Below are positions 1-64,000 of a stretch of 64,000 nt of DNA, piece by piece. Positions within the stretch are counted from its first letter, which is position 1. Every line of letters begins with the position of its first letter. A program made the translations under genes and the position numbers. The notes below the pieces were generated by a model. That model saw only the letters and a list, made by a program, of their open reading frames with translations, had not been told where the DNA came from and did no database searches. The stretch is taken from positions 302,882-366,881 of the forward strand of contig CP011806.1 of assembly GCA_001664505.1 (NCBI GenBank), in the 5' to 3' direction. Source of the DNA: Acidobacteria bacterium Mor1. GTDB taxonomy: Bacteria; Acidobacteriota; Polarisedimenticolia; Polarisedimenticolales; Polarisedimenticolaceae.

Positions 1-876
1 CTGTTCGAGGATCCGGTCACCAAGGTGCGCCGGGTGCGGGAGCGGCTGTCGTGGGGTGAGGTGACCTCCTCGACCCGGGAACCGCAGGTAAATGGTTCAT
101 ATCACGAGGTTTCTGCCGGCCGTGTGTCGGCGCGCGCGGTCGATGCCGGTGAGATCCGGGTCGCCTTCGACCGTCAGCAGAAGACCTCGGTGATCGACGT
201 GTTCAAGGGCACCGTCGAGGTCGAGACCCCTGACCGGCGGGAAGCGCTGGAGGAAGGGGAGCGCATCCGGGCCAACGCCTCGGGCCAGCTCGGGGCCAAG
301 GAACTGCTGCCGGGTATCCCGCGCCTCGTGAGCCCCTCGGACGAACGGGTCTTCGTCCACCAGGATCCTCGCCAGTTGACCCTGAGCCTCAACTGGGAAG
401 AGGTCCCCGGAGCCCGAGAATACAAGCTGATGATCGCCGACCAGATCCTGTTCACCAATCCGATCTACGACGCCATCCGCAAGGGGACGTCGGCTGAGAT
501 CCAGGGGGTGGACGCGGGCGACTACTACTGGCGCGTTGCTGCGGTCTCGCCCGGCAACGTGCAGGGATCGTTCAGTGCGCCGCGCCGCTTCCGGGTCTCG
601 AGCCAGGTCATTCGCGATCGCGCCGACACCACGCCGCCGGAAATCCGCGTTACCGAGTTCGTGCAGGTCGGACCGATGCTGATCATCAACGGCATGACCG
701 AGCCCGGAGCGAATCTCTGGATCGACAACGAGAAGATCGACGTCAGCGAAGACGGTTCTTTCTACTCGGTGGTGCGCTTGCGGGAAGAGGGGGTCAACGA
801 GGTGCGCTTCGTTGCCCAGGACAACGCCGGAAACGAAGCGACGACTACACGTTCGACCTTCGTCGAGCAGTGGTAG
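1..876 (+). CDS. FecR-domain surface protein, 5' end outside the window
   Basis: The reading frame is open from base 1, so the gene almost certainly begins upstream; the GTG at 25 is only the first internal start. The visible part begins with a FecR-like beta domain, in which a protein environment is described by short strands such as FKGTVEVE and EGERIRANASG. It continues with a fibronectin-III-like segment (motif YYWRVAAVSPGN) and ends with a beta-sandwich resembling the glucodextranase-B family (GMTEPGANLWID, VAQDNAGNEA). FecR domains sense or bind at the periplasm or cell surface; the family architecture suggests an extracytoplasmic adhesive or sensory protein, but the exact function is not known. 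The gene ends 245 bases before mreB and is probably a separate transcription unit. The call of FecR domain is fairly safe; the role is open. Confidence 0.75.
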   Translation: MFEDPVTKVRRVRERLSWGEVTSSTREPQVNGSYHEVSAGRVSARAVDAGEIRVAFDRQQKTSVIDVFKGTVEVETPDRREALEEGERIRANASGQLGAKELLPGIPRLVSPSDERVFVHQDPRQLTLSLNWEEVPGAREYKLMIADQILFTNPIYDAIRKGTSAEIQGVDAGDYYWRVAAVSPGNVQGSFSAPRRFRVSSQVIRDRADTTPPEIRVTEFVQVGPMLIINGMTEPGANLWIDNEKIDVSEDGSFYSVVRLREEGVNEVRFVAQDNAGNEATTTRSTFVEQW

Positions 877-1032
877 GGACCGCTCCGACCCGCGCTCGCC
901 GGCTCCGCATCGGGGCCCCTCGGCATTTTTGCCCCGCCTCCGGCCGGTTGCATCGGGTCAACCTGACCCGATCCTGGCCCGGTTCTTGCCATCCCCGAAA
1001 CCGGAAAATCACGAAAAAAGAGGCACCCGGAG

Positions 1033-2192
<1,160 letters not shown>

Positions 2193-2259
2193 TGCGCCGT
2201 CGGTGGCCCGCATTCCCCGGGCGCCGTAGGTCTCATGAAACAGGGAGGTGTCGGCCGAG

Positions 2260-3114
2260 ATGACGGCCCGCAACCCGGCCCGACCGAACGCAATCCTGCT
2301 CGTCGTTCTGCTCTTCGGTCAGCTCCTTCTGATGGCTGCCGACAGTCGCGGCCGTGACGGGGCCTCTCTGCTCGAGCGGGGGATGATGCGGGTAACCTCG
2401 CCGGTCGTCTCCGCCGCCCGCTGGGTCGGCGGCTCGATCTCCGGCCTGTTCCGCAACGTGCGAGAACTGCGCGAGGCGCGGCGGGAGAACACCGAGCTGC
2501 GGGCGCGGGTCAACGAACTGCGCCTCGAGACCGCGCGCCAGGGTGAGTACGCCGCCGAGAACGGACGGCTGCGCCGCCTGCTCGGCATGCGCGAAGACCT
2601 GTTTCCCGATTCGATCGGTGCGCGGGTGGTGACCGCGACCCTCAGCACCGACGAACGGGTGATCGTGATCGACCGGGGCACCGACGACGGCGTGCACATC
2701 GATCTTCCGGTGGTGGCCTGGGGCGGCGCCGTCGGCCGGGTCATCTCGGCCAACGCCAGCCACGCCAAGGTGCGGCTGCTGACCGACCCTCGTGGTGGTG
2801 TCGGTGCGATCGTGCAGCGCAGCCGGGTCAAGGGCATCGCCCTGGGCAACGGCGAGGTGCTGGAACTCGAGTACGTCTCGCAGTTCTCCGACGTCGCTCT
2901 CGGTGATCGTGTCGTGACCTCGGGCCAGGACGGCGTGTTTCCCAAGGGGCTGGGCATCGGGGTGGTGTCCCTGGTGCAGGGTGACCAGGGCATCAGCAAG
3001 TTGATCCACGTCGAACCGGAAGTGGATCTCGAGTCCCTCGAGGAAGTCCTGGTGCTGCTGGAACCGGTCGGTGGACCGTTGCTCGAGGTCGAAGTCCTCG
3101 AGGAGGGCGCGTGA
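2260..3114 (+). CDS. mreC: Rod shape-determining protein MreC
   Basis: Periplasmic, membrane-anchored scaffold that couples MreB to PBP2/RodA. One N-terminal membrane helix (residues about 8-24, AILLVVLLFGQLLLMAA) is followed by a charged coiled coil (about 60-105, rich in RELREARREN-type heptads) and then the two beta barrels typical of MreC (from VVTATLSTDERVIVIDRG onward). The ATG at 2260 is preferred over the GTG at 2248, because the strong Shine-Dalgarno AGGGAGGTG at 2242-2250 stands 9 bases before the ATG but overlaps the GTG. The end overlaps mreD by four bases (GTGA). Confidence 0.93.
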   Translation: MTARNPARPNAILLVVLLFGQLLLMAADSRGRDGASLLERGMMRVTSPVVSAARWVGGSISGLFRNVRELREARRENTELRARVNELRLETARQGEYAAENGRLRRLLGMREDLFPDSIGARVVTATLSTDERVIVIDRGTDDGVHIDLPVVAWGGAVGRVISANASHAKVRLLTDPRGGVGAIVQRSRVKGIALGNGEVLELEYVSQFSDVALGDRVVTSGQDGVFPKGLGIGVVSLVQGDQGISKLIHVEPEVDLESLEEVLVLLEPVGGPLLEVEVLEEGA

Positions 3115-3614
3115 GCTCGCTGCGCGGTCTGCTGGCGATCCTGATCTGCCTGGGGCTCCAGGCCGGCCTGGGCTATCTGTGGCCGGTCTCGGGCAACTAC
3201 GTGGATCTGATGCTGCTGCCGGTCTGCTGGTACGGCATCACCCACTCCCAGCGGGGCGCGATGCTGGTCGGCTGCGGCGGTGGCCTGCTGCAGGACGCCT
3301 GGCTCCACGCCGGAACGCTGGGAATCAACGGATTCAAGAAGACCCTGATCGGCTGGGCCCTGGGCGGGATCGGATCCCGCTTCGACCTGAACCAACCGCT
3401 GGGACGATTCGTGTCCGGGGCGGCGGTTTCCCTGGCGGACAGCCTGCTCGACGTCGGGCTGCGGCAGCTGCTGGATCAGCGGGTGTTGGGACCGGTCGTG
3501 CTGACGGTTGTGGTGAGGGCCCTGGTGACCGGGCTGCTGATGACCGTTTCCTTCCGCTGGATGGAGCGTCTGGTCGGGCGGCCGGCGGGCGTCCACCTCG
3601 AGAGCAGGGCCTAG
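3111..3614 (+). CDS. mreD: Rod shape-determining membrane protein MreD
   Basis: Small integral inner-membrane protein of the elongasome. The 167 residues are mostly hydrophobic, forming about five membrane helices, with the family pattern GGGLLQDAWLHAGTLGINGF that marks the MreD re-entrant region (members usually have GL..D...G..LG). The start GTG overlaps the mreC stop. The next gene begins three bases after the stop, so translation is probably coupled along the operon. Sequence conservation in MreD is always low, so the call rests on the membrane pattern, length and position. Confidence 0.9.
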   Translation: MSSLRGLLAILICLGLQAGLGYLWPVSGNYVDLMLLPVCWYGITHSQRGAMLVGCGGGLLQDAWLHAGTLGINGFKKTLIGWALGGIGSRFDLNQPLGRFVSGAAVSLADSLLDVGLRQLLDQRVLGPVVLTVVVRALVTGLLMTVSFRWMERLVGRPAGVHLESRA

Positions 3615-3617
3615 TCG

Positions 3618-5498
3618 ATGGATTATCGCGAGCGTTGGGTGCACAAGGAGTACCTGAGTGTCCGCCGCCTGGACATCCGGGTTCGCCTACTCCACGCCGC
3701 GCTGCTGGTCCTGATCGTCACCTTCGGTCTCAACTTCTGGTACCTGCAGACCGTCCGCGGCGATACCTACGCCGAGCTTGCCGAGAACAACCGGCTGCGC
3801 CGGATCGCGATCCTGCCCAGCCGCGGGGTCGTCATCGACCGCAACGAGCGGGTCATCGCCTCGACCACCCCCTCGCTCACCCTGGTGTTGAGCCGGGAGG
3901 ACCGCGGTGATCGCAGCGAGGAGCTGCGGCGCCTGGCGCCGATCCTCGAAACCTCGGTGGCGGAGCTGGAGAAACGCCTGCAGAAGAAGCGGGGCCGTCC
4001 GCTGTTCGAGCCGGTGGTGCTCAAGGAGGATGTCGGCCTCGAAGAACTGGCCTGGATCGAGGCCCGCCGGGAGTGGTTCCCCTCGGTGCAGGTGATTCAG
4101 GCGCCCCGCCGGAACTATCACGAGGACGACATGGTGGCCCACACCCTGGGTCACGTCGGCGAGGTCAGCGAGCGGGAGCTCGACGGCCGCGAAGGGCTGA
4201 GGCCAGGGGATATCGTCGGCAAATCCGGCCTCGAACGGGCCTTCGACGACCGGCTGCGGGGCAGCCGCGGCTGGAAGTACGTCTCGGTCAACAATCTCGG
4301 GCGCAGGGTGCCGGGACGCTCGCGCATGGGGCAGGAACCCGAGGACGGCACCGAGCTCAAGCTGACCCTCGACATGCGCCTGCAGCGGGTGCTGCGCAAA
4401 GCGCTGGGGGATGAGGCGGGAGCCGGCGTGTTCGTCGATCCCCGCAGCGGCGAGGTGTTGGCCATGGTGTCGACGCCGACCTACGACCCCAACATGTTTG
4501 CCCGGGGGGTGACCCACGAGGAGTGGGGACGGATCCAGAACGATCCCCGCCGGCCGCTGCACGACCGGACCATCGACAGCTTCTACGCTCCCGGGTCGAC
4601 CTTCAAGGTGCTGATGGCGGTCGCCGGCGTCGAGACCGGCGAGGTGACCCCCGATCACCGGGTCTTCTGCAACGGCTCGGCGACCTACTACGGCCGCCGG
4701 CGGCTGTGCTGGAAGCGAGGCGGGCACGGTTGGGTCGATCTGCGCAAGGCGCTGGCCCATTCCTGCAACGTCTACTTCTACCAGCTCGGCAAGGACATGG
4801 GCATCGACGAGATCCATCGCTACGGCTGGATGTTCGGCCTGGGGCAACCCAGCGGCGCGTCGATCCCCGGCGAGGAGACCGGCATCCTGCCTTCCCGTGA
4901 GTGGAAGCAGCGGTCGCTCAAGGAGATCTGGTACCCGGGAGACACCATCTCGGTCTCGATCGGTCAGGGGCTGCTGGCGGTGACGCCGGTGCAGATGGTG
5001 CGCATGATCTCCACAGTGGCCACCGGCGGGCGGCGCCCCGATCTGCGGCTGGTCGCCGGTACGCCGCCGAAGAACCAGGCGGTCGCCGTCGATCCCAACA
5101 CCTTCAAGCTGGTCAACCTGGCGCTGGAAGACGCGGTCAACGAGGGCACGGCCAAGACCTCGGCGGTGCGCGGGATCCAGGTGGCGGGCAAGACCGGCAC
5201 CGCCCAGGTGTTCAAGCATTCGGCGGGGATCGACGCCGACGAACTGCCCAAGGCCGAGCGGGATCACGCCTGGCTCGTGGGCTACGCGCCCAGCGACGAC
5301 CCGCAGATCGCGTTCGCCATCGTGGTCGAACACGGCGGTCACGGAGGCACCTCTGCCGCGCCCATCGCCCGGGACGTGCTGACCGAGTTTTTCTATCCCA
5401 GCGAGCCCGCCACCGAGGCCGGTGACGAATCGCTGAGGGTGTCGCGCCCCGCCGGGGGTGGGAGGATCGATGGTTTACGGGCGCCGGCTGCTCGATAA
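3618..5498 (+). CDS. mrdA: Penicillin-binding protein 2 (elongation transpeptidase)
   Basis: Class B PBP that cross-links lateral-wall peptidoglycan as the partner of RodA. A single N-terminal membrane anchor (residues about 27-45) is followed by the PBP dimerisation/pedestal domain and the transpeptidase domain. The three catalytic motifs are present: SxxK as STFK with nucleophile Ser327 in YAPGSTFKVLM, SxN as SCN in AHSCNVYFYQLG, and KTG in AGKTGTAQVF. Length (626) is normal for PBP2. The stop lies inside the start of rodA, giving an overlap of about 29 bases, which suggests coupled translation of these two partners. Confidence 0.96.
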   Translation: MDYRERWVHKEYLSVRRLDIRVRLLHAALLVLIVTFGLNFWYLQTVRGDTYAELAENNRLRRIAILPSRGVVIDRNERVIASTTPSLTLVLSREDRGDRSEELRRLAPILETSVAELEKRLQKKRGRPLFEPVVLKEDVGLEELAWIEARREWFPSVQVIQAPRRNYHEDDMVAHTLGHVGEVSERELDGREGLRPGDIVGKSGLERAFDDRLRGSRGWKYVSVNNLGRRVPGRSRMGQEPEDGTELKLTLDMRLQRVLRKALGDEAGAGVFVDPRSGEVLAMVSTPTYDPNMFARGVTHEEWGRIQNDPRRPLHDRTIDSFYAPGSTFKVLMAVAGVETGEVTPDHRVFCNGSATYYGRRRLCWKRGGHGWVDLRKALAHSCNVYFYQLGKDMGIDEIHRYGWMFGLGQPSGASIPGEETGILPSREWKQRSLKEIWYPGDTISVSIGQGLLAVTPVQMVRMISTVATGGRRPDLRLVAGTPPKNQAVAVDPNTFKLVNLALEDAVNEGTAKTSAVRGIQVAGKTGTAQVFKHSAGIDADELPKAERDHAWLVGYAPSDDPQIAFAIVVEHGGHGGTSAAPIARDVLTEFFYPSEPATEAGDESLRVSRPAGGGRIDGLRAPAAR

Positions 5499-6567
5499 CC
5501 TCGATGTCACCACCATCGGCGTCGCGCTGGCGCTGGTGGCGATCGGCATCGTCGGGATCGCCTCGGCCACTCATGACGAGGCGGACGGCAGCGGCCTGTG
5601 GCAGCGCCAGGTGATCTGGGCGTTGATCGCCCTCGGGGTCGGCGCCGTCGTCGTCGCCATCGACTATCACATCTGGGCGGAGCTGGCGCTGGCGCTCCAC
5701 GCCGCGGCGATGGCGGGCCTGGTGGCGGTGTTGTTCTTCGGGCGCACCGTGGCGGGCAACCAGTCGTGGCTGGTCTTCGGACCGATGCGCCTGCAGCCGT
5801 CGGAGCTGGCCAAGTGGACCACCTGCCTGGTGCTTGCCGCCTACCTGGCGCTGCGGGTGCGGGATCGGATCCGCCTGCGGCACCTGATCGAGATGGGGGT
5901 TCTGGTCGGCCTGCCCATGGGCCTCATCGCGGCCCAGCCCGACGACGGCACGGCCCTGACCTTCCTGCCGATCTACGCCGCGGCGGTGCTGCTCGGCGGC
6001 GTGCGCTGGAAGGTGGTCGGCATCGTGATGCTGATCATGCTGCCCCTGCTTCCCATCGGGTGGACCCAGCTCAACACCTATCAGAAGGAACGGATCCTGA
6101 CGACCCTCGACCCGGGTCGTGACCCCGAGGGGGTCGGCTACCAGGCGCGGCAATCGAAGATCGCCATCGGGTCGGGCGGCCTGACCGGCAAGGGGGTCTT
6201 CCGCGGCACCCAGAGCCAGCTCAAGTATCTTCCGGCGCAACACACCGACTTCGTCATGGCGGTGCTGGCCGAGGAGCTGGGCTTCGTCGGCGCGGCCAGC
6301 GTCCTCGGGCTGTTCTATTTTCTGCTGGTGCGTGGATTGGCCGCGGCGAGGCTGGCTCAGGATCGCCTGGGCACCTACATGTGCCTGCTGGTCGTCGCCT
6401 GGTTGCTCGGCCAGTTGACGATCAACATCGGGATGGTCCTCGGGCAGTTGCCGACCATCGGCGTGCCCTTGCCCCTGGTGTCCTACGGCGGCTCGGCGCT
6501 GCTGGCCACCGCCTGCGGCATCGGCCTGATCGTCAACGTGCGCACCCGGCGCTTCGTCAACGTCTGA
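5470..6567 (+). CDS. rodA: Peptidoglycan glycosyltransferase RodA (SEDS family)
   Basis: Polytopic membrane polymerase that makes glycan strands from lipid II and works with PBP2. The hallmark SEDS segments are visible: WLVFGPMRLQPSELAK, PAQHTDFVMAVLAEELGF (containing the catalytic-site Asp region) and GVPLPLVSYGGSALLA near the C terminus. The ATG at 5470 is chosen because GGGAGG at 5459-5464 sits about six bases upstream; the in-frame GTG at 5458 overlaps that site. About ten membrane helices can be drawn. It overlaps mrdA and is followed after one base by the CoA transferase. Confidence 0.95.
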   Translation: MVYGRRLLDNLDVTTIGVALALVAIGIVGIASATHDEADGSGLWQRQVIWALIALGVGAVVVAIDYHIWAELALALHAAAMAGLVAVLFFGRTVAGNQSWLVFGPMRLQPSELAKWTTCLVLAAYLALRVRDRIRLRHLIEMGVLVGLPMGLIAAQPDDGTALTFLPIYAAAVLLGGVRWKVVGIVMLIMLPLLPIGWTQLNTYQKERILTTLDPGRDPEGVGYQARQSKIAIGSGGLTGKGVFRGTQSQLKYLPAQHTDFVMAVLAEELGFVGAASVLGLFYFLLVRGLAAARLAQDRLGTYMCLLVVAWLLGQLTINIGMVLGQLPTIGVPLPLVSYGGSALLATACGIGLIVNVRTRRFVNV

Positions 6568-6568
6568 C

Positions 6569-7780
6569 GTGGCCGCACCCCTCGCCGGACTGCGGGTCGT
6601 CGAGCTGGCCGCGATCCTCGCCGGACCGGCGACGGGGCAGTTCCTGGCCGAAGCCGGCGCCGAGGTGATCAAGGTCGAGAACCCGGCCACCGAAGGGGAC
6701 CCGACCCGCGGCTGGCGCCTGCCGGGGGAGGATGCCTCGGGCACGATCTCCGCCTACTTCGCCTGCGCCAACTGGGGCAAGCGTTCGATCGCACTGGACG
6801 TGGCGTCGGATGCCGGTCGCAAGGTGGTCCATGACCTGGTGAGCCGGGCCGACGTGGTGCTGGCCAGCTACAAGCCGGGAGACGCCGAACGATTGGGGGT
6901 CGACCCCGCGACCCTGATGGGGCTCAATCCGCGACTGGTCGACGCACGGATCTCCGCCTACGGCGAGGAGGATCCCCGCCCCGGTTTCGACGCCGTGCTC
7001 CAGGCCGAGAGCGGGTTCACCTTCCTCAACGGAGAGGCGGACGGCCCGCCCTGCAAGATGCCGGTGGCGCTGGTCGACCTGCTGGCGGCCCACCAGCTCA
7101 AGGAGGCGCTGCTGCTGGCCCTGCTGCAGCGGGAACGGGACGGGCAGGGGAGGCGGGTCCACGTCTCCCTGTTCGATGCGGCGCTGGCTTCGCTGGCCAA
7201 CCAGGCGAGCAACTACCTGTTGACCGGGCAGGTGCCCCAGCGAATGGGCTCCGAGCATCCGAACATCGTGCCCTACGGGGCTTTGTTCCAGACCCGGGAC
7301 GGCCGCCCCTTGGTCCTGGCGGTCGGGACCGATCGCCAGTGGAACGATCTGACCCTGGCCCTCGGGATCCCCGAACTCTCGGCGGACGGTACGCTGGCCC
7401 ACAACCGGGGCCGGGTACGGGAACGGTGCCGGGTGCGCGAGGCGCTGAGCGGCGCGATCGGATCCCTGGACGCCGCCGACGTCGAGGAGCGCCTGCGCCG
7501 CCGGCGGGTGCCCTTCGGCTTCGTCAACACCCTGCAGGAGGTCTTCGCCCTGGAATCCTCCAGGGAGGTCCTGCTCGAGGCTGGCGGGCTGCGGGGGGTG
7601 CGCGAGCTGGTCGCCCGGGGGATCGAGTCGGTCGAGGCCGCGGCTCCGCCGGAATACAACGCCGACGGCGAGGCGATCCTGCGGGACACGTTGCTCTACG
7701 ACGCCGAACAGCGGGCGTCCCTGGTCGCCTCGGGAGCCTGGCCCGGGCCGGCATCCGGCGATTCCGCTTCGGGCGTGTAG
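6569..7780 (+). CDS. Family III CoA transferase (CaiB/BaiF type)
   Basis: Enzyme expected to move CoA between acids, or to add CoA to a carboxylic acid using another thioester. The N terminus has the family signature (GLRVVELAAILAGPATGQFLAEAGAEV in two parts, then IKVENP), and the catalytic aspartate is probably Asp141 in RPGFDAVLQAESGF. The loop before it is shorter than in formyl-CoA transferase. At 403 residues the length is typical. It starts with GTG one base after rodA, so it is likely cotranscribed with the cell-shape genes, although no functional link is known. The substrate cannot be told from sequence; racemase relatives (alpha-methylacyl-CoA racemase) share the same fold. Confidence 0.88.
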   Translation: MAAPLAGLRVVELAAILAGPATGQFLAEAGAEVIKVENPATEGDPTRGWRLPGEDASGTISAYFACANWGKRSIALDVASDAGRKVVHDLVSRADVVLASYKPGDAERLGVDPATLMGLNPRLVDARISAYGEEDPRPGFDAVLQAESGFTFLNGEADGPPCKMPVALVDLLAAHQLKEALLLALLQRERDGQGRRVHVSLFDAALASLANQASNYLLTGQVPQRMGSEHPNIVPYGALFQTRDGRPLVLAVGTDRQWNDLTLALGIPELSADGTLAHNRGRVRERCRVREALSGAIGSLDAADVEERLRRRRVPFGFVNTLQEVFALESSREVLLEAGGLRGVRELVARGIESVEAAAPPEYNADGEAILRDTLLYDAEQRASLVASGAWPGPASGDSASGV

Positions 7781-7794
7781 CGGGCCCTGGGCTG

Positions 7795-7825
7795 AAAAAG
7801 AAAACGGCGCCGAGGCCGGCGCCGT
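7795..7825 (-). terminator. Intrinsic terminator of the DUF4332 gene
   Basis: Reading the minus strand, an 8-bp perfect stem (ACGGCGCC/GGCGCCGT with a six-base loop) is followed by TTTTCTTTTT. No T run follows on the plus strand, so it serves the leftward gene. Confidence 0.85.
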
Positions 7826-7852
7826 CTCATCGGTTTCGAAGCGGAACCGGAG

Positions 7853-8260
7853 TCAGTGGCTGATCATCGGCTCCATGCCCTTGGCCGCCTCGATCCAGCC
7901 CTCGACGGTCGAGGTCGCCGGCGTGGCGTTGGACAGGTTCTTTTCCTTGTTGACCTCTTCCATCTTGGTGGCGAGGTTCTCGGCGTTGCGGTGGCGCAGC
8001 TCCTTGACCGTGTCGACACCCGAGGCCTCGAGCAGCTCGGAGTACTGCGGGCCGACGCCGGAGATGCGCATCAGGTCCGCCTTGTTGGCCCAGTTGAGCA
8101 GCAACTTTTCGCTGACGTCGGTGCTCTCGCTGACCGTCTTGCGGCCCTTGGCGTCGCCGCAATGCTTCAGCAGGTCGTCGGTGGTCTGGATCTGGGCGGT
8201 CGCCAGTTTTTCGGCGTAGGCCGGTCCGATCCCTTCGATTTCATCGATCTTGTAAGACAT
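7853..8260 (-). CDS. DUF4332 helix-hairpin-helix protein
   Basis: Small soluble protein (135 residues) with two helix-hairpin-helix-like units, IDEIEGIGPAYAEKLATA and LMRISGVGPQYSELLEASG. This pattern is characteristic of DUF4332, whose members are thought to bind DNA or act as small adaptors; no activity is established. The ATG at 8260 is preferred to the GTG at 8269, because GGAAGGAG stands eight bases before it. A clear terminator follows. It lies about 40 bases downstream of the channel gene on the same strand and could be expressed as the last gene of the ECF-sigma operon. Confidence 0.85.
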   Translation of the reverse strand: MSYKIDEIEGIGPAYAEKLATAQIQTTDDLLKHCGDAKGRKTVSESTDVSEKLLLNWANKADLMRISGVGPQYSELLEASGVDTVKELRHRNAENLATKMEEVNKEKNLSNATPATSTVEGWIEAAKGMEPMISH

Positions 8261-8298
8261 CTCGGTCACTCCTTCCGGGGTTTGTTGTTCAGCGGTCG

Positions 8299-9102
8299 TT
8301 ACTGCCGCCCGATCTCGTCGAGGAAGCGGCCGTTGGCCATCCGGATCGTGCGGTCTTCGGTCTCGATCAGCGCGTGGGTCGGAGTCACCGAGCGCAGGGT
8401 TCCGCGCTCACCGGCGATCTCGACCTGTTCGCCGACCTTGAAAATCTTGCGGGCGTAGAAGCCGGCCAGGATGTTGCGAGTCACGTCCCGGCTGCCGAGG
8501 CCGAAGGACAGGCCGAAGGCCAGGGCGGCACCGGCGAGGAACAGCGCCGTGACCAGATGCACGATCTCCGTGTCGATCTGCAGCTGGCCGAAGGCCATGA
8601 TCGCGACGATGAAGAACACCACCGATCCGACCAGGCGGCCCAGCGGCCGCGCGAACTCGATACCCGAGTTGTTGGCGGCCTCGGCCACGGCCCCCGCCGC
8701 GAACTGACTGGCGGCGCTTCCGATCAGCAGCAGCAGCAGCGCGGCGATCAGGTTCGGCAGGTAGGCGAAGAAGGAGCCCAGGGCATCGGAGATCGCGACC
8801 AGGCCGAGGGCGTCGGCGGTGGTCTTGGCGATCAGGAACAGCAGCAGGAAGTAGGCGAGGCGGGGCAGGAACTGATTGAGTTCCTGGCGGATGCCGATGC
8901 GCTGCAGCGCCTTGTCGATGCCGGCGCGCTTCATCAGGTCGTCGAAGCGCAGCCGGGTCAGGATCGCCCGCAGCACCCATTCGATGACCTTGGCCACGAG
9001 AATGCCGACGAACAGCAGCACCAGGCCGACCACCACCTTGGGGGCCAGGTCGACGGCGCCGTCGAACATGTCCTGAAAGGCCGTCTGGAGCTTCTCCATC
9101 AT
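8299..9102 (-). CDS. Small mechanosensitive-channel-like membrane protein
   Basis: About five hydrophobic helices (for example PKVVVGLVLLFVGILVAKVI, FLPRLAYFLLLFLIAK, LIAALLLLLIGSAA) are followed by a short beta domain (KVGEQVEIAGERGTLRSV) like that of MscS. This matches the TM-helix-repeat / CmpX-type group of small mechanosensitive ion channel proteins (usually 250-300 residues). The likely role is osmotic or envelope-stress sensing in the inner membrane. The first ATG at 9102 shares a base with the stop of the upstream gene (TGATG), so translation is coupled; GGGAGGGG lies nine bases upstream. It is part of a sigma-factor operon, which suggests that its expression answers envelope stress. 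Confidence 0.82.
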   Translation of the reverse strand: MMEKLQTAFQDMFDGAVDLAPKVVVGLVLLFVGILVAKVIEWVLRAILTRLRFDDLMKRAGIDKALQRIGIRQELNQFLPRLAYFLLLFLIAKTTADALGLVAISDALGSFFAYLPNLIAALLLLLIGSAASQFAAGAVAEAANNSGIEFARPLGRLVGSVVFFIVAIMAFGQLQIDTEIVHLVTALFLAGAALAFGLSFGLGSRDVTRNILAGFYARKIFKVGEQVEIAGERGTLRSVTPTHALIETEDRTIRMANGRFLDEIGRQ

Positions 9103-9341
9103 CACCGCTTACCCCTCCCTTTTCCGCCGGGATTGCCGATCAACCCGTAGACCAGGTCCATCATCTCGACCATGTAGTTCGCCGGCAGGAACCAGACGAA
9201 GTTGATGAACTGCAGCGCCGTCGTGCGTCGCTCGATGGTGTTCTCCAGCCGGTCGACGAAGCCTCCTGGAGGTTCTTCGGCGAGGTCGGCCAGTTCCTGG
9301 ATGGGGGCGCCGGTGTCGATATCGTCGTCGTGTGCGTTCAT
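9102..9341 (-). CDS. Small membrane protein paired with the ECF sigma factor
   Basis: A 79-residue protein with an acidic N terminus, a segment LADLAEEPPGGFVDRLENTI that resembles the juxtamembrane stretch of many anti-sigma factors, and one hydrophobic segment (FINFVWFLPANYMVEMMDLVY). A very basic tail (GGKGRGKR) follows. The start codon overlaps the sigma-factor stop (ATGA), the usual arrangement for sigma/anti-sigma pairs. No zinc-finger (HxxxCxxC) motif is present, so it is not a standard ZAS anti-sigma factor. The function is inferred from position only; it may be a minimal anti-sigma factor or simply a membrane partner of the channel. Confidence 0.7.
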   Translation of the reverse strand: MNAHDDDIDTGAPIQELADLAEEPPGGFVDRLENTIERRTTALQFINFVWFLPANYMVEMMDLVYGLIGNPGGKGRGKR

Positions 9342-9949
9342 GGTTGTTGCTGCTCTTGGGGGCTCGGGTCGGAAGGACCGTCAAATAGCCGTCGGAACTC
9401 CTCGCGACCCCGCTTGATACGCATCTTGACCGCCGACAGGCTCAACTCGAGCTGGTCCGCGATCTCTTGATAGGAAAGCTTGTCCAGATCGCGCAGCACC
9501 AGGGGGATGCGCAGGGTGTCGTTCATCGACTCCAGCACCTGCTTGATCCGCTCGCGATCGTCGCCGGCCCCCAGGTTCCGTTCCGCCTCGGGCTGGGTGC
9601 TCAGCTCTTCGAAAGTCTCGTGGTTCTCCTCGTCGTCGATCTCGACGAACTGCCGCCGTCGCTGCTTCTTGACGTGGTTGAGGCAATGGTTGGTCTTGAT
9701 CCGGGTGATCCACGTCTTGAAGCTGGCGCGCCCCTCGAACCGTTCCAGGGCGAAGAAGGCCTTGATGAAGACCTCCTGGGCCAGATCTTCGATATCCCGC
9801 GGAGAGCGTGTCAGGTAGCGGCAGTTGGCCAGCACCCGCGCTTGATGTCGTTGTACCAACCGCGTGAAAGCCGAACGGTCCCCCTCGCCGGCACTCCTGG
9901 CCAGCTCCACCAGCTGTTCGTCGGTGGTTTCGGGACTGGGGTTCGGCAA
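9338..9949 (-). CDS. ECF-family RNA polymerase sigma factor (RpoE-like)
   Basis: Sigma-70 family protein of group 4 (203 residues). Region 2 is visible as SAFTRLVQRHQARVLANCRY, followed by DIEDLAQEVFIKAF and RASFKTWITRIKTNHCLNH. Region 4 is LSYQEIADQLELSLSAVKMR with an RGREEFRRLF tail. The start is a TTG at 9949, supported by AGGAG six bases before it; no ATG fits as well. The downstream overlap with the 79-residue protein and then the channel gene makes a three-gene coupled operon. The regulon cannot be read from this window. Confidence 0.93.
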   Translation of the reverse strand: MPNPSPETTDEQLVELARSAGEGDRSAFTRLVQRHQARVLANCRYLTRSPRDIEDLAQEVFIKAFFALERFEGRASFKTWITRIKTNHCLNHVKKQRRRQFVEIDDEENHETFEELSTQPEAERNLGAGDDRERIKQVLESMNDTLRIPLVLRDLDKLSYQEIADQLELSLSAVKMRIKRGREEFRRLFDGPSDPSPQEQQQP

Positions 9950-10021
9950 ACCTGGCTCCTGGGTAGATCCGGACTGGCGATTGTTCCATGACCGATCTCC
10001 CGCGGGAAGCCCGCACCTATG

Positions 10022-10057
10022 AAAAAGGGGCCGCGGCCGACCGTCGGCCGCGGCCCC
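10022..10057 (-). terminator. Strong intrinsic terminator of the OmpA-family gene
   Basis: A 14-bp perfect stem (GGGGCCGCGGCCGA with its complement, three-base loop) is followed by TTTTT on the minus strand, 14 bases beyond the stop codon at 10071. Confidence 0.92.
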
Positions 10058-10070
10058 AGGGCGGAGTCGT

Positions 10071-11555
10071 CTAGTTGAGCCGCTTCAGTTCGACGCGGCG
10101 GTTGATGGCCCGGCCTTCGGCCGAACCGTTGTCGGCGATCGGCTGGGATTCACCGTAGCCACGGGCGGTCATCCGCGAGGCGGCGACACCCTTGCTGCCC
10201 AGGTACTTCATGACCGACTCGGCGCGGCGGCCCGACAGACCCAGGTTGTAGTTGTCGCTACCCTGGGAGTCGGTGTGACCGGCCACCTCGACCTTGACTT
10301 CCGGCCACTGGGCCAGGGTCTGGGCCACCTCGTCGAGGACGCGAGTCGCATCGGAGGTCAGCACGTCGCTGTTGGTCTCGAAGTTGACACCCTTGAGCAC
10401 GAAGGTGCGAGTTTCCTCGTCGAAGACCTTCTTGCAGCCGCGGGAGTCGACTTCGGTGCCGGCCGCGGTGCCGGGGCACTTGTCGAGGCCGTCGTACACG
10501 CCGTCGCCGTCACTGTCCTTGGGGCAGCCGGTGGCGTCGACCACCGCACCGCGCGGACTGTTGGGGCACTTGTCGATGCCGTCGTAGACGCCGTCGTTGT
10601 CGCTGTCCTTGGGACAACCGCGGTTGTCGACGGTGGCACCCTTCGGGGTGTCCGGGCACTTGTCGAGGCCGTCGTACACGCCGTCGCCGTCACTGTCCTT
10701 GGGGCAGCCGGTCGCGTCGATCACCGCACCCTTGGGGGTGTCGGGGCACTTGTCGTCGCCGTCGTGGACGCCGTCGCCGTCGCTGTCCCTGTCGCAACCG
10801 TCGGAGGTCACCGGCACACCGGGGGCGGTGTCGGGGCACTTGTCGAGGCCGTTCCAGACGCCGTCACCGTCGCTGTCCAGCGGACAACCGGTGGCGTCGA
10901 CCTGGGCACCCTGCGGAGTGTTGGGGCACTTGTCCTTGCGATCGATCACGCCGTCGCCGTCGGTGTCCGCCGGCGGGCTGCCGCCCATGGCCCAGGTCAG
11001 GCCGAAGGTGGTTTCGATGTGGCTGACGGTCTCGTTGAGACCGGCACCTTCGAGATCGGTGCTGACCAGGCGGGCGTCCCAGCGGGCGCCGAACTTGTCG
11101 CCCAGGAACCAGCGCAGGCCGCCACCGATGTTCAGGCTGAGATCGTCATCGTTGTAGAGGTTGCCGGCGTCGGTGTCGTCTTCGCCGAAACCGAAGGTGA
11201 CGAACGGCCGGAAGGTCTCGCCTTCGTTGAAGTTGTGCAGGAAGTTGAGACGCAGGCCCTGCAGCTTGAACTCGTCGGTGCCGAGCATCATCGCTTCGTT
11301 GGTCGGCAGGTCGGCGGTGAACTCCTGGAAGCTGACTTCCGAGCTCCAGGTATCGGAGAACCAGATGCCGAAACGACCACCCCACAGGGTGTCGTCGTCG
11401 GGCGAGAAGCTGCCGTAGTTATCGGGGAAGGCCAGGCCGCCGAACAGTCCGACTTCCACGTCCCCCTTGGTTCCGCCGTCAGCCAGGGCAGGCGCCGCGG
11501 CCAGTCCCATGATCGCCAGCAGCGCGAACGCGATCTTTAGAGTCTCCCTCCTCAC
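10071..11555 (-). CDS. OmpA-family outer-membrane protein with thrombospondin type 3 repeats
   Basis: Outer-membrane protein in three parts. A signal peptide (KIAFALLAIMGLAAAPALA) leads into a beta-barrel domain of about 180 residues (GDVEVGLFGGLAFPDNYG onward). Six 30-residue calcium-binding TSP3 repeats (DSDGDGVYDGLDKCPDTPKG type) follow, and then a C-terminal OmpA peptidoglycan-binding domain (motifs NFETNSDVL, VAGHTDSQGSDNYNLGLS, AINRRVELKRLN). It should anchor the outer membrane to the wall. The GTG at 11555 is preferred, since GGAAGGAG ends six bases before it; the ATG at 11561 directly abuts the Shine-Dalgarno. A long in-frame extension to 11786 has no signal peptide and is not believed. 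It ends in a strong terminator and is divergent from the radical SAM gene. Confidence 0.93.
   Translation of the reverse strand: MRRETLKIAFALLAIMGLAAAPALADGGTKGDVEVGLFGGLAFPDNYGSFSPDDDTLWGGRFGIWFSDTWSSEVSFQEFTADLPTNEAMMLGTDEFKLQGLRLNFLHNFNEGETFRPFVTFGFGEDDTDAGNLYNDDDLSLNIGGGLRWFLGDKFGARWDARLVSTDLEGAGLNETVSHIETTFGLTWAMGGSPPADTDGDGVIDRKDKCPNTPQGAQVDATGCPLDSDGDGVWNGLDKCPDTAPGVPVTSDGCDRDSDGDGVHDGDDKCPDTPKGAVIDATGCPKDSDGDGVYDGLDKCPDTPKGATVDNRGCPKDSDNDGVYDGIDKCPNSPRGAVVDATGCPKDSDGDGVYDGLDKCPGTAAGTEVDSRGCKKVFDEETRTFVLKGVNFETNSDVLTSDATRVLDEVAQTLAQWPEVKVEVAGHTDSQGSDNYNLGLSGRRAESVMKYLGSKGVAASRMTARGYGESQPIADNGSAEGRAINRRVELKRLN
10428..10967 (-). repeat. Six tandem 90-bp repeats encoding TSP3 calcium motifs
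   Basis: Six in-frame units of exactly 30 codons, each with the pattern DxDxDGVxDxxDKCPxTxxGxxVDxxGC. Units 3, 4 and 6 are closest to each other. The repeats carry two cysteines per unit and two acidic calcium-coordinating loops, and form the stalk between barrel and OmpA domain. Confidence 0.9.
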
Positions 11556-11687
11556 CGTCATCTCCTTCCGAGCCACGCGGTTCGCGTGACATTTTCGCGA
11601 GTTCGCTCGGGCGAACCCGGCTGGGTGCAACGAAACGGCCCCGGAAGCAGTGTCGAACCCTCGACTGCTCCGATTCGGGCCGAAATC

Positions 11688-11752
11688 GGGGGAACCCGGG
11701 ATCGCTTGGCACGGCTCCGGCCCCGATCCTGCACGGGGCTCCGGGTTCCCCC
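11688..11752. repeat. Perfect 12-bp inverted repeat in the divergent promoter region
   Basis: GGGGGAACCCGG at 11688-11699 and its exact complement CCGGGTTCCCCC at 11741-11752 are separated by 41 bases. Each arm holds a GGAAC core on one strand. It may be a paired operator or a cruciform-forming sequence; no regulator is known. Confidence 0.7.
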
Positions 11753-11811
11753 GGAATGGTAGACCAACCCCCCACCCGGAAGTCACATGTCGGGGGAAGA
11801 AATCGTTCCTT

Positions 11812-11820
11812 TGCTAAAAT
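11812..11820 (+). promoter_or_regulatory. Extended -10 promoter element before the radical SAM gene
   Basis: TGCTAAAAT matches the extended -10 form TGnTAnnnT; there is no clear -35 box. The leader to the ATG at 11907 would be about 80 bases. Confidence 0.4.
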
Positions 11821-11906
11821 CCGTGGTTGCCTCTCCGGGATGGCACCCCATGAAGTGCCCTCGGCAGAGGCCCCAGCTGCCCGGGAAGGGCGCCTTGGAG
11901 ACCGCG

Positions 11907-14600
11907 ATGAAGCCACGAAACCCACGCCTGGAGACGCTGCTCGGGTCGATCCAGAAGCCCACCCGCTACATCGGGGGCGAATGGAACGAGGTGGTCAAGG
12001 ACCACCGGGAGGTCGATGTGACCTTCGCCCTCGGATTCCCCGATGTCTACGAGATCGGGATGTCCCACCTGGGCTACCGGATTCTTTATTCTCTTCTAAA
12101 CTCCCTGGAGTGGGTCGCCGCCGAGCGCGCCTTCTGCCCCTGGCCGGACATGGGGGACGCCCTGCGCCGGGAGAATCTCCCGCTGTCGACGCTGGAGACC
12201 GACACACCTTTGCGGCAGCTCGACGTGGTCGGCTTCTCGCTCCAGTACGAGATGACCTTCAGCAACGTGCTGGAGATGCTCGATCTGTCCGGGATCCCGT
12301 TGCGCTCCTCTCAGCGAGGCGAAGAGGATCCGCTGGTGGTGGTCGGCGGCCCGGTGGTGTTCAACACCGAGCCGCTTGCGGACTTCGTCGACTTCGTCTT
12401 CATCGGCGACGGCGAGGAGGCGATCCCCGAGTTCCTCGAGCGCCTGCGTCAGCTCAAGCGGGAGGGGGCGAGCCGCGAGCAGCGTATTCGCGAGCTGGCC
12501 CAGGTCGAGGGGGTCTACGCCCCGGCGCTCTACGAGGTCGAGGAAGACCCCGACAGCGGCATGTTGATCCCGGTGGCGGGCAAACACGATGCGCCCTTCC
12601 CGGTCAAGCGCCGCATTCTGATGGATCTCGATGCCTACCCATTCCCCGACCGGATCATCGTGCCCTACGGCGAGATCGTTCACGACCGGGTTTCGGTGGA
12701 GGTCATGCGCGGCTGTCCCGTGGGCTGCCGGTTCTGCCAGGCGGGTTACGTCTACCGGCCGACCCGGGAGCGCAATCCCAACAGCGTGCGGGATACGGTG
12801 ATCCGTTCGGTGCGCTCCACCGGCTACGACGAGTTCTCGCTGAGTTCCCTCAACACCGGGGAGTACGGCGCGATCCATCCGGTCATGTTCGATCTGATGG
12901 AGCGCTTCGAGCCCGAGCGGGTGTCGGTGTCGCTGTCGTCGATGCACGCCTCGACGATGACCGACGACCTGGCCCGCGAGGTGCGCAAGGTCCGCAAGTC
13001 CGGCTTCACCATCGCCCCCGAGGCCGGCACCCAGCGCCTGCGCAACGTGATCAACAAGAACCTCAACGAGGAGCAGATCTTGACCGCCTGCCGGCTGGCC
13101 TTCGAGGCGGGTTGGAGTCAGATCAAGCTCTACTACATGATCGGGCTGCCCACCGAGACCGACGCCGACGTCGATGGTGCGGTCGATCTGGCCCACGAGA
13201 TCCTGGCCACCGGCCGCAAGGCGCGCTCCAAGGGCAGGGTCGAGGTGACCATGTCCGCCTCGTCGTTCATTCCCAAGGCGGAGACTCCGTTCCAGTGGTG
13301 CGGGATGGATCGTCTCGAGAACCTGCATCGCAAGCAGGAGCGCATCTCGGCGCGGGTGCGCCGCGGTGTGCGCTTCAAGCATCACGACGGCATCACCAGC
13401 TTCTTCGAGGGAGTGTTCTCCCGCGGCGACCGCCGGCTGGGAGACGTGCTCGAGCGGGCCTGGAAGCTCGGCGCCCGCTTCGACGGCTGGGCCGAGTACT
13501 TCAACATCGACGCCTGGAACAAGGCCTTCGAGCGGGAGGGGATCGATCCCGAGCGCTACGCCTACGGTGACTGGAACCCCGCCGGGCGGCTGCCCTGGGA
13601 TGTGGTCGATTCCCGGGTCAACAAGAAGTGGTTGGCCCTGGAACTCAAGCGGGCGTTGGCCGAGGGGACGCTCTCGGTCTGCGGGCCCAGTGATTGTCAC
13701 GGCTGTGCGCCCTTCGCCAGGGAGTGCGTCAAGGGAGTGGTCAAGGAGACCACCGGCCGTCCTCTCGACGGTTGCCTGCCGGTGCTGCAGACTCCGGTCG
13801 CGCCCGGGCCCGGCGTTCCCGCCCGGGTCGATCAGGCGCCGCCGCTTGCCGCGGAGCGTGCCGCCGAGAAGGGGGAGGTCGAGGACGCGCCGACCCAGGA
13901 GCCGCCGCGCTACCGCTATCGGATGAAGTACACCAAGACCGGACGGCTGCGCTTCCTCGGCCATCTGGACCTCAACCGCATGTTGATGCGGGCCATGCGC
14001 CGGGCGGGGATTCCGCTGAGCTACTCCAACGGCTTCAACCCCAAGCCCCGGGTCTCTTTCGGGCCGGCGCTCTCGATGGGCCTGCAGTCGGAAGGGGAGT
14101 ACCTGGACTTCGACACCCTGGAGCCGGTGGATCCGGTCACTGCCCGCCGTCAGATCGGCGAGGCCTTGCCCGAGGGGATGAAGCTACTGGCGCTCAAGCC
14201 GATCCGGCGAGATCTGCCCGGCCTGTTCGAGACCGCACGGGCGGCTCGCTATCGCGTGCACACCGGCAACGGCTTCGACCTGGACGAGACCCTCGAGACC
14301 TTCCAGGGCCGGGACGAGGTGATCGTGACCCGGGAGCACAAGGGCAAGGTCAAGACCTTCGACCTGCGCCGGGAACTGCTGGACCTGGAGAAGCTGGACC
14401 ACGAGGCGGTACGGATGACCCTGGCCCTGGGCGCCGGCGGCCCGTCGATCCGCGCCGACGAGGCGGTCCGGGAGATCTTCGGGGAGCGGGCTCCGGGGAT
14501 GCAGATCGTGCGCGAGGACCTGCTGGTCGAGTGGGGCGGCAAGCTGCTGAACCCGATCCTCGCCGCGGCGGCGCTGCATGCCGACCGAGCTGCTCGTTAG
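11907..14600 (+). CDS. B12-type radical SAM protein fused to DUF2344 (TIGR03960/TIGR03936)
   Basis: Protein of 897 residues. The first 200 or so residues match the B12-binding-like N domain of the TIGR03960 family. The radical SAM core follows, with CxxxCxxC as Cys270, Cys274 and Cys277 in MRGCPVGCRFCQAGYVYR. A second cysteine cluster (Cys592, Cys597, Cys600, Cys607) could hold another iron-sulphur cluster. From about residue 670 a separate domain begins (YRYRMKYTKTGRLRFLGHLD), the DUF2344 radical-SAM-linked domain, which is a separate gene in many Firmicutes. The ATG at 11907 is chosen because GGAG lies six bases before it; longer in-frame starts give sequence outside the family. It overlaps the RNase E/G gene by 23 bases, a neighbourhood seen repeatedly for this family. 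The substrate is unknown; RNA or translation-related modification is a guess. Confidence 0.93.
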   Translation: MKPRNPRLETLLGSIQKPTRYIGGEWNEVVKDHREVDVTFALGFPDVYEIGMSHLGYRILYSLLNSLEWVAAERAFCPWPDMGDALRRENLPLSTLETDTPLRQLDVVGFSLQYEMTFSNVLEMLDLSGIPLRSSQRGEEDPLVVVGGPVVFNTEPLADFVDFVFIGDGEEAIPEFLERLRQLKREGASREQRIRELAQVEGVYAPALYEVEEDPDSGMLIPVAGKHDAPFPVKRRILMDLDAYPFPDRIIVPYGEIVHDRVSVEVMRGCPVGCRFCQAGYVYRPTRERNPNSVRDTVIRSVRSTGYDEFSLSSLNTGEYGAIHPVMFDLMERFEPERVSVSLSSMHASTMTDDLAREVRKVRKSGFTIAPEAGTQRLRNVINKNLNEEQILTACRLAFEAGWSQIKLYYMIGLPTETDADVDGAVDLAHEILATGRKARSKGRVEVTMSASSFIPKAETPFQWCGMDRLENLHRKQERISARVRRGVRFKHHDGITSFFEGVFSRGDRRLGDVLERAWKLGARFDGWAEYFNIDAWNKAFEREGIDPERYAYGDWNPAGRLPWDVVDSRVNKKWLALELKRALAEGTLSVCGPSDCHGCAPFARECVKGVVKETTGRPLDGCLPVLQTPVAPGPGVPARVDQAPPLAAERAAEKGEVEDAPTQEPPRYRYRMKYTKTGRLRFLGHLDLNRMLMRAMRRAGIPLSYSNGFNPKPRVSFGPALSMGLQSEGEYLDFDTLEPVDPVTARRQIGEALPEGMKLLALKPIRRDLPGLFETARAARYRVHTGNGFDLDETLETFQGRDEVIVTREHKGKVKTFDLRRELLDLEKLDHEAVRMTLALGAGGPSIRADEAVREIFGERAPGMQIVREDLLVEWGGKLLNPILAAAALHADRAAR

Positions 14601-15777
14601 TCGCACGCCCCTTCACACCTGGGGCCTGTGGCGCCGGGAGGGTGAGGTGCGGGCGCTTTCGGTCGAAGCCCACGACGCCCCAGCGCGTCTGGGCGCGCTG
14701 GTCGTGGCGCGGCCGCTCTCGCGGGACGGTGCCGGCAACTGGTTTCTCGACGGTGGTGAGGTGGGAAGGTTATGGCTTTCCGCTGCCGACGCCGGTGGCG
14801 TGGTCGAGGGCCGGAACCTGCCGGTCCGGATCGCGCTGCCCGCCCGGGGAGACAAGGAGCCCCGGGTCCGCCGTGGACTGGAGTTGCCGGGGCGTTTCCT
14901 GGTGGCCCGGCCCGGCGGCGGCGAACCCCGGGTATCCCGCAAGATTCAGGGTGAGGCGCGCGAACGACTGATCGCGCTGCTCGCCGGACTTCCCGAGCGG
15001 AGGGGCTGGATCGCCCGGGCCGCTGCTGCCGGCGCCGCCGAGGCGGACCTGGTTCGGGAGGCGGCCCGCCTCGACGACACCCTGGCGCAGATTCTCCGGG
15101 GAGCCGAGTCGGCTCGCGAGCCGCGGGTTTTGTGGGAGCTCCCGCCGGCACAGCGTTGGGCGCTGGGAGCGCCGGCAGGATGCGCGGTCGTCGAGGGAGA
15201 GCGGGACGCCGGGGAGCTGGTGGTCGAGGCAGAGGCCGCGCTTGCCCGGCGTGTGCGGCTGCCGTCGGGAGGCGCTCTGGTGTTCGATGCCGCCGAGGCG
15301 TTGACCGCCGTCGACGTGGACGGTGGTGCGTCGACGCCGGATGCGGCCAATCGTGAGGCGGTGGTCGAGCTTTCCCGTCAGCTCCGGCTGCGCAATCTGC
15401 AGGGCACCGTCGTGATGGACCTCGCAGGTACGCCCTCGGCCGAGGACGCCCGGGAGTTGCTGGCCACGGTTCGCTCGGCGGCAGGGGAGGACCCGGTGCG
15501 CCGCACCGTCGTGGGAATCGTCGAACCGGGGTTGTTGTTGCTGACCCGCTCCGGAGGAGAGCCGGCTCTCGAGGCGGTGCTGGTCGAGGATTGCCCGCGC
15601 TGCGGGCCCCGGCATCGGATCCGCCCCAGGCTGGTTGCCGAGAAACTCCTCGCCGGAGGAGCGGCCGCAGGGCGCGTGCATCCCTGCGAACTCTCGCGGG
15701 TCGCCGGCCTCCTGGCTTCAGCCGGAGACAACCGGTCTCTGGTCGCCGATCCCGAAGTGGCTACCGGGGGGTGTTGA
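14578..15777 (+). CDS. Shortened RNase E/G family ribonuclease
   Basis: RNA-processing endonuclease family. At 399 residues it is shorter than RNase G (about 490). The N-terminal S1-like portion is abbreviated. The core is recognised by LPGRFLVARPGGGEPRVSRK, the catalytic block GGALVFDAAEALTAVDVDGG, the block ANREAVVELSRQLRLRNLQG followed by TVVMDLAG, and the zinc-link CPRCGP. The two metal-binding aspartates expected from RNase E (Asp303 and Asp346 there) appear to be kept, but the Asn of the usual AIDVNSG motif is Asp here. The start overlaps the end of the radical SAM gene, so the two are translated together. Activity may differ from classical RNase G. Confidence 0.85.
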   Translation: MPTELLVSRTPLHTWGLWRREGEVRALSVEAHDAPARLGALVVARPLSRDGAGNWFLDGGEVGRLWLSAADAGGVVEGRNLPVRIALPARGDKEPRVRRGLELPGRFLVARPGGGEPRVSRKIQGEARERLIALLAGLPERRGWIARAAAAGAAEADLVREAARLDDTLAQILRGAESAREPRVLWELPPAQRWALGAPAGCAVVEGERDAGELVVEAEAALARRVRLPSGGALVFDAAEALTAVDVDGGASTPDAANREAVVELSRQLRLRNLQGTVVMDLAGTPSAEDARELLATVRSAAGEDPVRRTVVGIVEPGLLLLTRSGGEPALEAVLVEDCPRCGPRHRIRPRLVAEKLLAGGAAAGRVHPCELSRVAGLLASAGDNRSLVADPEVATGGC

Positions 15778-16234
15778 GCCGCCGTTCCCGGCGCACCGCC
15801 GCCTCTTCGGCGCGCCGGCGTTCCTCGTCGGTCTGAAGCTCGAGGCCGGGGACCTTCTGGGGCCGGCCCTCGCGGCCGACGCCGACCATGGTGACGTAGG
15901 CGTTGGTGGTCAGCCGTTTCTGTCCGGTGGTCGGTTCTTCGGAGTAGACCTCGACCTGGATCTCCATCGACGAGCCGAACGCCGCGTTGACCCAGCCGCT
16001 GAGCAGCAAGATGTCGCCCAGATGGACCGGGTTGCGGAACTCGACCGAGTCCAGCCGCAGGGTCAGGACACCCGATCGCGCGTGGCGGATCGCCACGGCG
16101 GCGGCGCATTTGTCGATCAACGCCAGCACCCGTCCACCGAACACCGATCCGTGGGTGTTGGTGTCCTCGGGGAGCACGATTTCGGTCATCTGAACGCGGG
16201 AATAGTCGACGTCGCGGGTCTCGACCTTACTCAA
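15761..16234 (-). CDS. Acyl-CoA thioesterase (hotdog fold)
   Basis: Hydrolase of acyl-CoA thioesters, hotdog fold of the YciA/ACOT type. The family motif is present as DTNTHGSVFGGRVLALIDKC followed by RLDSVEFRNPVHLGDIL, and the length (157) is right for a single domain. The start is a TTG at 16234, preceded by GCGGAGG at six bases; the longer form from the GTG at 16261 would put the Shine-Dalgarno inside the gene. The C-terminal 25 residues are highly charged (TDEERRRAEEAAVRRERR) and beyond the family core. It converges with the RNase E/G gene and overlaps its 3' end by 17 bases. Confidence 0.9.
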   Translation of the reverse strand: MSKVETRDVDYSRVQMTEIVLPEDTNTHGSVFGGRVLALIDKCAAAVAIRHARSGVLTLRLDSVEFRNPVHLGDILLLSGWVNAAFGSSMEIQVEVYSEEPTTGQKRLTTNAYVTMVGVGREGRPQKVPGLELQTDEERRRAEEAAVRRERRLNTPR

Positions 16235-16288
16235 GGGGAACCTCCGCCCTGAACCGGGCACCGGGATTATAGGAAACGGCGAAGCCCT

Positions 16289-16318
16289 TTGCTATGTGAC
16301 CTTTCGGCCCTGTATGAT
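16289..16318 (+). promoter_or_regulatory. Candidate sigma-70 promoter of the TPR-protein gene
   Basis: TTGCTA (four of six) and TATGAT (five of six) are 18 bases apart. The predicted start gives a leader of about 40 bases to the ATG at 16366. Confidence 0.5.
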
Positions 16319-16365
16319 GTCTATGTCCTTGCCGGAGCACCTCCGGCCAAACCCTCGGGGGACTT

Positions 16366-17658
16366 ATGAACCGAACGCTCAAGTTTTTCGCCTTCGTCTG
16401 CCTGATCGCCCTTTTCGCGACCGCCGCCGCGGCTCAGAACGCGCCGGCCGAGGCGCGGGGCAAGGTCGTCGACCACGAAGACAAACCGCTGCGCGGGGTG
16501 AAGCTGATCTTCACCAACCCCAAGGATCCGGACACCGAGTACGCCGCGACCACCAACAAGCGGGGCCAGTACTTCGTGGGCAACCTGTTCCACTACCCCA
16601 ACAGCTACATCTGGAACCTGAAGGTCGAGTTCGAAGGCTATGTCCCGACCTACATGAAGGTCTACAGCACGACCCAGGCCGCGGTCGCGGACAAGTACGA
16701 GGCGGACCTGCCCTGGAACTCCAAGATGCCCGACATGCGCATCCGTCCGTTCGGCACCGCCCAGGTCGATCTGACCATGACCCCTCTCGAGATCGCCAAG
16801 GCCGCGACGCCCAAGAGCGGTTCCGGTGACGGCGAGGAGATGGAAGTCATGGACGCGGCGGGCGGCGGTGCCGTCGCTCAGAACGCCGGTCCGTGGGACC
16901 AGGCCCTGGGCCTGTTGGCCGCGGGGAATGCCGACGCCGCGCTGCCGCTGCTCGAAGAAGCGATCGAGGAAGCTCCCGAGGATGCCGAGCGGGTTACGAC
17001 CATGGCCCAGGTGCAGTACCAGAACGAGAACTACGGCCAGGCCGCCCGTTGGGCGATGCAGGCCGCGGAACTCGATCCCCAGGCGATCCGTCCGCAGATG
17101 ATCCTCTACAGCGTCAACATCGCGACCAACAACCTGGCCGGCGCCCGGGCCGCCCTGGAGAAGGCCCAGGAGATCGACCCCGAGAACGTCGAGGTCCTGG
17201 GGCAGATGGCCTTCGTCGCCGACCAGGAAGGGGACGTCGACACCAGCATCGCGACCTACGAGAGGATCGTCGAAATCGACGAGCAGAACACCGACGCCTG
17301 GACCGCACTGGGCGGCCTTTACGCCAAGAAGGGTGAGAACGACAAGTCGTCGGCGGCCTACGAGAAGGTCGTGGCGATGAATCCCGAAGGCGCCGAGCGG
17401 GTTTTCTACAACATCGGCGCGCTGATCATGAACAAGAACAACGTGAGCGATGCCGACATGCAGCGGGCCATCGGTGCCTTCAAGAAGGCGATCGAGATCA
17501 ACGGCGAGTACGCCGAGGCCCACCAGCAGCTCGGCTTCGCCCTGCTCGGCACCGGCGACATGGCCGGCGCCCGCAACGCGCTGGCCGAGTACGTCAAGCT
17601 CGCGCCCAAGGCGCCCGACGCCGACGCGATGAAGGCGATGATCGAAGGGTTGAAGTAA
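16366..17658 (+). CDS. Secreted TPR protein with an N-terminal carboxypeptidase-regulatory-like domain
   Basis: A signal peptide (FFAFVCLIALFATAAAAQN) is followed by a CarboxypepD_reg-type beta-sandwich of about 90 residues (GKVVDHEDKPLRGVKLIF, TTNKRGQYFVGNLF). A short Gly/Glu-rich linker and at least five TPR-like helical repeats follow (for example WDQALGLLAAGNADAALPLL, YGQAARWAMQAAELDPQ, AIGAFKKAIEINGEYAEAHQ). Such proteins are periplasmic scaffolds; no partner is known. GGGGGA eight bases before the ATG supports the start. The phosphorylase gene starts six bases after its stop, so the two are probably one transcript, though no functional link is evident. Confidence 0.85.
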   Translation: MNRTLKFFAFVCLIALFATAAAAQNAPAEARGKVVDHEDKPLRGVKLIFTNPKDPDTEYAATTNKRGQYFVGNLFHYPNSYIWNLKVEFEGYVPTYMKVYSTTQAAVADKYEADLPWNSKMPDMRIRPFGTAQVDLTMTPLEIAKAATPKSGSGDGEEMEVMDAAGGGAVAQNAGPWDQALGLLAAGNADAALPLLEEAIEEAPEDAERVTTMAQVQYQNENYGQAARWAMQAAELDPQAIRPQMILYSVNIATNNLAGARAALEKAQEIDPENVEVLGQMAFVADQEGDVDTSIATYERIVEIDEQNTDAWTALGGLYAKKGENDKSSAAYEKVVAMNPEGAERVFYNIGALIMNKNNVSDADMQRAIGAFKKAIEINGEYAEAHQQLGFALLGTGDMAGARNALAEYVKLAPKAPDADAMKAMIEGLK

Positions 17659-17664
17659 CCCCCG

Positions 17665-18468
17665 TTGAGCACCGGGGACGCGTGGAGGCTGGACGCCTCG
17701 GGCGGGGTCACCGTCTTGCGCTGCAGGGCACTCGACGCCCTCGAGGTACCCCACGCCTTCTCGACCCGCCGGGACGGTGACCGGGACGATTTCGATCTCG
17801 GTCCCGCGGAACCGGAGGAACCCCGGTTCGTGGAACGGCGGGGCCGCCTGGCCGCCGCCGCCGGCGTGCCGGGGAGCATGCCGGTGCTGCTGCGCCAGGT
17901 TCACGAGGCCCGGATGGTGCCCTCCCGCCTGATAGACCCTCCCGAGGAAGCCGACGCCTCTTACGCTCTGTCCCCGGAACTCGGTGGGAGCGCGACCGAC
18001 TTGTTGCCTGCCGTGCGCACCGCCGACTGCGTGCCGATTCTGCTGGCGGACCGTGCCGGCCGGGCGGTGGCCGCAGTCCACGCCGGCTGGCGAGGGACGG
18101 CGGCGGGGATCGCGACCAAGGCGGTGATGGAACTGGCCCGGCTGGGGGTGCCGCCGATCGAGCTGGTGGCGGCCATCGGGCCCTGCATCGGGCCCTCCTC
18201 CTACGAGGTCAGCGCCGAGGTGGCCGAGCAGGTGGCCTGCACCAGCGGAGAGGACTTCTCGGCCCCTGCCGGGGAGCCGGGCAAGCGGATGCTCGACCTG
18301 GCCCGGGCCAACCGGCGGCAGCTCTCCTGGTCCGGCCTGGAAGAGGGGAACATCCACGTCGCCCCCTTCTGCACCGCCCTCCGTTCGGATCTGTTCTTTT
18401 CCTACCGCCGCGACGGCGCCGCAGCCGGCCGCATGATGGCTCTGGCCGGGCTTCCCGCCCGGGCCTGA
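17665..18468 (+). CDS. pgeF: Purine nucleoside phosphorylase, PgeF/YfiH (LACC1) family
   Basis: Member of the family once called multicopper polyphenol oxidase and now known as purine nucleoside phosphorylase / peptidoglycan-editing factor. The metal and catalytic motifs are present: LRQVHEARMV, RTADCVPILLADRAG, AAVHAGWRGTAAGI and IGPCIGPSSYEV. The length of 267 is typical. The start is a TTG at 17665, with no strong ribosome binding site, so the start is less certain than the product. Terminal segments (FFSYRRDGAAAGRMMAL) also match the family. Confidence 0.92.
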   Translation: MSTGDAWRLDASGGVTVLRCRALDALEVPHAFSTRRDGDRDDFDLGPAEPEEPRFVERRGRLAAAAGVPGSMPVLLRQVHEARMVPSRLIDPPEEADASYALSPELGGSATDLLPAVRTADCVPILLADRAGRAVAAVHAGWRGTAAGIATKAVMELARLGVPPIELVAAIGPCIGPSSYEVSAEVAEQVACTSGEDFSAPAGEPGKRMLDLARANRRQLSWSGLEEGNIHVAPFCTALRSDLFFSYRRDGAAAGRMMALAGLPARA

Positions 18469-18543
18469 TTCCCCCGGAAATCCGCCGGTTTTCTGCTGGC
18501 GCCATCCGGGTTGGCCCTTGCTATCCCGCTCAATCACCGTAGC

Positions 18544-18572
18544 TTGACGCGACCAGCCCGGTGAGTCAGAAT
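18544..18572 (+). promoter_or_regulatory. Candidate promoter of yajC-secDF
   Basis: TTGACG (five of six) and CAGAAT (four of six), 17 bases apart, about 45 bases before the yajC start. Confidence 0.45.
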
Positions 18573-18616
18573 CCAGTTTTTGCGTCGAGCAACATCTCCT
18601 TAATGAAGGTGAGAGT

Positions 18617-18955
18617 GTGTTTCTGATGATCCACGGGCTCGTGGGGTTTCTGGGTATGGCTCCGACCGAGGGCGGGGGCCAGGACAGTCTGTTCGGCATG
18701 TTCCTGCCGATGGCGATGATCTTCGGGATCTTCTACTTCCTGTTGATCCGGCCGGCGCGCAAGAAGCAGAACGAGCACCAGGAGATGTTGCGCCAGTTGA
18801 AGAACGGTGACCGGGTGGTCACGACCGGAGGGATGTTCGGCACCGTCGTCGGCATTACCGACGAGATCGTGCAGCTCCGGGTCGCCGACCAAGTCAAGAT
18901 TGAATTCGCCCGCAGCGCCATTGCCGGCATGCAGGGCGCTGTCGAAGAGAAATAG
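18617..18955 (+). CDS. yajC: Preprotein translocase subunit YajC
   Basis: Single-pass inner-membrane partner of SecDF. A short N-terminal segment precedes the membrane helix (FLPMAMIFGIFYFLLIRPAR), followed by the family motif KKQNEHQEMLRQLKNGDRVV and a small beta domain (TTGGMFGTVVGI). The GTG at 18617 is used because AAGGTGAG lies just upstream; the ATG at 18626 is an alternative. At 112 residues the size is normal. It is followed by secD after eight bases. Confidence 0.95.
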   Translation: MFLMIHGLVGFLGMAPTEGGGQDSLFGMFLPMAMIFGIFYFLLIRPARKKQNEHQEMLRQLKNGDRVVTTGGMFGTVVGITDEIVQLRVADQVKIEFARSAIAGMQGAVEEK

Positions 18956-18963
18956 AGAGCACC

Positions 18964-20544
18964 ATGGACCTCAAGTGGAAATGGCTCCTGATCCTGGTCG
19001 TCGTCGGCGTCGCCGGGTGGTTCACCTATCCTCCGGATGAGCGGATCAACCTCGGTCTCGACCTCAAGGGGGGCGCGCACATCGTGCTCCAGGTCGACAT
19101 GCCGAGTTCGATCAAGTACGAACTCGAGACGATCCAGTCCCGGGTCGGCCAACGCCTGCAGGAAGACGGCATCGCCTACACCTCGGTGGACGTCGATCTG
19201 CCGATGTCGATCTCGATCAACGGAACCCCCGCCGACAAGCGGGACGCCGTCAAGGAGATCGTCGATCTGTACCTGCCCGACTTCAACGTGACCGAGAGCG
19301 GCGGTTCATTCCGCGGCTCGATGTCCGAAGAGCGGCGCCAGTTCGTGCAGACCACGGCGATGGCCTCGACCCTTGAAGTCCTGCGCAAGCGGATCGACAG
19401 CTTCGGCGTGGCCGAGCCGCTGATCCAGCAGCAGTCGATCGACCGCATCCTGCTGCAACTCCCCGGCGTCGAGGACCCGGACCGGGTTAAGGACATCCTG
19501 CTGGAGCAGGCGGTGCTGGAGTGGAAGGAAGTCACTTTCCCGCCGAACGGGCTGGTTCCGCTGGGATCGCGGCAAGATGTGCTGAACGCCTTCGGCGGTC
19601 AGCTTCCGGCGGACACCGAGATCCTGACCGAGGATCGCAACGGGACGCTGGTGTACTGGCCGCTCAAGAAGGTCTCGGTGGTACGGGGTAGCGATCTGCG
19701 CAACGCAGTGCGCAGCGTCGGCGAATTCAACGATCCGGTGGTCGCCTTCGAGCTGACCCAGGAGGCGGGCCGCCGCTTCGAGGCCGCAACCTCCCGCAAT
19801 CTCAAGAAGCCCATGGCTATCGTGTTGGGCAACGAGCGCACCGGGAAGAACGTGCTCTCGGCGCCGACGATCGACTCGACGATTCGCGACCAGGGGCGCA
19901 TCACCGGTCGCTACACCATCCAGGAGGCCGACGACTTCGCGTTGAAGCTTCGTTCGGGCGCCATTCCGGTCCAGCTCGACATCATCGAGGAACGTCAGGT
20001 CGGTGCCTCGCTGGGTGCCGACTCGATCCGCCGCGGCCTGACCGCCGGTCTCGCCGGATTCCTCGGCGTGATGATCTTCATGCTGATCTACTACCGGCTC
20101 AGCGGCGTCAACGCCGTGGTTGCACTGGCTCTCAACGTCGTGCTGGTGTTCGGTATCCTCGGGATGCTGCCCGTTCTGGCCGACGGGGTGCGGGCCACCC
20201 TTACCCTGCCGGGTATCGCGGGGATGATTCTCACCGTCGGTATGGCGGTGGACAGCAACGTGCTGATCTTCGAGCGCATCCGGGAAGAGCTGCGGTTGGG
20301 CAAGACCGTGCGCTCGGCCATCGATCAGGGCTTCGCCCGGGCGTTCACCACGATTCTCGACTGCAACATCACGACCCTGGTGGCGGCGTTCTTCCTGTTC
20401 GCCTACGGCACCGGCCCGGTTCAGGGTTTCGCGGTCACGCTCACCATCGGCCTGCTGGCCTCGATGTTCACCGCCGTGTTCGTTTCGCGGCAGATCTTCG
20501 CGCTGATCCTGGGTAACCGGCAGCCCGATTCCCTCAGTATCTGA
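18964..20544 (+). CDS. secD: Protein translocase subunit SecD
   Basis: Proton-driven membrane component that pulls secreted proteins from SecYEG. An N-terminal membrane helix, then INLGLDLKGGAHIVLQVDM, the periplasmic P1 domain, and a C-terminal block of five membrane helices with the RND-type motif GMAVDSNVLIFERIREELR. The 526 residues are in the normal range. It lies between yajC and secF, with a 19-base gap to secF. Confidence 0.97.
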   Translation: MDLKWKWLLILVVVGVAGWFTYPPDERINLGLDLKGGAHIVLQVDMPSSIKYELETIQSRVGQRLQEDGIAYTSVDVDLPMSISINGTPADKRDAVKEIVDLYLPDFNVTESGGSFRGSMSEERRQFVQTTAMASTLEVLRKRIDSFGVAEPLIQQQSIDRILLQLPGVEDPDRVKDILLEQAVLEWKEVTFPPNGLVPLGSRQDVLNAFGGQLPADTEILTEDRNGTLVYWPLKKVSVVRGSDLRNAVRSVGEFNDPVVAFELTQEAGRRFEAATSRNLKKPMAIVLGNERTGKNVLSAPTIDSTIRDQGRITGRYTIQEADDFALKLRSGAIPVQLDIIEERQVGASLGADSIRRGLTAGLAGFLGVMIFMLIYYRLSGVNAVVALALNVVLVFGILGMLPVLADGVRATLTLPGIAGMILTVGMAVDSNVLIFERIREELRLGKTVRSAIDQGFARAFTTILDCNITTLVAAFFLFAYGTGPVQGFAVTLTIGLLASMFTAVFVSRQIFALILGNRQPDSLSI

Positions 20545-20563
20545 CAGGCGCAGCGAGGCAACC

Positions 20564-21811
20564 GTGTTTCAGATCCTAAAGAATCCCAACTTCGACCTGA
20601 TGGGCAAGCGCCACATCTTCCTGGGCTTGTCCGTCGTGATGGTGTTGCTCTCGATCGGCATCATCAGCGTCAACGGCATCAAACGTCACGTCGAACTGAG
20701 CGGCGGCACCGAGCTGCAGCTGATGTTCGCCGAGGCGCCGGATATCGGCAAGATCCGCACGAGCGTGGGCAAGGTCTCCGATGCGACGCCGGTGGTCACC
20801 ACTCTCGGCGACGACGGCGACAACGAGGTGCTGATCAAGGTCGCGGCGACCGCCAAGGAGACCGCGGAGTACGAGGCGCGCAAGGAGGAGGCCCGGGCCA
20901 ACGCCGAGTCCGGGTCCCGGATCGTGATCCCCGGCAAGATCGAAGCGATCGTCGGGGCGCTGAACCAGGACCTGTTCGCCGGAAGCATCCAGGCCAACAA
21001 GCTCGACCTCAACGTAAAGGACCGGGCTTCGATCGCCTCGCTGCTCACGCCGAGTCTCGGCGACGAGCCCGCCGGTGCCCTGGCCGAGCAGATCGTCGAG
21101 CTGCGCAAGCAGAACCGCATCTTCACCTCGATCGACGACCTGACCGGGATCCCCGGTTGGACTCCCGGCGCCCAGGAAGTGCTCCAGCGGGACGCCTACT
21201 TCGGCCCCTACGCCATCCGCAGCCAGAACTACATCGGGCCGGCCATCGGTAAGGAAACCCGCAACAAGGCGATGATGGCCATCGTCGGTTCGCTGATCGG
21301 CATGCTGCTCTACATCGCCTTCCGCTTCCAGATTCGCTGGGGCGCGGCGGCGGTGATCGCCCTGGCCCACGACACCATCATCGGGCTGGGCCTGTTCTCG
21401 ATCGCCGGGTTCGAGGCCAGCCAGGCGGTGGTCGCGGCCTTTTTGACCCTGGTCGGTTACTCGATCAACGACACCGTGGTCGTCTTCGACCGCATCCGCG
21501 AGAACATGCAGGCCAAGGGCACCTCGCTGAAATTCGTCGACGTGGTCAACAAGTCGCTGAACCAGACCCTCAGCCGCACGATCATCACCAGTGGTTCGAC
21601 CTGGCTCGTGGTCCTCGGCCTGTTCCTCTTTGGGGGCCAGGCGCTCAAGGGCTTCGCCTTCGTGCTGACCGCCGGGGTCCTGGTCGGAACCTACTCGTCG
21701 ATCTTCGTCGCCAGCCCGATCGTGATCTGGTGGCACCAGCAGATGGTCAAGCGCGCGGCCGCCGGCGGCGGCGCCGCGGCCCGGCCGGCCAGCTCCAGCG
21801 CAGCCAGCTAG
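20564..21811 (+). CDS. secF: Protein translocase subunit SecF with a large periplasmic insertion
   Basis: Partner of SecD. The core is clear: an N-terminal membrane helix, HVELSGGTELQLMF, then VGYSINDTVVVFDRIREN and helices near the C terminus. At 415 residues it is about 100 longer than typical SecF. The extra part lies at residues about 97-215, in the periplasmic region. It begins with a charged helix (ETAEYEARKEEARANAE) and includes a helix-hairpin-helix-like stretch RIFTSIDDLTGIPGWTP. A Gly/Ala-rich C-terminal tail ends the protein. The start is a GTG at 20564 with GAGG upstream. A terminator follows 17 bases after the stop. Confidence 0.95.
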   Translation: MFQILKNPNFDLMGKRHIFLGLSVVMVLLSIGIISVNGIKRHVELSGGTELQLMFAEAPDIGKIRTSVGKVSDATPVVTTLGDDGDNEVLIKVAATAKETAEYEARKEEARANAESGSRIVIPGKIEAIVGALNQDLFAGSIQANKLDLNVKDRASIASLLTPSLGDEPAGALAEQIVELRKQNRIFTSIDDLTGIPGWTPGAQEVLQRDAYFGPYAIRSQNYIGPAIGKETRNKAMMAIVGSLIGMLLYIAFRFQIRWGAAAVIALAHDTIIGLGLFSIAGFEASQAVVAAFLTLVGYSINDTVVVFDRIRENMQAKGTSLKFVDVVNKSLNQTLSRTIITSGSTWLVVLGLFLFGGQALKGFAFVLTAGVLVGTYSSIFVASPIVIWWHQQMVKRAAAGGGAAARPASSSAAS

Positions 21812-21827
21812 CAGTCTTCGGACATCT

Positions 21828-21872
21828 CTCGGGGAGGCACCCCCGGACCTCCATGGGGTGCCTCCCGAGTTT
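21828..21872 (+). terminator. Terminator of the yajC-secD-secF operon
   Basis: A long hairpin, CTCGGGGAGGCACCCC against GGGGTGCCTCCCGAG with a single bulged G, is followed by a short T run (TTT). It begins 17 bases after the secF stop. Confidence 0.8.
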
Positions 21873-21961
21873 CCTGCCAGACGGCTCCGACCAGGAGCCG
21901 GCCCAGAAATCGTCAACGCCAGGCGGTTTACGCCGTACCATCCCGGCTCGACCCCAGGTCC

Positions 21962-21967
21962 TATAAT
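21962..21967 (+). promoter_or_regulatory. Consensus -10 box before rel
   Basis: A perfect TATAAT about 78 bases before the start codon, with no recognisable -35 hexamer at the right distance. A GC hairpin (CGGCCCGGA/TCCGGGCCG, 21984-22003) would lie near the 5' end of the transcript. Confidence 0.5.
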
Positions 21968-22039
21968 GGCTTCGGGGGAAAGTCGGCCCGGATTTCCGGG
22001 CCGCGTGGGACGCCGTTGACGGCTCCCTGGGGATGACCA

Positions 22040-24220
22040 ATGGTACGGCGCTTCGAAGACATTCTGGAACGCGTCGCCGAGCACGACCCGAACTCGGATC
22101 AGGATCTGCTGCGCCGGGCGTACGTCTTTTCCGCCCGCGAGCACCGCAATCAGAAGCGCCGCTCGGGGGAGCCCTACCTGGTCCACCCCCTCGAGGTTGC
22201 CTACATCCTCGCCGAACTCCGCCTCGACACGGCCAGCGTCGTCGCCGGGCTGCTCCACGATGTGGTGGAGGACACCCTGACCACCATCGATAACGTGGCC
22301 GATTACTTCGGCCGGGATGTCGCCGCCATCGTCGAAGGGGTGACCAAGATCTCGAAGCTCAACTTCCAGAGCACCGAGCAGGCCCAGGCCGAGAACCTGC
22401 GCAAGATGATCCTGGCCATGACTCACGACGTGCGTGTGATCCTGGTCAAGTTGGCCGATCGGATCCACAACATGCGGACCCTGGAGCACCTCAAGCCCGA
22501 GAAGCGGGAGCGGATCGCCCGGGAGACCCTGGATATCTTCGCCCCGATCGCCAACCGGCTGGGCATCGGCAAGGTCAAGACCGAGCTGGAGGACCTGTCC
22601 TTCCGCTACATCGACCCGCTGGCCTACCGTTCGCTCGAATCGGCGCTGGCCGCCCGCCGCAAGGTCAGCGAGGAGTTCATCGAGGAGACGCGAAAGCGGC
22701 TGGAGCAGACCATCGCCGAGCAGGGGATCGAGGCCGAGATCTCCGGCCGGGTCAAGCACCTCTACTCGATCTACCGCAAGATGCGGGCGCAGAAGATCGG
22801 AGTCGACGAGGTCTACGACTACGTCGCCTTTCGGGTGCTGACCGGTTCGGTCAAGGACTGTTACGGCGTGTTGGGTATCGTGCACTCGAGCTGGCGTCCG
22901 GTTCCGGGGAGGATCAAGGACTACATCGCGATGCCCAAGCCCAACCTCTACCAGTCGCTTCACACCTCGGTGATGAGCGACCGGGGGCAGCCCTTCGAGG
23001 TTCAGATCCGGACCCACGAGATGCACGCCATCGCCGAGGAGGGGATCGCCGCCCACTGGCAGTACAAGGAGGGCGCCGGAGACAGTGACCGGGAGCAGGA
23101 CCGGGTCGCCTGGCTGCGCCAGATCCTGGACTGGCAGCAGGACCTGCAGGATCCCCGGGAGTTCCTCGAGCTGGTCAAGGTCGATCTCTATCCCGAGGAG
23201 GTCTACGCCTTCACGCCGAAAGGGGAGGTGCTCTGCTTCCCCCGGGGCGCGACCCCGATCGATTTCGCCTACCGGATCCACACCGAGGTGGGGAATCACT
23301 GCACCGGAGCCAAGGTCAACGGCCGGATCGTGCCGCTCAAGTACGAGCTGGAAAACGGGGACATCGTCGAGATCATGACCCAACCGGCCCGGACGCCGAG
23401 CCGCGATTGGTTGGCGCTGGCCCGGACCTCCAAGGCCCGCAGCAAGATCCGGGCGTGGATCAACCAGAGCGAGCGGGAGAGCGCCCTGGCCCTGGGCCGG
23501 GAGATGATCGACAAGGAGTTCCGCAAGTACAAGCTGTCCCCCCGCAAGCTGCTGGAAGGGGAGAACCTGGCCCAGGCCATGGAAAAGCTCGGTTTCAAGA
23601 ATCTCGAGGACTTCCAGAGCTCGGTGGGCTACGGCAAGAGCTCGGCCCATCAGCTGGTTTCGGCTCTGGTGCCCGACACCCAGAAGCTCGAGGAGCGTCC
23701 CGACGGCCGGGTCAAGCGCGCGGTCAAGCGCGCCCTCGGCATGCGCGAGAAGGGGGTCAAGGTCCAGGGGCTGGATGATGCGCTGATCACCCTGGCCCGC
23801 TGCTGCAATCCGGTTCGTGGCGAGGACATCGTCGGCTACATCACCCGGGGCAAGGGGGTCTCGGTCCACGCGGTGCATTGCCCGAACGTCGCCCAACTGA
23901 TGTTCGATACCGACCGCCGCATCGGCGTCGAATGGGGCAGCGACAGCGACGGCTCGACCACCTTCGACGTGAGCGTCGCCGTGGACGTCGAGGACCAGCC
24001 GGGACTTCTGGCCAAGATCGTCTCGGCGATCTCCGACGAGTCGACCAACATCAAGAACCTCGAGGCCAACGCCGAGACCACCGGGAGCGAGACCCGGGTG
24101 CTGTTCGTGTTTTCGGTCAACGACCGCAAACACATGGAGCGGGTGTTCAATCGAATCCGTCAGATCAACGGGGTGCGCGACGTGGTGCGCGTGCCCGCCG
24201 TAGGAGCCCACAATGCGTGA
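22040..24220 (+). CDS. Bifunctional (p)ppGpp synthetase/hydrolase (Rel/SpoT)
   Basis: Long RelA/SpoT homologue of 726 residues that makes and degrades the stringent-response alarmone. The hydrolase HD domain is complete, with His73-Asp74 in LLHDVVEDT. The synthetase domain has GRIKDYIAMPKPNLYQSLHT, the RxKD form linked to bifunctional enzymes. It also has QIRTHEMHAIAEEGIAAHW. A TGS domain (VYAFTPKGEVLCFPRGAT) and a C-terminal ACT domain (VAVDVEDQPGLLAKIVSAIS) follow. Since it is the only such gene visible, it may be the main Rel of the organism. Its 3' end overlaps ridA by eight bases. Confidence 0.95.
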   Translation: MVRRFEDILERVAEHDPNSDQDLLRRAYVFSAREHRNQKRRSGEPYLVHPLEVAYILAELRLDTASVVAGLLHDVVEDTLTTIDNVADYFGRDVAAIVEGVTKISKLNFQSTEQAQAENLRKMILAMTHDVRVILVKLADRIHNMRTLEHLKPEKRERIARETLDIFAPIANRLGIGKVKTELEDLSFRYIDPLAYRSLESALAARRKVSEEFIEETRKRLEQTIAEQGIEAEISGRVKHLYSIYRKMRAQKIGVDEVYDYVAFRVLTGSVKDCYGVLGIVHSSWRPVPGRIKDYIAMPKPNLYQSLHTSVMSDRGQPFEVQIRTHEMHAIAEEGIAAHWQYKEGAGDSDREQDRVAWLRQILDWQQDLQDPREFLELVKVDLYPEEVYAFTPKGEVLCFPRGATPIDFAYRIHTEVGNHCTGAKVNGRIVPLKYELENGDIVEIMTQPARTPSRDWLALARTSKARSKIRAWINQSERESALALGREMIDKEFRKYKLSPRKLLEGENLAQAMEKLGFKNLEDFQSSVGYGKSSAHQLVSALVPDTQKLEERPDGRVKRAVKRALGMREKGVKVQGLDDALITLARCCNPVRGEDIVGYITRGKGVSVHAVHCPNVAQLMFDTDRRIGVEWGSDSDGSTTFDVSVAVDVEDQPGLLAKIVSAISDESTNIKNLEANAETTGSETRVLFVFSVNDRKHMERVFNRIRQINGVRDVVRVPAVGAHNA

Positions 24221-24599
24221 ACCGGTCAGCACCGACAAAGCCCCGGGGGCGGTCGGCCCCTACTCCCAGGCCGTCAAGGCCGGCGACACGGTCTGGGTTT
24301 CCGGCCAGGTCGCCCTGGACCCCCAAACCGGGGAGCTGGTCTCCGACGACGTGGCCGAGCAGGCCCGTCAGGTGCTCGCGAACCTGGGGGCGATCCTCAC
24401 CGCCGCCGGTAGCGGGATGAATCAGGTGATCCGCACCACCGTATACCTGACCGACATGAACGACTTCGCCACGGTCAACGCGGTTTACGCCGAGGCGTTC
24501 CGTGAACCCTTCCCCGCCCGGGCCTGTGTCGAGGTCTCCCGGCTGCCCAAGGACGTCCGGGTCGAAATCGACGCGATCGCGTTGCTGGACCGCGACTAA
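24213..24599 (+). CDS. ridA: Reactive intermediate (enamine/imine) deaminase RidA
   Basis: Trimeric YjgF/YER057c/UK114-family enzyme that clears reactive enamines formed by PLP enzymes. At 128 residues it is full length, and the conserved Arg and acid residues lie in PFPARACVEVSRLPKDVRVE. The N-terminal GAVGPYSQAVKAGDTVWVSG is the family signature. It overlaps rel, and the same rel-ridA pairing is known in several bacteria. Confidence 0.95.
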   Translation: MREPVSTDKAPGAVGPYSQAVKAGDTVWVSGQVALDPQTGELVSDDVAEQARQVLANLGAILTAAGSGMNQVIRTTVYLTDMNDFATVNAVYAEAFREPFPARACVEVSRLPKDVRVEIDAIALLDRD

Positions 24600-24955
24600 C
24601 GTCGGGTAGCGGGTCCTCACCGGGCCCGCCGATTACCGCCAGGCATCCTGAGCGTAGGCGCGAAATGCGCCTGATTCTGCCCGTTTTTGCCTTTGCAGCC
24701 CTCAGGTTGCCCCAATTCCGCCGCTACCTATATTTGAGCCCCGCGAAGAACCCGAAGGTCCAGACAACCCCGACGCGTTGCCCGGTTTCTACCGGATTCA
24801 GGCGGGTCGCGGGCCCGGATCGAGGGATGGAACAAGGTCCGGTTACGAGGGTGTCGATGAGTGACGGTTGTCGTCCCTTGACGCTCCGACAAACCGGAAC
24901 CTACGTTCGACGCTGGACGGGCACGGAGCCCTCCACGCAACGCGAGGGATAGTAC
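24600..24955. other. Intergenic region between ridA and pilM
   Basis: This 356-base gap starts with a GC hairpin (24609-24629) that lacks a T run and is therefore a poor terminator. A possible promoter follows at 24707-24734. The remaining 220 bases would be an unusually long leader for pilM. No known riboswitch, including the c-di-GMP GEMM type, could be recognised, and the open frame 24665-24952 has no coding features. Confidence 0.5.
24707..24734 (+). promoter_or_regulatory. Candidate promoter of the pilMNOPQ operon
   Basis: TTGCCC (four of six) and TATATT (five of six) with a 16-base spacer. The leader to pilM would be about 215 bases. Confidence 0.4.
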
Positions 24956-26020
24956 ATGTTCGGACGGAGTAAGAACCTCGTCGGCCTCGATATCGGCGAC
25001 AGCTCCATCAAGCTCGTCGAACTCAAAGAGTTGGGCAAGGGCCGTGGCTTTCAGGTCCAGAAGCTCGGTTGGGAGCCGCTCTCTTCAGAGGCCATCGTCG
25101 ACGGCGCGATCATGGACTCGCAGCTCGTCGTCGAAACCATCAGCCGGCTGTTCCAGCGCCTGAAGGTCAAGAACCGCCAGGTCTGCACGGCCCTCTCGGG
25201 CCACCACGTCATCGTCAAGCGCATCAGCTTGCCGACGATGTCCGAGGCGGAGCTGCAGGAATCCATTCACTGGGAGGCCGAGCAGTACATCCCGTTCGAC
25301 ATCGACGATGTGAAGCTCGACTACCAGATCCTCGAGGGCTCGAGCCTCTCGGGTGAAGGCAACATGGATGTCCTTCTGGCCGCGGCCAAGAAGGAGAAGA
25401 TCGACGAGTACGTCGGCGTGCTGGGCCAGGCAGGCCTGCAGGCCGAAACCGTCGACATTGCCGCCTTCGCCCTGCAGAACGTGTTCGAGGCCAACTACGA
25501 GTTCGAGCCGCACCAGGTGATCGCGCTGGTCGACATCGGCGCCGCGGTCAGCTCGATCGCAGTGCTCCACGGCGGCACCTCGGTCTACTGGCGCGACATG
25601 AACATCGGTGGCAACCAGTACACCGACGCGATCCAGAAAGAGCTGGGGCTCTCCGCCGAGCAGGCCGAGACCCTCAAGCGCGGCGAGGAGATCGAAGGCG
25701 TCCTGTTCGAGCAGGTCATGCCGATCATGTCGGCGGTCAGCGACGACATCGGCGGCGAGATCCAGAAGACCCTCGACTTCTTCAAGCAGATCTCGGCGGC
25801 CGATGAACCGCTCGACTGCATCTACCTCACCGGCGGCAGCGCCCAGACCGTCAACCTGATGGAGTCGCTCGGGCAGCGCCTCAACACCCAGGTCGAGGTG
25901 CTCAACCCGTTCCGCAAGATCGGCGGCTCCGGCCGGGATGCCGGTGAAGAGCTCGTCGGCGAGATGGCGCCGACCGCCTCGGTCGCCGTCGGCCTCGCGC
26001 TGCGCAAGCAGGGGGACTGA
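24956..26020 (+). CDS. pilM: Type IV pilus inner-membrane platform protein PilM
   Basis: Cytoplasmic actin-like protein that binds the N-terminal tail of PilN and links the pilus platform to the motor. Actin-type loops are visible: VGLDIGDSSIKLVELKE at the N terminus, ALVDIGAAVSSIAVL in the middle and IYLTGGSAQTVNLMESLG near the end. The 354 residues are typical. GAGGGA before the ATG supports the start. It is the first gene of pilMNOPQ, with five bases to pilN. Confidence 0.96.
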   Translation: MFGRSKNLVGLDIGDSSIKLVELKELGKGRGFQVQKLGWEPLSSEAIVDGAIMDSQLVVETISRLFQRLKVKNRQVCTALSGHHVIVKRISLPTMSEAELQESIHWEAEQYIPFDIDDVKLDYQILEGSSLSGEGNMDVLLAAAKKEKIDEYVGVLGQAGLQAETVDIAAFALQNVFEANYEFEPHQVIALVDIGAAVSSIAVLHGGTSVYWRDMNIGGNQYTDAIQKELGLSAEQAETLKRGEEIEGVLFEQVMPIMSAVSDDIGGEIQKTLDFFKQISAADEPLDCIYLTGGSAQTVNLMESLGQRLNTQVEVLNPFRKIGGSGRDAGEELVGEMAPTASVAVGLALRKQGD

Positions 26021-26025
26021 ACACG

Positions 26026-26619
26026 ATGATCAAGATCAACCTGATCGCCGACCAGAAGCCGGCCAAGTCGAAGAAGTCCTCCGGTGCGGGCATCAAGATG
26101 CCCGGGCTCGGCGGCAATCAGAATCTGCTGCTCGGCGGGATCCTCGCCGTGACCCTCGCCGTGACCGGTGGGTGGTGGTACATGGTCAACTCCGAGATGG
26201 CGCGCTGGGAAAAGAAGCACGCCGACGCCGACACCGAGCTCGCGCGTCTCAAGCCGATCCGCGACAAGGCGGACCGCTACGAGGACCGCAAGGAGCTGCT
26301 CGAGCGCAAGATCTCGCTGATCACCGACCTCAAGAAGCAGCAGGACGTCCCGGTTCACATCCTGGACCAGGTCTCGCGCAACCTGCCCGAGTTCCTCTGG
26401 CTCAGCTCGATGAACGCCGAGGCCAACAAGATCAGCATTCAGGGCAAGGCCACCACGTACAACGCGGTCTCGAACTTCTTCAAGAACCTGTCCGGATCGG
26501 GCTACTTCGCCGATGTGACCCTGGGTCGCACCTTCGAAGTTCCCGAGGGCGTTTCGTTCAGCCTGACCTGCCGCTTCGCACCCCGCAACTCGGGGGACGA
26601 GTCGGCGGACCAGGGTTGA
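26026..26619 (+). CDS. pilN: Type IV pilus assembly protein PilN
   Basis: Bitopic inner-membrane protein. The N-terminal motif MIKINLIADQKPAK corresponds to the conserved INLLP-like motif that docks into PilM. One membrane helix (LLLGGILAVTLAVTGGWWY) is followed by a coiled coil and a ferredoxin-like periplasmic domain that pairs with PilO. Length (197) and position between pilM and pilO are as expected. Confidence 0.94.
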   Translation: MIKINLIADQKPAKSKKSSGAGIKMPGLGGNQNLLLGGILAVTLAVTGGWWYMVNSEMARWEKKHADADTELARLKPIRDKADRYEDRKELLERKISLITDLKKQQDVPVHILDQVSRNLPEFLWLSSMNAEANKISIQGKATTYNAVSNFFKNLSGSGYFADVTLGRTFEVPEGVSFSLTCRFAPRNSGDESADQG

Positions 26620-26667
26620 GGCCGGAGTCACAGGTGTTTTGCCCCACAAGATCTGGAGTTGATCGCC

Positions 26668-27240
26668 ATGTCGTTTGACAAGCTCCCGTTCGCCGGACAG
26701 CTGGGAATCATGCTGGCCCTGGCCGCCGTCATCGTCGGCCTGGCCTACTGGGTGTTCCCCAACCTGTCCGAGCAACGCAAGGAAATCACCAAGCTCGAAG
26801 ACAGCTACGCCGAGAAGGACCGGGAGATCCGCAAGGGTCAGGCCATCGAAGCGCGGTTGCAGGAGTTCGAGCGCGAGGTCGCCAACCTGGAGCGCAAGCT
26901 CTCGGATGTCGCCCAGATCCTGCCGCGGAACACCGAAACCGGTGACCTGCTGAAATGGATCAAGAACCTGGGCGACCAGTCGAACCTCGACCTCAAGTCG
27001 TTCAGCCCGGGCACCCTCAAACCGGTCGAGTTCTACACCGAGTTCCCGATCGAGATGCAGGTGATCGGCAAGTACCACGATCTGGGCATCTTCCTCGATC
27101 GGGTCTCGAAGTACTCGCGAATCATCAACGTCGACAAGCTGAAGATGAACGACAACAAGGGTAACAACAAGTCGATTCGCGCCAGCTTCACCGCGACGAC
27201 CTTCGTCTACGACGAATCCACCGAGGGAGGTGTCGAATGA
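26668..27240 (+). CDS. pilO: Type IV pilus assembly protein PilO
   Basis: Bitopic inner-membrane protein that heterodimerises with PilN and contacts PilP. One membrane helix (LGIMLALAAVIVGLAYWVF) is followed by a coiled coil (KLEDSYAEKDREIRKGQAIE) and a periplasmic ferredoxin-like fold. The ATG at 26668 is preferred to the TTG at 26659, because GGAG at 26655-26658 stands nine bases before the ATG. The stop overlaps pilP (ATGA). Confidence 0.94.
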   Translation: MSFDKLPFAGQLGIMLALAAVIVGLAYWVFPNLSEQRKEITKLEDSYAEKDREIRKGQAIEARLQEFEREVANLERKLSDVAQILPRNTETGDLLKWIKNLGDQSNLDLKSFSPGTLKPVEFYTEFPIEMQVIGKYHDLGIFLDRVSKYSRIINVDKLKMNDNKGNNKSIRASFTATTFVYDESTEGGVE

Positions 27241-27821
27241 ACCGCCGAGACTGGAGCTGGTTCGCCGTCGCTGCCGCGTTGATCGTGGTGGTGTTCGCGG
27301 CGGCTCCTGCCTTCCCTCAGGCCCCTGGTGTCGACGAAGGCACGCTGTCGGCCGAGGAACAACTGGCCGAAGCCGAGCTGGCCCAGCAGGGCGAGTCGGA
27401 AACAGATACACGCAACGTCGAGGAGATCCTCCAGCAGCAGGAAGCCCTGCTGCGCGGAGAGCGCTTCTCCTATGACCCGGGCGGCCGCCGCGACCCCTTC
27501 ATCTCGCTGTTCGAGCGGACGAAGGGCGAAGGCCCCCGCACCGCTTGCAAGGGAATCGGCTGCATGACCGTCGACGAGATCGACCTGGTCGGCATCGTCG
27601 AGGACAGCAAGAGCGGCGACGTGGCGTTCTTCAACGGCTCCGACAACCGGGGCTACTTCCTACGTGTCGGAGACGGTGTCTACGACGCGAGCATGATTTC
27701 GATCGATGCACGGAAGGGAATCGTGACCTTCCGCCAGCAGGTGGACGATCCGCGGCTGATCAAACCGTACCGGGACGTCGTGAAACGGCTGGTTCCGCAG
27801 GAGGAGAGCGGCAATGAGTAA
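27237..27821 (+). CDS. pilP: Type IV pilus assembly protein PilP
   Basis: Periplasmic protein linking the PilN/PilO platform to the PilQ secretin. An N-terminal hydrophobic segment (FAVAAALIVVVFAAAPAFP) looks like a signal peptide or anchor; there is no lipobox cysteine, unlike many PilP lipoproteins. A Gln/Glu-rich helix is followed by the beta domain, starting at YDPGGRRDPFISLF. Two cysteines (CKGIGC) form a small motif in front of it. Translation overlaps pilO and pilQ at both ends. Confidence 0.92.
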   Translation: MNRRDWSWFAVAAALIVVVFAAAPAFPQAPGVDEGTLSAEEQLAEAELAQQGESETDTRNVEEILQQQEALLRGERFSYDPGGRRDPFISLFERTKGEGPRTACKGIGCMTVDEIDLVGIVEDSKSGDVAFFNGSDNRGYFLRVGDGVYDASMISIDARKGIVTFRQQVDDPRLIKPYRDVVKRLVPQEESGNE

Positions 27822-30135
27822 GCAGGGAGTGTGGAGGCGGGCGGCCCTGACCGTAACGTCCCTGGCGTTGACGGCAGCGGTGTTTTCCGCGATTCCCGTC
27901 CCGGGCGGCACCGCGGCGGCAGGCCTGACCGACGTCCGTGTGGAATACGGCGTCGACGGGGCACCGGTGGTCTACCTGTCCGGTGACGGCGGCACCTTCG
28001 AGCATGAGAGCTTCATGCTCGACGGGCCATACCGTTTGGTGGTCGACCTCCCAGGGGTCAACCATCGCAGCGGGACGAACCGTCACGGCGTGGACCGTGG
28101 CGGCGTGGCCCAGGTTCGGACGGCCCAGTTCCGGGATGTTCCGACCCCGGTGACCCGCGTGGTGTTCGATCTCGATGAGCCGCTGGCCTACGAGATTCGC
28201 CAGATCGGTGACGACCTGGGCGTCTTCTTCGGCGATCCGGCCAACCACCGTGTCGCCGGCGAGAGCGACCTGCCCGCGTGGGCCCGTGACGGTCACAAGA
28301 CCGCGCCGGCCACGTCGACCTGGACCGAGACGGCCCAGGACGAGGAGCAGGTCGAGATGCCGGCCCAGGCGGTGACCGTTGCCGATGACGAGCCGGTCGA
28401 CCCGTTCCCGACCGCCGTGGTCGAGAACAGCACCGAAGAGATCCAGGAAACCATGACCGAGACGGCGCAGGTCGTCGAGCGGACCACCACCGAGACGGCC
28501 CAGGCCATCGAGGAGACGGTGGCCGAGGTCGTGGAGACCACCCCGTCGATGGAAACGACGACCCCGGTGGTCGAGGAGCCGGTCATCGTCGAGAACACGA
28601 TGATGGAGCCGGTCGAGGTCGAGGAGCCGGTGGTTGCCGTCGCCTCTTCCGCCCCCTCGGCGATCGCGCTGCCGTCGAACACCCCGACTCCGCGAGCGAC
28701 TACGACGCCGGTCACCGCCGCTACGGAAACCACGGGTGCGACCATGGCCTCGACGACCACGGCTACGCCGAAGCCGTCGACCATGCCGAGCACGCCGCCG
28801 AGCCAGCGCCCGTCGCGCTCGGTCTCCGGCGACACCATCGACCGCCTGCTGAGTACGCCGCCGGCCTACGCCACGCCGACTCCGCAGTCCAACACCGACT
28901 ACACGACCCGCAAGATCACCGGCGAGACGGTGACCTACCGGGGCAAGCGGATCTCGCTGAACCTGACCGACGCCGACATCAAGCAGGTGTTCCGTCTGTT
29001 CCACGAGATTTCCGGCGTCAACTTCGTACTGGATCCCAGCGTCAACGGCCGCGTGACCATCGTCGTCGACGATGTGCCGTGGGACCAGGCGCTCGACCTG
29101 ATTCTCAAGAACAACGGACTGGACAAGGTCCTCGAGAACAACGTCATCCGCATCGCGACGACCCAGAAGCTGGCCAGCGAAGCGGCCCAGCGCAAGCAGC
29201 TCAAGGAAGCCAAGGAGCTGGAGGTCGAGCCGATCACCATCACCCGCACCCTGTCCTACGCCAAGGCGCGGGACGTCGAGCGGGTCATCCGTGAGGGTGG
29301 CGTGCTCAGCCAGCGTGGCCGGGTCATCGTCGACGAGCGGACCAACACCCTGATCGTCAGCGACATCCCGAAGAAGGTCGAGCCCCTCGACGTGCTGATC
29401 TCGACCCTCGACTCCGAGACCCCGCAGGTCATGATCGAGGCGCGGGTCGTCGAGACCTCCCGCGACTTCGTCCAGGATCTGGGCGTGGTCTGGGGCGTGG
29501 GCGCCGTCGCCGACGCCTCCCGGGGTACCCAGACCAGCCTGGGTAACGTCTCGGGCCGCTACGCGCTGAACCTGCCGGGAGCCGGTGGTGCCAGCAACCT
29601 GGCCTTCAAGTTCAGCAACATCATCGATTCCTTCACTCTCGACATCGCGCTCAACACCCTCGAGACCGAGGGTCGCGGCCGCGTGCTGTCCTCGCCGAAG
29701 ATCGCCACCCAGAACAACGAGCGGGCGGAGATCGAGCAGGGCGTGCGGATCCCGGTGGTCAACACCACGGCAACCGAGATCAACGTCGAGTTCGTTGCCG
29801 CGTCGCTGCGGCTCGAGGTGACTCCGCAGATCACCGCGGAGCGCACCGTGATCCTCGACATCATCGTCGAGAACAACACCCCCGACTTCGTCAACCGGGT
29901 CGGCGACGTTCCGCCGATCAACACCCAGCGGGCCCAGACCAAGGTGCTGATCGAAGACGGCGGAACCACGGTCATCGGCGGCATCTTCACCGTCAACGAA
30001 GGTGAATCCGAGTCCGGTGTGCCCTGGTTCCGCAAGATCCCGGTCTTCGGTTGGCTGTTCAAAACGACCAACGTGACCCGTCAGAACCGCGAACTGCTGA
30101 TCTTCATCACCCCGAAGATCATGAAGCTCGGCTAG
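27814..30135 (+). CDS. pilQ: Type IV pilus secretin PilQ
   Basis: Outer-membrane channel for the pilus (773 residues). A signal peptide precedes an AMIN domain (about residues 34-140, wall binding). A long linker rich in Thr, Pro, Val and Glu follows, about residues 150-370. The STN/N0 domain begins near residue 375 (KRISLNLTDADIKQVFRLF). The N1 domain is VNFVLDPSVNGRVTIVVDDV and then LDKVLENNVIRIAT. The secretin domain has the hallmark VPPINTQRAQTKVLIEDGGT and ends VFGWLFKTTNVTRQNRELLI. Only one AMIN domain is visible. The gene overlaps pilP by eight bases and is the last clear structural gene of its operon. Confidence 0.96.
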   Translation: MSKQGVWRRAALTVTSLALTAAVFSAIPVPGGTAAAGLTDVRVEYGVDGAPVVYLSGDGGTFEHESFMLDGPYRLVVDLPGVNHRSGTNRHGVDRGGVAQVRTAQFRDVPTPVTRVVFDLDEPLAYEIRQIGDDLGVFFGDPANHRVAGESDLPAWARDGHKTAPATSTWTETAQDEEQVEMPAQAVTVADDEPVDPFPTAVVENSTEEIQETMTETAQVVERTTTETAQAIEETVAEVVETTPSMETTTPVVEEPVIVENTMMEPVEVEEPVVAVASSAPSAIALPSNTPTPRATTTPVTAATETTGATMASTTTATPKPSTMPSTPPSQRPSRSVSGDTIDRLLSTPPAYATPTPQSNTDYTTRKITGETVTYRGKRISLNLTDADIKQVFRLFHEISGVNFVLDPSVNGRVTIVVDDVPWDQALDLILKNNGLDKVLENNVIRIATTQKLASEAAQRKQLKEAKELEVEPITITRTLSYAKARDVERVIREGGVLSQRGRVIVDERTNTLIVSDIPKKVEPLDVLISTLDSETPQVMIEARVVETSRDFVQDLGVVWGVGAVADASRGTQTSLGNVSGRYALNLPGAGGASNLAFKFSNIIDSFTLDIALNTLETEGRGRVLSSPKIATQNNERAEIEQGVRIPVVNTTATEINVEFVAASLRLEVTPQITAERTVILDIIVENNTPDFVNRVGDVPPINTQRAQTKVLIEDGGTTVIGGIFTVNEGESESGVPWFRKIPVFGWLFKTTNVTRQNRELLIFITPKIMKLG

Positions 30136-30152
30136 TGGAGGCCTTGAAGACC

Positions 30153-30671
30153 ATGACTGCCAGGAAAACCCTGCTTCTGTTGTGCGTGGCGGCGCTCTGC
30201 GTCGCGGTCGCCGGCTGCACGGACAGCAACGTCGACGACGCTGATTCTGCCCCGGTGGTATTCGAGGTCTCGGTACTGGGCAAGCCTCCGGTCGAGGCCA
30301 CCCTGGACCAGGCGACGGGTGCGTGCACCTTCGAAGTCACCGACTGGACCGCCACGGCGCTGAACGTGCCGAAGAACGGTCTGGCCATCAGCTCGCCGTT
30401 CAACGACATCGAGCTGTTGGACATGACGATCTCCTACACCTGTCTGAGCGGCCAGGTCTGTCCGCCGGACCGGACGTTCGGGATCACCGGCACCGTGCCC
30501 GCCAACGGCTCGTTGGGCTTCGTCTTCCCGCCGATCCTGCTGGATGACGTCGACCTGTCCCAGGCCGGTACGACCCTGCTGATGGACATGACCTTCCGCT
30601 CGACCACGGTCAGCGGCGAAAGCATCACGTACTTCAGCTCGGATACGCTGCCGATCGCAGCCTGCATCTAG
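30153..30671 (+). CDS. Predicted lipoprotein of unknown function behind pilQ
   Basis: A 172-residue protein with a lipoprotein signal (LLLLCVAALCVAVAGC), so the mature N terminus is Cys followed by TDSN. The mature part is beta-rich, with cysteines in ATGACTFEV, YTCLSGQVC and the last residues (IAACI), which could form disulphides. I do not recognise a family. The ATG at 30153 is used; the GGAGG at 30137-30141 is 11 bases before it. Because it starts 17 bases after pilQ and ends at a terminator, it is probably cotranscribed with the pilus genes and may be a pilus-associated lipoprotein, comparable in position to pilotins. That role is inference. Confidence 0.75.
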   Translation: MTARKTLLLLCVAALCVAVAGCTDSNVDDADSAPVVFEVSVLGKPPVEATLDQATGACTFEVTDWTATALNVPKNGLAISSPFNDIELLDMTISYTCLSGQVCPPDRTFGITGTVPANGSLGFVFPPILLDDVDLSQAGTTLLMDMTFRSTTVSGESITYFSSDTLPIAACI

Positions 30672-30718
30672 CCGCCGGCCCCGACCGGCGTCGCGGGCCG
30701 GGAAACCGGTCCGCCGTT

Positions 30719-30754
30719 AAACCCCACCGGCTGTTTTCACGGCGGTGGGGTTTT
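30719..30754 (+). terminator. Terminator of the pilM-pilQ-lipoprotein operon
   Basis: AAACCCCACCG and CGGTGGGGTTTT form an 11-bp perfect stem ending in a T run. The flanking A run also makes it partly functional leftward. Confidence 0.88.
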
Positions 30755-30800
30755 GCTTATCATGGGCCTTCGACTCAGGTTGCGGGAGAGAGGGCAGGTG

Positions 30801-31496
30801 ATGTCGCGGCGTTCCGAAGACGACGAGCTGTTGGCCACGGTAACCCACGCCAGGCTTCGGGCCGGGCAGGGGGACGTGGACGGCGCTCGCCGGATCCTGG
30901 AGCGCAGGCTGGCGGCCGACCCCGCCGACGCGGATGCCCGGCGGTTGCTGGAGACCCTGGGCGCGCCCCCCGCTCCGCCGCCGGCGCCGGAGACCGGGGT
31001 GGAGGTCGAGGCGGCCGCCTCGGAGCCGGTGGCCGGCCCCGAGGCCCCGCTGGACCGCACGGAGAGGCTCAAAGGATGGCTCCGAGGGAGCCGGGAGGAT
31101 TCCACGATGGAACAGACGGCCACGCATGGTGCGGGCCTCGACGCCTGCCTGGAGCAGGTTCAGGACCTGGTCGAAGGAGTGCGGGCGGTATTTCTCGTCG
31201 GCATGGACGGGATGATCGCCGCCGGATCGTCCAGATCCGAGGCGGGGACCTGGGAGTTCACCGTCGCCAGCTACATCGAGATCGTGCGCAAGACCGTCGC
31301 AGCCCACCGGGAAGGGGAGTTGGCGGGGCCCACGGAGCTGGTGGTGTCCACCTCCGATGCCCACTTCATCTTCCGGGCGCTGACCGATGAATATGCGCTG
31401 TTTACCATTCTGGATACCCGCAGCGGCAGCCTGGGACGGGCGCGCTTCGAGATGCGCAAGGCCGCCAACCAGATCCTGCCGGAGCTGATGCTCTGA
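30801..31496 (+). CDS. Roadblock/LC7 (MglB-like) protein with an N-terminal helical repeat
   Basis: A 232-residue protein. Residues about 1-65 form two TPR-like helices (ARLRAGQGDVDGARRILERR, then ADPADADARRLLETLG). A Pro/Ala-rich linker follows, and from about residue 103 a Roadblock/LC7 domain (VFLVGMDGMIAAGSS, YALFTILDTRSGSLGRARFE). Roadblock proteins such as MglB control the Ras-like GTPase MglA, which sets polarity of type IV pili in Myxococcus. The ATG at 30801 has AGGGCAGG upstream. An internal in-frame ATG at 31107 has a better Shine-Dalgarno (GGGAGG, eight bases away) and would give the Roadblock domain alone. No MglA gene is seen nearby. Confidence 0.82.
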   Translation: MSRRSEDDELLATVTHARLRAGQGDVDGARRILERRLAADPADADARRLLETLGAPPAPPPAPETGVEVEAAASEPVAGPEAPLDRTERLKGWLRGSREDSTMEQTATHGAGLDACLEQVQDLVEGVRAVFLVGMDGMIAAGSSRSEAGTWEFTVASYIEIVRKTVAAHREGELAGPTELVVSTSDAHFIFRALTDEYALFTILDTRSGSLGRARFEMRKAANQILPELML

Positions 31497-31523
31497 GCCC
31501 CGTTCCCCGGTCCGATCTCCGGA

Positions 31524-31552
31524 TTGTCCGGGGGCGCCGGGGGTGCTAACCT
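31524..31552 (+). promoter_or_regulatory. Candidate promoter of accBC
   Basis: TTGTCC and TAACCT are 17 bases apart, and TGC precedes the -10 box (extended -10, TGCTAACCT). It lies about 105 bases before accB. Confidence 0.45.
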
Positions 31553-31657
31553 CAGCGGCTCGGGAGCGGCGAAATCGCCGCGGGACGCGCCTCGGGCGCG
31601 CCGTCGGGGGTGTGGCTCGCGCGCTGAGCCCGGGAACACACCCCAGGGGAGGGTCCG

Positions 31658-32149
<492 letters not shown>

Positions 32150-32168
32150 CGCCGGCGGCGAGGCCAAC

Positions 32169-33515
32169 GTGTTCCGCAAGATCCTGATCGCGAACCGCGG
32201 CGAGATCGCTCTCCGCATCATCTGGGCCTGCCGCGAGCTGGGCATCAAGACCGTGGCGATCTACTCCACGGCCGATGCCGACTCGCTTCATGTGCGCTTC
32301 GCCGACGAGGAGGTCTGTATCGGACCTCCCCGTAACCAGGACTCGTATCTCAACGTCTCGGCGGTGATCTCCGCGGCCGAGATCACCGATGCCGAGGCGG
32401 TGCACCCGGGCTACGGCTTCCTGGCCGAGTCGGCGCACTTCGCCGAGGTCTGCCGGGAGTGCGGCCTGACCTTCATCGGCCCCGAGCCCGACGTCATCCG
32501 CAAGATGGGGGACAAGGCGGTCGCCCGTTCGACGATGATGGAGGCGGGAGTCCCGACGATTCCCGGTAGCGAGGGGATTCTCGACGGTCCCGAACACGCT
32601 GCCGAGATCGCCGAGAAGATCGGCTACCCGGTGCTGATCAAAGCCTCCGCCGGAGGCGGCGGCCGCGGCATGCGTATCGCCAACGACGCCGACGAACTGG
32701 AGCGGATGTACAACGCCGCCACCGCCGAGGCGGGCGCGGCCTTCGGCAACGCCGAGGTCTACCTCGAGAAGTACCTCAAGAATCCGCGGCACATCGAATT
32801 CCAGGTGCTGGGCGATACCCACGGCAACATCGTGCACCTGTTCGAGCGGGAGTGCTCGATCCAGCGGCGCCACCAGAAGCTGGTCGAGGAGTCCCCCTCG
32901 GTGGCCCTGGACGACGACCTGCGCGCCCGCATGGCCGAGGCGGCGATCAAGGCCGCTCGCGCCGTGGACTACGTCAACGCCGGCACCATCGAGTTTCTGC
33001 TCGATGAGGACAAGAACTTCTACTTCATCGAGATGAACACCCGGATCCAGGTGGAGCACCCGGTGACCGAGTTGGTCACCGGTATCGACATCATCAAGGA
33101 GATGGTGCGGGTTGCGGCGGGTGAGCCGATCTCGGTGACCCAGGACGAGATCGTCTCCCGGGGCCACGCCATCGAGTGCCGGGTCAACGCCGAGCATCCG
33201 GAGACCTTCGTACCGAGTCCGGGGAAGATCACGACCTTCCATTCGCCGGGCGGCCCGGGGATCCGCATCGATACCCACTGCCACGGCGACGCCACGATCC
33301 CGCCGTTCTACGACTCGATGATCGCCAAGGTGATCGCCTACGGCGGTACCCGGGGCGAGGCGATCCTGCGCATGCGCCGGGCGATGGAGTCCTTCGTCAT
33401 CGAGGGGATCCACACCAACGTGGCGCTCCAGCGGAAGATCGTCAGCGACGAGGACTTCGTCCGCGGCCGGATGTCCACGGCGTTCATGGAACGCTTCCTC
33501 GAGAAGAAGGGTTAG
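32169..33515 (+). CDS. accC: Biotin carboxylase subunit of acetyl-CoA carboxylase
   Basis: ATP-grasp enzyme that carboxylates the biotin of AccB. Visible motifs are [20 protein letters not shown], the ATP-binding loop [14 protein letters not shown] and the active-site stretch [18 protein letters not shown]. At 448 residues it is full length. The start is GTG. It lies between the two pilus gene blocks and is followed by a 342-base gap. Together with accB it supplies half of acetyl-CoA carboxylase; accA and accD are not in the window. Confidence 0.96.
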
Positions 33516-33857
33516 CTCCGAGCCGACCTCCGGTCGAGCCCCGGGTGGGGGATCCCGGCCTGTTGCCGGGAACTGCCGTTTTGTGGGCCTCGTGACAGGC
33601 CCCCTGCGCCTCCCCCTTGCCTCGACGTCACCAGCCCGCCTCCCGTAAGTAGCCTTTTTTCAGCTATTTCCCTGCCTGCAACCGGAACGGTGCCACTCCG
33701 CGGCACCGCTTGACACTAATTTTCACGGGACCCATATTCGCAGCGATTCGAACAGTCTGAACTGCATAGCCAGTCGTCTGTTTATGGATATGCCTGGGTG
33801 GCCCGACACGACGTCGACATCCGGGGATTCCGCGACGTCGGGAGGTAGGTGGCATCG
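33516..33857. other. Intergenic region between accC and pilB
   Basis: This 342-base gap starts with a weak hairpin (TCCCGG/CCGGGA, 33553-33571, then a distant TTTT) that may end accBC. A promoter follows at 33710-33738. Near the pilB start the octamer CGACGTCG occurs twice (33809-33816 and 33833-33840), and CCCGAC at 33802-33807 can pair with GTCGGG at 33837-33842, next to the pilB ribosome binding site. No gene was found. Confidence 0.55.
33710..33738 (+). promoter_or_regulatory. Candidate sigma-70 promoter of pilB-pilT-pilC
   Basis: A perfect TTGACA is followed after 17 bases by CATATT (four of six). The predicted leader to the pilB ATG is about 110 bases. Confidence 0.55.
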
Positions 33858-35573
33858 ATGGCAGTCAAGCTCGGTGAGATGCTGCTGAAAGCCGGTCTGA
33901 TTACGCCGGCCCAGCTACAAGAAGCGCTCGAAGCCCAGAAGGCGAATGGCGAGAAGGTCGGGTTCAACCTGGTCCAGCTCGGCTACGTCAAGGAGGACGA
34001 CATCACCCAGCTGCTCTCCGAGCAGTACGGCGTCCCCTCGATCAATCTGAGGCACTTCGAAATCGATGAGTCGGTGATCAACCTGATGCCGTCGGAGGTG
34101 TCCCAGAAGTACCTCGTACTTCCGGTGAACCGCACCGGCGCCACCCTGACCATCGCCATGGCCGACCCGACCAACGTGTTCGCCATGGACGACATCAAGT
34201 TCATGACCGGCTACAACGTCGAGCCGGTGGTCGCCAGCGAACTGGCGATCCGCGAGGCCATCGAGCGTTACTACGGCTCGGCCAACGCCCTCGAACTCAA
34301 GAAGGTGATGGACGAGATGGCCGAGGCGGAAGCCGAGGCCCTCGAGGTGATGGAAGAGGACGAAGAGCTGGACATGCACCAGCTCGAGGCCGCGACCGAG
34401 GAAGCCCCGGTCGTCAAACTGGTCAACATCATCCTCACCGACTCGATCAAGAAGAGCGCCTCGGATATCCACATCGAGCCCTACGAGAAGGACTTCCGGG
34501 TCCGGTTCCGTATCGACGGCGTGCTCTACGAGATCATGCACCCGCCGATGAAGCTGCGGGACGCGATCATCAGCCGCCTGAAGATCATGGCCAAGCTCGA
34601 CATCTCCGAGAAGCGCCTGCCCCAGGACGGCCGCATCAAGATCAAGATGAAATTGTCGGGCAAGTACAAGGAGATGGACTACCGCGTCTCGGTGCTGCCC
34701 ACCCTGTTCGGCGAGAAGATCGTGCTTCGCCTGCTGGACAAGGACAACCTGGTGCTCGACATGACGAAGCTCGGCTTCGAGGTCGAGTCGATGCAGCGCT
34801 TCGAGCGGTCGATCCTCAAGCCGTACGGCATGGTGCTGGTCACCGGCCCGACCGGTTCGGGAAAGACCAACACGCTGTACTCGTCGATCGCCCGGGTCAA
34901 CACCCCCGAGACCAACATCATGACCGCCGAGGACCCGGTGGAGTTCAACCTCCACGGGATCAACCAGGTCCAGATGAAGGAGCAGATCGGCCTCAACTTC
35001 GCCGCCGCGCTCCGCGCCTTCCTGCGTCAGGACCCCAACATCGTGCTGGTCGGTGAGATTCGTGACTTCGAGACCGCCGAGATCGCCGTCAAGGCGGCGC
35101 TCACCGGCCACCTCGTGCTCTCGACCCTCCACACCAACGATGCGCCGTCGACGATCAACCGGCTGATGAACATGGGTATCGAGCCGTTCCTGGTCTCGAC
35201 CTCGGTCAACCTGATCTGCGCCCAGCGCCTTGTGCGCCGCATCTGCAAGGAGTGCCGCCAGACGATCAACATGCCGCCCCAGGCGTTGATCGACGTCGGC
35301 TTCAGCGAGGACGAGGCAGGGGACGTGACCCTCTACAAGGGCGCCGGTTGCAGCAACTGCAACAACACCGGCTACCGCGGCCGCGTCGGTCTGTTCGAGG
35401 TCATGGAGATCTCCGACGACCTGCGCGAGCTGATTCTCTCGGGTGCCTCGGCGATGGAGCTGCGGGCCCAGGCCATCGACGACGGAATGATCACCCTGCG
35501 CGGTTCCGGACTGCAGAAGATCCGCGAAGGGCACACCACCATCGAGGAAGTGGTTCGCGAAACGGTCCTCTAG
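33858..35573 (+). CDS. pilB: Type IV pilus assembly ATPase PilB
   Basis: Cytoplasmic hexameric motor for pilus extension. The N-terminal MshEN/T2SSE_N domain (about residues 1-150; VKLGEMLLKAGLITPAQLQ) may bind nucleotide messengers. The ATPase domain has Walker A GPTGSGKTNTLYSS, the Asp box MTAEDPVEFN, Walker B VLVGEIRDFETAEIA and the His box STLHTND. A zinc-binding tetracysteine (CKEC, CSNC) follows. The ATG at 33858 is chosen because GGAGGTAGG ends eight bases before it. At 571 residues the size is normal. Confidence 0.97.
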   Translation: MAVKLGEMLLKAGLITPAQLQEALEAQKANGEKVGFNLVQLGYVKEDDITQLLSEQYGVPSINLRHFEIDESVINLMPSEVSQKYLVLPVNRTGATLTIAMADPTNVFAMDDIKFMTGYNVEPVVASELAIREAIERYYGSANALELKKVMDEMAEAEAEALEVMEEDEELDMHQLEAATEEAPVVKLVNIILTDSIKKSASDIHIEPYEKDFRVRFRIDGVLYEIMHPPMKLRDAIISRLKIMAKLDISEKRLPQDGRIKIKMKLSGKYKEMDYRVSVLPTLFGEKIVLRLLDKDNLVLDMTKLGFEVESMQRFERSILKPYGMVLVTGPTGSGKTNTLYSSIARVNTPETNIMTAEDPVEFNLHGINQVQMKEQIGLNFAAALRAFLRQDPNIVLVGEIRDFETAEIAVKAALTGHLVLSTLHTNDAPSTINRLMNMGIEPFLVSTSVNLICAQRLVRRICKECRQTINMPPQALIDVGFSEDEAGDVTLYKGAGCSNCNNTGYRGRVGLFEVMEISDDLRELILSGASAMELRAQAIDDGMITLRGSGLQKIREGHTTIEEVVRETVL

Positions 35574-35614
35574 GCCGTTTTGCAGCACGCCCCCGCGGGG
35601 GATAGCGAGGTTCC

Positions 35615-36748
<1,134 letters not shown>

Positions 36749-37951
36749 ATGCCCAACTATAGCTGGAAGGGACGGACCCGCGGGGGTCAGGTCCAGGAAG
36801 GGGTGATGCAGGCGGAGAGCAAGGACGCCGCCATCTCCGCTCTTCGCAAGCAGCAGATCATCGTCACTGCGGTAACCGAGAAGGGCAAGGAGTTCGCGCT
36901 ACCGAAGCTCGGCGGCGGGATCACCAAGAAGGAGATCTCGATCTTCACCCGCCAGTTCTCGGTGATGATCGACGCGGGTTTGCCCCTGGTGCAGTGCCTG
37001 GAGATCCTGGCCAGCCAGCAGGAGAACCGCGCGTTCCAGAAGATCCTGATGGCGGTGCGCCAGGACGTCGAGTCCGGCGCGACCCTGGCCGACGCGCTGC
37101 GCAAGCATCCCAAGGCTTTCGACGGGCTGTACTGCAACATGGTCGCCGCCGGTGAGGCCGGCGGTATCCTCGACACGATCCTGCAGCGCCTGGCTCAGTA
37201 CATCGAGAAGATCGTCAAGCTGCGCGGCGCCGTCCGCTCGGCGCTGGTCTACCCGGTCGCGGTCATCGGTATCGCCGTGGCGGTGGTCTGGATCATCCTC
37301 TGGAAGGTCATTCCGACCTTCGCCACCCTGTTCGAGGGTCTGGGCGCCAGCCTGCCGCTGCCGACCCGGATCACGATCATGGCGTCGAACTTCATCGGCC
37401 GCTGGTGGTGGCTGATCCTGCTGGCCATCGTCGGCACGATCGTGACCCTGGTGCGCTACCACAAGACCCACAAGGGTAAACGGCACATCGACGGCATCAT
37501 GCTCAAGGTCCCGGTGTTGGGCATGCTGCTCAAGAAGATCGCCGTGGCCCGCTTCTGCCGCACCCTCGGCACCCTGACCGCCTCGGGTGTCCCGATCCTC
37601 GAAGGCCTCGAGATCACGGCGAAGACCTCGGGTAACGCCATCGTCGAGGACGCGATCATGGCTACCCGGGCCAGCGTCGAGGAGGGTAAGACCATCGCCG
37701 AGCCCCTGCGGCAACACTCGCTGTTCCCGGGGATGGTGGTGCAGATGGTCGCGGTCGGTGAATCGACCGGTGCCCTCGAGACCATGCTGAACAAGATCGC
37801 CGACTTCTACGAAGACGAGGTCGACGAGGCGACGGCGAACCTGCTCGCGCTGTTGGAACCGATCATGATCGTGTTCCTCGGCGTGGTCATCGGCGGCATC
37901 GTGATCTCGATGTACATGCCGATGTTCGACCTGATCAGCAAGATCGGCTAG
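36749..37951 (+). CDS. pilC: Type IV pilus inner-membrane platform protein PilC
   Basis: Polytopic GspF-family protein around which the pilus is assembled. Two T2SSF domains are visible (FTRQFSVMIDAGLPLVQCLE and ARFCRTLGTLTASGVPILEG), with membrane helices after each (VIGIAVAVVWIILWKVIPTF, VFLGVVIGGIVISMYMPMF). Length 400 is typical. It ends the pilB-pilT-pilC block, and a GC-rich hairpin follows. Confidence 0.96.
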   Translation: MPNYSWKGRTRGGQVQEGVMQAESKDAAISALRKQQIIVTAVTEKGKEFALPKLGGGITKKEISIFTRQFSVMIDAGLPLVQCLEILASQQENRAFQKILMAVRQDVESGATLADALRKHPKAFDGLYCNMVAAGEAGGILDTILQRLAQYIEKIVKLRGAVRSALVYPVAVIGIAVAVVWIILWKVIPTFATLFEGLGASLPLPTRITIMASNFIGRWWWLILLAIVGTIVTLVRYHKTHKGKRHIDGIMLKVPVLGMLLKKIAVARFCRTLGTLTASGVPILEGLEITAKTSGNAIVEDAIMATRASVEEGKTIAEPLRQHSLFPGMVVQMVAVGESTGALETMLNKIADFYEDEVDEATANLLALLEPIMIVFLGVVIGGIVISMYMPMFDLISKIG

Positions 37952-37956
37952 TCCGG

Positions 37957-37990
37957 ACGGGGCGCCGCGCGGCGGCGCCCCGTTCCCTTA
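37957..37990 (+). terminator. Hairpin terminator candidate behind pilC
   Basis: CGGGGCGCCGC and GCGGCGCCCCG form a perfect 11-bp stem with a three-base loop six bases after the stop codon, but the following TTCCCTTA is a weak T tract, so some read-through to pilS is likely. Confidence 0.55.
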
Positions 37991-38011
37991 CCAAAGACGC
38001 GGTACGAGGGC

Positions 38012-39685
38012 ATGAACCAGCGGGAGCTCGCGAGACAGCAGCGCAAGTTGATGATCGTTCGCCTGGCGACGATCACCACGTTGCTGATCTCCGTCTACGC
38101 CATCGAGCTTCACGACGCGCCCGAGCTGAACTACGGGCCGCTGTTCTCGCTGGCCGCCGCGGGTTACGGCCTGGTGGCGCTCTACGCGCTGCTCTACCGT
38201 TTCTGGGCCGGGCGTCCGGCACTGCTCTGGTTCCAGCTCATCGGCGATGCCGGAGTGATCAGCGGCTTCGTCGCGATCACCGGCGGTCCGGCGAGCCCGA
38301 TGTCCTTCCTTTACCTGCTGCCCATCGGGGTCGGGGCGATGTCCCTCTACCGGCGGGGCGGGATCGGGTTGGCCCTCATCTGTTGGTCCCTCTACGCCGG
38401 AGTCGTACTGTTCCAGCCGATCGCCCCGCTGGCCGCCAGCGGCGGCTACCAGGACCCGGGGCGGCTGTGGTACGCCCTGGTGGTCCACCTGCTGGGCATG
38501 ATCGCGGTGGCGCTGCTCTGCTCCTACCTGTCGGAGCGGATCCGCGCCCAGGGGACCGAGCTTGCCGAGCGGCGGGGCGCGGTGCACCGGCTCCAGGCAC
38601 TCAACGAGAACATCATCGGATCGATCAACAGCGGGCTGATCACCACCGATCTGTCCGGCTCAATCAACTTCCTCAACCGGGGCGGGCGTGAGATCACCGG
38701 TTACCGGCTGCAGGACCTCAACGGCACCCGCGTGCACCAGATGCTCGATCTGGACCCGGAGTTCCTCGAGCGGGTCCAGCCCCAGCTGGCCCGGCGGCAG
38801 CGGCTCCGCTTCGAGCGGTTCTTCCGCACCGCCGACGGCCGCACGATCTTTCTCGGCGTGGCGGTGTCGTCCCTCTCGGACCGCAGCGGTGAGGCCATCG
38901 GCTACCTGTTCATCTTCCAGGATGTGACCGACGTCCGCTCGCTGGAGCAGGAGGTGCGGCTCAAGGAGCGCATGGCGGCCCTGGGGCAGATGGCTGCGGG
39001 GATGGCTCATGAGCTGCGCAACCCGCTGGCGGCCATGAGCGGGGCGGTGCAGTACCTGAAGGGTTCGCTGCGTCCGGAAGGGGAGACCCTGGAGTTGATG
39101 GACATCATCCTCCGGGAGTCCCAGCGGCTCGACCAGGCCATTCGCGATTTCCTGACCTTCGCCCGTCCCGGCAAGTTCGCCGCCACCGAGGCGGACCTGG
39201 TGCGCCTGATCGACGACAGCGTGAAGCTGCTGCGCAAGAGCAGCCAGTTCGTCAAGGGCCACGACATCGTCACCGAACACGACGCCGACGAGATCCACTG
39301 TGAAGTCGACGTCAACCGGATGAAGCAGGTGTTCTGGAACCTGGCGACCAACGCCCTCAAGGCGATGCCCCACGGCGGTGCCCTGCGGATCGGTGTCGGC
39401 ATCGACGGCGAGCGGATCAAGGTCCGTTTCGCCGATGAAGGGGTCGGGATGACCGACCAGCAGAAGATGCAGTACTTCCAGCCCTTCGCCAGCAGCTTCG
39501 AGGAGGGCACCGGGCTCGGTGCCGCCATCGTTTATCGGCTGGTCGAGGAGCACGGTGGAAAGATCGAGGTCGACACGTCGCTCGAGAGCGGCACCTCGGT
39601 GACCATCGACCTGCCGCGGCGTACGTCGACGGCGGGGAATCAGTCCAGCGAACCCCTGGTATCGGCGGGAGGCCTCAGAGCGTGA
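38012..39685 (+). CDS. pilS: Sensor histidine kinase PilS
   Basis: Membrane kinase of the PilSR pair. Six hydrophobic segments span residues about 14-175 (for example LATITTLLISVYAIEL, VHLLGMIAVALLCSYL). A PAS domain follows (NENIIGSINSGLITTDLSGS). The HisKA phosphoacceptor is His333 in AHELRNPLAAMSGA, and the HATPase domain has NLATNALKAMP and ADEGVGM. The last part (LGAAIVYRLVEEHGGKIEV) is the G2 region. It overlaps pilR by four bases. In Pseudomonas this kinase senses pilin levels in the membrane; the same may apply here. Confidence 0.93.
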   Translation: MNQRELARQQRKLMIVRLATITTLLISVYAIELHDAPELNYGPLFSLAAAGYGLVALYALLYRFWAGRPALLWFQLIGDAGVISGFVAITGGPASPMSFLYLLPIGVGAMSLYRRGGIGLALICWSLYAGVVLFQPIAPLAASGGYQDPGRLWYALVVHLLGMIAVALLCSYLSERIRAQGTELAERRGAVHRLQALNENIIGSINSGLITTDLSGSINFLNRGGREITGYRLQDLNGTRVHQMLDLDPEFLERVQPQLARRQRLRFERFFRTADGRTIFLGVAVSSLSDRSGEAIGYLFIFQDVTDVRSLEQEVRLKERMAALGQMAAGMAHELRNPLAAMSGAVQYLKGSLRPEGETLELMDIILRESQRLDQAIRDFLTFARPGKFAATEADLVRLIDDSVKLLRKSSQFVKGHDIVTEHDADEIHCEVDVNRMKQVFWNLATNALKAMPHGGALRIGVGIDGERIKVRFADEGVGMTDQQKMQYFQPFASSFEEGTGLGAAIVYRLVEEHGGKIEVDTSLESGTSVTIDLPRRTSTAGNQSSEPLVSAGGLRA

Positions 39686-41157
39686 ACAGGATTCTCATCG
39701 CGGAAGACGAGCAGAGCCTGCGGGATGTGCTCAGCCTGATGTTGCGGCGCGAGGGCTACGAGGTGGTCGCCACCGAGTCCGGTGAAGCGGCGCTCCAGGC
39801 CTTGCAGCAGACCTCGACCGGCTTCGACGTGCTGATCAGCGATATCTCGATGCCGAAGATGGACGGCCTGGAGCTGCTTCGCGAGTCCCGGGTCTGCGCG
39901 GCGGATACCGCCGTGGTGCTGATGACCGCCTTCGGCTCCAAGGACACCGCAATCGAGGCGCTCAACGCCGGCGCTTCGTACTACGTCGAGAAACCCTTCG
40001 ATCTGGACGAGATGAAGGTGGTGGTGCGGCGCACCATCGAGCAGAAGCGCATCGAACACGAGAACGAGGACCTGCGGGTCGAGAATCGGGATCTGCGGGC
40101 CGAGCTGAAGGACCGCTATCACTTCGACGGCCTGGTCGGCCGCAGCACCAAGATGCGCGGCATCTTCCAGTTGATCGAGCGGGTCGCCACCACCGGCAGC
40201 ACCATCATGATCTCCGGCGAGTCCGGCACCGGTAAGGAGTTGATCGCCAGGGCGATTCACTACAACTCCGGCCGCGGGGACAAGCCCTTCGTTTCGATCA
40301 ACTGCGGCGCCCTGCCCAACGAGCTGTTGGAGAGCGAGCTCTTCGGCCACATCAAGGGGGCGTTTACCGGCGCGACCAGCAACAAGAAGGGCCTGTTCGA
40401 GGTCGCGCAGGACGGCACGATCTTCCTCGACGAGATCGGGGAGACCTCGACGGCGATGCAGATCAAGCTGTTGCGGGTGCTTCAGGAGAAGCGCATCCGC
40501 CCGGTGGGTGGGACCGAGGAAACCGAGGTCAACGCCCGGGTCATCACCGCGACCAACCAGGACCTGGAGCAGATGGTCAACGAGAAGTTGTTCCGGGAAG
40601 ACCTGTACTACCGGATCAACGTGATTCCGATCCGCATGCCCGCCCTGAGGGAAAAGCCCGAGGACATTCAACCGCTGGCCGAGAACTTCCTCGACAAGTA
40701 TCGGGATCTGGTCGGCAAGCCGATCGACGGCATCTCCAAGGACGCCATGGAAATGCTCGAGGGCTACCACTGGCCGGGCAACGTCCGCCAACTGGAGAAC
40801 GTGATCGAGCGCGCCGTGGCCCTCGAGGCAGGGGACACCATCGGTGTCGAGAGCCTGCCGGCGGAGATCCGCAGCGGGTCCGGACCCCGGCGGCTGGTCG
40901 AGGTGATCCTGCCCGAGGCGGGGATCGACCTGGACAGCCATCTGGAGGACCAGCGGCGCCTGTACATGGTCGAGGCGATGAACCGCAGCGGCGGGGTGCA
41001 AACCCACGCCGCGGAGCTCCTGGGGATGACGTTCCGCTCTTTCCGCTATTTCGCCAAGAAATACGGCCTGACTTCCCGGGAGGGAGGTTCTCGTGAGCGG
41101 GAACTAAACGCCGACGCCGTCGAGCCCGTACCAGAGGGGCAGGGTTCGGAAGCGTGA
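39682..41157 (+). CDS. pilR: Sigma-54-dependent response regulator PilR
   Basis: NtrC-family activator of pilin transcription. The receiver domain has Asp54 (VLISDISMPKMDGLEL) and the conserved YYVEKPFDL. The AAA+ domain has Walker A SGESGTGKE, the sigma-54-contacting GAFTGA loop (GHIKGAFTGATSNKKG), Walker B GTIFLDEIGE and the arginine-finger region PALREKPEDIQ. A Fis-type helix-turn-helix lies at the C terminus (QTHAAELLGMTFRSFRY). The GTG at 39682 overlaps pilS. The pilin gene directly downstream has a sigma-54 promoter, which supports this assignment. Confidence 0.95.
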   Translation: MNRILIAEDEQSLRDVLSLMLRREGYEVVATESGEAALQALQQTSTGFDVLISDISMPKMDGLELLRESRVCAADTAVVLMTAFGSKDTAIEALNAGASYYVEKPFDLDEMKVVVRRTIEQKRIEHENEDLRVENRDLRAELKDRYHFDGLVGRSTKMRGIFQLIERVATTGSTIMISGESGTGKELIARAIHYNSGRGDKPFVSINCGALPNELLESELFGHIKGAFTGATSNKKGLFEVAQDGTIFLDEIGETSTAMQIKLLRVLQEKRIRPVGGTEETEVNARVITATNQDLEQMVNEKLFREDLYYRINVIPIRMPALREKPEDIQPLAENFLDKYRDLVGKPIDGISKDAMEMLEGYHWPGNVRQLENVIERAVALEAGDTIGVESLPAEIRSGSGPRRLVEVILPEAGIDLDSHLEDQRRLYMVEAMNRSGGVQTHAAELLGMTFRSFRYFAKKYGLTSREGGSRERELNADAVEPVPEGQGSEA

Positions 41158-41219
41158 CGCGCAATGTCAGTTTCCGTGATCTCGAACGACAGCGATGGGC
41201 AGCGAAGCGGCCATCGGAC

Positions 41220-41266
41220 GTCCGCCGGACACGGGAATTGAATCGGGTGCTATAGTCAAGTCGTTG
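41220..41266 (+). promoter_or_regulatory. Candidate PilR and IHF sites upstream of the pilin promoter
   Basis: A perfect 11-base palindrome GTCCGCCGGAC lies at 41220-41230, about 90 bases before the -24 element. An IHF-like site AGTCAAGTCGTTG, one mismatch from WATCARNNNNTTR and followed by an A-rich run, lies at 41254-41266. An extended -10 box TGCTATAGT (41248-41256) overlaps it. The arrangement activator site, bend, promoter is typical for sigma-54 genes. Confidence 0.45.
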
Positions 41267-41311
41267 AAAATAAAGTGAGTTGCGCTCAGGGTAGGCCCGG
41301 CGGGTGGGAGT

Positions 41312-41327
41312 TGGCACCGGGGTTGCT
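41312..41327 (+). promoter_or_regulatory. Sigma-54 (RpoN) promoter of the pilin gene
   Basis: TGGCAC-N5-TTGCT fits the sigma-54 consensus exactly, with the invariant GG (41313-41314) and GC (41325-41326) separated by 10 bases. It lies about 37 bases before the pilin start codon and directly downstream of the sigma-54 activator gene pilR. Confidence 0.9.
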
Positions 41328-41363
41328 CTAGGAGGGGCCGGACCCTTATTGGAGGCTGGATTG

Positions 41364-41813
41364 ATGAAACGGAATGCGAAAGGTTTCACTCTGATCGAAC
41401 TGCTGATCGTGGTCGCGATTATCGGCATCATCGCCGCCATCGCGATCCCGAACCTTCTGAACGCGATCGACCGTGGTAAGCAGAAGCGCACCATGGCCGA
41501 CCTGCGTTCCATCGGTACCGCTGTCGAATCCTACGCGATCGACAACAACGTGTACCCGGTGGCGACTGCGATGAACACGCTGGAAGGCGTGATCGAGCCG
41601 GTGTACATCCGCACCGCTCCGACCGAAGACGGCTGGGGCAACGCCTTCGTCGTCAGCTCGGCCACCGGTGGCTACACCGTGTGTTCGGGTGGTAAGGATG
41701 GCGGCACGGCCTGCACGGTCGTGAGTGGCGGTGGCGCGACCACCAGCTTCAACGACGCCATCATCTTCATCAACGGTCAGTTCGTGCAGTGGCCGGAAGG
41801 CACCCAGCAGTAA
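41364..41813 (+). CDS. pilA: Type IV pilin (PilA-like major pilin)
   Basis: Prepilin with the short leader MKRNAKG cut before Phe, followed by FTLIELLIVVAIIGIIAAIA with Glu at position +5. The mature part is about 142 residues. Its globular part is small and contains VYPVATAMNTL and EDGWGNAFVVSS, resembling the C-terminal fold of GspG pseudopilins. There is also a cysteine pair (TVCSGGKDGGTACTVV). GGAGG eight bases upstream supports the ATG at 41364. The sigma-54 promoter and PilSR context argue that it is the major pilin, although a GspG-type pseudopilin cannot be fully excluded. Confidence 0.93.
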   Translation: MKRNAKGFTLIELLIVVAIIGIIAAIAIPNLLNAIDRGKQKRTMADLRSIGTAVESYAIDNNVYPVATAMNTLEGVIEPVYIRTAPTEDGWGNAFVVSSATGGYTVCSGGKDGGTACTVVSGGGATTSFNDAIIFINGQFVQWPEGTQQ

Positions 41814-41843
41814 GCTGAGCCTTACGGTTAGAGTCTGAGTCGA

Positions 41844-41875
41844 CGGGGGCCCCAAAGCGGGGCCCTCGTTGCGTT
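41844..41875 (+). terminator. Terminator of the pilin gene
   Basis: CGGGGGCCCC and GGGGCCCTCG pair (one G-T wobble) with a five-base loop, followed by TTGCGTT. It begins 30 bases after the pilin stop. The T tract is modest. Confidence 0.7.
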
Positions 41876-41922
41876 CAGGGGCCCCGCTTCCCATTCGCCC
41901 CTCCCGGCGCTATGTTGGCCCC

Positions 41923-43647
41923 GTGTCCGGGATGAACAGTTCGCACGGATCCGTGACGGCGTCCTCGCGCCGTGCCCTGCTGCCTCTGCCGGCGGTATGC
42001 CTGCTCGGATTCCTCCCGCTATTCCCACCCGAGAGCCACGGTCTGGCTGCGCTGCCTGCCGCGATTCTGCTGCTCCTGTTGCTGCTGATCCGTCTCGACG
42101 ACTTGACGTCGGGGCCATGGTTCCCGGTGCTGCTCCTGGGGCTGCTCGGCGCCTGGCCCCTGTCCGCAGCGGCAGCCGCACCCGGGGAGACGGTTCCGTT
42201 CATCGCCCTGTGGGGCCCCGCGCTGCTGCTGGGAGTCTGTTGCTCCCGCTGGGCCCGCTCGCTCGCGGTCTCGGAGTGGGTGCCCCGGGTCCTGGCCCTG
42301 GCCACCCTGGGAATCGGCGCCTACGCCCTGTGGCAGTCGCTGGGGGGCCTGGCGGCTCAGGCGGAGGCGGCGACCGGAGCCGGGCTGCCCGACGCGGTGC
42401 TGGAACGCTTGCGAGAGGGGAGGGCCTTTGCCCGCTTCTCGACCCCGGCGGCTCTCGGAGGCTTCCTGATTCTGGTGGCGCCCCTGCTGGCGGTCCATGG
42501 GTGGACCTCGAGGGGCGGCGCCCGTGGATTGTCCTTGGCGGCTCTGTCGGCGGCGATCGCGGGGCTGCTCGCCGCGGCATCGGCGACGGCGGTCGCCGCC
42601 CTCGCGGGGGCGGGCGCGCTTTGGGGGCTGCGGCGGGTGACCGACCGCCGGATCCTGGCAGCCGGTGCGGCCGCCGTGGTCCTGGCCCTGGCGCTGATCG
42701 TCGGTCTCCGCGGGGAAGGGCTGTGGAATCCGTCGGCGGAAGGCAGTCCCTGGAAGCTGCGGGCAGGCAACTTCCGCATCGCGACCGAGATGATCGCGGA
42801 CCGCCCCTTGATCGGCGCCGGCCCGGGAGGTTTCGGCGAGGTCTACCCGGGCTACCGCCGCCCCGGCGACAACGAGACCCAGCACGCCCACAACCTGCCG
42901 CTGGAGCTGTGCGCCGATCTGGGGCTGCCTCTCGGGATCCTGATGAGCGCCGGGTTCTTCGCCTTCTTTCTCGGGCCGCTCTTGCGGCGAGGCGCGGTCC
43001 AGCCCGTGGGTTGGCAGCAGGGGGCCTCGATCGGCCTTGCCGCTTTTGCCCTGCACAATCTCGCGGACTTCACCGCGTTCCTGCCGTCGATCCTCTGGTC
43101 CGCCGCGATTCTCGCCGGGCTCTGTCGCGTCCGGGGCCCCGCTGGTGACGACGTCGAGGCCCGGCCGGCTGCCGAGGCGGGCCTTTCTCGAGCGGGCCGA
43201 TGGGCGTTGGTCGGCGCCGGGCTCCTGGTCGCTCTGGTGTCGGTGGGCGGGGGACTCGCCGCCGAGGCGCGTTGGAAGGCACGGCTGGCGGCCGGCAGCG
43301 GAGATCGCCCCGCGGCATTGATGCGACTGGAGCGTGCGGTTCGGCTGGCGCCCTGGGAGTTCGACGGCTGGATCGAACGGGCCTCGCTGCTGGCTGCACC
43401 GGACGCATCGCAGGACGCGTTGCGGGCGGCGTTGCGCGACATCGAACGGGGCCTACGGGTCAACCCTGCCCGTCCTTCGGGCTACGCGCTGCGCGCGACC
43501 CTGCGCTATCGCCTCGGCGATTTGCCCGGCGCCTACACCGACATGGGCCACGCCGCCGAACTCTATCCGCTCCAGCCGATGTATCGACGCGACCGGGAAC
43601 GCCTCGCCGGAGAGGTGTCGCGCATGCTTCCCACAGGCGGGCGCTGA
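41923..43647 (+). CDS. O-antigen-ligase-like membrane protein (Wzy_C family), first copy
   Basis: Polytopic protein of 574 residues from the GTG at 41923 (an ATG at 41932 is the alternative). About ten membrane helices lie in residues 15-420. The ligase/polymerase signature is GAGPGGFGEVYPGYRRPGDN with QHAHNLPLELCADLGLPLG, as in Wzy_C proteins that join glycans to lipid, polymer or protein. A periplasmic tail with TPR-like helices (RLERAVRLAPWEFDGW) ends the protein. Neither start has a Shine-Dalgarno; a TATGTT box ends seven bases before the GTG, so the message may be leaderless. It lies just behind the pilin gene, the place where Pseudomonas has the pilin glycosyltransferase TfpO. Substrate unknown. 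Confidence 0.82.
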   Translation: MSGMNSSHGSVTASSRRALLPLPAVCLLGFLPLFPPESHGLAALPAAILLLLLLLIRLDDLTSGPWFPVLLLGLLGAWPLSAAAAAPGETVPFIALWGPALLLGVCCSRWARSLAVSEWVPRVLALATLGIGAYALWQSLGGLAAQAEAATGAGLPDAVLERLREGRAFARFSTPAALGGFLILVAPLLAVHGWTSRGGARGLSLAALSAAIAGLLAAASATAVAALAGAGALWGLRRVTDRRILAAGAAAVVLALALIVGLRGEGLWNPSAEGSPWKLRAGNFRIATEMIADRPLIGAGPGGFGEVYPGYRRPGDNETQHAHNLPLELCADLGLPLGILMSAGFFAFFLGPLLRRGAVQPVGWQQGASIGLAAFALHNLADFTAFLPSILWSAAILAGLCRVRGPAGDDVEARPAAEAGLSRAGRWALVGAGLLVALVSVGGGLAAEARWKARLAAGSGDRPAALMRLERAVRLAPWEFDGWIERASLLAAPDASQDALRAALRDIERGLRVNPARPSGYALRATLRYRLGDLPGAYTDMGHAAELYPLQPMYRRDRERLAGEVSRMLPTGGR

Positions 43648-43648
43648 C

Positions 43649-45532
43649 ATGCTCGGGCTGGCATCCGGCGCGTTGCTTCTGGTCGCGCTACTGGCAGCGA
43701 CCCTGGGAGAGGGGGGCGCCGATCCGCACTCGGTACTCTTCTGGCACGGGATCCTGGTAGCCGCGGTCGCCCTGGCGATCCTCGATCGGCGCAGCGGCCA
43801 CGGGCTGGACCGGTCGCAGCAGGTGGCGCTCGGTCTGTTCTTCGCCGGGGTCGTCGCCGGTGCCGCTCTGGCGCCCTTTGCCTACGGCGCCTGGATCATG
43901 GCTCTCGAGGTCGCGGCGGCTCTCGCGGTGGTGTGGCTCGCCGCGCGCAGCGGCCCCGGGCTCTTGCCCCGGGCGGTCCCCGTGTTGTTCGGCGCCGGAG
44001 TGCTCCAGGCCTGCTGGGTGCTGACCCAGTTGCTGGCCTTCGGCGAGAAGCGTCCCGCCGGTACCTTCCTCAATACCAATCATCTGGGCGCCTGGATCGG
44101 GGCGACCCTGTTGCTCGGTTGCGGTTTGCTCAGCGGCCGGCGCCGCAAGGATCCGTGGGTGATCGCGCTGTGCGTACCCCTGGCGGCGGCGCTCCTGGCC
44201 ACCGGCTCCCGAGGGGCGGTACTCGGGTTCGGCGTCGGACTGTTGCTGTTGATCGCCCGCAGTCTTCCGCGGCTCTCGACGCGTGCCCGTGTCGCCGTCG
44301 CCGCGGTGCTGGTTCTCGGTGCCGGCCTCGCCGGTTGGCGCCAGTATCAGCGCTTCCAGTCGGCGGATCCGTTCAGTTCCCACCGGCTTCTGATCTGGAA
44401 GGCCTCGGTGGCGCCGGCGCTGGAGCATCCGTGGACCGGCGCCGGTCCGCGGCAGTTCCGCACCGAGGCGAGCAACCTGCGGTTCGCCGACGGTGACGGA
44501 CCGCTCCGTTTCGATCGTAGTTTCATCGCGACCCACTCCGATCTGCTACGCCCCTTCGCCGAGCTGGGCTGGCCCACGGCGTTGGCCCTGGTGGCGGCCG
44601 GGCTCCTGGGGCTGCGGCGGTTGCTGCGGGAACGGCGGCGGCTGAGCCGGTTCGAGGGCGCCGCAGTTGCGGCGCTGGCCGCTCTCGGCACCCAGGCGCT
44701 GGTGGACAATCTCAGCGAACGTCCCGGGGTCTACCTGCTGGCGGCGTTTCTCTGGGGTGTCCTGGGTTCCAGCCGGCGCGACGGGCAGCCCGCCGGGTCC
44801 ACGTCGCCCTCGATGTTCCGCGCTGTCGCGCTGGTTCCGCTGCTGTTGGTCTTCGTGGTCGGGGATCTGGCTCCCTGGCAATCCTGGAGGCTGCAGCAGG
44901 AGCAGGCGGCCCTCCCGGCGGCCCAGCGGGATCCGGCGAAGCTCGCCGGTAGCATCGCCCTCAACCCGATCCATCCGGAACCACGGCGCCTGATGGCCGA
45001 ACGGCACGCCGCGACGATGCAGGGTGACCCGGCGGCATATGCGGCCGCCCGGCTCCAGGCTGAGCGTGCCGTCGCTCTGCATCCCGCCGAGTCCCGCTAC
45101 CGCCTGGCGGCTGCGCGGATCGAGGCTGCCGCCTGCCGCGAGTTGTTCCGCGACGTCGCCACCCGCCGCCGGGCCGCTCAACGCTTCCGCGAGGCCGCCG
45201 AACGCAGCCGCTACGATCCGTTCCCGCTGCTCGAGATGGGGGCGTTCCTGTTGGAGACCGGTGATCCGGCCGGGGCCCGTGCGGCCACCGAGGATGCTCT
45301 CGGACTGGAGCCGGGTGCGGTCAGCCCGCGCCTACTGCTGGCCGACGTGCTGCTGGCCGAGGGGGGCGAGGGTTCCCGGGATCGCGCCCGCAGGTTGCTC
45401 CACGAGGCGCGGGAGCGTGCGGCGGAGACCGAACGCTTCGCCGCGGAGAATCTGTACTCGGAGCGCCTGCTGACCCTGGACCCCCGGGCGGTGGATCGGA
45501 TCGAGTCCCGCCTTGCCGAGATCGAACCGTGA
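43649..45532 (+). CDS. O-antigen-ligase-like membrane protein (Wzy_C family), second copy
   Basis: A 627-residue protein that starts one base after the first copy. About ten membrane helices are followed by the motif AGTFLNTNHLGAWIGATLLL (ligase type NxNH), then LIWKASVAPALEHPWTGAGP and THSDLLRPFAELGWP, the Wzy_C core. From about residue 420 the protein continues as a TPR-like periplasmic region (RYDPFPLLEMGAFLLETGDP, GARAATEDALGLEPGAVSPR). The two copies share architecture but little visible identity. The start ATG at 43649 has no strong ribosome binding site, so translation is likely coupled to the first copy. One could be a polymerase and the other a ligase. Confidence 0.82.
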   Translation: MLGLASGALLLVALLAATLGEGGADPHSVLFWHGILVAAVALAILDRRSGHGLDRSQQVALGLFFAGVVAGAALAPFAYGAWIMALEVAAALAVVWLAARSGPGLLPRAVPVLFGAGVLQACWVLTQLLAFGEKRPAGTFLNTNHLGAWIGATLLLGCGLLSGRRRKDPWVIALCVPLAAALLATGSRGAVLGFGVGLLLLIARSLPRLSTRARVAVAAVLVLGAGLAGWRQYQRFQSADPFSSHRLLIWKASVAPALEHPWTGAGPRQFRTEASNLRFADGDGPLRFDRSFIATHSDLLRPFAELGWPTALALVAAGLLGLRRLLRERRRLSRFEGAAVAALAALGTQALVDNLSERPGVYLLAAFLWGVLGSSRRDGQPAGSTSPSMFRAVALVPLLLVFVVGDLAPWQSWRLQQEQAALPAAQRDPAKLAGSIALNPIHPEPRRLMAERHAATMQGDPAAYAAARLQAERAVALHPAESRYRLAAARIEAAACRELFRDVATRRRAAQRFREAAERSRYDPFPLLEMGAFLLETGDPAGARAATEDALGLEPGAVSPRLLLADVLLAEGGEGSRDRARRLLHEARERAAETERFAAENLYSERLLTLDPRAVDRIESRLAEIEP

Positions 45533-46560
45533 GCTCGCCGGTGCTGGCCCTGCCCGTCGGAGACGAACGGGGAGCGAGCACCCGCTACCGGGTGTTGGCC
45601 CATCGCCGCATGCTCGCCGCCGAAGGGCTGGCCACCGAGGTGCTGTTTCCGCTCAAGGCGGCCGCCTCCCGCTCCAGGTTCAAACGGGTACGCGACCTGA
45701 TGCGCGACGTACGTGCCGCCCGCCGGGCCCGTCTTCTGTTCGTGCAGCGCAAGACCTATCCGGCTCCTTTCGATCGGCTGCTCGCCGCATCCGCCGCGCC
45801 GTTGGTCTACGACGTCGATGACGCGATCTACCTGCCGCCTCCCGGGCGGGACCTTCCCGCGGGGGCCGCACGTCGCTACCGGGAGCAGTTCCAGGCGATC
45901 GCCGGTCGCGCGGATCTGGTGATCTGCGGCAACGAGGTGCTCGCCGCCGAGGTGCCCCACGAACGGGTCGCGGTCTTGCCCACCGCCGTCGACACCGACC
46001 GCTTCCGGCCCTCACCCCGTGAGGCCGGCCCTCCGCGGCTCGGCTGGGTCGGCCACTCGGACAATCTTCCTTTCCTCGAGCGGCTGGCGGAGCCCCTCCG
46101 GGAATTGACCCGGCGGCATCCGGGATTGGAGTTGATCGTGGTCGCCGATCGGGAGCCGCAGCTTCCCGGGGTGAACATCCGTTTCCGCCCCTGGTCCCTG
46201 GCCGGCGAGGTCAAGGTTTTCCAGGGCATCGACGCCGGGCTGATGCCCCTGGACGACACCCCGTGGACCCGGGCCAAGTGCGCCTTCAAGGCGATCCAGT
46301 ACATGGCCCTGGGTATTCCCGCGGTGGCCTCTCCCGTGGGCATGAACCACGAGGTGATCCGCAGCGGGGAGAACGGCTACCTTCCGGAGACCGACACCGA
46401 GTGGGTCGAATGCGTCGACGGCCTGCTCGGCGACAGGCAAAAGGCCGGGGCCCTGGGAGCCGCTGCCCGCGAGACCGTCGAGGCCCGCTACTCGCTGCGG
46501 GCCGTTACCCCCCGGCTGGCGAAACTCCTGCGGGAGCTCCTGGAGCGATCGAGTCGATGA
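45529..46560 (+). CDS. Glycosyltransferase, GT4-like
   Basis: A 343-residue GT-B enzyme. The acceptor domain has RGASTRYRVLAHRRMLAAEG, and the donor domain has LGWVGHSDNLPFLERLAEPL, LMPLDDTPWTRAKCAFKAIQ and the end motif GIPAVASPVGMNHEVI, which fits GT4. It should transfer an unknown sugar from a nucleotide donor on the cytoplasmic side. The GTG start overlaps the upstream stop (GTGA) and its own stop overlaps the flippase start (ATGA), so it belongs to a coupled glycan operon. Confidence 0.88.
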   Translation: MSSPVLALPVGDERGASTRYRVLAHRRMLAAEGLATEVLFPLKAAASRSRFKRVRDLMRDVRAARRARLLFVQRKTYPAPFDRLLAASAAPLVYDVDDAIYLPPPGRDLPAGAARRYREQFQAIAGRADLVICGNEVLAAEVPHERVAVLPTAVDTDRFRPSPREAGPPRLGWVGHSDNLPFLERLAEPLRELTRRHPGLELIVVADREPQLPGVNIRFRPWSLAGEVKVFQGIDAGLMPLDDTPWTRAKCAFKAIQYMALGIPAVASPVGMNHEVIRSGENGYLPETDTEWVECVDGLLGDRQKAGALGAAARETVEARYSLRAVTPRLAKLLRELLERSSR

Positions 46561-48083
46561 GTCCGGTGGATCCCCAGCAGCATCTCGATCCGGTCTCCGA
46601 CCGTTTGCGGGAGCGTTCGGTCAGCGGCGCCGCGATGTCGCTTGTCGGGCAGGGGATTCGCTTCGTTCTGCGCATGGCCTCGATCTACGTGTTGGCGCGG
46701 CTGCTGACCCCCGAGGACTACGGGCTGGTCGGCATGGTCGTGGCGGTTACCGGGTTGATCCTGCTGTTCAAGGACCTCGGCCTGTCGATGGCCACGGTGC
46801 AGCGGGCGGAGGTGACCCACGAACAGATCAGTACGCTGTTCTGGACCAACGTCGCGCTCTCGACGGGGATCATGCTGGTCACGGCGGCGATCGCTCCGCT
46901 GGTCGGTTGGTTCTATCGCGAGCCGCGGGTGGTGGGCATCACCCTTGCGGTCTCGGTGGGCGTGCTGCTCAGCGGGCTGGCGGTTCAGCACCAGGCGGTG
47001 CTGCGCCGGCGCATGCGCTTCACCACCCTGGCCGCCATCGACGTGGCCTCCGACGCGCTGGGGATGATCGTCGCCATCGCCGCGGCGCACTACTACGACG
47101 CCGGCTACTGGGCGCTGGTGCTCCAGCCTCTTACTGCGGCGGCGTTGAACCTGGTGTCGGTCTGGATCGCTTGCCCATGGCGTCCCGGCCGGCCCGCCCG
47201 CGGGACCGGGGTGCGCCCGATGCTGCGCTACGGCGGCAACCTGACCTTCTTCCGTTTCGCCAACTATCTGGCGCGCAGTTTCGACAACGTGCTGGTCGGC
47301 CGGGTCTGGGGGCCGGAATCCCTCGGCCTCTACGCCCGGGCCTACTCGCTGCTGTTGCTGCCGATATCTCAGATCAATGCGCCGATCGCCGGGGTCGCCG
47401 TGCCGACCCTGAGCCGGCTGCAGAACGAACCCGAGCGTTACCGCCGCTACTATCTGAAGTCGGTCTCGCTGATCGCCCTTCTGACCATGCCGCTGACGGC
47501 GCTGCTGGCCAGCCTGTCCGAGGAGACGATTCTGCTGGTGCTGGGGCCCCAGTGGACCCCTGCCGCCCAGATCTTCCTGGTGTTCTCCATCGCCGCTTTC
47601 GCCGAGCCGGTGGTCTCGACGACCGGGTGGGTCTACCTCTCCCTCGGCCAGACCGGGCGCCTGGCCAGGTGGGGGCTCCTGTTCGCGACCCTGCGGGTCC
47701 TGTTCTTTGCGGCCGGGCTGCCCTGGGGGGCGTTCGGCGTGGCGGCCGGGTTCACGCTAGGCTTCTGGGTACTGACCCCCTTCGTCCTGTGGGCCGCCTA
47801 CCGGGTGTCCCCGATCCGGGTCCGTGATGTGCTCGGCGCCGCCGTTCGACCGGCGGTCGTCGGGTTGGTGGTCGCCGCTGCGGCCCATCTGGCCCGGGGG
47901 TGGCTTGCCGGATCCGGAGCGGGGACCATCATTGCTGGGGGGACCCTGGCCGCGGCGGCCGGGGTGGCCCTCCTGACCCTGGTCTGGCCCGCTCTGCGGC
48001 GGGACATCCTGGGAGTTGCCGCGCTGAGGCGCGATCTGCGCGTCGGGGATGGAGCCTCGACGACGGAGGATGCCGGGACTTGA
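46557..48083 (+). CDS. Polysaccharide flippase (Wzx/PST family)
   Basis: A 508-residue inner-membrane protein with about 12-14 membrane helices. The polysaccharide-biosynthesis pattern is visible from AAMSLVGQGIRFVLRMASIY and LARLLTPEDYGLVGMVVAVT, and in LTFFRFANYLARSFDNVLVG. It should flip a lipid-linked glycan to the periplasm. Its presence next to ligase-like proteins fits a Wzx/Wzy or en bloc transfer pathway. The start ATG overlaps the upstream stop. Confidence 0.9.
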   Translation: MSPVDPQQHLDPVSDRLRERSVSGAAMSLVGQGIRFVLRMASIYVLARLLTPEDYGLVGMVVAVTGLILLFKDLGLSMATVQRAEVTHEQISTLFWTNVALSTGIMLVTAAIAPLVGWFYREPRVVGITLAVSVGVLLSGLAVQHQAVLRRRMRFTTLAAIDVASDALGMIVAIAAAHYYDAGYWALVLQPLTAAALNLVSVWIACPWRPGRPARGTGVRPMLRYGGNLTFFRFANYLARSFDNVLVGRVWGPESLGLYARAYSLLLLPISQINAPIAGVAVPTLSRLQNEPERYRRYYLKSVSLIALLTMPLTALLASLSEETILLVLGPQWTPAAQIFLVFSIAAFAEPVVSTTGWVYLSLGQTGRLARWGLLFATLRVLFFAAGLPWGAFGVAAGFTLGFWVLTPFVLWAAYRVSPIRVRDVLGAAVRPAVVGLVVAAAAHLARGWLAGSGAGTIIAGGTLAAAAGVALLTLVWPALRRDILGVAALRRDLRVGDGASTTEDAGT

Positions 48084-48853
48084 GTGTGCTGATCATCGGA
48101 GGCATGCATCGCTCGGGCACGTCGATGACTGCCGGATGGCTCAAGCGTTGCGGTCTGTCCCTGGGACAGGACCTGATCCCCGGAGACTGGACCAACCCGC
48201 GGGGGCACTTCGAGGACCGGGAGGTCTCCCACTTCCAGCGGGCCATCCTCTCTGCCGCCGGCGTCGACCACTATCTGACCGGTTCCGATCCGATTCCGGT
48301 GGCACCGGAGTTCCATCAGCAGGGGCGCGAGTTGATCACCCGCCGCAGCGGCCACGCCCAGTGGGGCTTCAAGGATCCCCGCAGCGCGTTGCTCCTCGAC
48401 TTCTGGCGTGAGCTGTTGCCCGAGGCGCGTTACCTGTTCGTCTTCCGCCACTACGGCCTGGTCGTGCAGTCGTTGCTCCGGCGCCAGCGCACGCCGAAGG
48501 CCCACGTGCTCCAGGTCTCCCGCTTTGCCAAGGTCTGGAAGCGCTACAACGAAGATCTGCTGCGGTTCCACGCGGCTCACCCCGAAGACTGCCTGATGGT
48601 CGAGGTGTTCGATCTGCTCGGTTGTTCCCTGAACGTGATCGAGCATGCCAATGAGCGCTGGGGTTTCCAGTTGCGGCCGCTGGACATCAAGGACGTCGCC
48701 GAGGACCGGCTGTTGACCCGTGACGGCCCGCTCTGGTTCGACGGGCTCTGCCGCATGACCACCCGGGGACTGGACCCGGTTTACGAACGACTGCAGGAAG
48801 CCAGCCGAGAGTCGCTTCAACGAATCGGGCACGCCGCCCGGCTCGCCGGCTGA
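48080..48853 (+). CDS. PAPS-dependent sulfotransferase family protein
   Basis: A 257-residue protein with the 5'-phosphosulphate loop near its N terminus (GGMHRSGTSMTAGWLKRCG) and the 3'-phosphate region LFVFRHYGLVVQSLLRRQ. This fits the sulfotransferase family, which adds sulphate to glycans or small molecules. The start is a TTG at 48080, with GGAGG nine bases upstream; the stop of the flippase overlaps it. Being inside the glycan operon, it probably sulphates the glycan. Some relatives act on other acceptors, so the substrate is inferred. Confidence 0.82.
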   Translation: MSVLIIGGMHRSGTSMTAGWLKRCGLSLGQDLIPGDWTNPRGHFEDREVSHFQRAILSAAGVDHYLTGSDPIPVAPEFHQQGRELITRRSGHAQWGFKDPRSALLLDFWRELLPEARYLFVFRHYGLVVQSLLRRQRTPKAHVLQVSRFAKVWKRYNEDLLRFHAAHPEDCLMVEVFDLLGCSLNVIEHANERWGFQLRPLDIKDVAEDRLLTRDGPLWFDGLCRMTTRGLDPVYERLQEASRESLQRIGHAARLAG

Positions 48854-48882
48854 CCCGGCTCGGTACCGAGCGAGGAGACGAC

Positions 48883-49746
48883 ATGAGTCTCGCGGATAGC
48901 GAAAGGGTCCCCGTGGCCGACGACCGGTTCACCTTTGCCGAGGACCTGCCCGAGCAGGCCCGGCCGCTGGCTTCCCGTTACGCGGCTGCCGATCCCTTTC
49001 CCCACATCGCCGTCGATGACTTCCTGCCCGAAGGGGTCGCCCGGATGCTCCACGACGCCTTCCCGGATCCGGAGTCGATCGCCTGGCAGGCGGATGCGAC
49101 CGGACCCCAGGCGGGCAAGCTCGGGACCCGGGACGCCCGCAACATGGCCGGCGCGTCGCCTTTCGTTCAGCACATGCTGATGGTCTTCAACTCCTCGCCC
49201 TTCGTCCGCTACCTCGAAACCCTGACCGGCATCGATGGACTGATTCCGGACCCGCACTTTCACGGTGGGGGACTGCATCAGATTCCTCGGGGCGGACGGC
49301 TCTCGATTCACGCCGACTTCAGCCGTCACAAGAGCCTCGGGTTGGAGCGGCGGGTCAACGCCTTGCTCTATCTCAATCCCGGTTGGGATGCGGCCTGGGG
49401 CGGCCAGCTCGAACTGTGGGACCGTGAGATGACCCGCTGCGTCGAGCGTATCGATCCCTGGTTCAACCGGTTGGCGGTGTTCAGCACCACGGCGACGTCG
49501 TACCACGGACATCCCGACCCGTTGGCCTGTCCCGAAGGGATCACCCGCAAATCGATGGCGTTCTACTACTACACCCAGAGCCGGCCGGGAGAGGATGCGC
49601 CCCACGGCACCCTCTGGCAGCGCCGGCCGGGCACCGAGGACCCGGTCGCGGCGGCGCCTGCCGCACCCCGTGGCAGCGGCCTCAGGCGCCTGGCCTCCCG
49701 CTGGGTGCCGCCGGCCATCGCCGACCGGCTGCGAGGGCGTCGCTGA
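48883..49746 (+). CDS. 2-oxoglutarate/Fe(II)-dependent oxygenase
   Basis: A 287-residue protein with the metal triad of this family: His143 and Asp145 in LSIHADFSRHK and the distal His at 208 or 210 in TSYHGHPDPL, followed by the 2-oxoglutarate-binding Arg in ITRKSMAFYYYT. Close relatives of this prolyl-hydroxylase-like type are common in polysaccharide clusters. It may hydroxylate a sugar or an attached group, but no substrate is proven. GAGGAGA before the ATG supports the start. Confidence 0.85.
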   Translation: MSLADSERVPVADDRFTFAEDLPEQARPLASRYAAADPFPHIAVDDFLPEGVARMLHDAFPDPESIAWQADATGPQAGKLGTRDARNMAGASPFVQHMLMVFNSSPFVRYLETLTGIDGLIPDPHFHGGGLHQIPRGGRLSIHADFSRHKSLGLERRVNALLYLNPGWDAAWGGQLELWDREMTRCVERIDPWFNRLAVFSTTATSYHGHPDPLACPEGITRKSMAFYYYTQSRPGEDAPHGTLWQRRPGTEDPVAAAPAAPRGSGLRRLASRWVPPAIADRLRGRR

Positions 49747-49835
49747 GCCGTGGAACGGGCCTTTTCCCAAGGTAGAATTCCCCGTCTGGACACTCGATGA
49801 GTCGGGTCCGTACCAATCTGGGGGTAGCGCCGGAC

Positions 49836-51005
49836 ATGAGCGAGCCGATGACGATCGTGATGCTTTCGCATCTGGCGTCGCCCGTGGGTCCGACCGGGGC
49901 CGAGCACAGTCTCGCCCTGCTTGCCGATGGCCTGCATCGCCGCGGTCACCGGGTCGGCGTGGTGCACCCCGGACCGTGGGGACTCGAAGAGTGGCTCTAT
50001 CAACGGGGCGTCGAGACCGCCGAGATTCGAACCCGTACCCACTGGACCGTCCAGGCCGATCGGCAGGGTGCGGTGGCGACCGCCGCGCGGCGGCTGCGCT
50101 ACAGCTTGCCCGACCCCGAGCGGAGCCGGCTGGCGACCGCCATCGCCGAGTACCGGCCCGACGTGGTGCACGTCAACTGCCTGCCGCACCTGGCCGGCGC
50201 CGCCGCCGCCGCGGAACAGGGGGTGCCGGTGGTCTGGCACCTGCGGGAAATCCTGCCGCCGGGGCCCCGTCGCCGCTGGTGGGCGCGGAAGCTCCAGCGC
50301 TACGCCAGCCGGATCGTGGCGGTCAGCGAGGCGGTGGCCTCCTGGGTTCGGGAGGAAGGGCTGGGCGATCGCGTTCAGGTCGTGCACAACGGGGTCGATA
50401 CCGGCCAGGCCCGCTCGGTCGAGGCGTCGCGCAAGGCGCTGGGATTGCCACCCGCAGACTGCATTGTCGGCCTGTTGGGCCAGCTGCTCCCCCACAAGGG
50501 GCCGCGGGAATTCGTCCGGGCCGGCCGCCTGGCGCTGGAAAAGGAAGTCGACGCGCGCTTCATCATGGCGGGCAAGGGGCCCTCGCACTTCATCGAGCGT
50601 GTACGCAAGGACATCGAGTCCCATCCGAGTTCGGCGCGGTTCCACCTGTTGCCGCCGCAGCCCACCGGGGCGGCCCTGACCGCCGCCTGCGACGTGGTCT
50701 GCCTGGCCAGCACGAGCCACGACCCACTGCCCCGCACGGTGCTCGAGGCCATGGCCGCGGGCAAACCGGTGGCGGCCTTCCGCTCCGGCGGCACGCCGGA
50801 AATGGTGGTCCAGGGCGAGACCGGGCTGCTGGTGGAGATCGGCGACGTCAAGGCGCTGGCTCGGGCCCTGGTGACCCTTGCGGGCAACCCGAAGTTGCGG
50901 GAACGCATGGGCGCGGCGGCCATGATCCGGGCGCGGGAGCAGTTCTCGCTGACGGCCCACGTTCACCGGATGGAGACAGTGCTCCGCTCCACGGCAGGGT
51001 CATGA
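49836..51005 (+). CDS. Glycosyltransferase family 4
   Basis: GT-B fold enzyme of 389 residues. The N-terminal acceptor domain begins at TIVMLSHLASPVGPTGAEHS. The donor domain has VGLLGQLLPHKGPREFVRAG, MAGKGPSHFIERV and the end motif ASTSHDPLPRTVLEAMAAGK, whose E(x7)E-like stretch typifies GT4. The ATG at 49836 is used, with GGGGG upstream; the longer form from 49797 lacks a ribosome binding site. A -10-like TAGAAT at 49773-49778 may give a new promoter, making this the first gene of a second glycan sub-operon. Donor and acceptor are unknown. Confidence 0.88.
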   Translation: MSEPMTIVMLSHLASPVGPTGAEHSLALLADGLHRRGHRVGVVHPGPWGLEEWLYQRGVETAEIRTRTHWTVQADRQGAVATAARRLRYSLPDPERSRLATAIAEYRPDVVHVNCLPHLAGAAAAAEQGVPVVWHLREILPPGPRRRWWARKLQRYASRIVAVSEAVASWVREEGLGDRVQVVHNGVDTGQARSVEASRKALGLPPADCIVGLLGQLLPHKGPREFVRAGRLALEKEVDARFIMAGKGPSHFIERVRKDIESHPSSARFHLLPPQPTGAALTAACDVVCLASTSHDPLPRTVLEAMAAGKPVAAFRSGGTPEMVVQGETGLLVEIGDVKALARALVTLAGNPKLRERMGAAAMIRAREQFSLTAHVHRMETVLRSTAGS

Positions 51006-51955
51006 GCACGGCCCCGGTCGCCGTCGTCATCGTCAGCTGGAACTCCGAGCGCTTTCTCGCCGACTGCCTGGACAGCCTGGCCGATCTGGCCCGCCCGGTG
51101 CAGGAAATCCTCGTGGTCGACAACGCCTCGACCGACGGTTCGGTGGCGATGGCCACGGGCCGCCCGGGTGTGCGGGTGCTGAAGCTGGAAGACAACCTGG
51201 GTTTCTGCGAGGCGAACAACCGGGGCATCGCCGAGACCTCGGCTCCCTTCGTACTGTTGCTCAATCCGGACACCCGGGTCGACCGCGAATTCGTCGAGGG
51301 GTTGTTGCCGGCCTTCGAGGACCCGGAGACCGGCATCGCCTGCGGCAAGCTGCTGCGCTTCGACGGGCAGACCCTGGACTCGGCGGGACAGCAGTTGGCC
51401 CGCTCCCGGAAACCCCTGGACCGGGGCTACGGCAAACCGGACCGGGGTCAATACGACCGCGATGAAGAGGTCTTCGGAGCCTGCGGCGCCGCCGCTCTTT
51501 ACCGCCGCCGCATGCTCGACGATGTTTCGGCCGATTGCGGCGGGGTGTTCGACCCCCGCTTCTTCGCCTTCTACGAGGATCTGGACCTGGCCTGGCGGGC
51601 CCGTAGACGGGGCTGGAAGGCTCGCTACCGGCATGGCGCCGTGGCCTACCACCACCGGGGTGGGAGCGCCGAACGGGGCAACCTGGTGCGCAGGGTGGCG
51701 CTCCTGGGGCGCAGCGCCGAGGTGCGCTTCCACGTGGCCAAGAATCGCTACCTTACGATCTTGCGCAACGATTCTGTTGCGGGGTATCTGGCGAACCTTC
51801 CGTTCATCCTGGCCCGGGACCTGGCGATGCTCGGCCTGATCGCCGTCACCTCTCCAGGTGTCCTGCTGCGCTTGTGGCGGGAGCGCGGCCTTTTCGGCGA
51901 CACCCTGGCGCTCCGCAGACTGGACGGCGGCGCATCGCGGCATCACGTTTCCTGA
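51002..51955 (+). CDS. Glycosyltransferase family 2
   Basis: A 317-residue GT-A enzyme. It begins VAVVIVSWNSERFLADCLDS, has the nucleotide-binding VDNASTDGS and the metal-binding LLLNPDTRVDREF, and includes FYEDLDLAWRARRRGWK, the ED-type motif of rhamnosyltransferase-like members. A C-terminal hydrophobic tail (LARDLAMLGLIAVTS) may hold it to the membrane. It overlaps the upstream gene by ATGA. The sugar transferred is unknown. Confidence 0.92.
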   Translation: MSTAPVAVVIVSWNSERFLADCLDSLADLARPVQEILVVDNASTDGSVAMATGRPGVRVLKLEDNLGFCEANNRGIAETSAPFVLLLNPDTRVDREFVEGLLPAFEDPETGIACGKLLRFDGQTLDSAGQQLARSRKPLDRGYGKPDRGQYDRDEEVFGACGAAALYRRRMLDDVSADCGGVFDPRFFAFYEDLDLAWRARRRGWKARYRHGAVAYHHRGGSAERGNLVRRVALLGRSAEVRFHVAKNRYLTILRNDSVAGYLANLPFILARDLAMLGLIAVTSPGVLLRLWRERGLFGDTLALRRLDGGASRHHVS

Positions 51956-51971
51956 GGGAACGTGTAACGAG

Positions 51972-52994
51972 ATGGTGATCGATGAGAACTGGCGATGGTT
52001 GATCCACGGACTCAGCTTCCTGCTGGCTCTGGGCTTCGCGCTGTGGCTGACGCCACGGCTGCGCGAGGCCGCGCTGCGCTTCGGCATCACCGACAAACCC
52101 GACGGCAAGCTCAAGACCCATCGCGAACCGATTCCCTACCTCGGAGGGCTTGCGATCTATCTGGCCTTCCTGCTCTCCCTGGCGTTGACCTTCGACTTCA
52201 GTCGCGAGGTGCTCGGGTTGTTGCTGGCCGGGTCGATCGTCGTGATCCTCGGCCTGCTCGACGACCTGGGGCAGCTCGGTCCCTGGACCAAACTGATCGG
52301 TCAATCGGTGGCGGTGCTGGTGCTGATCAAGTCCGGCATCTACATCAAGCTGGTCTTCCTGCCGGAGTGGTTGGCTCTGGGGTTGTCGGTGCTGTGGCTC
52401 CTCGGGGTGACCAACGCCTTCAACCTGATCGACATCATGGACGGTCTCTCGGCGGGCACCGCCGCGGTCGCCGCCCTGGTGTTGTTCGTGGTTGCGGAGC
52501 TCGCGGGCAACGGAGCCAGTGCGACCATCGCCCTGGCCCTCGCCGGCAGCTGTCTCGGTTTCCTGCGCTACAACTTTCAGCCGGCCCGCATCTACATGGG
52601 GGATACCGGCAGTCTGTTCATCGGCCTGATGCTCGGAGCGTTGGCGATGGACAACCCCTACACCCGGCACAACGATCTCGGCGCGCTCTGTCCGGCGCTG
52701 ATCCTCGGCGTGCCGCTGTTCGACATGCTGTTCGTGATGTACATCCGCTGGCGGCGTGGGCTTCCGGTCATGCTCGGGAGTCCGGATCATGTCGCCCTGC
52801 GGCTGCGCAAGTGGCGGCTGAGCACCCGGGGAACGGTGGTGACCTCCTACGTGGTCACGGCCCTGCTCGGGATCGCGGCCATCGGCATGAGCCTGCTTCC
52901 CGACATCGTATGGGCCGCCTGGATGCTGGCCGGACTGGCGCTCTCCGCCGTGGCCTGTGGCGCGCTGCTCAAGCGTATCGATATGTCCTTGTGA
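51972..52994 (+). CDS. WecA/MraY-like phospho-sugar transferase
   Basis: Polytopic membrane enzyme (340 residues) that puts a sugar phosphate onto a polyprenyl phosphate, the first step of glycan assembly. Family motifs are ILGLLDDLGQLGPWTKLIGQ, NAFNLIDIMDGLSAGTAAV and ARIYMGDTGSLFIGLMLG. Being in a glycan locus and without murein-gene neighbours, it is more likely a WecA-type initiator than MraY. The ATG at 51972 follows ACGAG. Substrate specificity cannot be read here. Confidence 0.9.
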   Translation: MVIDENWRWLIHGLSFLLALGFALWLTPRLREAALRFGITDKPDGKLKTHREPIPYLGGLAIYLAFLLSLALTFDFSREVLGLLLAGSIVVILGLLDDLGQLGPWTKLIGQSVAVLVLIKSGIYIKLVFLPEWLALGLSVLWLLGVTNAFNLIDIMDGLSAGTAAVAALVLFVVAELAGNGASATIALALAGSCLGFLRYNFQPARIYMGDTGSLFIGLMLGALAMDNPYTRHNDLGALCPALILGVPLFDMLFVMYIRWRRGLPVMLGSPDHVALRLRKWRLSTRGTVVTSYVVTALLGIAAIGMSLLPDIVWAAWMLAGLALSAVACGALLKRIDMSL

Positions 52995-53004
52995 GGAACG
53001 ATTC

Positions 53005-54333
53005 ATGGTCGTGATCATCGGAGGCGGTCTGGCCGGCATGTCCACCGCCTACCATCTGGGAAACACTCCGTGCACCGTGCTCGAGGCGGGTCCGGTCGCC
53101 GGGGGATTGTGCGGCTCCCGCACGATCGACGGGTTCGTCTTCGACTACACCGGGCACCTGCTGCATCTGCGCGACCCGCGTATCGTGGCGCTGGTCGACG
53201 AGTGGCTGCCCGGCGTGTTCTCCACCATCGAGCGCAAGGCCTACATCCACTCTCACGACGTACGGCTGCCGTTCCCGTTCCAGGCCAACCTGCACGGCCT
53301 GCCTCCTGAGGTGGTTTCCGACTGCCTGATGGGTTTCATCCGCAGCCTCGACGTCCCTGTTCCGGATTCTCCGGAGGTGGATTTCGAAACCTGGTCCCTG
53401 GCGGTGTTCGGCCGGGGGATCAGCGACGCGTTCATGCTGCCCTACAACGAGAAACTGTTCCGCCGAGCGCCGGCGGAGATGACCGCCGACTGGGTCGCGT
53501 GGGCCGTGCCCAAGCCGAATCTCGAGCAGGTCGTCCAGGGGGCGCTGGGTGTGGTCAATCGCGGGCTGGGCTACAACTCGACCTTCCGCTACCCGACCCG
53601 GGGCGGGATCGAGGTCCTGCCCAACGTGCTGGCCGACCGGGTGCGGGACCGCATCCGGCTCAACGCCGAGGTTCAGCGGGTCGACATGGATCGCCAGGTG
53701 GTGACCCTGGCCGACGGCGAGCAGATCGCCTACGACGAACTGGTCGTGACCACACCGCTGCCCCGGTTCCTCAACATGCTGGAAGGGCCCTCGTCGGAGC
53801 TCTCTTCCCGGGCCGACAAACTGGATTGGTCGGTGGTCGGTTGCCTGAACCTGGGTATCGACCGGCCTGACGTGGGCGGCGACGCCCACTGGATCTACTT
53901 CCCCGACGATGATTCCCGCTACTACCGTGCCGGTTTCCCGACCAACTTCTCCGAGGGCGTGGCCCCCGAGGGAACCTCCTCGCTATATGTCGAGTTCGGC
54001 CTGCGGCGGGACGAGGTCATCGACGAAGAGGCGGTCTGCCGCGAGGCCATCGCCGATCTGACCCGGCAGGGCATTCTGCGGCCCGACGACCGGATCCTGG
54101 TGCAGGACTTCATTCGCATCGATCCGGGTTACGTGATCTTCGACCGGGACCGCCAGGCGGTGATGAACGAGGTGGTGCCCGCGCTGGCGAACCGGGGTGT
54201 TCATCTGATCGGCCGCTACGGCGCCTGGACCTACTCCTACATGGAGCGGGCGCTCCTTGACGGCCTCGAGTTGGCCGAGCGACTGAGCGGCTGCAAGGCG
54301 GCGCAGGGAAGACAGGGGGCGCTGGGCGTCTGA
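53005..54333 (+). CDS. FAD-dependent oxidoreductase resembling UDP-galactopyranose mutase / protoporphyrinogen oxidase
   Basis: A 442-residue flavoprotein. The dinucleotide loop is VVIIGGGLAGMSTAYHLG, followed by TVLEAGPVAGGLCG and FDYTGHLLHL, which matches amine-oxidase-like enzymes such as UDP-galactopyranose mutase. The C terminus (GVHLIGRYGAWTYSYMERAL) also fits this group. Such enzymes occur in surface-polysaccharide clusters. Activity on a sugar nucleotide is plausible but unproven; heme synthesis is unlikely in this context. GAGGAA upstream supports the ATG at 53005. Confidence 0.82.
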   Translation: MVVIIGGGLAGMSTAYHLGNTPCTVLEAGPVAGGLCGSRTIDGFVFDYTGHLLHLRDPRIVALVDEWLPGVFSTIERKAYIHSHDVRLPFPFQANLHGLPPEVVSDCLMGFIRSLDVPVPDSPEVDFETWSLAVFGRGISDAFMLPYNEKLFRRAPAEMTADWVAWAVPKPNLEQVVQGALGVVNRGLGYNSTFRYPTRGGIEVLPNVLADRVRDRIRLNAEVQRVDMDRQVVTLADGEQIAYDELVVTTPLPRFLNMLEGPSSELSSRADKLDWSVVGCLNLGIDRPDVGGDAHWIYFPDDDSRYYRAGFPTNFSEGVAPEGTSSLYVEFGLRRDEVIDEEAVCREAIADLTRQGILRPDDRILVQDFIRIDPGYVIFDRDRQAVMNEVVPALANRGVHLIGRYGAWTYSYMERALLDGLELAERLSGCKAAQGRQGALGV

Positions 54334-54352
54334 GCCCGGAAAGCGACGAGCC

Positions 54353-55576
54353 ATGAAGGTTCTTCAGTTCATCACGCGGCTCGACCTGGGTGGAGCCCAG
54401 GAGATCTGCCTGGATCTTTGCGAGCGGTTGATCCGCCGGGGGGACGAAGTACACCTCCTGACCGGTACCGGCGGCGAGTTGATCGACGACGCCCGCCGGA
54501 TGCCCGGCCTGACCCTTCACGCCTGGGACGACTGGCACCACGCCATCAAGCCGCTGAACGATCTGCGTTGTGCCGCTCGGCTGGCGGGCATGCTGCGCAA
54601 GGAGTCCTTCGACCTCTTGCACACCCATTGTTCCAAGGCGGGGCTCGTCGGCCGCCTGGCCGCGTTCGCCTCCGGCGCTCCCGACCGGGTCGTGCATCAC
54701 GTCCACGGTTGGTCGTTCAACCGCACCCAGACCCCGCTGCGCCACGGCCTCTATGCGGGGCTGGAACGGTTGGCCGCCCGGCGCGACTTCGTCCTGCTTT
54801 CCTGCTGTCACGCGACCAGCGAGCAGGGAGCGAAGCTGGGTATCGGCAGGGATGAGGATCGCCGGGTCGTGGTCAACGCCATCGATCGGCGGGAGAACCT
54901 GCGGCGCCGAGATCGCCGGGCGATTCGCCGACGGCTCGGCATCGGCCGCCGGGAGTGCCTGTTCCTGCAGCTGGGCAACCTCAAGCCCCAGAAGGACCCG
55001 CTGACCTTTGCCCGGGCTGCCTGCATCGCCGGCAAGGAAGCCCATCGCGCGGTGTTCCGTATCGCGGGAGACGGTCCGTTGCGCCGGCAGACCCTGGACA
55101 TCGCCCGGTCCGGCGGCCTGGGAGATCGTTTTGCGGTGATGGGTTGGCGGACCGACGTGGCCGACCTGCTCGCCGCCGCCGACGTGATGGTGTTGGCCAG
55201 CCGCTTCGAGGGCCTGCCGATGGCCCTGCTGCGGGGCATGGCTGCGGAGCTTCCGGTGATCGCCACCGCGGTGGACGGCACCCCCGAGGCGGTGGCCGAC
55301 GGACACAACGGCATCTTGGTCCCCGCGGAAGATCCCGAGGCGACCGCGGCCGCCATGGTGCGGTTGGCCCTCGATCCGCGGGAGCGCCGGCGCATGGGGC
55401 AGGCGGGGCGCCGCCGTTCGGAACTCTTCACCGCCGACCGGGCGGCTGCCGAGACCCTCGCGGTCTACGACAGCGCTCCGTTGCGGGGGCGGGGCGCCGA
55501 CGCCCGGCGCATCGTGGCCGCCCGGGACCGGGCACGCCGACCGACGGTGACCGCCGGGGGAGGCATTCACTCATGA
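54353..55576 (+). CDS. Glycosyltransferase family 4
   Basis: A 407-residue GT-B protein. It begins MKVLQFITRLDLGGAQEICL, the usual GT4 opening, with HTHCSKAGLVGRLAAF in the acceptor domain. The donor domain has LFLQLGNLKPQKDPLTFARA, RIAGDGPLRRQTLDIA and the end motif ASRFEGLPMALLRGMAAELP. It is the last clear glycan gene; its stop overlaps the ABC transporter ATPase start (ATGA), so the pil-type transporter may share its transcript. Confidence 0.92.
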   Translation: MKVLQFITRLDLGGAQEICLDLCERLIRRGDEVHLLTGTGGELIDDARRMPGLTLHAWDDWHHAIKPLNDLRCAARLAGMLRKESFDLLHTHCSKAGLVGRLAAFASGAPDRVVHHVHGWSFNRTQTPLRHGLYAGLERLAARRDFVLLSCCHATSEQGAKLGIGRDEDRRVVVNAIDRRENLRRRDRRAIRRRLGIGRRECLFLQLGNLKPQKDPLTFARAACIAGKEAHRAVFRIAGDGPLRRQTLDIARSGGLGDRFAVMGWRTDVADLLAAADVMVLASRFEGLPMALLRGMAAELPVIATAVDGTPEAVADGHNGILVPAEDPEATAAAMVRLALDPRERRRMGQAGRRRSELFTADRAAAETLAVYDSAPLRGRGADARRIVAARDRARRPTVTAGGGIHS

Positions 55577-56553
55577 GCGTGATGTCCCCGCGACCCGAGA
55601 GCTCCGGGAGCCGGGCCGCAGACCCCGGCTCGGCCGCGATCCGCATTCGCGGGCTGGCCAAGGCGTTCCCGGGACATCTGGGAATCGGACGCAAGGTGGC
55701 GCTCCCCGGGCTCGATCTCGACGTGCCCTCAGGGGAGATCTTCGGCTTGCTGGGCCCCAACGGCGCGGGCAAGACCACGACCCTCAAACTGCTGCTGGGG
55801 CTCTTGCGCCCCGATGCCGGCGAGATCGAGGTGTTCGGCCTGCCGCATACCGCGGCCGAGGCCCGGGCACGGCTCGGGTTCCTCCCGGAGAACCCGTACT
55901 TCTACGACTATCTGACCGCCGAGGAGTTCCTCGACTTCTACGGGCGGCTCCACGGCCTCGACGCCTCCGAGCGAGGTGACCGGGTGCAGCGAGCGTTGCG
56001 GCGGGTCGGAATGGAAGGCCGGGGCAAGACACCGCTGCGCCAGTGTTCCAAGGGCATGGTGCAGCGAGTCGGTCTGGCTCAGGCGATTCAACACGACCCG
56101 CAGCTGGTGATCCTCGACGAGCCGATGTCCGGCCTCGACCCGATCGGACGGCGGCAGGTGCGCGACCTGATCCAGGAGTTGAAGGCCGAGGGCAAGACGG
56201 TCTTCTTCTCGAGCCACATCCTGCAGGACGCCGAACTGCTCTGCGATCGCATCGCGATCCTGGAGAAGGGGAGCCTGCGCTTCAGCGGCGCCCTGCGCGA
56301 GTTGCTTCCGAGTCAGATCCGTGGCTTCGAGGTGACGCTGCGGGGCGCCAACCTGGAGAACCTGCCCGCCGAACATCTGTGGGCCGGCGAGGAGGAGACC
56401 ACCCTGCTGGTCGCCGACGCGGTGGAGCTGGAACGCCTGCTCGCCGAGTGCCGCAGCCGGGAGTTGCTGGTGGTCTCGATCTGGCAGCGGCGGGAAAGTC
56501 TCGAAGACCTGTTCCTGCGGGAACTCGGCCAGGAGCCGGGAGGGGAGTCTTGA
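55573..56553 (+). CDS. ABC transporter ATPase, PilH-like
   Basis: A 326-residue ATP-binding subunit. Walker A is GLLGPNGAGKTTTLKLLLG, the signature is the variant CSKGMVQRVGLAQ, and Walker B is LVILDEPMSGLDPIG with the H-loop FSSHILQDAE. This is the ABC-2 (NatA/GldA-type) group. In Myxococcus xanthus an ABC transporter (pilG-pilH-pilI) lies between pilA and pilD, and this gene takes the same place relative to the prepilin peptidase. The substrate is unknown; the Myxococcus genes are needed for pilus export. The start overlaps the glycosyltransferase stop. Confidence 0.88.
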   Translation: MSVMSPRPESSGSRAADPGSAAIRIRGLAKAFPGHLGIGRKVALPGLDLDVPSGEIFGLLGPNGAGKTTTLKLLLGLLRPDAGEIEVFGLPHTAAEARARLGFLPENPYFYDYLTAEEFLDFYGRLHGLDASERGDRVQRALRRVGMEGRGKTPLRQCSKGMVQRVGLAQAIQHDPQLVILDEPMSGLDPIGRRQVRDLIQELKAEGKTVFFSSHILQDAELLCDRIAILEKGSLRFSGALRELLPSQIRGFEVTLRGANLENLPAEHLWAGEEETTLLVADAVELERLLAECRSRELLVVSIWQRRESLEDLFLRELGQEPGGES

Positions 56554-57341
56554 GCGCCCCCGCCGCCACCGCGGCCTGGTCCGCGATCCGCGCCATCGCC
56601 CTCAACACCTTTCGCGAGGCGATTCGCGACCGCATCCTCTATCTGCTGCTGGTCTTCGCGTTGCTGTTGATCGGGGCGTCCCGTCTGCTCTCGATGCTGA
56701 CCGTGGGCAGCGAGGACAAGATCATCAAGGATCTCGGACTCTCCGCGATCTCGGTGTTCGGGGTGCTGACCGCGGTCTTCGTCGGTGTCTCGATCGTGTT
56801 CAAGGAGATCGAGAAGCGGACGGTCTTCACGCTGCTCTCATGCCCGGTGCGGCGCTGGCACTTCATCGCCGGCAAGTACGCCGGGCTGCTGAGCGTGCTC
56901 GGCCTGATCGTCGTGGTGATGTCCGGTGCGCTCTGCGCGTTGCTGGCGCTCCGGGGTGAAGCCTTCCTGCCGCTATTGCCCGCGATCCTGCTGATCTTCT
57001 TCGAGCTGGCGATGGTCACCGCATTCGCGATCCTGTTCTCGACCCTGACCAACCCGATGTTGGCGGCGCTGTGGACCTTCGTGGCCTACGTCGTCGGGCA
57101 TCTGACCTGGAGCCTGGAACTGCTGCAGGCGCGGATGCCCGAGGGGCCCGGGCGGGTCCTCTGCGACGTGCTGTACACCGTGTTGCCCAACCTCGAATGG
57201 CTCAACGTTCGCGGTGAGGCGGTGCGCGGCGCACTGCCCGCAACCGAGCATCTGATCGGCGCCTCGGCCTACGGCGTGTGCTACGCCCTGGCGGTGCTGG
57301 TCGTCGCCTGCATGGTCTTCGAGCGCAAGGAGTTCATCTGA
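56550..57341 (+). CDS. ABC-2 type permease, PilI-like
   Basis: A 263-residue membrane protein with about six helices (ILYLLLVFALLLIGASRLL, LIVVVMSGALCALLAL, LAMVTAFAILFSTLTNPMLA). The stretch IEKRTVFTLLSCPVRRWHFI is typical of ABC-2 permeases. The start is a TTG at 56550, with AGGGGAG just before it, and overlaps the ATPase stop. Together with the ATPase it forms a transporter that corresponds in place to Myxococcus PilH/PilI. Confidence 0.88.
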   Translation: MSAPAATAAWSAIRAIALNTFREAIRDRILYLLLVFALLLIGASRLLSMLTVGSEDKIIKDLGLSAISVFGVLTAVFVGVSIVFKEIEKRTVFTLLSCPVRRWHFIAGKYAGLLSVLGLIVVVMSGALCALLALRGEAFLPLLPAILLIFFELAMVTAFAILFSTLTNPMLAALWTFVAYVVGHLTWSLELLQARMPEGPGRVLCDVLYTVLPNLEWLNVRGEAVRGALPATEHLIGASAYGVCYALAVLVVACMVFERKEFI

Positions 57342-58189
57342 TGCGCCGGGGGCTGGCGATCCTGCTGCTGCTGTCGGCCTCGGCCGGGGCCTTCGGCTCC
57401 CGGGCCTGGCTGGAGCAGCGGGTCGAACCGCCCGAGGCCGCCGAGGAACTGCTCTACCTGCCCAACGGCAAGCATCTACGGATGATGAGCCTGGGGCATG
57501 GGTCGCTGCTGGCCGACTGGATCTACATCTGGTCGCTGCAGTACTACTCGAACTATGAGCGACAGGATCGCTATCGCTACGTCGAACACATCTTCGGCGA
57601 TGTGATCGCCGAGCTGGACCCGCACTACATCGACGCCTACTGGATGGGCGCGCTGATCATGATCGTCGAGGGACGCGACCTCGAGGGAGGGCTGCGTCTG
57701 CTGGAAAAGGGGGCGGCGGCCAATCCCGAATCCTGGATCCTGCCCTATCTCGCCGGTTGGGAGTGCTACCGGGCCGAGCAGGTCGAACGCTCGGTGGGCT
57801 ACTTCAACCAGGCTGCCGAGACGCCGGGGGCTCCGGTACACGTGCGGCGCATGCAGGCCGGCGTCACTGCCCGCTCGGGTGAACCCCGTCAGGCCCTGGC
57901 GATCTGGCAGGAGGTGCTGGCCGACCCGCAGAGCGATTCGGCGACACGGGCTCTGGCCCGGCGCAAGGTCGCTGCACTGCAGGTCACCGTGGACCTGGAG
58001 AATCTCGACCGGGCGATCCAGGCGTTTCGCACCCGCACCGGCCGGCCGCCGCGGGAACTGGGCGAATTGCGCCGGAGCGGGGTGCTCACCGAGCTGCCCG
58101 CCGACCCGGAAGGCAAGCCGTACCGCTATGATCCGCTGACCGGCGAAGTCAGCACCGGCGCCGGCCGGGTACTCGGGAGCGGCACATGA
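57341..58189 (+). CDS. TPR-like membrane-anchored protein with a pseudopilin-like tail
   Basis: A 282-residue protein with an N-terminal hydrophobic anchor (GLAILLLLSASAGAF), then LADWIYIWSLQYYSNYE and TPR-like helices (GGLRLLEKGAAANPESW, SVGYFNQAAETPGAPVHVRR). The C terminus (FRTRTGRPPRELGELRRSG, LPADPEGKPYRYDPLTGEV) resembles the small beta domain of GspG-type pseudopilins. By position it matches the third component of the Myxococcus pilG-pilH-pilI set, but similarity to PilG is not shown. Start and stop both overlap neighbours (TGATG and ATGA), so it is translationally coupled to the permease and pilD. Confidence 0.75.
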   Translation: MRRGLAILLLLSASAGAFGSRAWLEQRVEPPEAAEELLYLPNGKHLRMMSLGHGSLLADWIYIWSLQYYSNYERQDRYRYVEHIFGDVIAELDPHYIDAYWMGALIMIVEGRDLEGGLRLLEKGAAANPESWILPYLAGWECYRAEQVERSVGYFNQAAETPGAPVHVRRMQAGVTARSGEPRQALAIWQEVLADPQSDSATRALARRKVAALQVTVDLENLDRAIQAFRTRTGRPPRELGELRRSGVLTELPADPEGKPYRYDPLTGEVSTGAGRVLGSGT

Positions 58190-58998
58190 GTCCATTCATC
58201 GAACCCTTTGCCTCGATCTGGTGGTTCGTGCTGGGCACGGTGATCGGCAGTTTCCTCAACGTTTGCATCTACCGGCTGCCTCGCGATCTGAGCATCGTCA
58301 GCCCGGGGTCGGCCTGCCCTGCGTGCGGCACGCCGGTCAAGTGGTACCAGAACATCCCGGTCCTCTCCTGGATCATGCTGCGGGGCAAGTGCGCCCACTG
58401 CGGTACCGGCATCTCGCTGCGCTACCCCTTCGTCGAGCTGTTCAGCGGGGTGATCGTCCTCGTCACCTGGCTCTACTTCGGTCCGAGCCTGGGTTTCGCC
58501 ATCGCCGCGCCCTTCGCCCTGGCGATGCTGGTGCTGTTCTTCACCGACTACGACCTCAAGCTGCTTCCCGACGCGATCACCCTGACCGGTTTCGTGACCG
58601 GCATGGCGGTGGCGTGGTGGAACCCGTTCCTCGAGGGGCAGGGGTTGGAGCGTATCTGGTGGGCGCTGGTCGGGGCCTGTCTCGGGTCGGGCTTCCTCTG
58701 GGCAACCGGCGCGATCTACGGACGGCTGCGCGGTGTCGAGGCGATGGGCATGGGCGACGTCAAGATGATGGCGCTGGTCGGCGCCTTCACCGGTTGGCAA
58801 GGGGTGTTGTTCACGATCTTCGGTGCGTCGGTGGTGGGTGCGGTCGTGGGGGTCGCGTTGGTGCCGCTACGCGGCCGTTCGATGCAGGACACGTTGCCCT
58901 TCGGCTGCTTCCTGGCGCCGGCCGCGGTGGTGGCGATGCTCTACGCCCGGGATCTGATCGCCTGGTACCTGCGCATGGTATTGCCGCCCACGATCTGA
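58186..58998 (+). CDS. pilD: Prepilin peptidase / N-methyltransferase PilD
   Basis: Membrane aspartyl protease (270 residues) that cuts and N-methylates pilins. The N-terminal methyltransferase part has VIGSFLNVCIYRLP and the zinc-binding pairs Cys44/Cys47 and Cys69/Cys72. The catalytic aspartates lie in FTDYDLKLLPD and in GMGDVKMMALVG (the GxGD motif). Position next to the minor pilins fits. The start ATG overlaps the upstream stop. Confidence 0.96.
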   Translation: MSPFIEPFASIWWFVLGTVIGSFLNVCIYRLPRDLSIVSPGSACPACGTPVKWYQNIPVLSWIMLRGKCAHCGTGISLRYPFVELFSGVIVLVTWLYFGPSLGFAIAAPFALAMLVLFFTDYDLKLLPDAITLTGFVTGMAVAWWNPFLEGQGLERIWWALVGACLGSGFLWATGAIYGRLRGVEAMGMGDVKMMALVGAFTGWQGVLFTIFGASVVGAVVGVALVPLRGRSMQDTLPFGCFLAPAAVVAMLYARDLIAWYLRMVLPPTI

Positions 58999-59096
58999 CC
59001 GGATCGTTCGCCGGCGGACGGCGCCGTCGCGGTTGTCACGCATCCAGCGGTTCCCCTGATCGAAAGTGCTCCGGTTCGTCGCCGTGTCTTGCCGGC

Positions 59097-59552
59097 ATGT
59101 CCCTCGCAGTATGCCGGGGCATGCGAGGTTTCACCCTGGTCGAGTCCCTGGTCGCCCTGTCGCTCATGGCTGGCGTGCTGCTGTCCACCGCCGCACTGCT
59201 GGCGTGGGGTGAGCGGCGCCTTGCGGCCGGGCGCCGCTCGTCGATCGCCATGGCCGCGGCGAACTCGGTAACCGAGTCCCTGCAGAGCGAGCCCTACCAT
59301 CATCTCTACACCGCCCTCGGTGGGGCATCTCACGGCCGCCTGCTGCAGGTGGACAGCCGGCGGGATGCGGCGGCCGCGCGCTGGTCACCGCTGGTCGGGG
59401 AACTCCCCGACGGTTTCGTCACGGTCCGGGTCGAAGCCTTGCCCGGCGGTGACTCCTTCCTTGCCAGCCGCGGCCTGCGGGTCACGGTGCAGGTCGGATG
59501 GCGCGGCGGCAGGCGCCAGCGGGAGGTGCGATTGTGCACGGTGCGTCAATGA
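59097..59552 (+). CDS. Minor pilin, PilV/GspI-like
   Basis: A prepilin-like protein of 151 residues. A short leader ends in Gly, followed by FTLVESLVALSLMAGVLLST with Glu at +5 of the mature form. The start at 59097 gives a leader of 11 residues (MSLAVCRGMRG); the ATG at 59121 would leave only three and is less likely. The C terminus holds a beta segment (LRVTVQVGWRGGRRQREVRL) as in GspI/PilV. It overlaps the next gene (ATGA), making a three-gene minor-pilin operon. Confidence 0.85.
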   Translation: MSLAVCRGMRGFTLVESLVALSLMAGVLLSTAALLAWGERRLAAGRRSSIAMAAANSVTESLQSEPYHHLYTALGGASHGRLLQVDSRRDAAAARWSPLVGELPDGFVTVRVEALPGGDSFLASRGLRVTVQVGWRGGRRQREVRLCTVRQ

Positions 59553-60358
59553 GCCGGGGGGTGGCCTACGCGGAGCTCCTGGTGGCGTTGGCCCTGAGCA
59601 CGCTCCTCTGGTTGACGGTGCTGACCCTGTTCGATCGCATGCAGCGGCTCCATCGGGCGGCCGGCCGCACCGCGGAGGTCCAGTGGGCTGCGCGTGCGGC
59701 CATGGATCACTTGCGGGCGGAACTGCGGCTCGCCGGTCTCGGGGTGCGGGCGGCGCGCGGCGGGGACGAGGTGCTGGAATTCGCCGGTCCGACGGCGGTG
59801 GTCTTTCGCGGAGACCTGGACGGAGACCGGCCGGAGTCCCGCGTCCCCGAGGATCTCCTCTCGGCAGGCGGCGCCGTGCCGGTCCCGGTCGGCAACGACG
59901 AGATCGTCGGCTACGTGTTGAGCGCCGACGGCCCGCGGGGGCCGGACCTCTTGAGTTTCTCGGCAGACGTGGTTCCCGGGCAGCGGGACGGCCGCGACGA
60001 CCCGGTCGAGGTGGATCGGGTCGATCTGGGCCAGAGCGCGCCGCCGTACACCCTCTACCGGGTACACGTCGACAACGATCCGGCGAGGTACGGCTCACGG
60101 GGTTTTATTCGACGAACGCCGGTGATCGACCACGTGGTGCGCTTCCGCCTGCGTTATCGGGATGCCCTCGGCCGAGAGTTGGACATGACCGCGGTAGGCG
60201 GCGAGGAGTCGGCGGCTGCCCGGGCCCGGCGGGACGCGGTTCGCAGCGTCGAACTGGAGCTGGTGGTCTCCCACGCTCGAGGTGGGGGCCGTCGGGTGCG
60301 CATCCGTTCCTCGGTAAGCCCCCGGGGGTTGGCCTTTCCGGGTGGGGTAGCGCGATGA
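59549..60358 (+). CDS. Minor pilin, PilW/GspJ-like
   Basis: A 269-residue protein. The leader is only MSRG, followed by VAYAELLVALALSTLLWLTV, with Val in place of the usual Phe at +1 and Glu at +5. The rest resembles PilW-type minor pilins: AARAAMDHLRAELRLAGLG is the usual helix, and a large beta domain follows. One acidic loop (GDLDGDRPESRV) could bind calcium. The ATG at 59549 overlaps the stop of the preceding gene; the longer frame from 59498 is not credible. It is probably part of the pilus-tip complex. Confidence 0.82.
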   Translation: MSRGVAYAELLVALALSTLLWLTVLTLFDRMQRLHRAAGRTAEVQWAARAAMDHLRAELRLAGLGVRAARGGDEVLEFAGPTAVVFRGDLDGDRPESRVPEDLLSAGGAVPVPVGNDEIVGYVLSADGPRGPDLLSFSADVVPGQRDGRDDPVEVDRVDLGQSAPPYTLYRVHVDNDPARYGSRGFIRRTPVIDHVVRFRLRYRDALGRELDMTAVGGEESAAARARRDAVRSVELELVVSHARGGGRRVRIRSSVSPRGLAFPGGVAR

Positions 60359-62205
60359 ACCAGCGCGGTGCTGCCCTCGTCATCGTGCTGGCCATCTCCG
60401 CGTTGTTGCTGGCGTTGGCCCTCGCCCTGGTTTCCGCAGCCGAGATCGACGAGCGTATCGCGTCCAACGAACAGCTCGAGGCTCGGGCCTCGGCCCTCGG
60501 CCGATCGGTGCTCGACGAGGTTCGCCGCTGGTTCGAGCAGCAGGGTGCCGGTCCGCTGTTGCGGCCGGCGGAGTCCGTGTTCGACCTCAGTCAGAGACGG
60601 ATCGAGCATGACGGGGATCCCGCCACCCCCGCCGTTCTCCAGGATGGCGGCAGCTGGCCCCGCTACAAACAGGGAGTGGACCGCAATGCCGACGGTCTCC
60701 CGGATCTGTTCCGCCCCTGGGCTTCCGACTCGCTCACCGACCGGCTTGCGGGGACGCCCGGCGGTCCCGACCTGGTGATCGACAGGAGGCACTCGGCAGG
60801 TGCCGCGGCCTACCTCGATCACCTCGTCGACGTGTTGCTGGGTGACGAGACGGAGATCGCCGGGGTGCACCTGAGCATCCTGCGCGTCGATATCTGGGGG
60901 CCTGCCTGGGCAGCCGCGGCGGGCGGGCCGGCGGCGGAAGGGCAGGGCACCATCCGGGTGGTCAGTCGCGTGGTCATCGGCGGCCGGGTTCGAGCCGAAG
61001 TGCAGAGGATCGCCGGATTGCGTCGACTGCCTTCTGCGATCTCTGCGCCGGGTCCGCGTGCGATGCTCGCATCCTGCGGGGATCTGACCTGGCCCTCGGG
61101 GAGCCGCTTGCGTTTCGGCACCGTTGCGGCGGCGGGTTCGGTGAACCTGCCTGCCGGCCATGAGTCGTGGCCTGCCGGTTGGCCCCGGGTTCTGCCTGCG
61201 ACGGCCGAGGTCGATCGCCTGTGGGGCCATGACGATCCGGCCCGCTTCGCCGCGCTGCGGGATCGGCTGTTCTCGACGGCAGCGCCCCTGGAGGACCCTT
61301 GGCTTCGCGTGCTGGCCGGAGGGAGTCTCTCGAGCGCTCCTGCCGGGGCCCAACCCTGGCCCTTCAGCTGGTCGCCGGGGGATCCCCCGGGGCCGGGGAG
61401 CCATACCCATCACGGAATCGCCGGGGAGGACGCCCATCACGCCAACATCTTCCAGGGTGTCGCCGCCCTCGGCTGCGAAGCCGACTCCTACCGCCTGTGG
61501 AAGGGGATCGCGGGGGCCGGGCATCGGGATGCCCGCTACTTCGCCTGGGTCGACGGAGATCGGTTCATCGAACACTCCGGCGGTGCGGTGCGTTCCTTTC
61601 GTGAGATCACCGACCAGGCCGAGGGGGTGCTGTTCTTCGATACCGCCGACGGTCGAGTCCCTCGCGACGACGATGGTGACGGCGTTGCGGACAACCTGAC
61701 CCCGCCGATTCGGATCGCGGGAGGGCTGTACGGATTCCGCGGGGTGTTGATCGTCCACACCCGGGATTTCCAGCTCGACGCCGTGAGCGGCCGGAGGGTC
61801 GTGGAGCTACGCGCCCCGGGCGAGCCGTTTCAGGACAGCGACGGGAACGGCCGCCACGACCCGGGCGAACCCTGGCTCAATCTCGACTACGGCCTCGATC
61901 CGGACGGCAGTCCCAGGGCCGATCCGCTGGATAGCTACGCCGACCCGGGAGCGGGGAGCGGTCCGATGCGCAACCGCGCCGGTCCGGCCTGGACCGTCCA
62001 CGCCGCCGTTCACGGGGAGCTGCGGGTTCACGGGCGGTTTCGGATGGGCCAGGCGGTCATCGTCGGCAGGATCCTGGCAGGGCAGGTCGACGGGGATCCC
62101 CATACGGCGACCGGGCTCCGGCTTTTCGCCGATACGGCGCCTGACGGTCCGGCCGGGATAGGTGACCCCGGGGGGCCCCGCTGGGCCCTACAGGGCCTGC
62201 GTTGA
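60355..62205 (+). CDS. Large PilX/GspK-like minor pilin with calcium-loop motifs
   Basis: A 616-residue protein, much larger than PilX (about 170-200). The N terminus (MNQRGAALVIVLAISALLLA) is of the PilX type, in which GAAL replaces GFTL. The body contains three EF-hand-like acidic loops: Asp109-x-Asn111-x-Asp113 (DRNADGLPD), Asp438-x-Asp440-x-Asp442 (DDDGDGVAD) and Asp494-x-Asp496-x-Asn498 (DSDGNGRHD). Such loops occur in PilY1-type tip adhesins. No PilY1 gene is visible here, so this protein may take part of that role. It overlaps the PilW-like gene by ATGA and ends 18 bases before the next gene. Confidence 0.8.
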   Translation: MNQRGAALVIVLAISALLLALALALVSAAEIDERIASNEQLEARASALGRSVLDEVRRWFEQQGAGPLLRPAESVFDLSQRRIEHDGDPATPAVLQDGGSWPRYKQGVDRNADGLPDLFRPWASDSLTDRLAGTPGGPDLVIDRRHSAGAAAYLDHLVDVLLGDETEIAGVHLSILRVDIWGPAWAAAAGGPAAEGQGTIRVVSRVVIGGRVRAEVQRIAGLRRLPSAISAPGPRAMLASCGDLTWPSGSRLRFGTVAAAGSVNLPAGHESWPAGWPRVLPATAEVDRLWGHDDPARFAALRDRLFSTAAPLEDPWLRVLAGGSLSSAPAGAQPWPFSWSPGDPPGPGSHTHHGIAGEDAHHANIFQGVAALGCEADSYRLWKGIAGAGHRDARYFAWVDGDRFIEHSGGAVRSFREITDQAEGVLFFDTADGRVPRDDDGDGVADNLTPPIRIAGGLYGFRGVLIVHTRDFQLDAVSGRRVVELRAPGEPFQDSDGNGRHDPGEPWLNLDYGLDPDGSPRADPLDSYADPGAGSGPMRNRAGPAWTVHAAVHGELRVHGRFRMGQAVIVGRILAGQVDGDPHTATGLRLFADTAPDGPAGIGDPGGPRWALQGLR

Positions 62206-62207
62206 GG

Positions 62208-62216
62208 TGCTAAACT
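62208..62216 (+). promoter_or_regulatory. Extended -10 box before the NtrC-like gene
   Basis: TGCTAAACT matches TGnTAnnnT. The hexamer ends seven bases before the ATG at 62224, so transcription would start at or next to the start codon. No -35 box or ribosome binding site is seen. Confidence 0.45.
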
Positions 62217-62223
62217 CGCCCCG

Positions 62224-63516
62224 ATGCCGACGATCCTGCTGGCCGACCCGATTGCTGCCCGGCGAACGCTGCTGCGGCGCGCGCTGGAGGCGGACGCATT
62301 CGCGGTGGGCGAGCTCGGCCGGGCATCTGCCTTCGCCGCTATCTGCGAGCGAGGCCCCGCTCCCGAGTTGATTCTTCTCGACGTAGAGTTTCCTGCCGCT
62401 CGCTCGGTGCTCGAGCAACTCTCCGAGCTGGCCGATCCACCCGGCGTGCTGGTGCTGACCCCGTCGGGAGAGGTCGAGGATGCGATGGAGTTGGTCCGGG
62501 CCGGGGCCCTCGACCTGATTCGACGCCCGGTGGACCGGGATGTCTTACGCCACAGGCTGCGCCGGGAACTCGAGGCGCGGGCTGCGGGAAGGGCGGCCGC
62601 AGCAGCCCGGGCCGGCTCCGAACCCGAGGACACGGCGTTTCCTCGCGTGGTCGGCCGCTCTCCCGCGATGCAGGATCTCGCCGGGGAGATCTGGCTGGCC
62701 ACCGGCCATGAACGTCCGGTCCTGCTGCACGGAGAAACCGGCACCGGAAAGACCCTGTTGGCCCGGGCGATTCATCGGGGCGGACGGCGCGAGCGCGAGC
62801 CGTTGCTCGAACTCGACGGTTCGACGGACCCGTCGGCCTGGCCCGCGGTAGGCGGCCGGGGCGGCCTGTTGGTCCGCCGTGCCGATCGGTTGCGTGGTGC
62901 CGCCGCCGAGTCGCTGATCGCTTTACTTTTGGCGCTGCCCCCGGGTACCCGACGCCTGATGGCCACGGTCGGTGCCGGGGACGGCCCCGCCGATCGGCGC
63001 CTGGATCCGCGGCTCGGCCTGCTGGGAAGCGGTCCCTGGATCGCCGTCCCCGCCCTGCGCGAGCGCCACGAAGACATCCCGCGGCTGGCCCGCTTCTTCC
63101 TGGCTCGCTTCGCCGAGCGGTGCGGCCAGCGTGAGGTGCCGCTGTCCGCCGAGGCTGCCGAAGTGCTGCGCCGTCATCCCTGGCCGGGGAACGTGCGCGA
63201 ACTGCGGCGGGCGGTGGAGCATGGCGCCATGCTCGCCGGAGAGGACGCGCTCCAGCCGCGCCACCTGCTGTTGACTGCGCGGCATCCCTTCGACGCCGCG
63301 AATTCGATGGTGGTGCCGGGGCAGGCCGTGCTGCGTACCATCGGCAACCGCGCAAGGGATCGGGCGGAGCGTGTCGCGATCGAGAGCGCGCTCCTGCGCA
63401 GCGGAGGAAATCTAAACCACGCGGCGAGTTTGCTCGGCATCGACGCCGACGAGCTGGCCGCGCGCATGAAAGAACTGGCGATGGCCCCCGATGGGGGGCA
63501 GGAGAAACGATCGTGA
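62224..63516 (+). CDS. Degenerate NtrC-type response regulator
   Basis: A 430-residue protein with receiver, AAA+ and Fis-like domains in the usual order, but with key parts lost. The receiver has Asp53 (LILLDVEF), yet the conserved Lys is Arg in LIRRPVD. The AAA+ domain keeps Walker A (LHGETGTGKTLLARAIH) and the arginine finger (VPALRERHEDIPRL). The GAFTGA sigma-54 loop is deleted, and Walker B is reduced to GGRGGLLVRRADRL without the acidic pair. A Fis-type helix-turn-helix remains (LLRSGGNLNHAASLLGID). It cannot be a normal sigma-54 activator. Its place behind the minor-pilin operon suggests a pilus-linked regulatory or structural role. The start ATG has no ribosome binding site. Confidence 0.85.
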   Translation: MPTILLADPIAARRTLLRRALEADAFAVGELGRASAFAAICERGPAPELILLDVEFPAARSVLEQLSELADPPGVLVLTPSGEVEDAMELVRAGALDLIRRPVDRDVLRHRLRRELEARAAGRAAAAARAGSEPEDTAFPRVVGRSPAMQDLAGEIWLATGHERPVLLHGETGTGKTLLARAIHRGGRREREPLLELDGSTDPSAWPAVGGRGGLLVRRADRLRGAAAESLIALLLALPPGTRRLMATVGAGDGPADRRLDPRLGLLGSGPWIAVPALRERHEDIPRLARFFLARFAERCGQREVPLSAEAAEVLRRHPWPGNVRELRRAVEHGAMLAGEDALQPRHLLLTARHPFDAANSMVVPGQAVLRTIGNRARDRAERVAIESALLRSGGNLNHAASLLGIDADELAARMKELAMAPDGGQEKRS

Positions 63517-64000
63517 GTCAACTGGATCTCGCCCAGCGCGACCTGCTCAGCCTGCTGGACTTCACCCCCGCCGAGGTGCGGGAAATCATCGAAACGGCCG
63601 TACAGCTGCGGGCCAACCCGCATCGCTACCAATCCGCTCTGGCCGGCAAGACGCTGTTCATGTACTTCGAGAAGCCCTCGCTCCGTACCCGGGTGACCTT
63701 CGAGACCGGCATGACCCAGCTCGGCGGCCACGCGATTTACTACACCGCCAGCGACGGGAAGATCGGCGAGCGCGAGAGCGTGGCCGACGTGGCCCGCAAC
63801 CTCGAGCGCTGGGTCGACGGCGCCATGTGCCGGACCTTCAGCCACGAGATGCTTCAGGAGCTGGCCGATGTGGCCTCGATCCCGGTTATCAACGGCCTCA
63901 CCGACTTCCTGCACCCCTGCCAGGCCTTGGCGGACTATCAGACCCTGGCCCAGGTCAAGGGTGGGGTGGCCGGCCTGCCCGGCCGCCGTCTGGTCTACAT
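63513..64000 (+). CDS. argF: Ornithine carbamoyltransferase, 3' end outside the window
   Basis: The first 162 residues of a carbamoyltransferase are present; the gene runs off the window end. The carbamoyl-phosphate loop is PSLRTRVTFETGM (SxRTR), and the second signature is DFLHPCQALADYQTL, the ornithine carbamoyltransferase HPxQ form. The start is a GTG at 63513 overlapping the upstream stop (GTGA), so it is translationally coupled to the regulator gene. An N-acetylornithine-specific variant cannot be excluded from this half. Confidence 0.9.
   Translation, partial: MSQLDLAQRDLLSLLDFTPAEVREIIETAVQLRANPHRYQSALAGKTLFMYFEKPSLRTRVTFETGMTQLGGHAIYYTASDGKIGERESVADVARNLERWVDGAMCRTFSHEMLQELADVASIPVINGLTDFLHPCQALADYQTLAQVKGGVAGLPGRRLVY

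Follow-up and report, generated by a model that had tools for sequence, protein, structure and literature searches.

A pair of WaaL-fold proteins encoded directly behind the pilin gene of an Acidobacteriota type IV pilus locus, a probable pilin O-glycosylation system

Within a 64,000-nucleotide stretch of the Acidobacteria bacterium Mor1 genome (the window), we found a type IV pilus locus, pilBTCSR-pilA ... pilD, that contains the genes for two Wzy_C proteins, Lig1 and Lig2, directly after the type IV pilin gene, and that probably encodes an O-glycosylation system dedicated to pilin or pilus proteins. Support for this reading comes from the genes present, the predicted folds, the conservation of residues and of linkage, and gene fusions, from which we infer the acceptor, the glycan and the division of labor between the two proteins. 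We counted in its favor the linkage to pilin, the loci free of pilBTC, the overlapping reading frames, the fusion in family f5, the old clades, the WaaL-type residues, the location of Wza and Wzz genes elsewhere and the pil genes on both sides. We counted against it five ligase pairs without a pilin, the ambiguity of the Wzy_C family, the lack of an above-cut-off match to a curated O-oligosaccharyltransferase (O-OTase) model, the hairpin between pilA and lig1, the residue losses in Lig1 and Lig2, and the absence of a predictable glycosylation site.

All features of the locus lie on the forward strand. The first gene, pilB, encodes the extension ATPase (33849 to 35573; TIGR02538, 791.9 bits versus a cut-off of 675.65) and is followed by genes assigned from position and sequence to a PilT-like retraction ATPase (35615 to 36748; 74 to 87% identity in relatives), a PilC-like inner-membrane platform protein (36749 to 37951), a PilS-like histidine kinase (38012 to 39685) and a PilR-like sigma-54 activator (39682 to 41157), the last three also conserved in relatives. 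The gene for PilA, the major type IV pilin and candidate acceptor (41364 to 41813; N_methyl, 3.8e-10; T2SSG, 3.1e-9), is followed by lig1 (41923 to 43647) and, one base further on, lig2 (43649 to 45532). Next come genes for a group 1 glycosyltransferase (45529 to 46560; Glyco_trans_1_4, 1.9e-9), a Wzx-like flippase (46560 to 48083; Polysacc_synt_3, 3.7e-89), a sulfotransferase-like protein (48080 to 48853; Sulfotransfer_3, 1.2e-7) and a 2OG-Fe(II) oxygenase (48883 to 49746; 2OG-FeII_Oxy_3, 6.7e-17). Pfam matches identify GT4-type (49797 to 51005) and GT2-type (51017 to 51955) glycosyltransferases ahead of a WecA/MraY-family phosphoglycosyl transferase (51900 to 52994; Glycos_transf_4, 1.3e-34; ECA_wecA model, 7e-25, below its cut-off), the putative start of a lipid-linked glycan. 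An FAD amine-oxidase-like protein (52957 to 54333), whose gene comes after wecA in many relatives, and another GT4-type glycosyltransferase (54353 to 55576; Pfam) complete this part, in agreement with the flippase and glycosyltransferases that the initial annotation had placed behind the ligases. Position suggests that the next three genes encode a PilH-like ABC transporter ATPase (55579 to 56553; ABC_tran, 8.1e-29), a PilI-like ABC-2 permease (open frame 56043 to 57341, with the true start probably near 56550; ABC2_membrane_2, 1.4e-10) and, for a protein conserved in relatives that had no match in the Pfam search, a PilG-like part (57278 to 58189). With the prepilin peptidase gene pilD (58186 to 58998; A24_N_bact, 2.8e-35; Peptidase_A24, 3.2e-17) closing the locus, pil genes lie on both flanks of the glycan genes in the window.

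Lig1 (574 amino acids from a GTG start, with an in-frame ATG at 41932 as an alternative) matches Wzy_C (9.5e-13) and TPR_9 (6.3e-7), and Lig2 (627 amino acids) matches Wzy_C (3.6e-18) and TPR_19 (3.3e-4); the Wzy_C scores of 48.6 and 66.2 bits, respectively, are above the Pfam cut-off of 31.7. The AlphaFold models (pLDDT of 82.5 for Lig1 and 85.5 for Lig2) contain a WaaL-like membrane domain, for which WaaL (7tpg) is the best solved structural match in both cases (Z of 20.7 over 356 residues and 23.4 over 365 residues, respectively), and the WaaL profile matches Lig1 with an E value of 4e-11 and Lig2 with one of 4e-14. Each model also has a separate C-terminal TPR domain, of about 130 amino acids in Lig1 (approximately residues 441 to 570) and about 220 in Lig2 (approximately residues 403 to 627). 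From these profile matches and predicted models, both proteins belong to the Wzy_C/WaaL-fold superfamily, within which a Wzy_C match alone does not discriminate between a ligase, a polymerase and an O-OTase. The tandem Wzy_C/TPR genes right after the pilin gene in the initial annotation are thus upheld by the reading frames, Pfam matches and WaaL-fold models, while the long TPR tail it gave to each protein is found in Lig2 and is of moderate length in Lig1.

For active-site residues, we used profile alignment to the conserved Arg, Arg and His of WaaL and PglL (R215, R288 and H338 of Escherichia coli WaaL). In Lig2 of the window the equivalents are R188, R246 and H296; among 30 Lig2 sequences, R246 and an Arg or Lys at 188 are present in all, and the His is replaced in 7. 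R280 and H323 are found in 29/29 Lig1 sequences, none of which has Arg or Lys at position 221, the place of the SRG-motif Arg of Lig2 and WaaL. Given these losses, either protein could be inactive or of an unusual type. None of the curated O-OTase models scored above its cut-off against Lig1 or Lig2, and the PglL_A and Wzy_C_2 domains have no match in Lig1, Lig2 or fused forms, so we rejected membership of either protein in the PglL/PglS family.

An exact match to the sigma-54 promoter consensus, TGGCACCGGGGTTGCT, lies a short way 5' of pilA (41312 to 41327), and a match of 10 of 11 or better was seen upstream of pilA in 24/26 relatives, against a background of 9/1200; a search of the locus for sigma-70 promoters gave none. 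The 109-bp gap between pilA and lig1 contains a strong, GC-rich hairpin of 13 bp (41841 to 41871); most relatives have a terminator-like hairpin at the same place. Since this element is a likely terminator in relatives, simple cotranscription of pilin and ligases cannot be assumed.

Across relatives, 44 of the 49 loci whose surroundings sufficed to be counted (29/32 loci plus 15/17 further ones), from 19 families in all, have a pilin gene 5' of the ligases. None of 20 paralogous Wzy_C loci in the same genomes has one upstream, so the link between pilin and ligases is not due to chance. The genes from the ligases to the cluster end vary among relatives, while the pilin and ligase genes remain associated. 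Families f35, f52 and f78 have pilin, lig1 and lig2 with no match to pilB, pilT or pilC within the 10 to 19 kb examined, save for a short PilR-like match in L125; this pattern indicates that the ligases follow the pilin. In four genomes (L047, L050, L052 and L054) the nearest pilin reading frame overlaps the start of lig1 by 4 bases, and an overlap of the same length joins lig1 to lig2 in most order-level relatives. In family f5 the two are a single protein of about 1,230 to 1,270 residues with two Wzy_C domains. Lig1 and Lig2 form two old clades that are separate from each other (99/99 and 100/98). The pair occurs without a nearby pilin at five loci: L053 (family f3), L073 and L078 (f16), L110 (f23) and L113 (f85). 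One short-pattern scan of genome contigs returned 13 loci, all from Acidobacteria, a result that is not evidence of absence from other phyla. On these comparisons, the genomic case for a system dedicated to pilin, as the initial annotation had proposed, is much stronger than the case from one window.

In the proposed mechanism, the WecA-like enzyme and the glycosyltransferases would assemble, in the cytoplasm, a glycan attached to a carrier lipid, which the sulfotransferase-like and oxygenase gene products may decorate and the Wzx-like flippase would bring to the periplasm, roles that we infer from protein family. In the periplasm the two ligases would work jointly. One would pass the glycan from its lipid carrier to pilin, or to a pilus protein related to it; the second would extend the glycan by polymerization or act on another acceptor. 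We lean slightly toward Lig1 as the protein ligase and Lig2 as the polymerase or a helper, because Lig1 has an invariant active-site His, is encoded directly after the pilin and was found alone in one genome. The periplasmic TPR tails may bind the other ligase, pilin or the assembly machinery. The earlier idea that they hold protein acceptors may be right but is not specific, and we rejected the tail as proof of such acceptors, since L006, another Wzy_C protein of this genome encoded within about 3 kb of Wza and Wzz genes, has TPRs too; loci L002 and L005 of this genome were left out of the comparison.

The alternative in which both proteins are protein ligases with different acceptors, a special case of pilin glycosylation that the initial annotation offered beside a polymerase and a ligase, has a precedent in Acinetobacter (PMC6385209) and would suit both the two pilins at many relative loci and the different active-site residues of Lig1 and Lig2. 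We nevertheless consider it unlikely: single-pilin loci, the window included, usually retain both ligases, and the fused forms and the overlaps of 4 bases point to steps that follow one another. A single ligase accompanies one pilin in L109 and two pilins in L084. Ligase number does not track pilin number, most single-pilin loci having both ligases, and we therefore rejected a scheme of one ligase per pilin; a polymerase plus a ligase fits better.

The main rival to pilin glycosylation is a surface polysaccharide like that of Geobacter xap, in which the pili need or bind an exopolysaccharide, the Wzy_C pair polymerizes this and anchors it on a lipid or lipoprotein, and the pilin stays unmodified. 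According to PMC3495685 and PMC5585712, the G. sulfurreducens pil genes GSU1491 to GSU1496 precede a polysaccharide cluster, GSU1498 to GSU1508, whose ABC ATPase, XapD (GSU1501), is required for the polysaccharide, and the product is described as a polysaccharide and not as a pilin glycan. By description, the locus in the window resembles this cluster and the Myxococcus-type pil cluster in having glycan genes and an ABC transporter, at its end, adjoining type IVa pilus genes, and family f16 has the pair with wecA, the FAD gene and GT4 without pilins. However, a Wzx/Wzy exopolysaccharide or capsule locus would carry Wza with Wzz or Wzc, and the window has no match to PF02563 or PF02706; the four Wza and five Wzz genes of this genome are all elsewhere, several of them within 3 to 5 kb of other Wzy_C genes. 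In families f35, f52 and f78, moreover, the ligases keep the pilin, and no member of the window's wecA-FAD-GT4 set was detected in the stretch examined. We regard this polysaccharide reading as improbable, and still more so an LPS O-antigen locus placed by chance in the pil operon, where one protein would be a Wzy polymerase and the other a WaaL ligase whose acceptor is lipid A core. The WaaL fold of both proteins, and WecA, Wzx and glycosyltransferases as parts of an O-antigen pathway, would fit the latter, which has difficulty explaining a pilin linkage that spans 19 families and the constancy of pilin and ligases while the genes from the ligases to the cluster end vary.

The known pilin glycosylation enzymes that come close by description include the TfpO and TfpM classes. 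TfpO (PilO) of Pseudomonas aeruginosa belongs to the Wzy_C family, has its gene immediately behind that of the pilin and lacks PglL_A and Wzy_C_2 (PMC3643930, PMC12645811), features that Lig1 and Lig2 share; in contrast, the locus studied here has two ligases, TPR tails and glycan genes at the same place. The parallel drawn earlier with TfpO agrees in gene position, here also adjacent to pilin, and fails at the acceptor, since the window PilA ends in ...EGTQQ and does not have the C-terminal Ser used by TfpO, or a Thr. The tail WP[EQ]GxQ is conserved among the relatives' pilins, some of which end in T. PglL and PglS of Neisseria and Acinetobacter, whose genes lie beside pilin genes in 21/31 cases (PMC3643930), likewise have a WaaL-like core with Arg and His, but Lig1 and Lig2 have a TPR domain in place of PglL_A and Wzy_C_2. 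Acinetobacter cells have several O-OTases, a general PglL and a pilin-specific TfpO or PglS (PMC6385209). Compared to WaaL (7tpg), Lig1 and Lig2 have an extra last membrane helix and the TPR tail, their genes sit with pilin outside an LPS locus, and Lig1 lacks the SRG-motif Arg.

We view the pilin and two ligases as a variation on a known theme, that of the pilin O-oligosaccharyltransferases. The enzymes of this theme in the cited literature (PMC3643930, PMC12645811, PMC6385209) are all from Proteobacteria, and our literature search found no paper on pilin glycosylation in Acidobacteria. More tentatively, and with some doubt, we propose a phylum-wide class of pilin O-glycosylation enzymes in which two unlike WaaL-fold proteins, a polymerase and a protein ligase, would place a polymeric glycan on pili, with periplasmic TPRs joining pilin, ligase and polymerase, distinct from PglS/PglL and, by description, from TfpO/TfpM. 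If true, pilus glycosylation in an abundant, poorly studied phylum depends on a different pair of enzymes. Such a pair would lend itself to tests of ligase-polymerase coupling, with both fixed together in the fused forms, and of acceptor choice by TPR domains; laboratory hosts that make glycoproteins would also gain a new class of O-oligosaccharyltransferases.

The XrtA-associated O-glycosylation ligase, TIGR03097, is also of the Wzy_C family. Lig2 matches it weakly (E of 0.004, far below the cut-off) and Lig1 does not match, so membership was rejected, and of the locus genes that were checked, none exceeded the cut-off for an XrtA-system gene. A true TIGR03097 member, L001, is encoded elsewhere in this genome.

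Two tandem Wzy_C genes with TPR tails had been placed directly behind the pilin gene in the initial annotation, and both reading frames and their domain matches agree with this. Lig1 (574 aa, 41923-43647) and Lig2 (627 aa, 43649-45532) each have a Wzy_C match above cut-off and C-terminal TPR matches below the Pfam cut-offs, and they lie downstream of pilA (41364-41813), whose product carries N_methyl and T2SSG domains and has GspG and the Myxococcus PilA model as its top NCBIfam matches, each below the equivalog cut-off. AlphaFold models built from 13-sequence alignments had pLDDT values of 82.5 for Lig1 and 85.5 for Lig2. When these predicted models were compared with solved structures, the membrane parts of Lig1 (Z 20.7, 356 residues, rmsd 4.3) and Lig2 (Z 23.4, 365 residues, rmsd 4.2) matched the WaaL O-antigen ligase, 7tpg; the next matches scored far lower and were TPR proteins aligned to the tails. 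Because we counted 13 membrane helices in each model, the TPR domains would be placed in the periplasm. Such tails also occur beyond pilin-linked ligases, as an 875-aa Wzy_C protein of the same genome with TPR repeats (G000:C1:1470177-1473593) lies about 3 kb or less from Wza and Wzz genes.

Lig2 was found in 45 of 80 relatives, and at E ≤ 1e-15 a profile of the Lig1 membrane domain had hits in 221 of 396 genomes of the phylum, with other Wzy_C proteins among the weaker hits; clear Lig1 orthologs (E ≤ 1e-34) are present in nearly all genomes of the same class and in about ten further families. Gene order was read by tblastn at 40 loci and then at 20 more, and linkage was counted at loci with at least about 600 bases of upstream sequence, with the E ≤ 1e-34 limit also applied to the second set. 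A pilin gene lies upstream of lig1 in 29 of 32 loci (in L077 and L084, upstream of the lig2 match) and in 15 of the 17 further loci; in a few genomes of family f5 it is 1.6 to 3.7 kb from the ligases. By our count these loci cover 19 families and, being related, represent non-independent events; the pilin motif, distance limits, and ortholog E-value cut were set during the analysis with part of the data already seen, and context is missing at some loci on short MAG contigs. For a control, we searched 4 kb on each side of 20 loci that encode Wzy_C paralogs in these genomes, picked by profile rank rather than randomly, and found a pilin at none. Four genomes (L047, L050, L052, and L054; a fifth case, L079, was left out because its pilin is frame-disrupted) show a 4-base overlap between the nearest pilin reading frame and the start of lig1, and an overlap of this length joins lig1 to lig2 in most relatives from the order. 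Two further PilA paralogs of the genome (G000:C1:1651679-1652110 and 2468108-2468515; 73% and 58% identical) have no Wzy_C match nearby.

Upstream of the ligases are pilB (791.9 bits; cut-off, 675.65) and pilT, pilC, pilS, and pilR, which were named from reading the sequence and are kept as such in relatives. The flippase and glycosyltransferases (GTs) noted initially are indeed present downstream, where the genes encode, in order, a GT, a Wzx-like flippase, a sulfotransferase-like protein, a 2OG oxygenase, two GTs, a WecA-like transferase, an FAD amine-oxidase-like protein, a GT4, an ABC ATPase, an ABC permease, a protein of no assigned family, and the prepilin peptidase PilD. Thus, the glycan genes are flanked by pil genes on two sides, in an order resembling the Myxococcus arrangement, pilBTCSRA-GHI-D, with glycan genes inserted 3' of pilA; by position alone, the genes before pilD are candidates for pilGHI. 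The flippase, sulfotransferase-like, and 2OG oxygenase genes (46560-49746) had no tblastn match among 40 relative loci, which marks the central part of the glycan cluster as variable. A 961-aa reading frame at 59320-62205, with a weak PilX_N/GspK-like match from near residue 348, may be a minor pilin gene whose true start lies farther downstream, or may comprise two genes. In families f35, f52, and f78, a pilin adjoins the ligases (L114, L116, L118-L122, L124, and L125) and no pilB, pilT, or pilC match was found in the 10- to 19-kb stretches available, with one short PilR-like match in L125, showing that linkage to the pilin is separable from linkage to the pil operon.

Shortly before pilA, positions 41312-41327 match the sigma-54 promoter consensus perfectly, and matches of 10 of 11 positions or better were found upstream of pilA in 24 of 26 relatives compared to 9 of 1,200 random stretches, which fits control by PilR. 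Downstream of pilA lies a 13-bp hairpin (41841-41871); nearly all relatives have a strong hairpin at this place 3' of the major pilin gene, terminator-like in most cases and often followed by a run of T. Read-through past the hairpin, giving less ligase than pilin, may therefore account for expression of the ligases, or they may be transcribed from a separate promoter.

In seven genomes checked, all of f5, lig1 and lig2 form a single reading frame of 1,231 to 1,274 aa that carries two Wzy_C stretches. Lig1 grouped with the fusion N-halves (support 99/99) and Lig2 with the fusion C-halves (100/98) when a tree was built from 52 membrane domains, so by this tree the pair is old and not recently duplicated. 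We mapped residues by profile alignment with 7tpg, using 29 Lig1 and 30 Lig2 sequences. In Lig2, the SRG-motif Arg, R188, is R or K in 30/30, R246 is kept in 30/30, and H296 is His in 23/30 and Asp or Glu in the rest (L116, L118, L120-L122, L084, and L054). In Lig1, R167, S220, R280, N283, and H323 are each present in 29/29, and position 221, which is Arg in Lig2 and WaaL, is Arg or Lys in none of the 29. R215, R288, and H338 of WaaL and their PglL counterparts are reported to be important (PMC3643930), and PglS H324A is inactive (PMC6385209). These differing conserved residues indicate that Lig1 and Lig2 are not equivalent, which fits action at different steps. The invariant His and the position of its gene next to the pilin make us lean weakly to Lig1 as the putative protein ligase; neither protein can safely be assigned this role, since one locus (L109) has a pilin and lig1 without lig2 and, at another (L084), two pilins accompany a Lig2-type protein alone.

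The major pilins (41364-41813 in the window; L047-L086 in relatives) share a C-terminal tail, WP[EQ]GxQ(Q/T), that second, neighboring pilins lack. TfpO and TfpM use a C-terminal Ser or Thr of the pilin (PMC12645811); this residue is absent from the window PilA, which ends in QQ and has no predictable glycosylation site, and a terminal Thr is present in some relatives. One of the two roles initially proposed for the ligases was that they serve different acceptors; as one ligase per pilin, this is disfavored because both are kept at loci with one pilin, among them the window and most of family f8. The pil locus carries glycan genes of its own and no Wza or Wzz export genes: the four Wza and five Wzz matches of the genome all lie outside the window, and three of its other Wzy_C genes are within about 3 to 5 kb of such matches. 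The missing export genes speak against an ordinary Wzy-type capsule being made at this locus, not against every polysaccharide.

Lig1 and Lig2 are best described as a putative variant of the pilin O-oligosaccharyltransferase theme, with all function inferred. Of 31 PglL candidates, 21 adjoin pilins, and in Pseudomonas the pilin is followed by PilO (PMC3643930); Acinetobacter has PglL together with the pilin-specific TfpO and PglS (PMC6385209). We do not class Lig1 and Lig2 as members of PglL or PglS, and on the feature compared, the pilin C terminus, they do not fit TfpO, as the window PilA lacks the terminal Ser/Thr. What is new here, as read from the genomes, is that paired, partly fused, TPR-tailed ligases are kept with a pilin across Acidobacteriota. 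In Geobacter, a polysaccharide cluster, GSU1498-1508, follows the pil genes (PMC3495685), and its XapD (GSU1501) is an ABC ATPase (PMC5585712). At a different place in the genome (G000:C1:4653439-4656855), Mor1 encodes a genuine exosortase-A-associated O-glycosylation ligase of TIGR03097 (455.9 bits).
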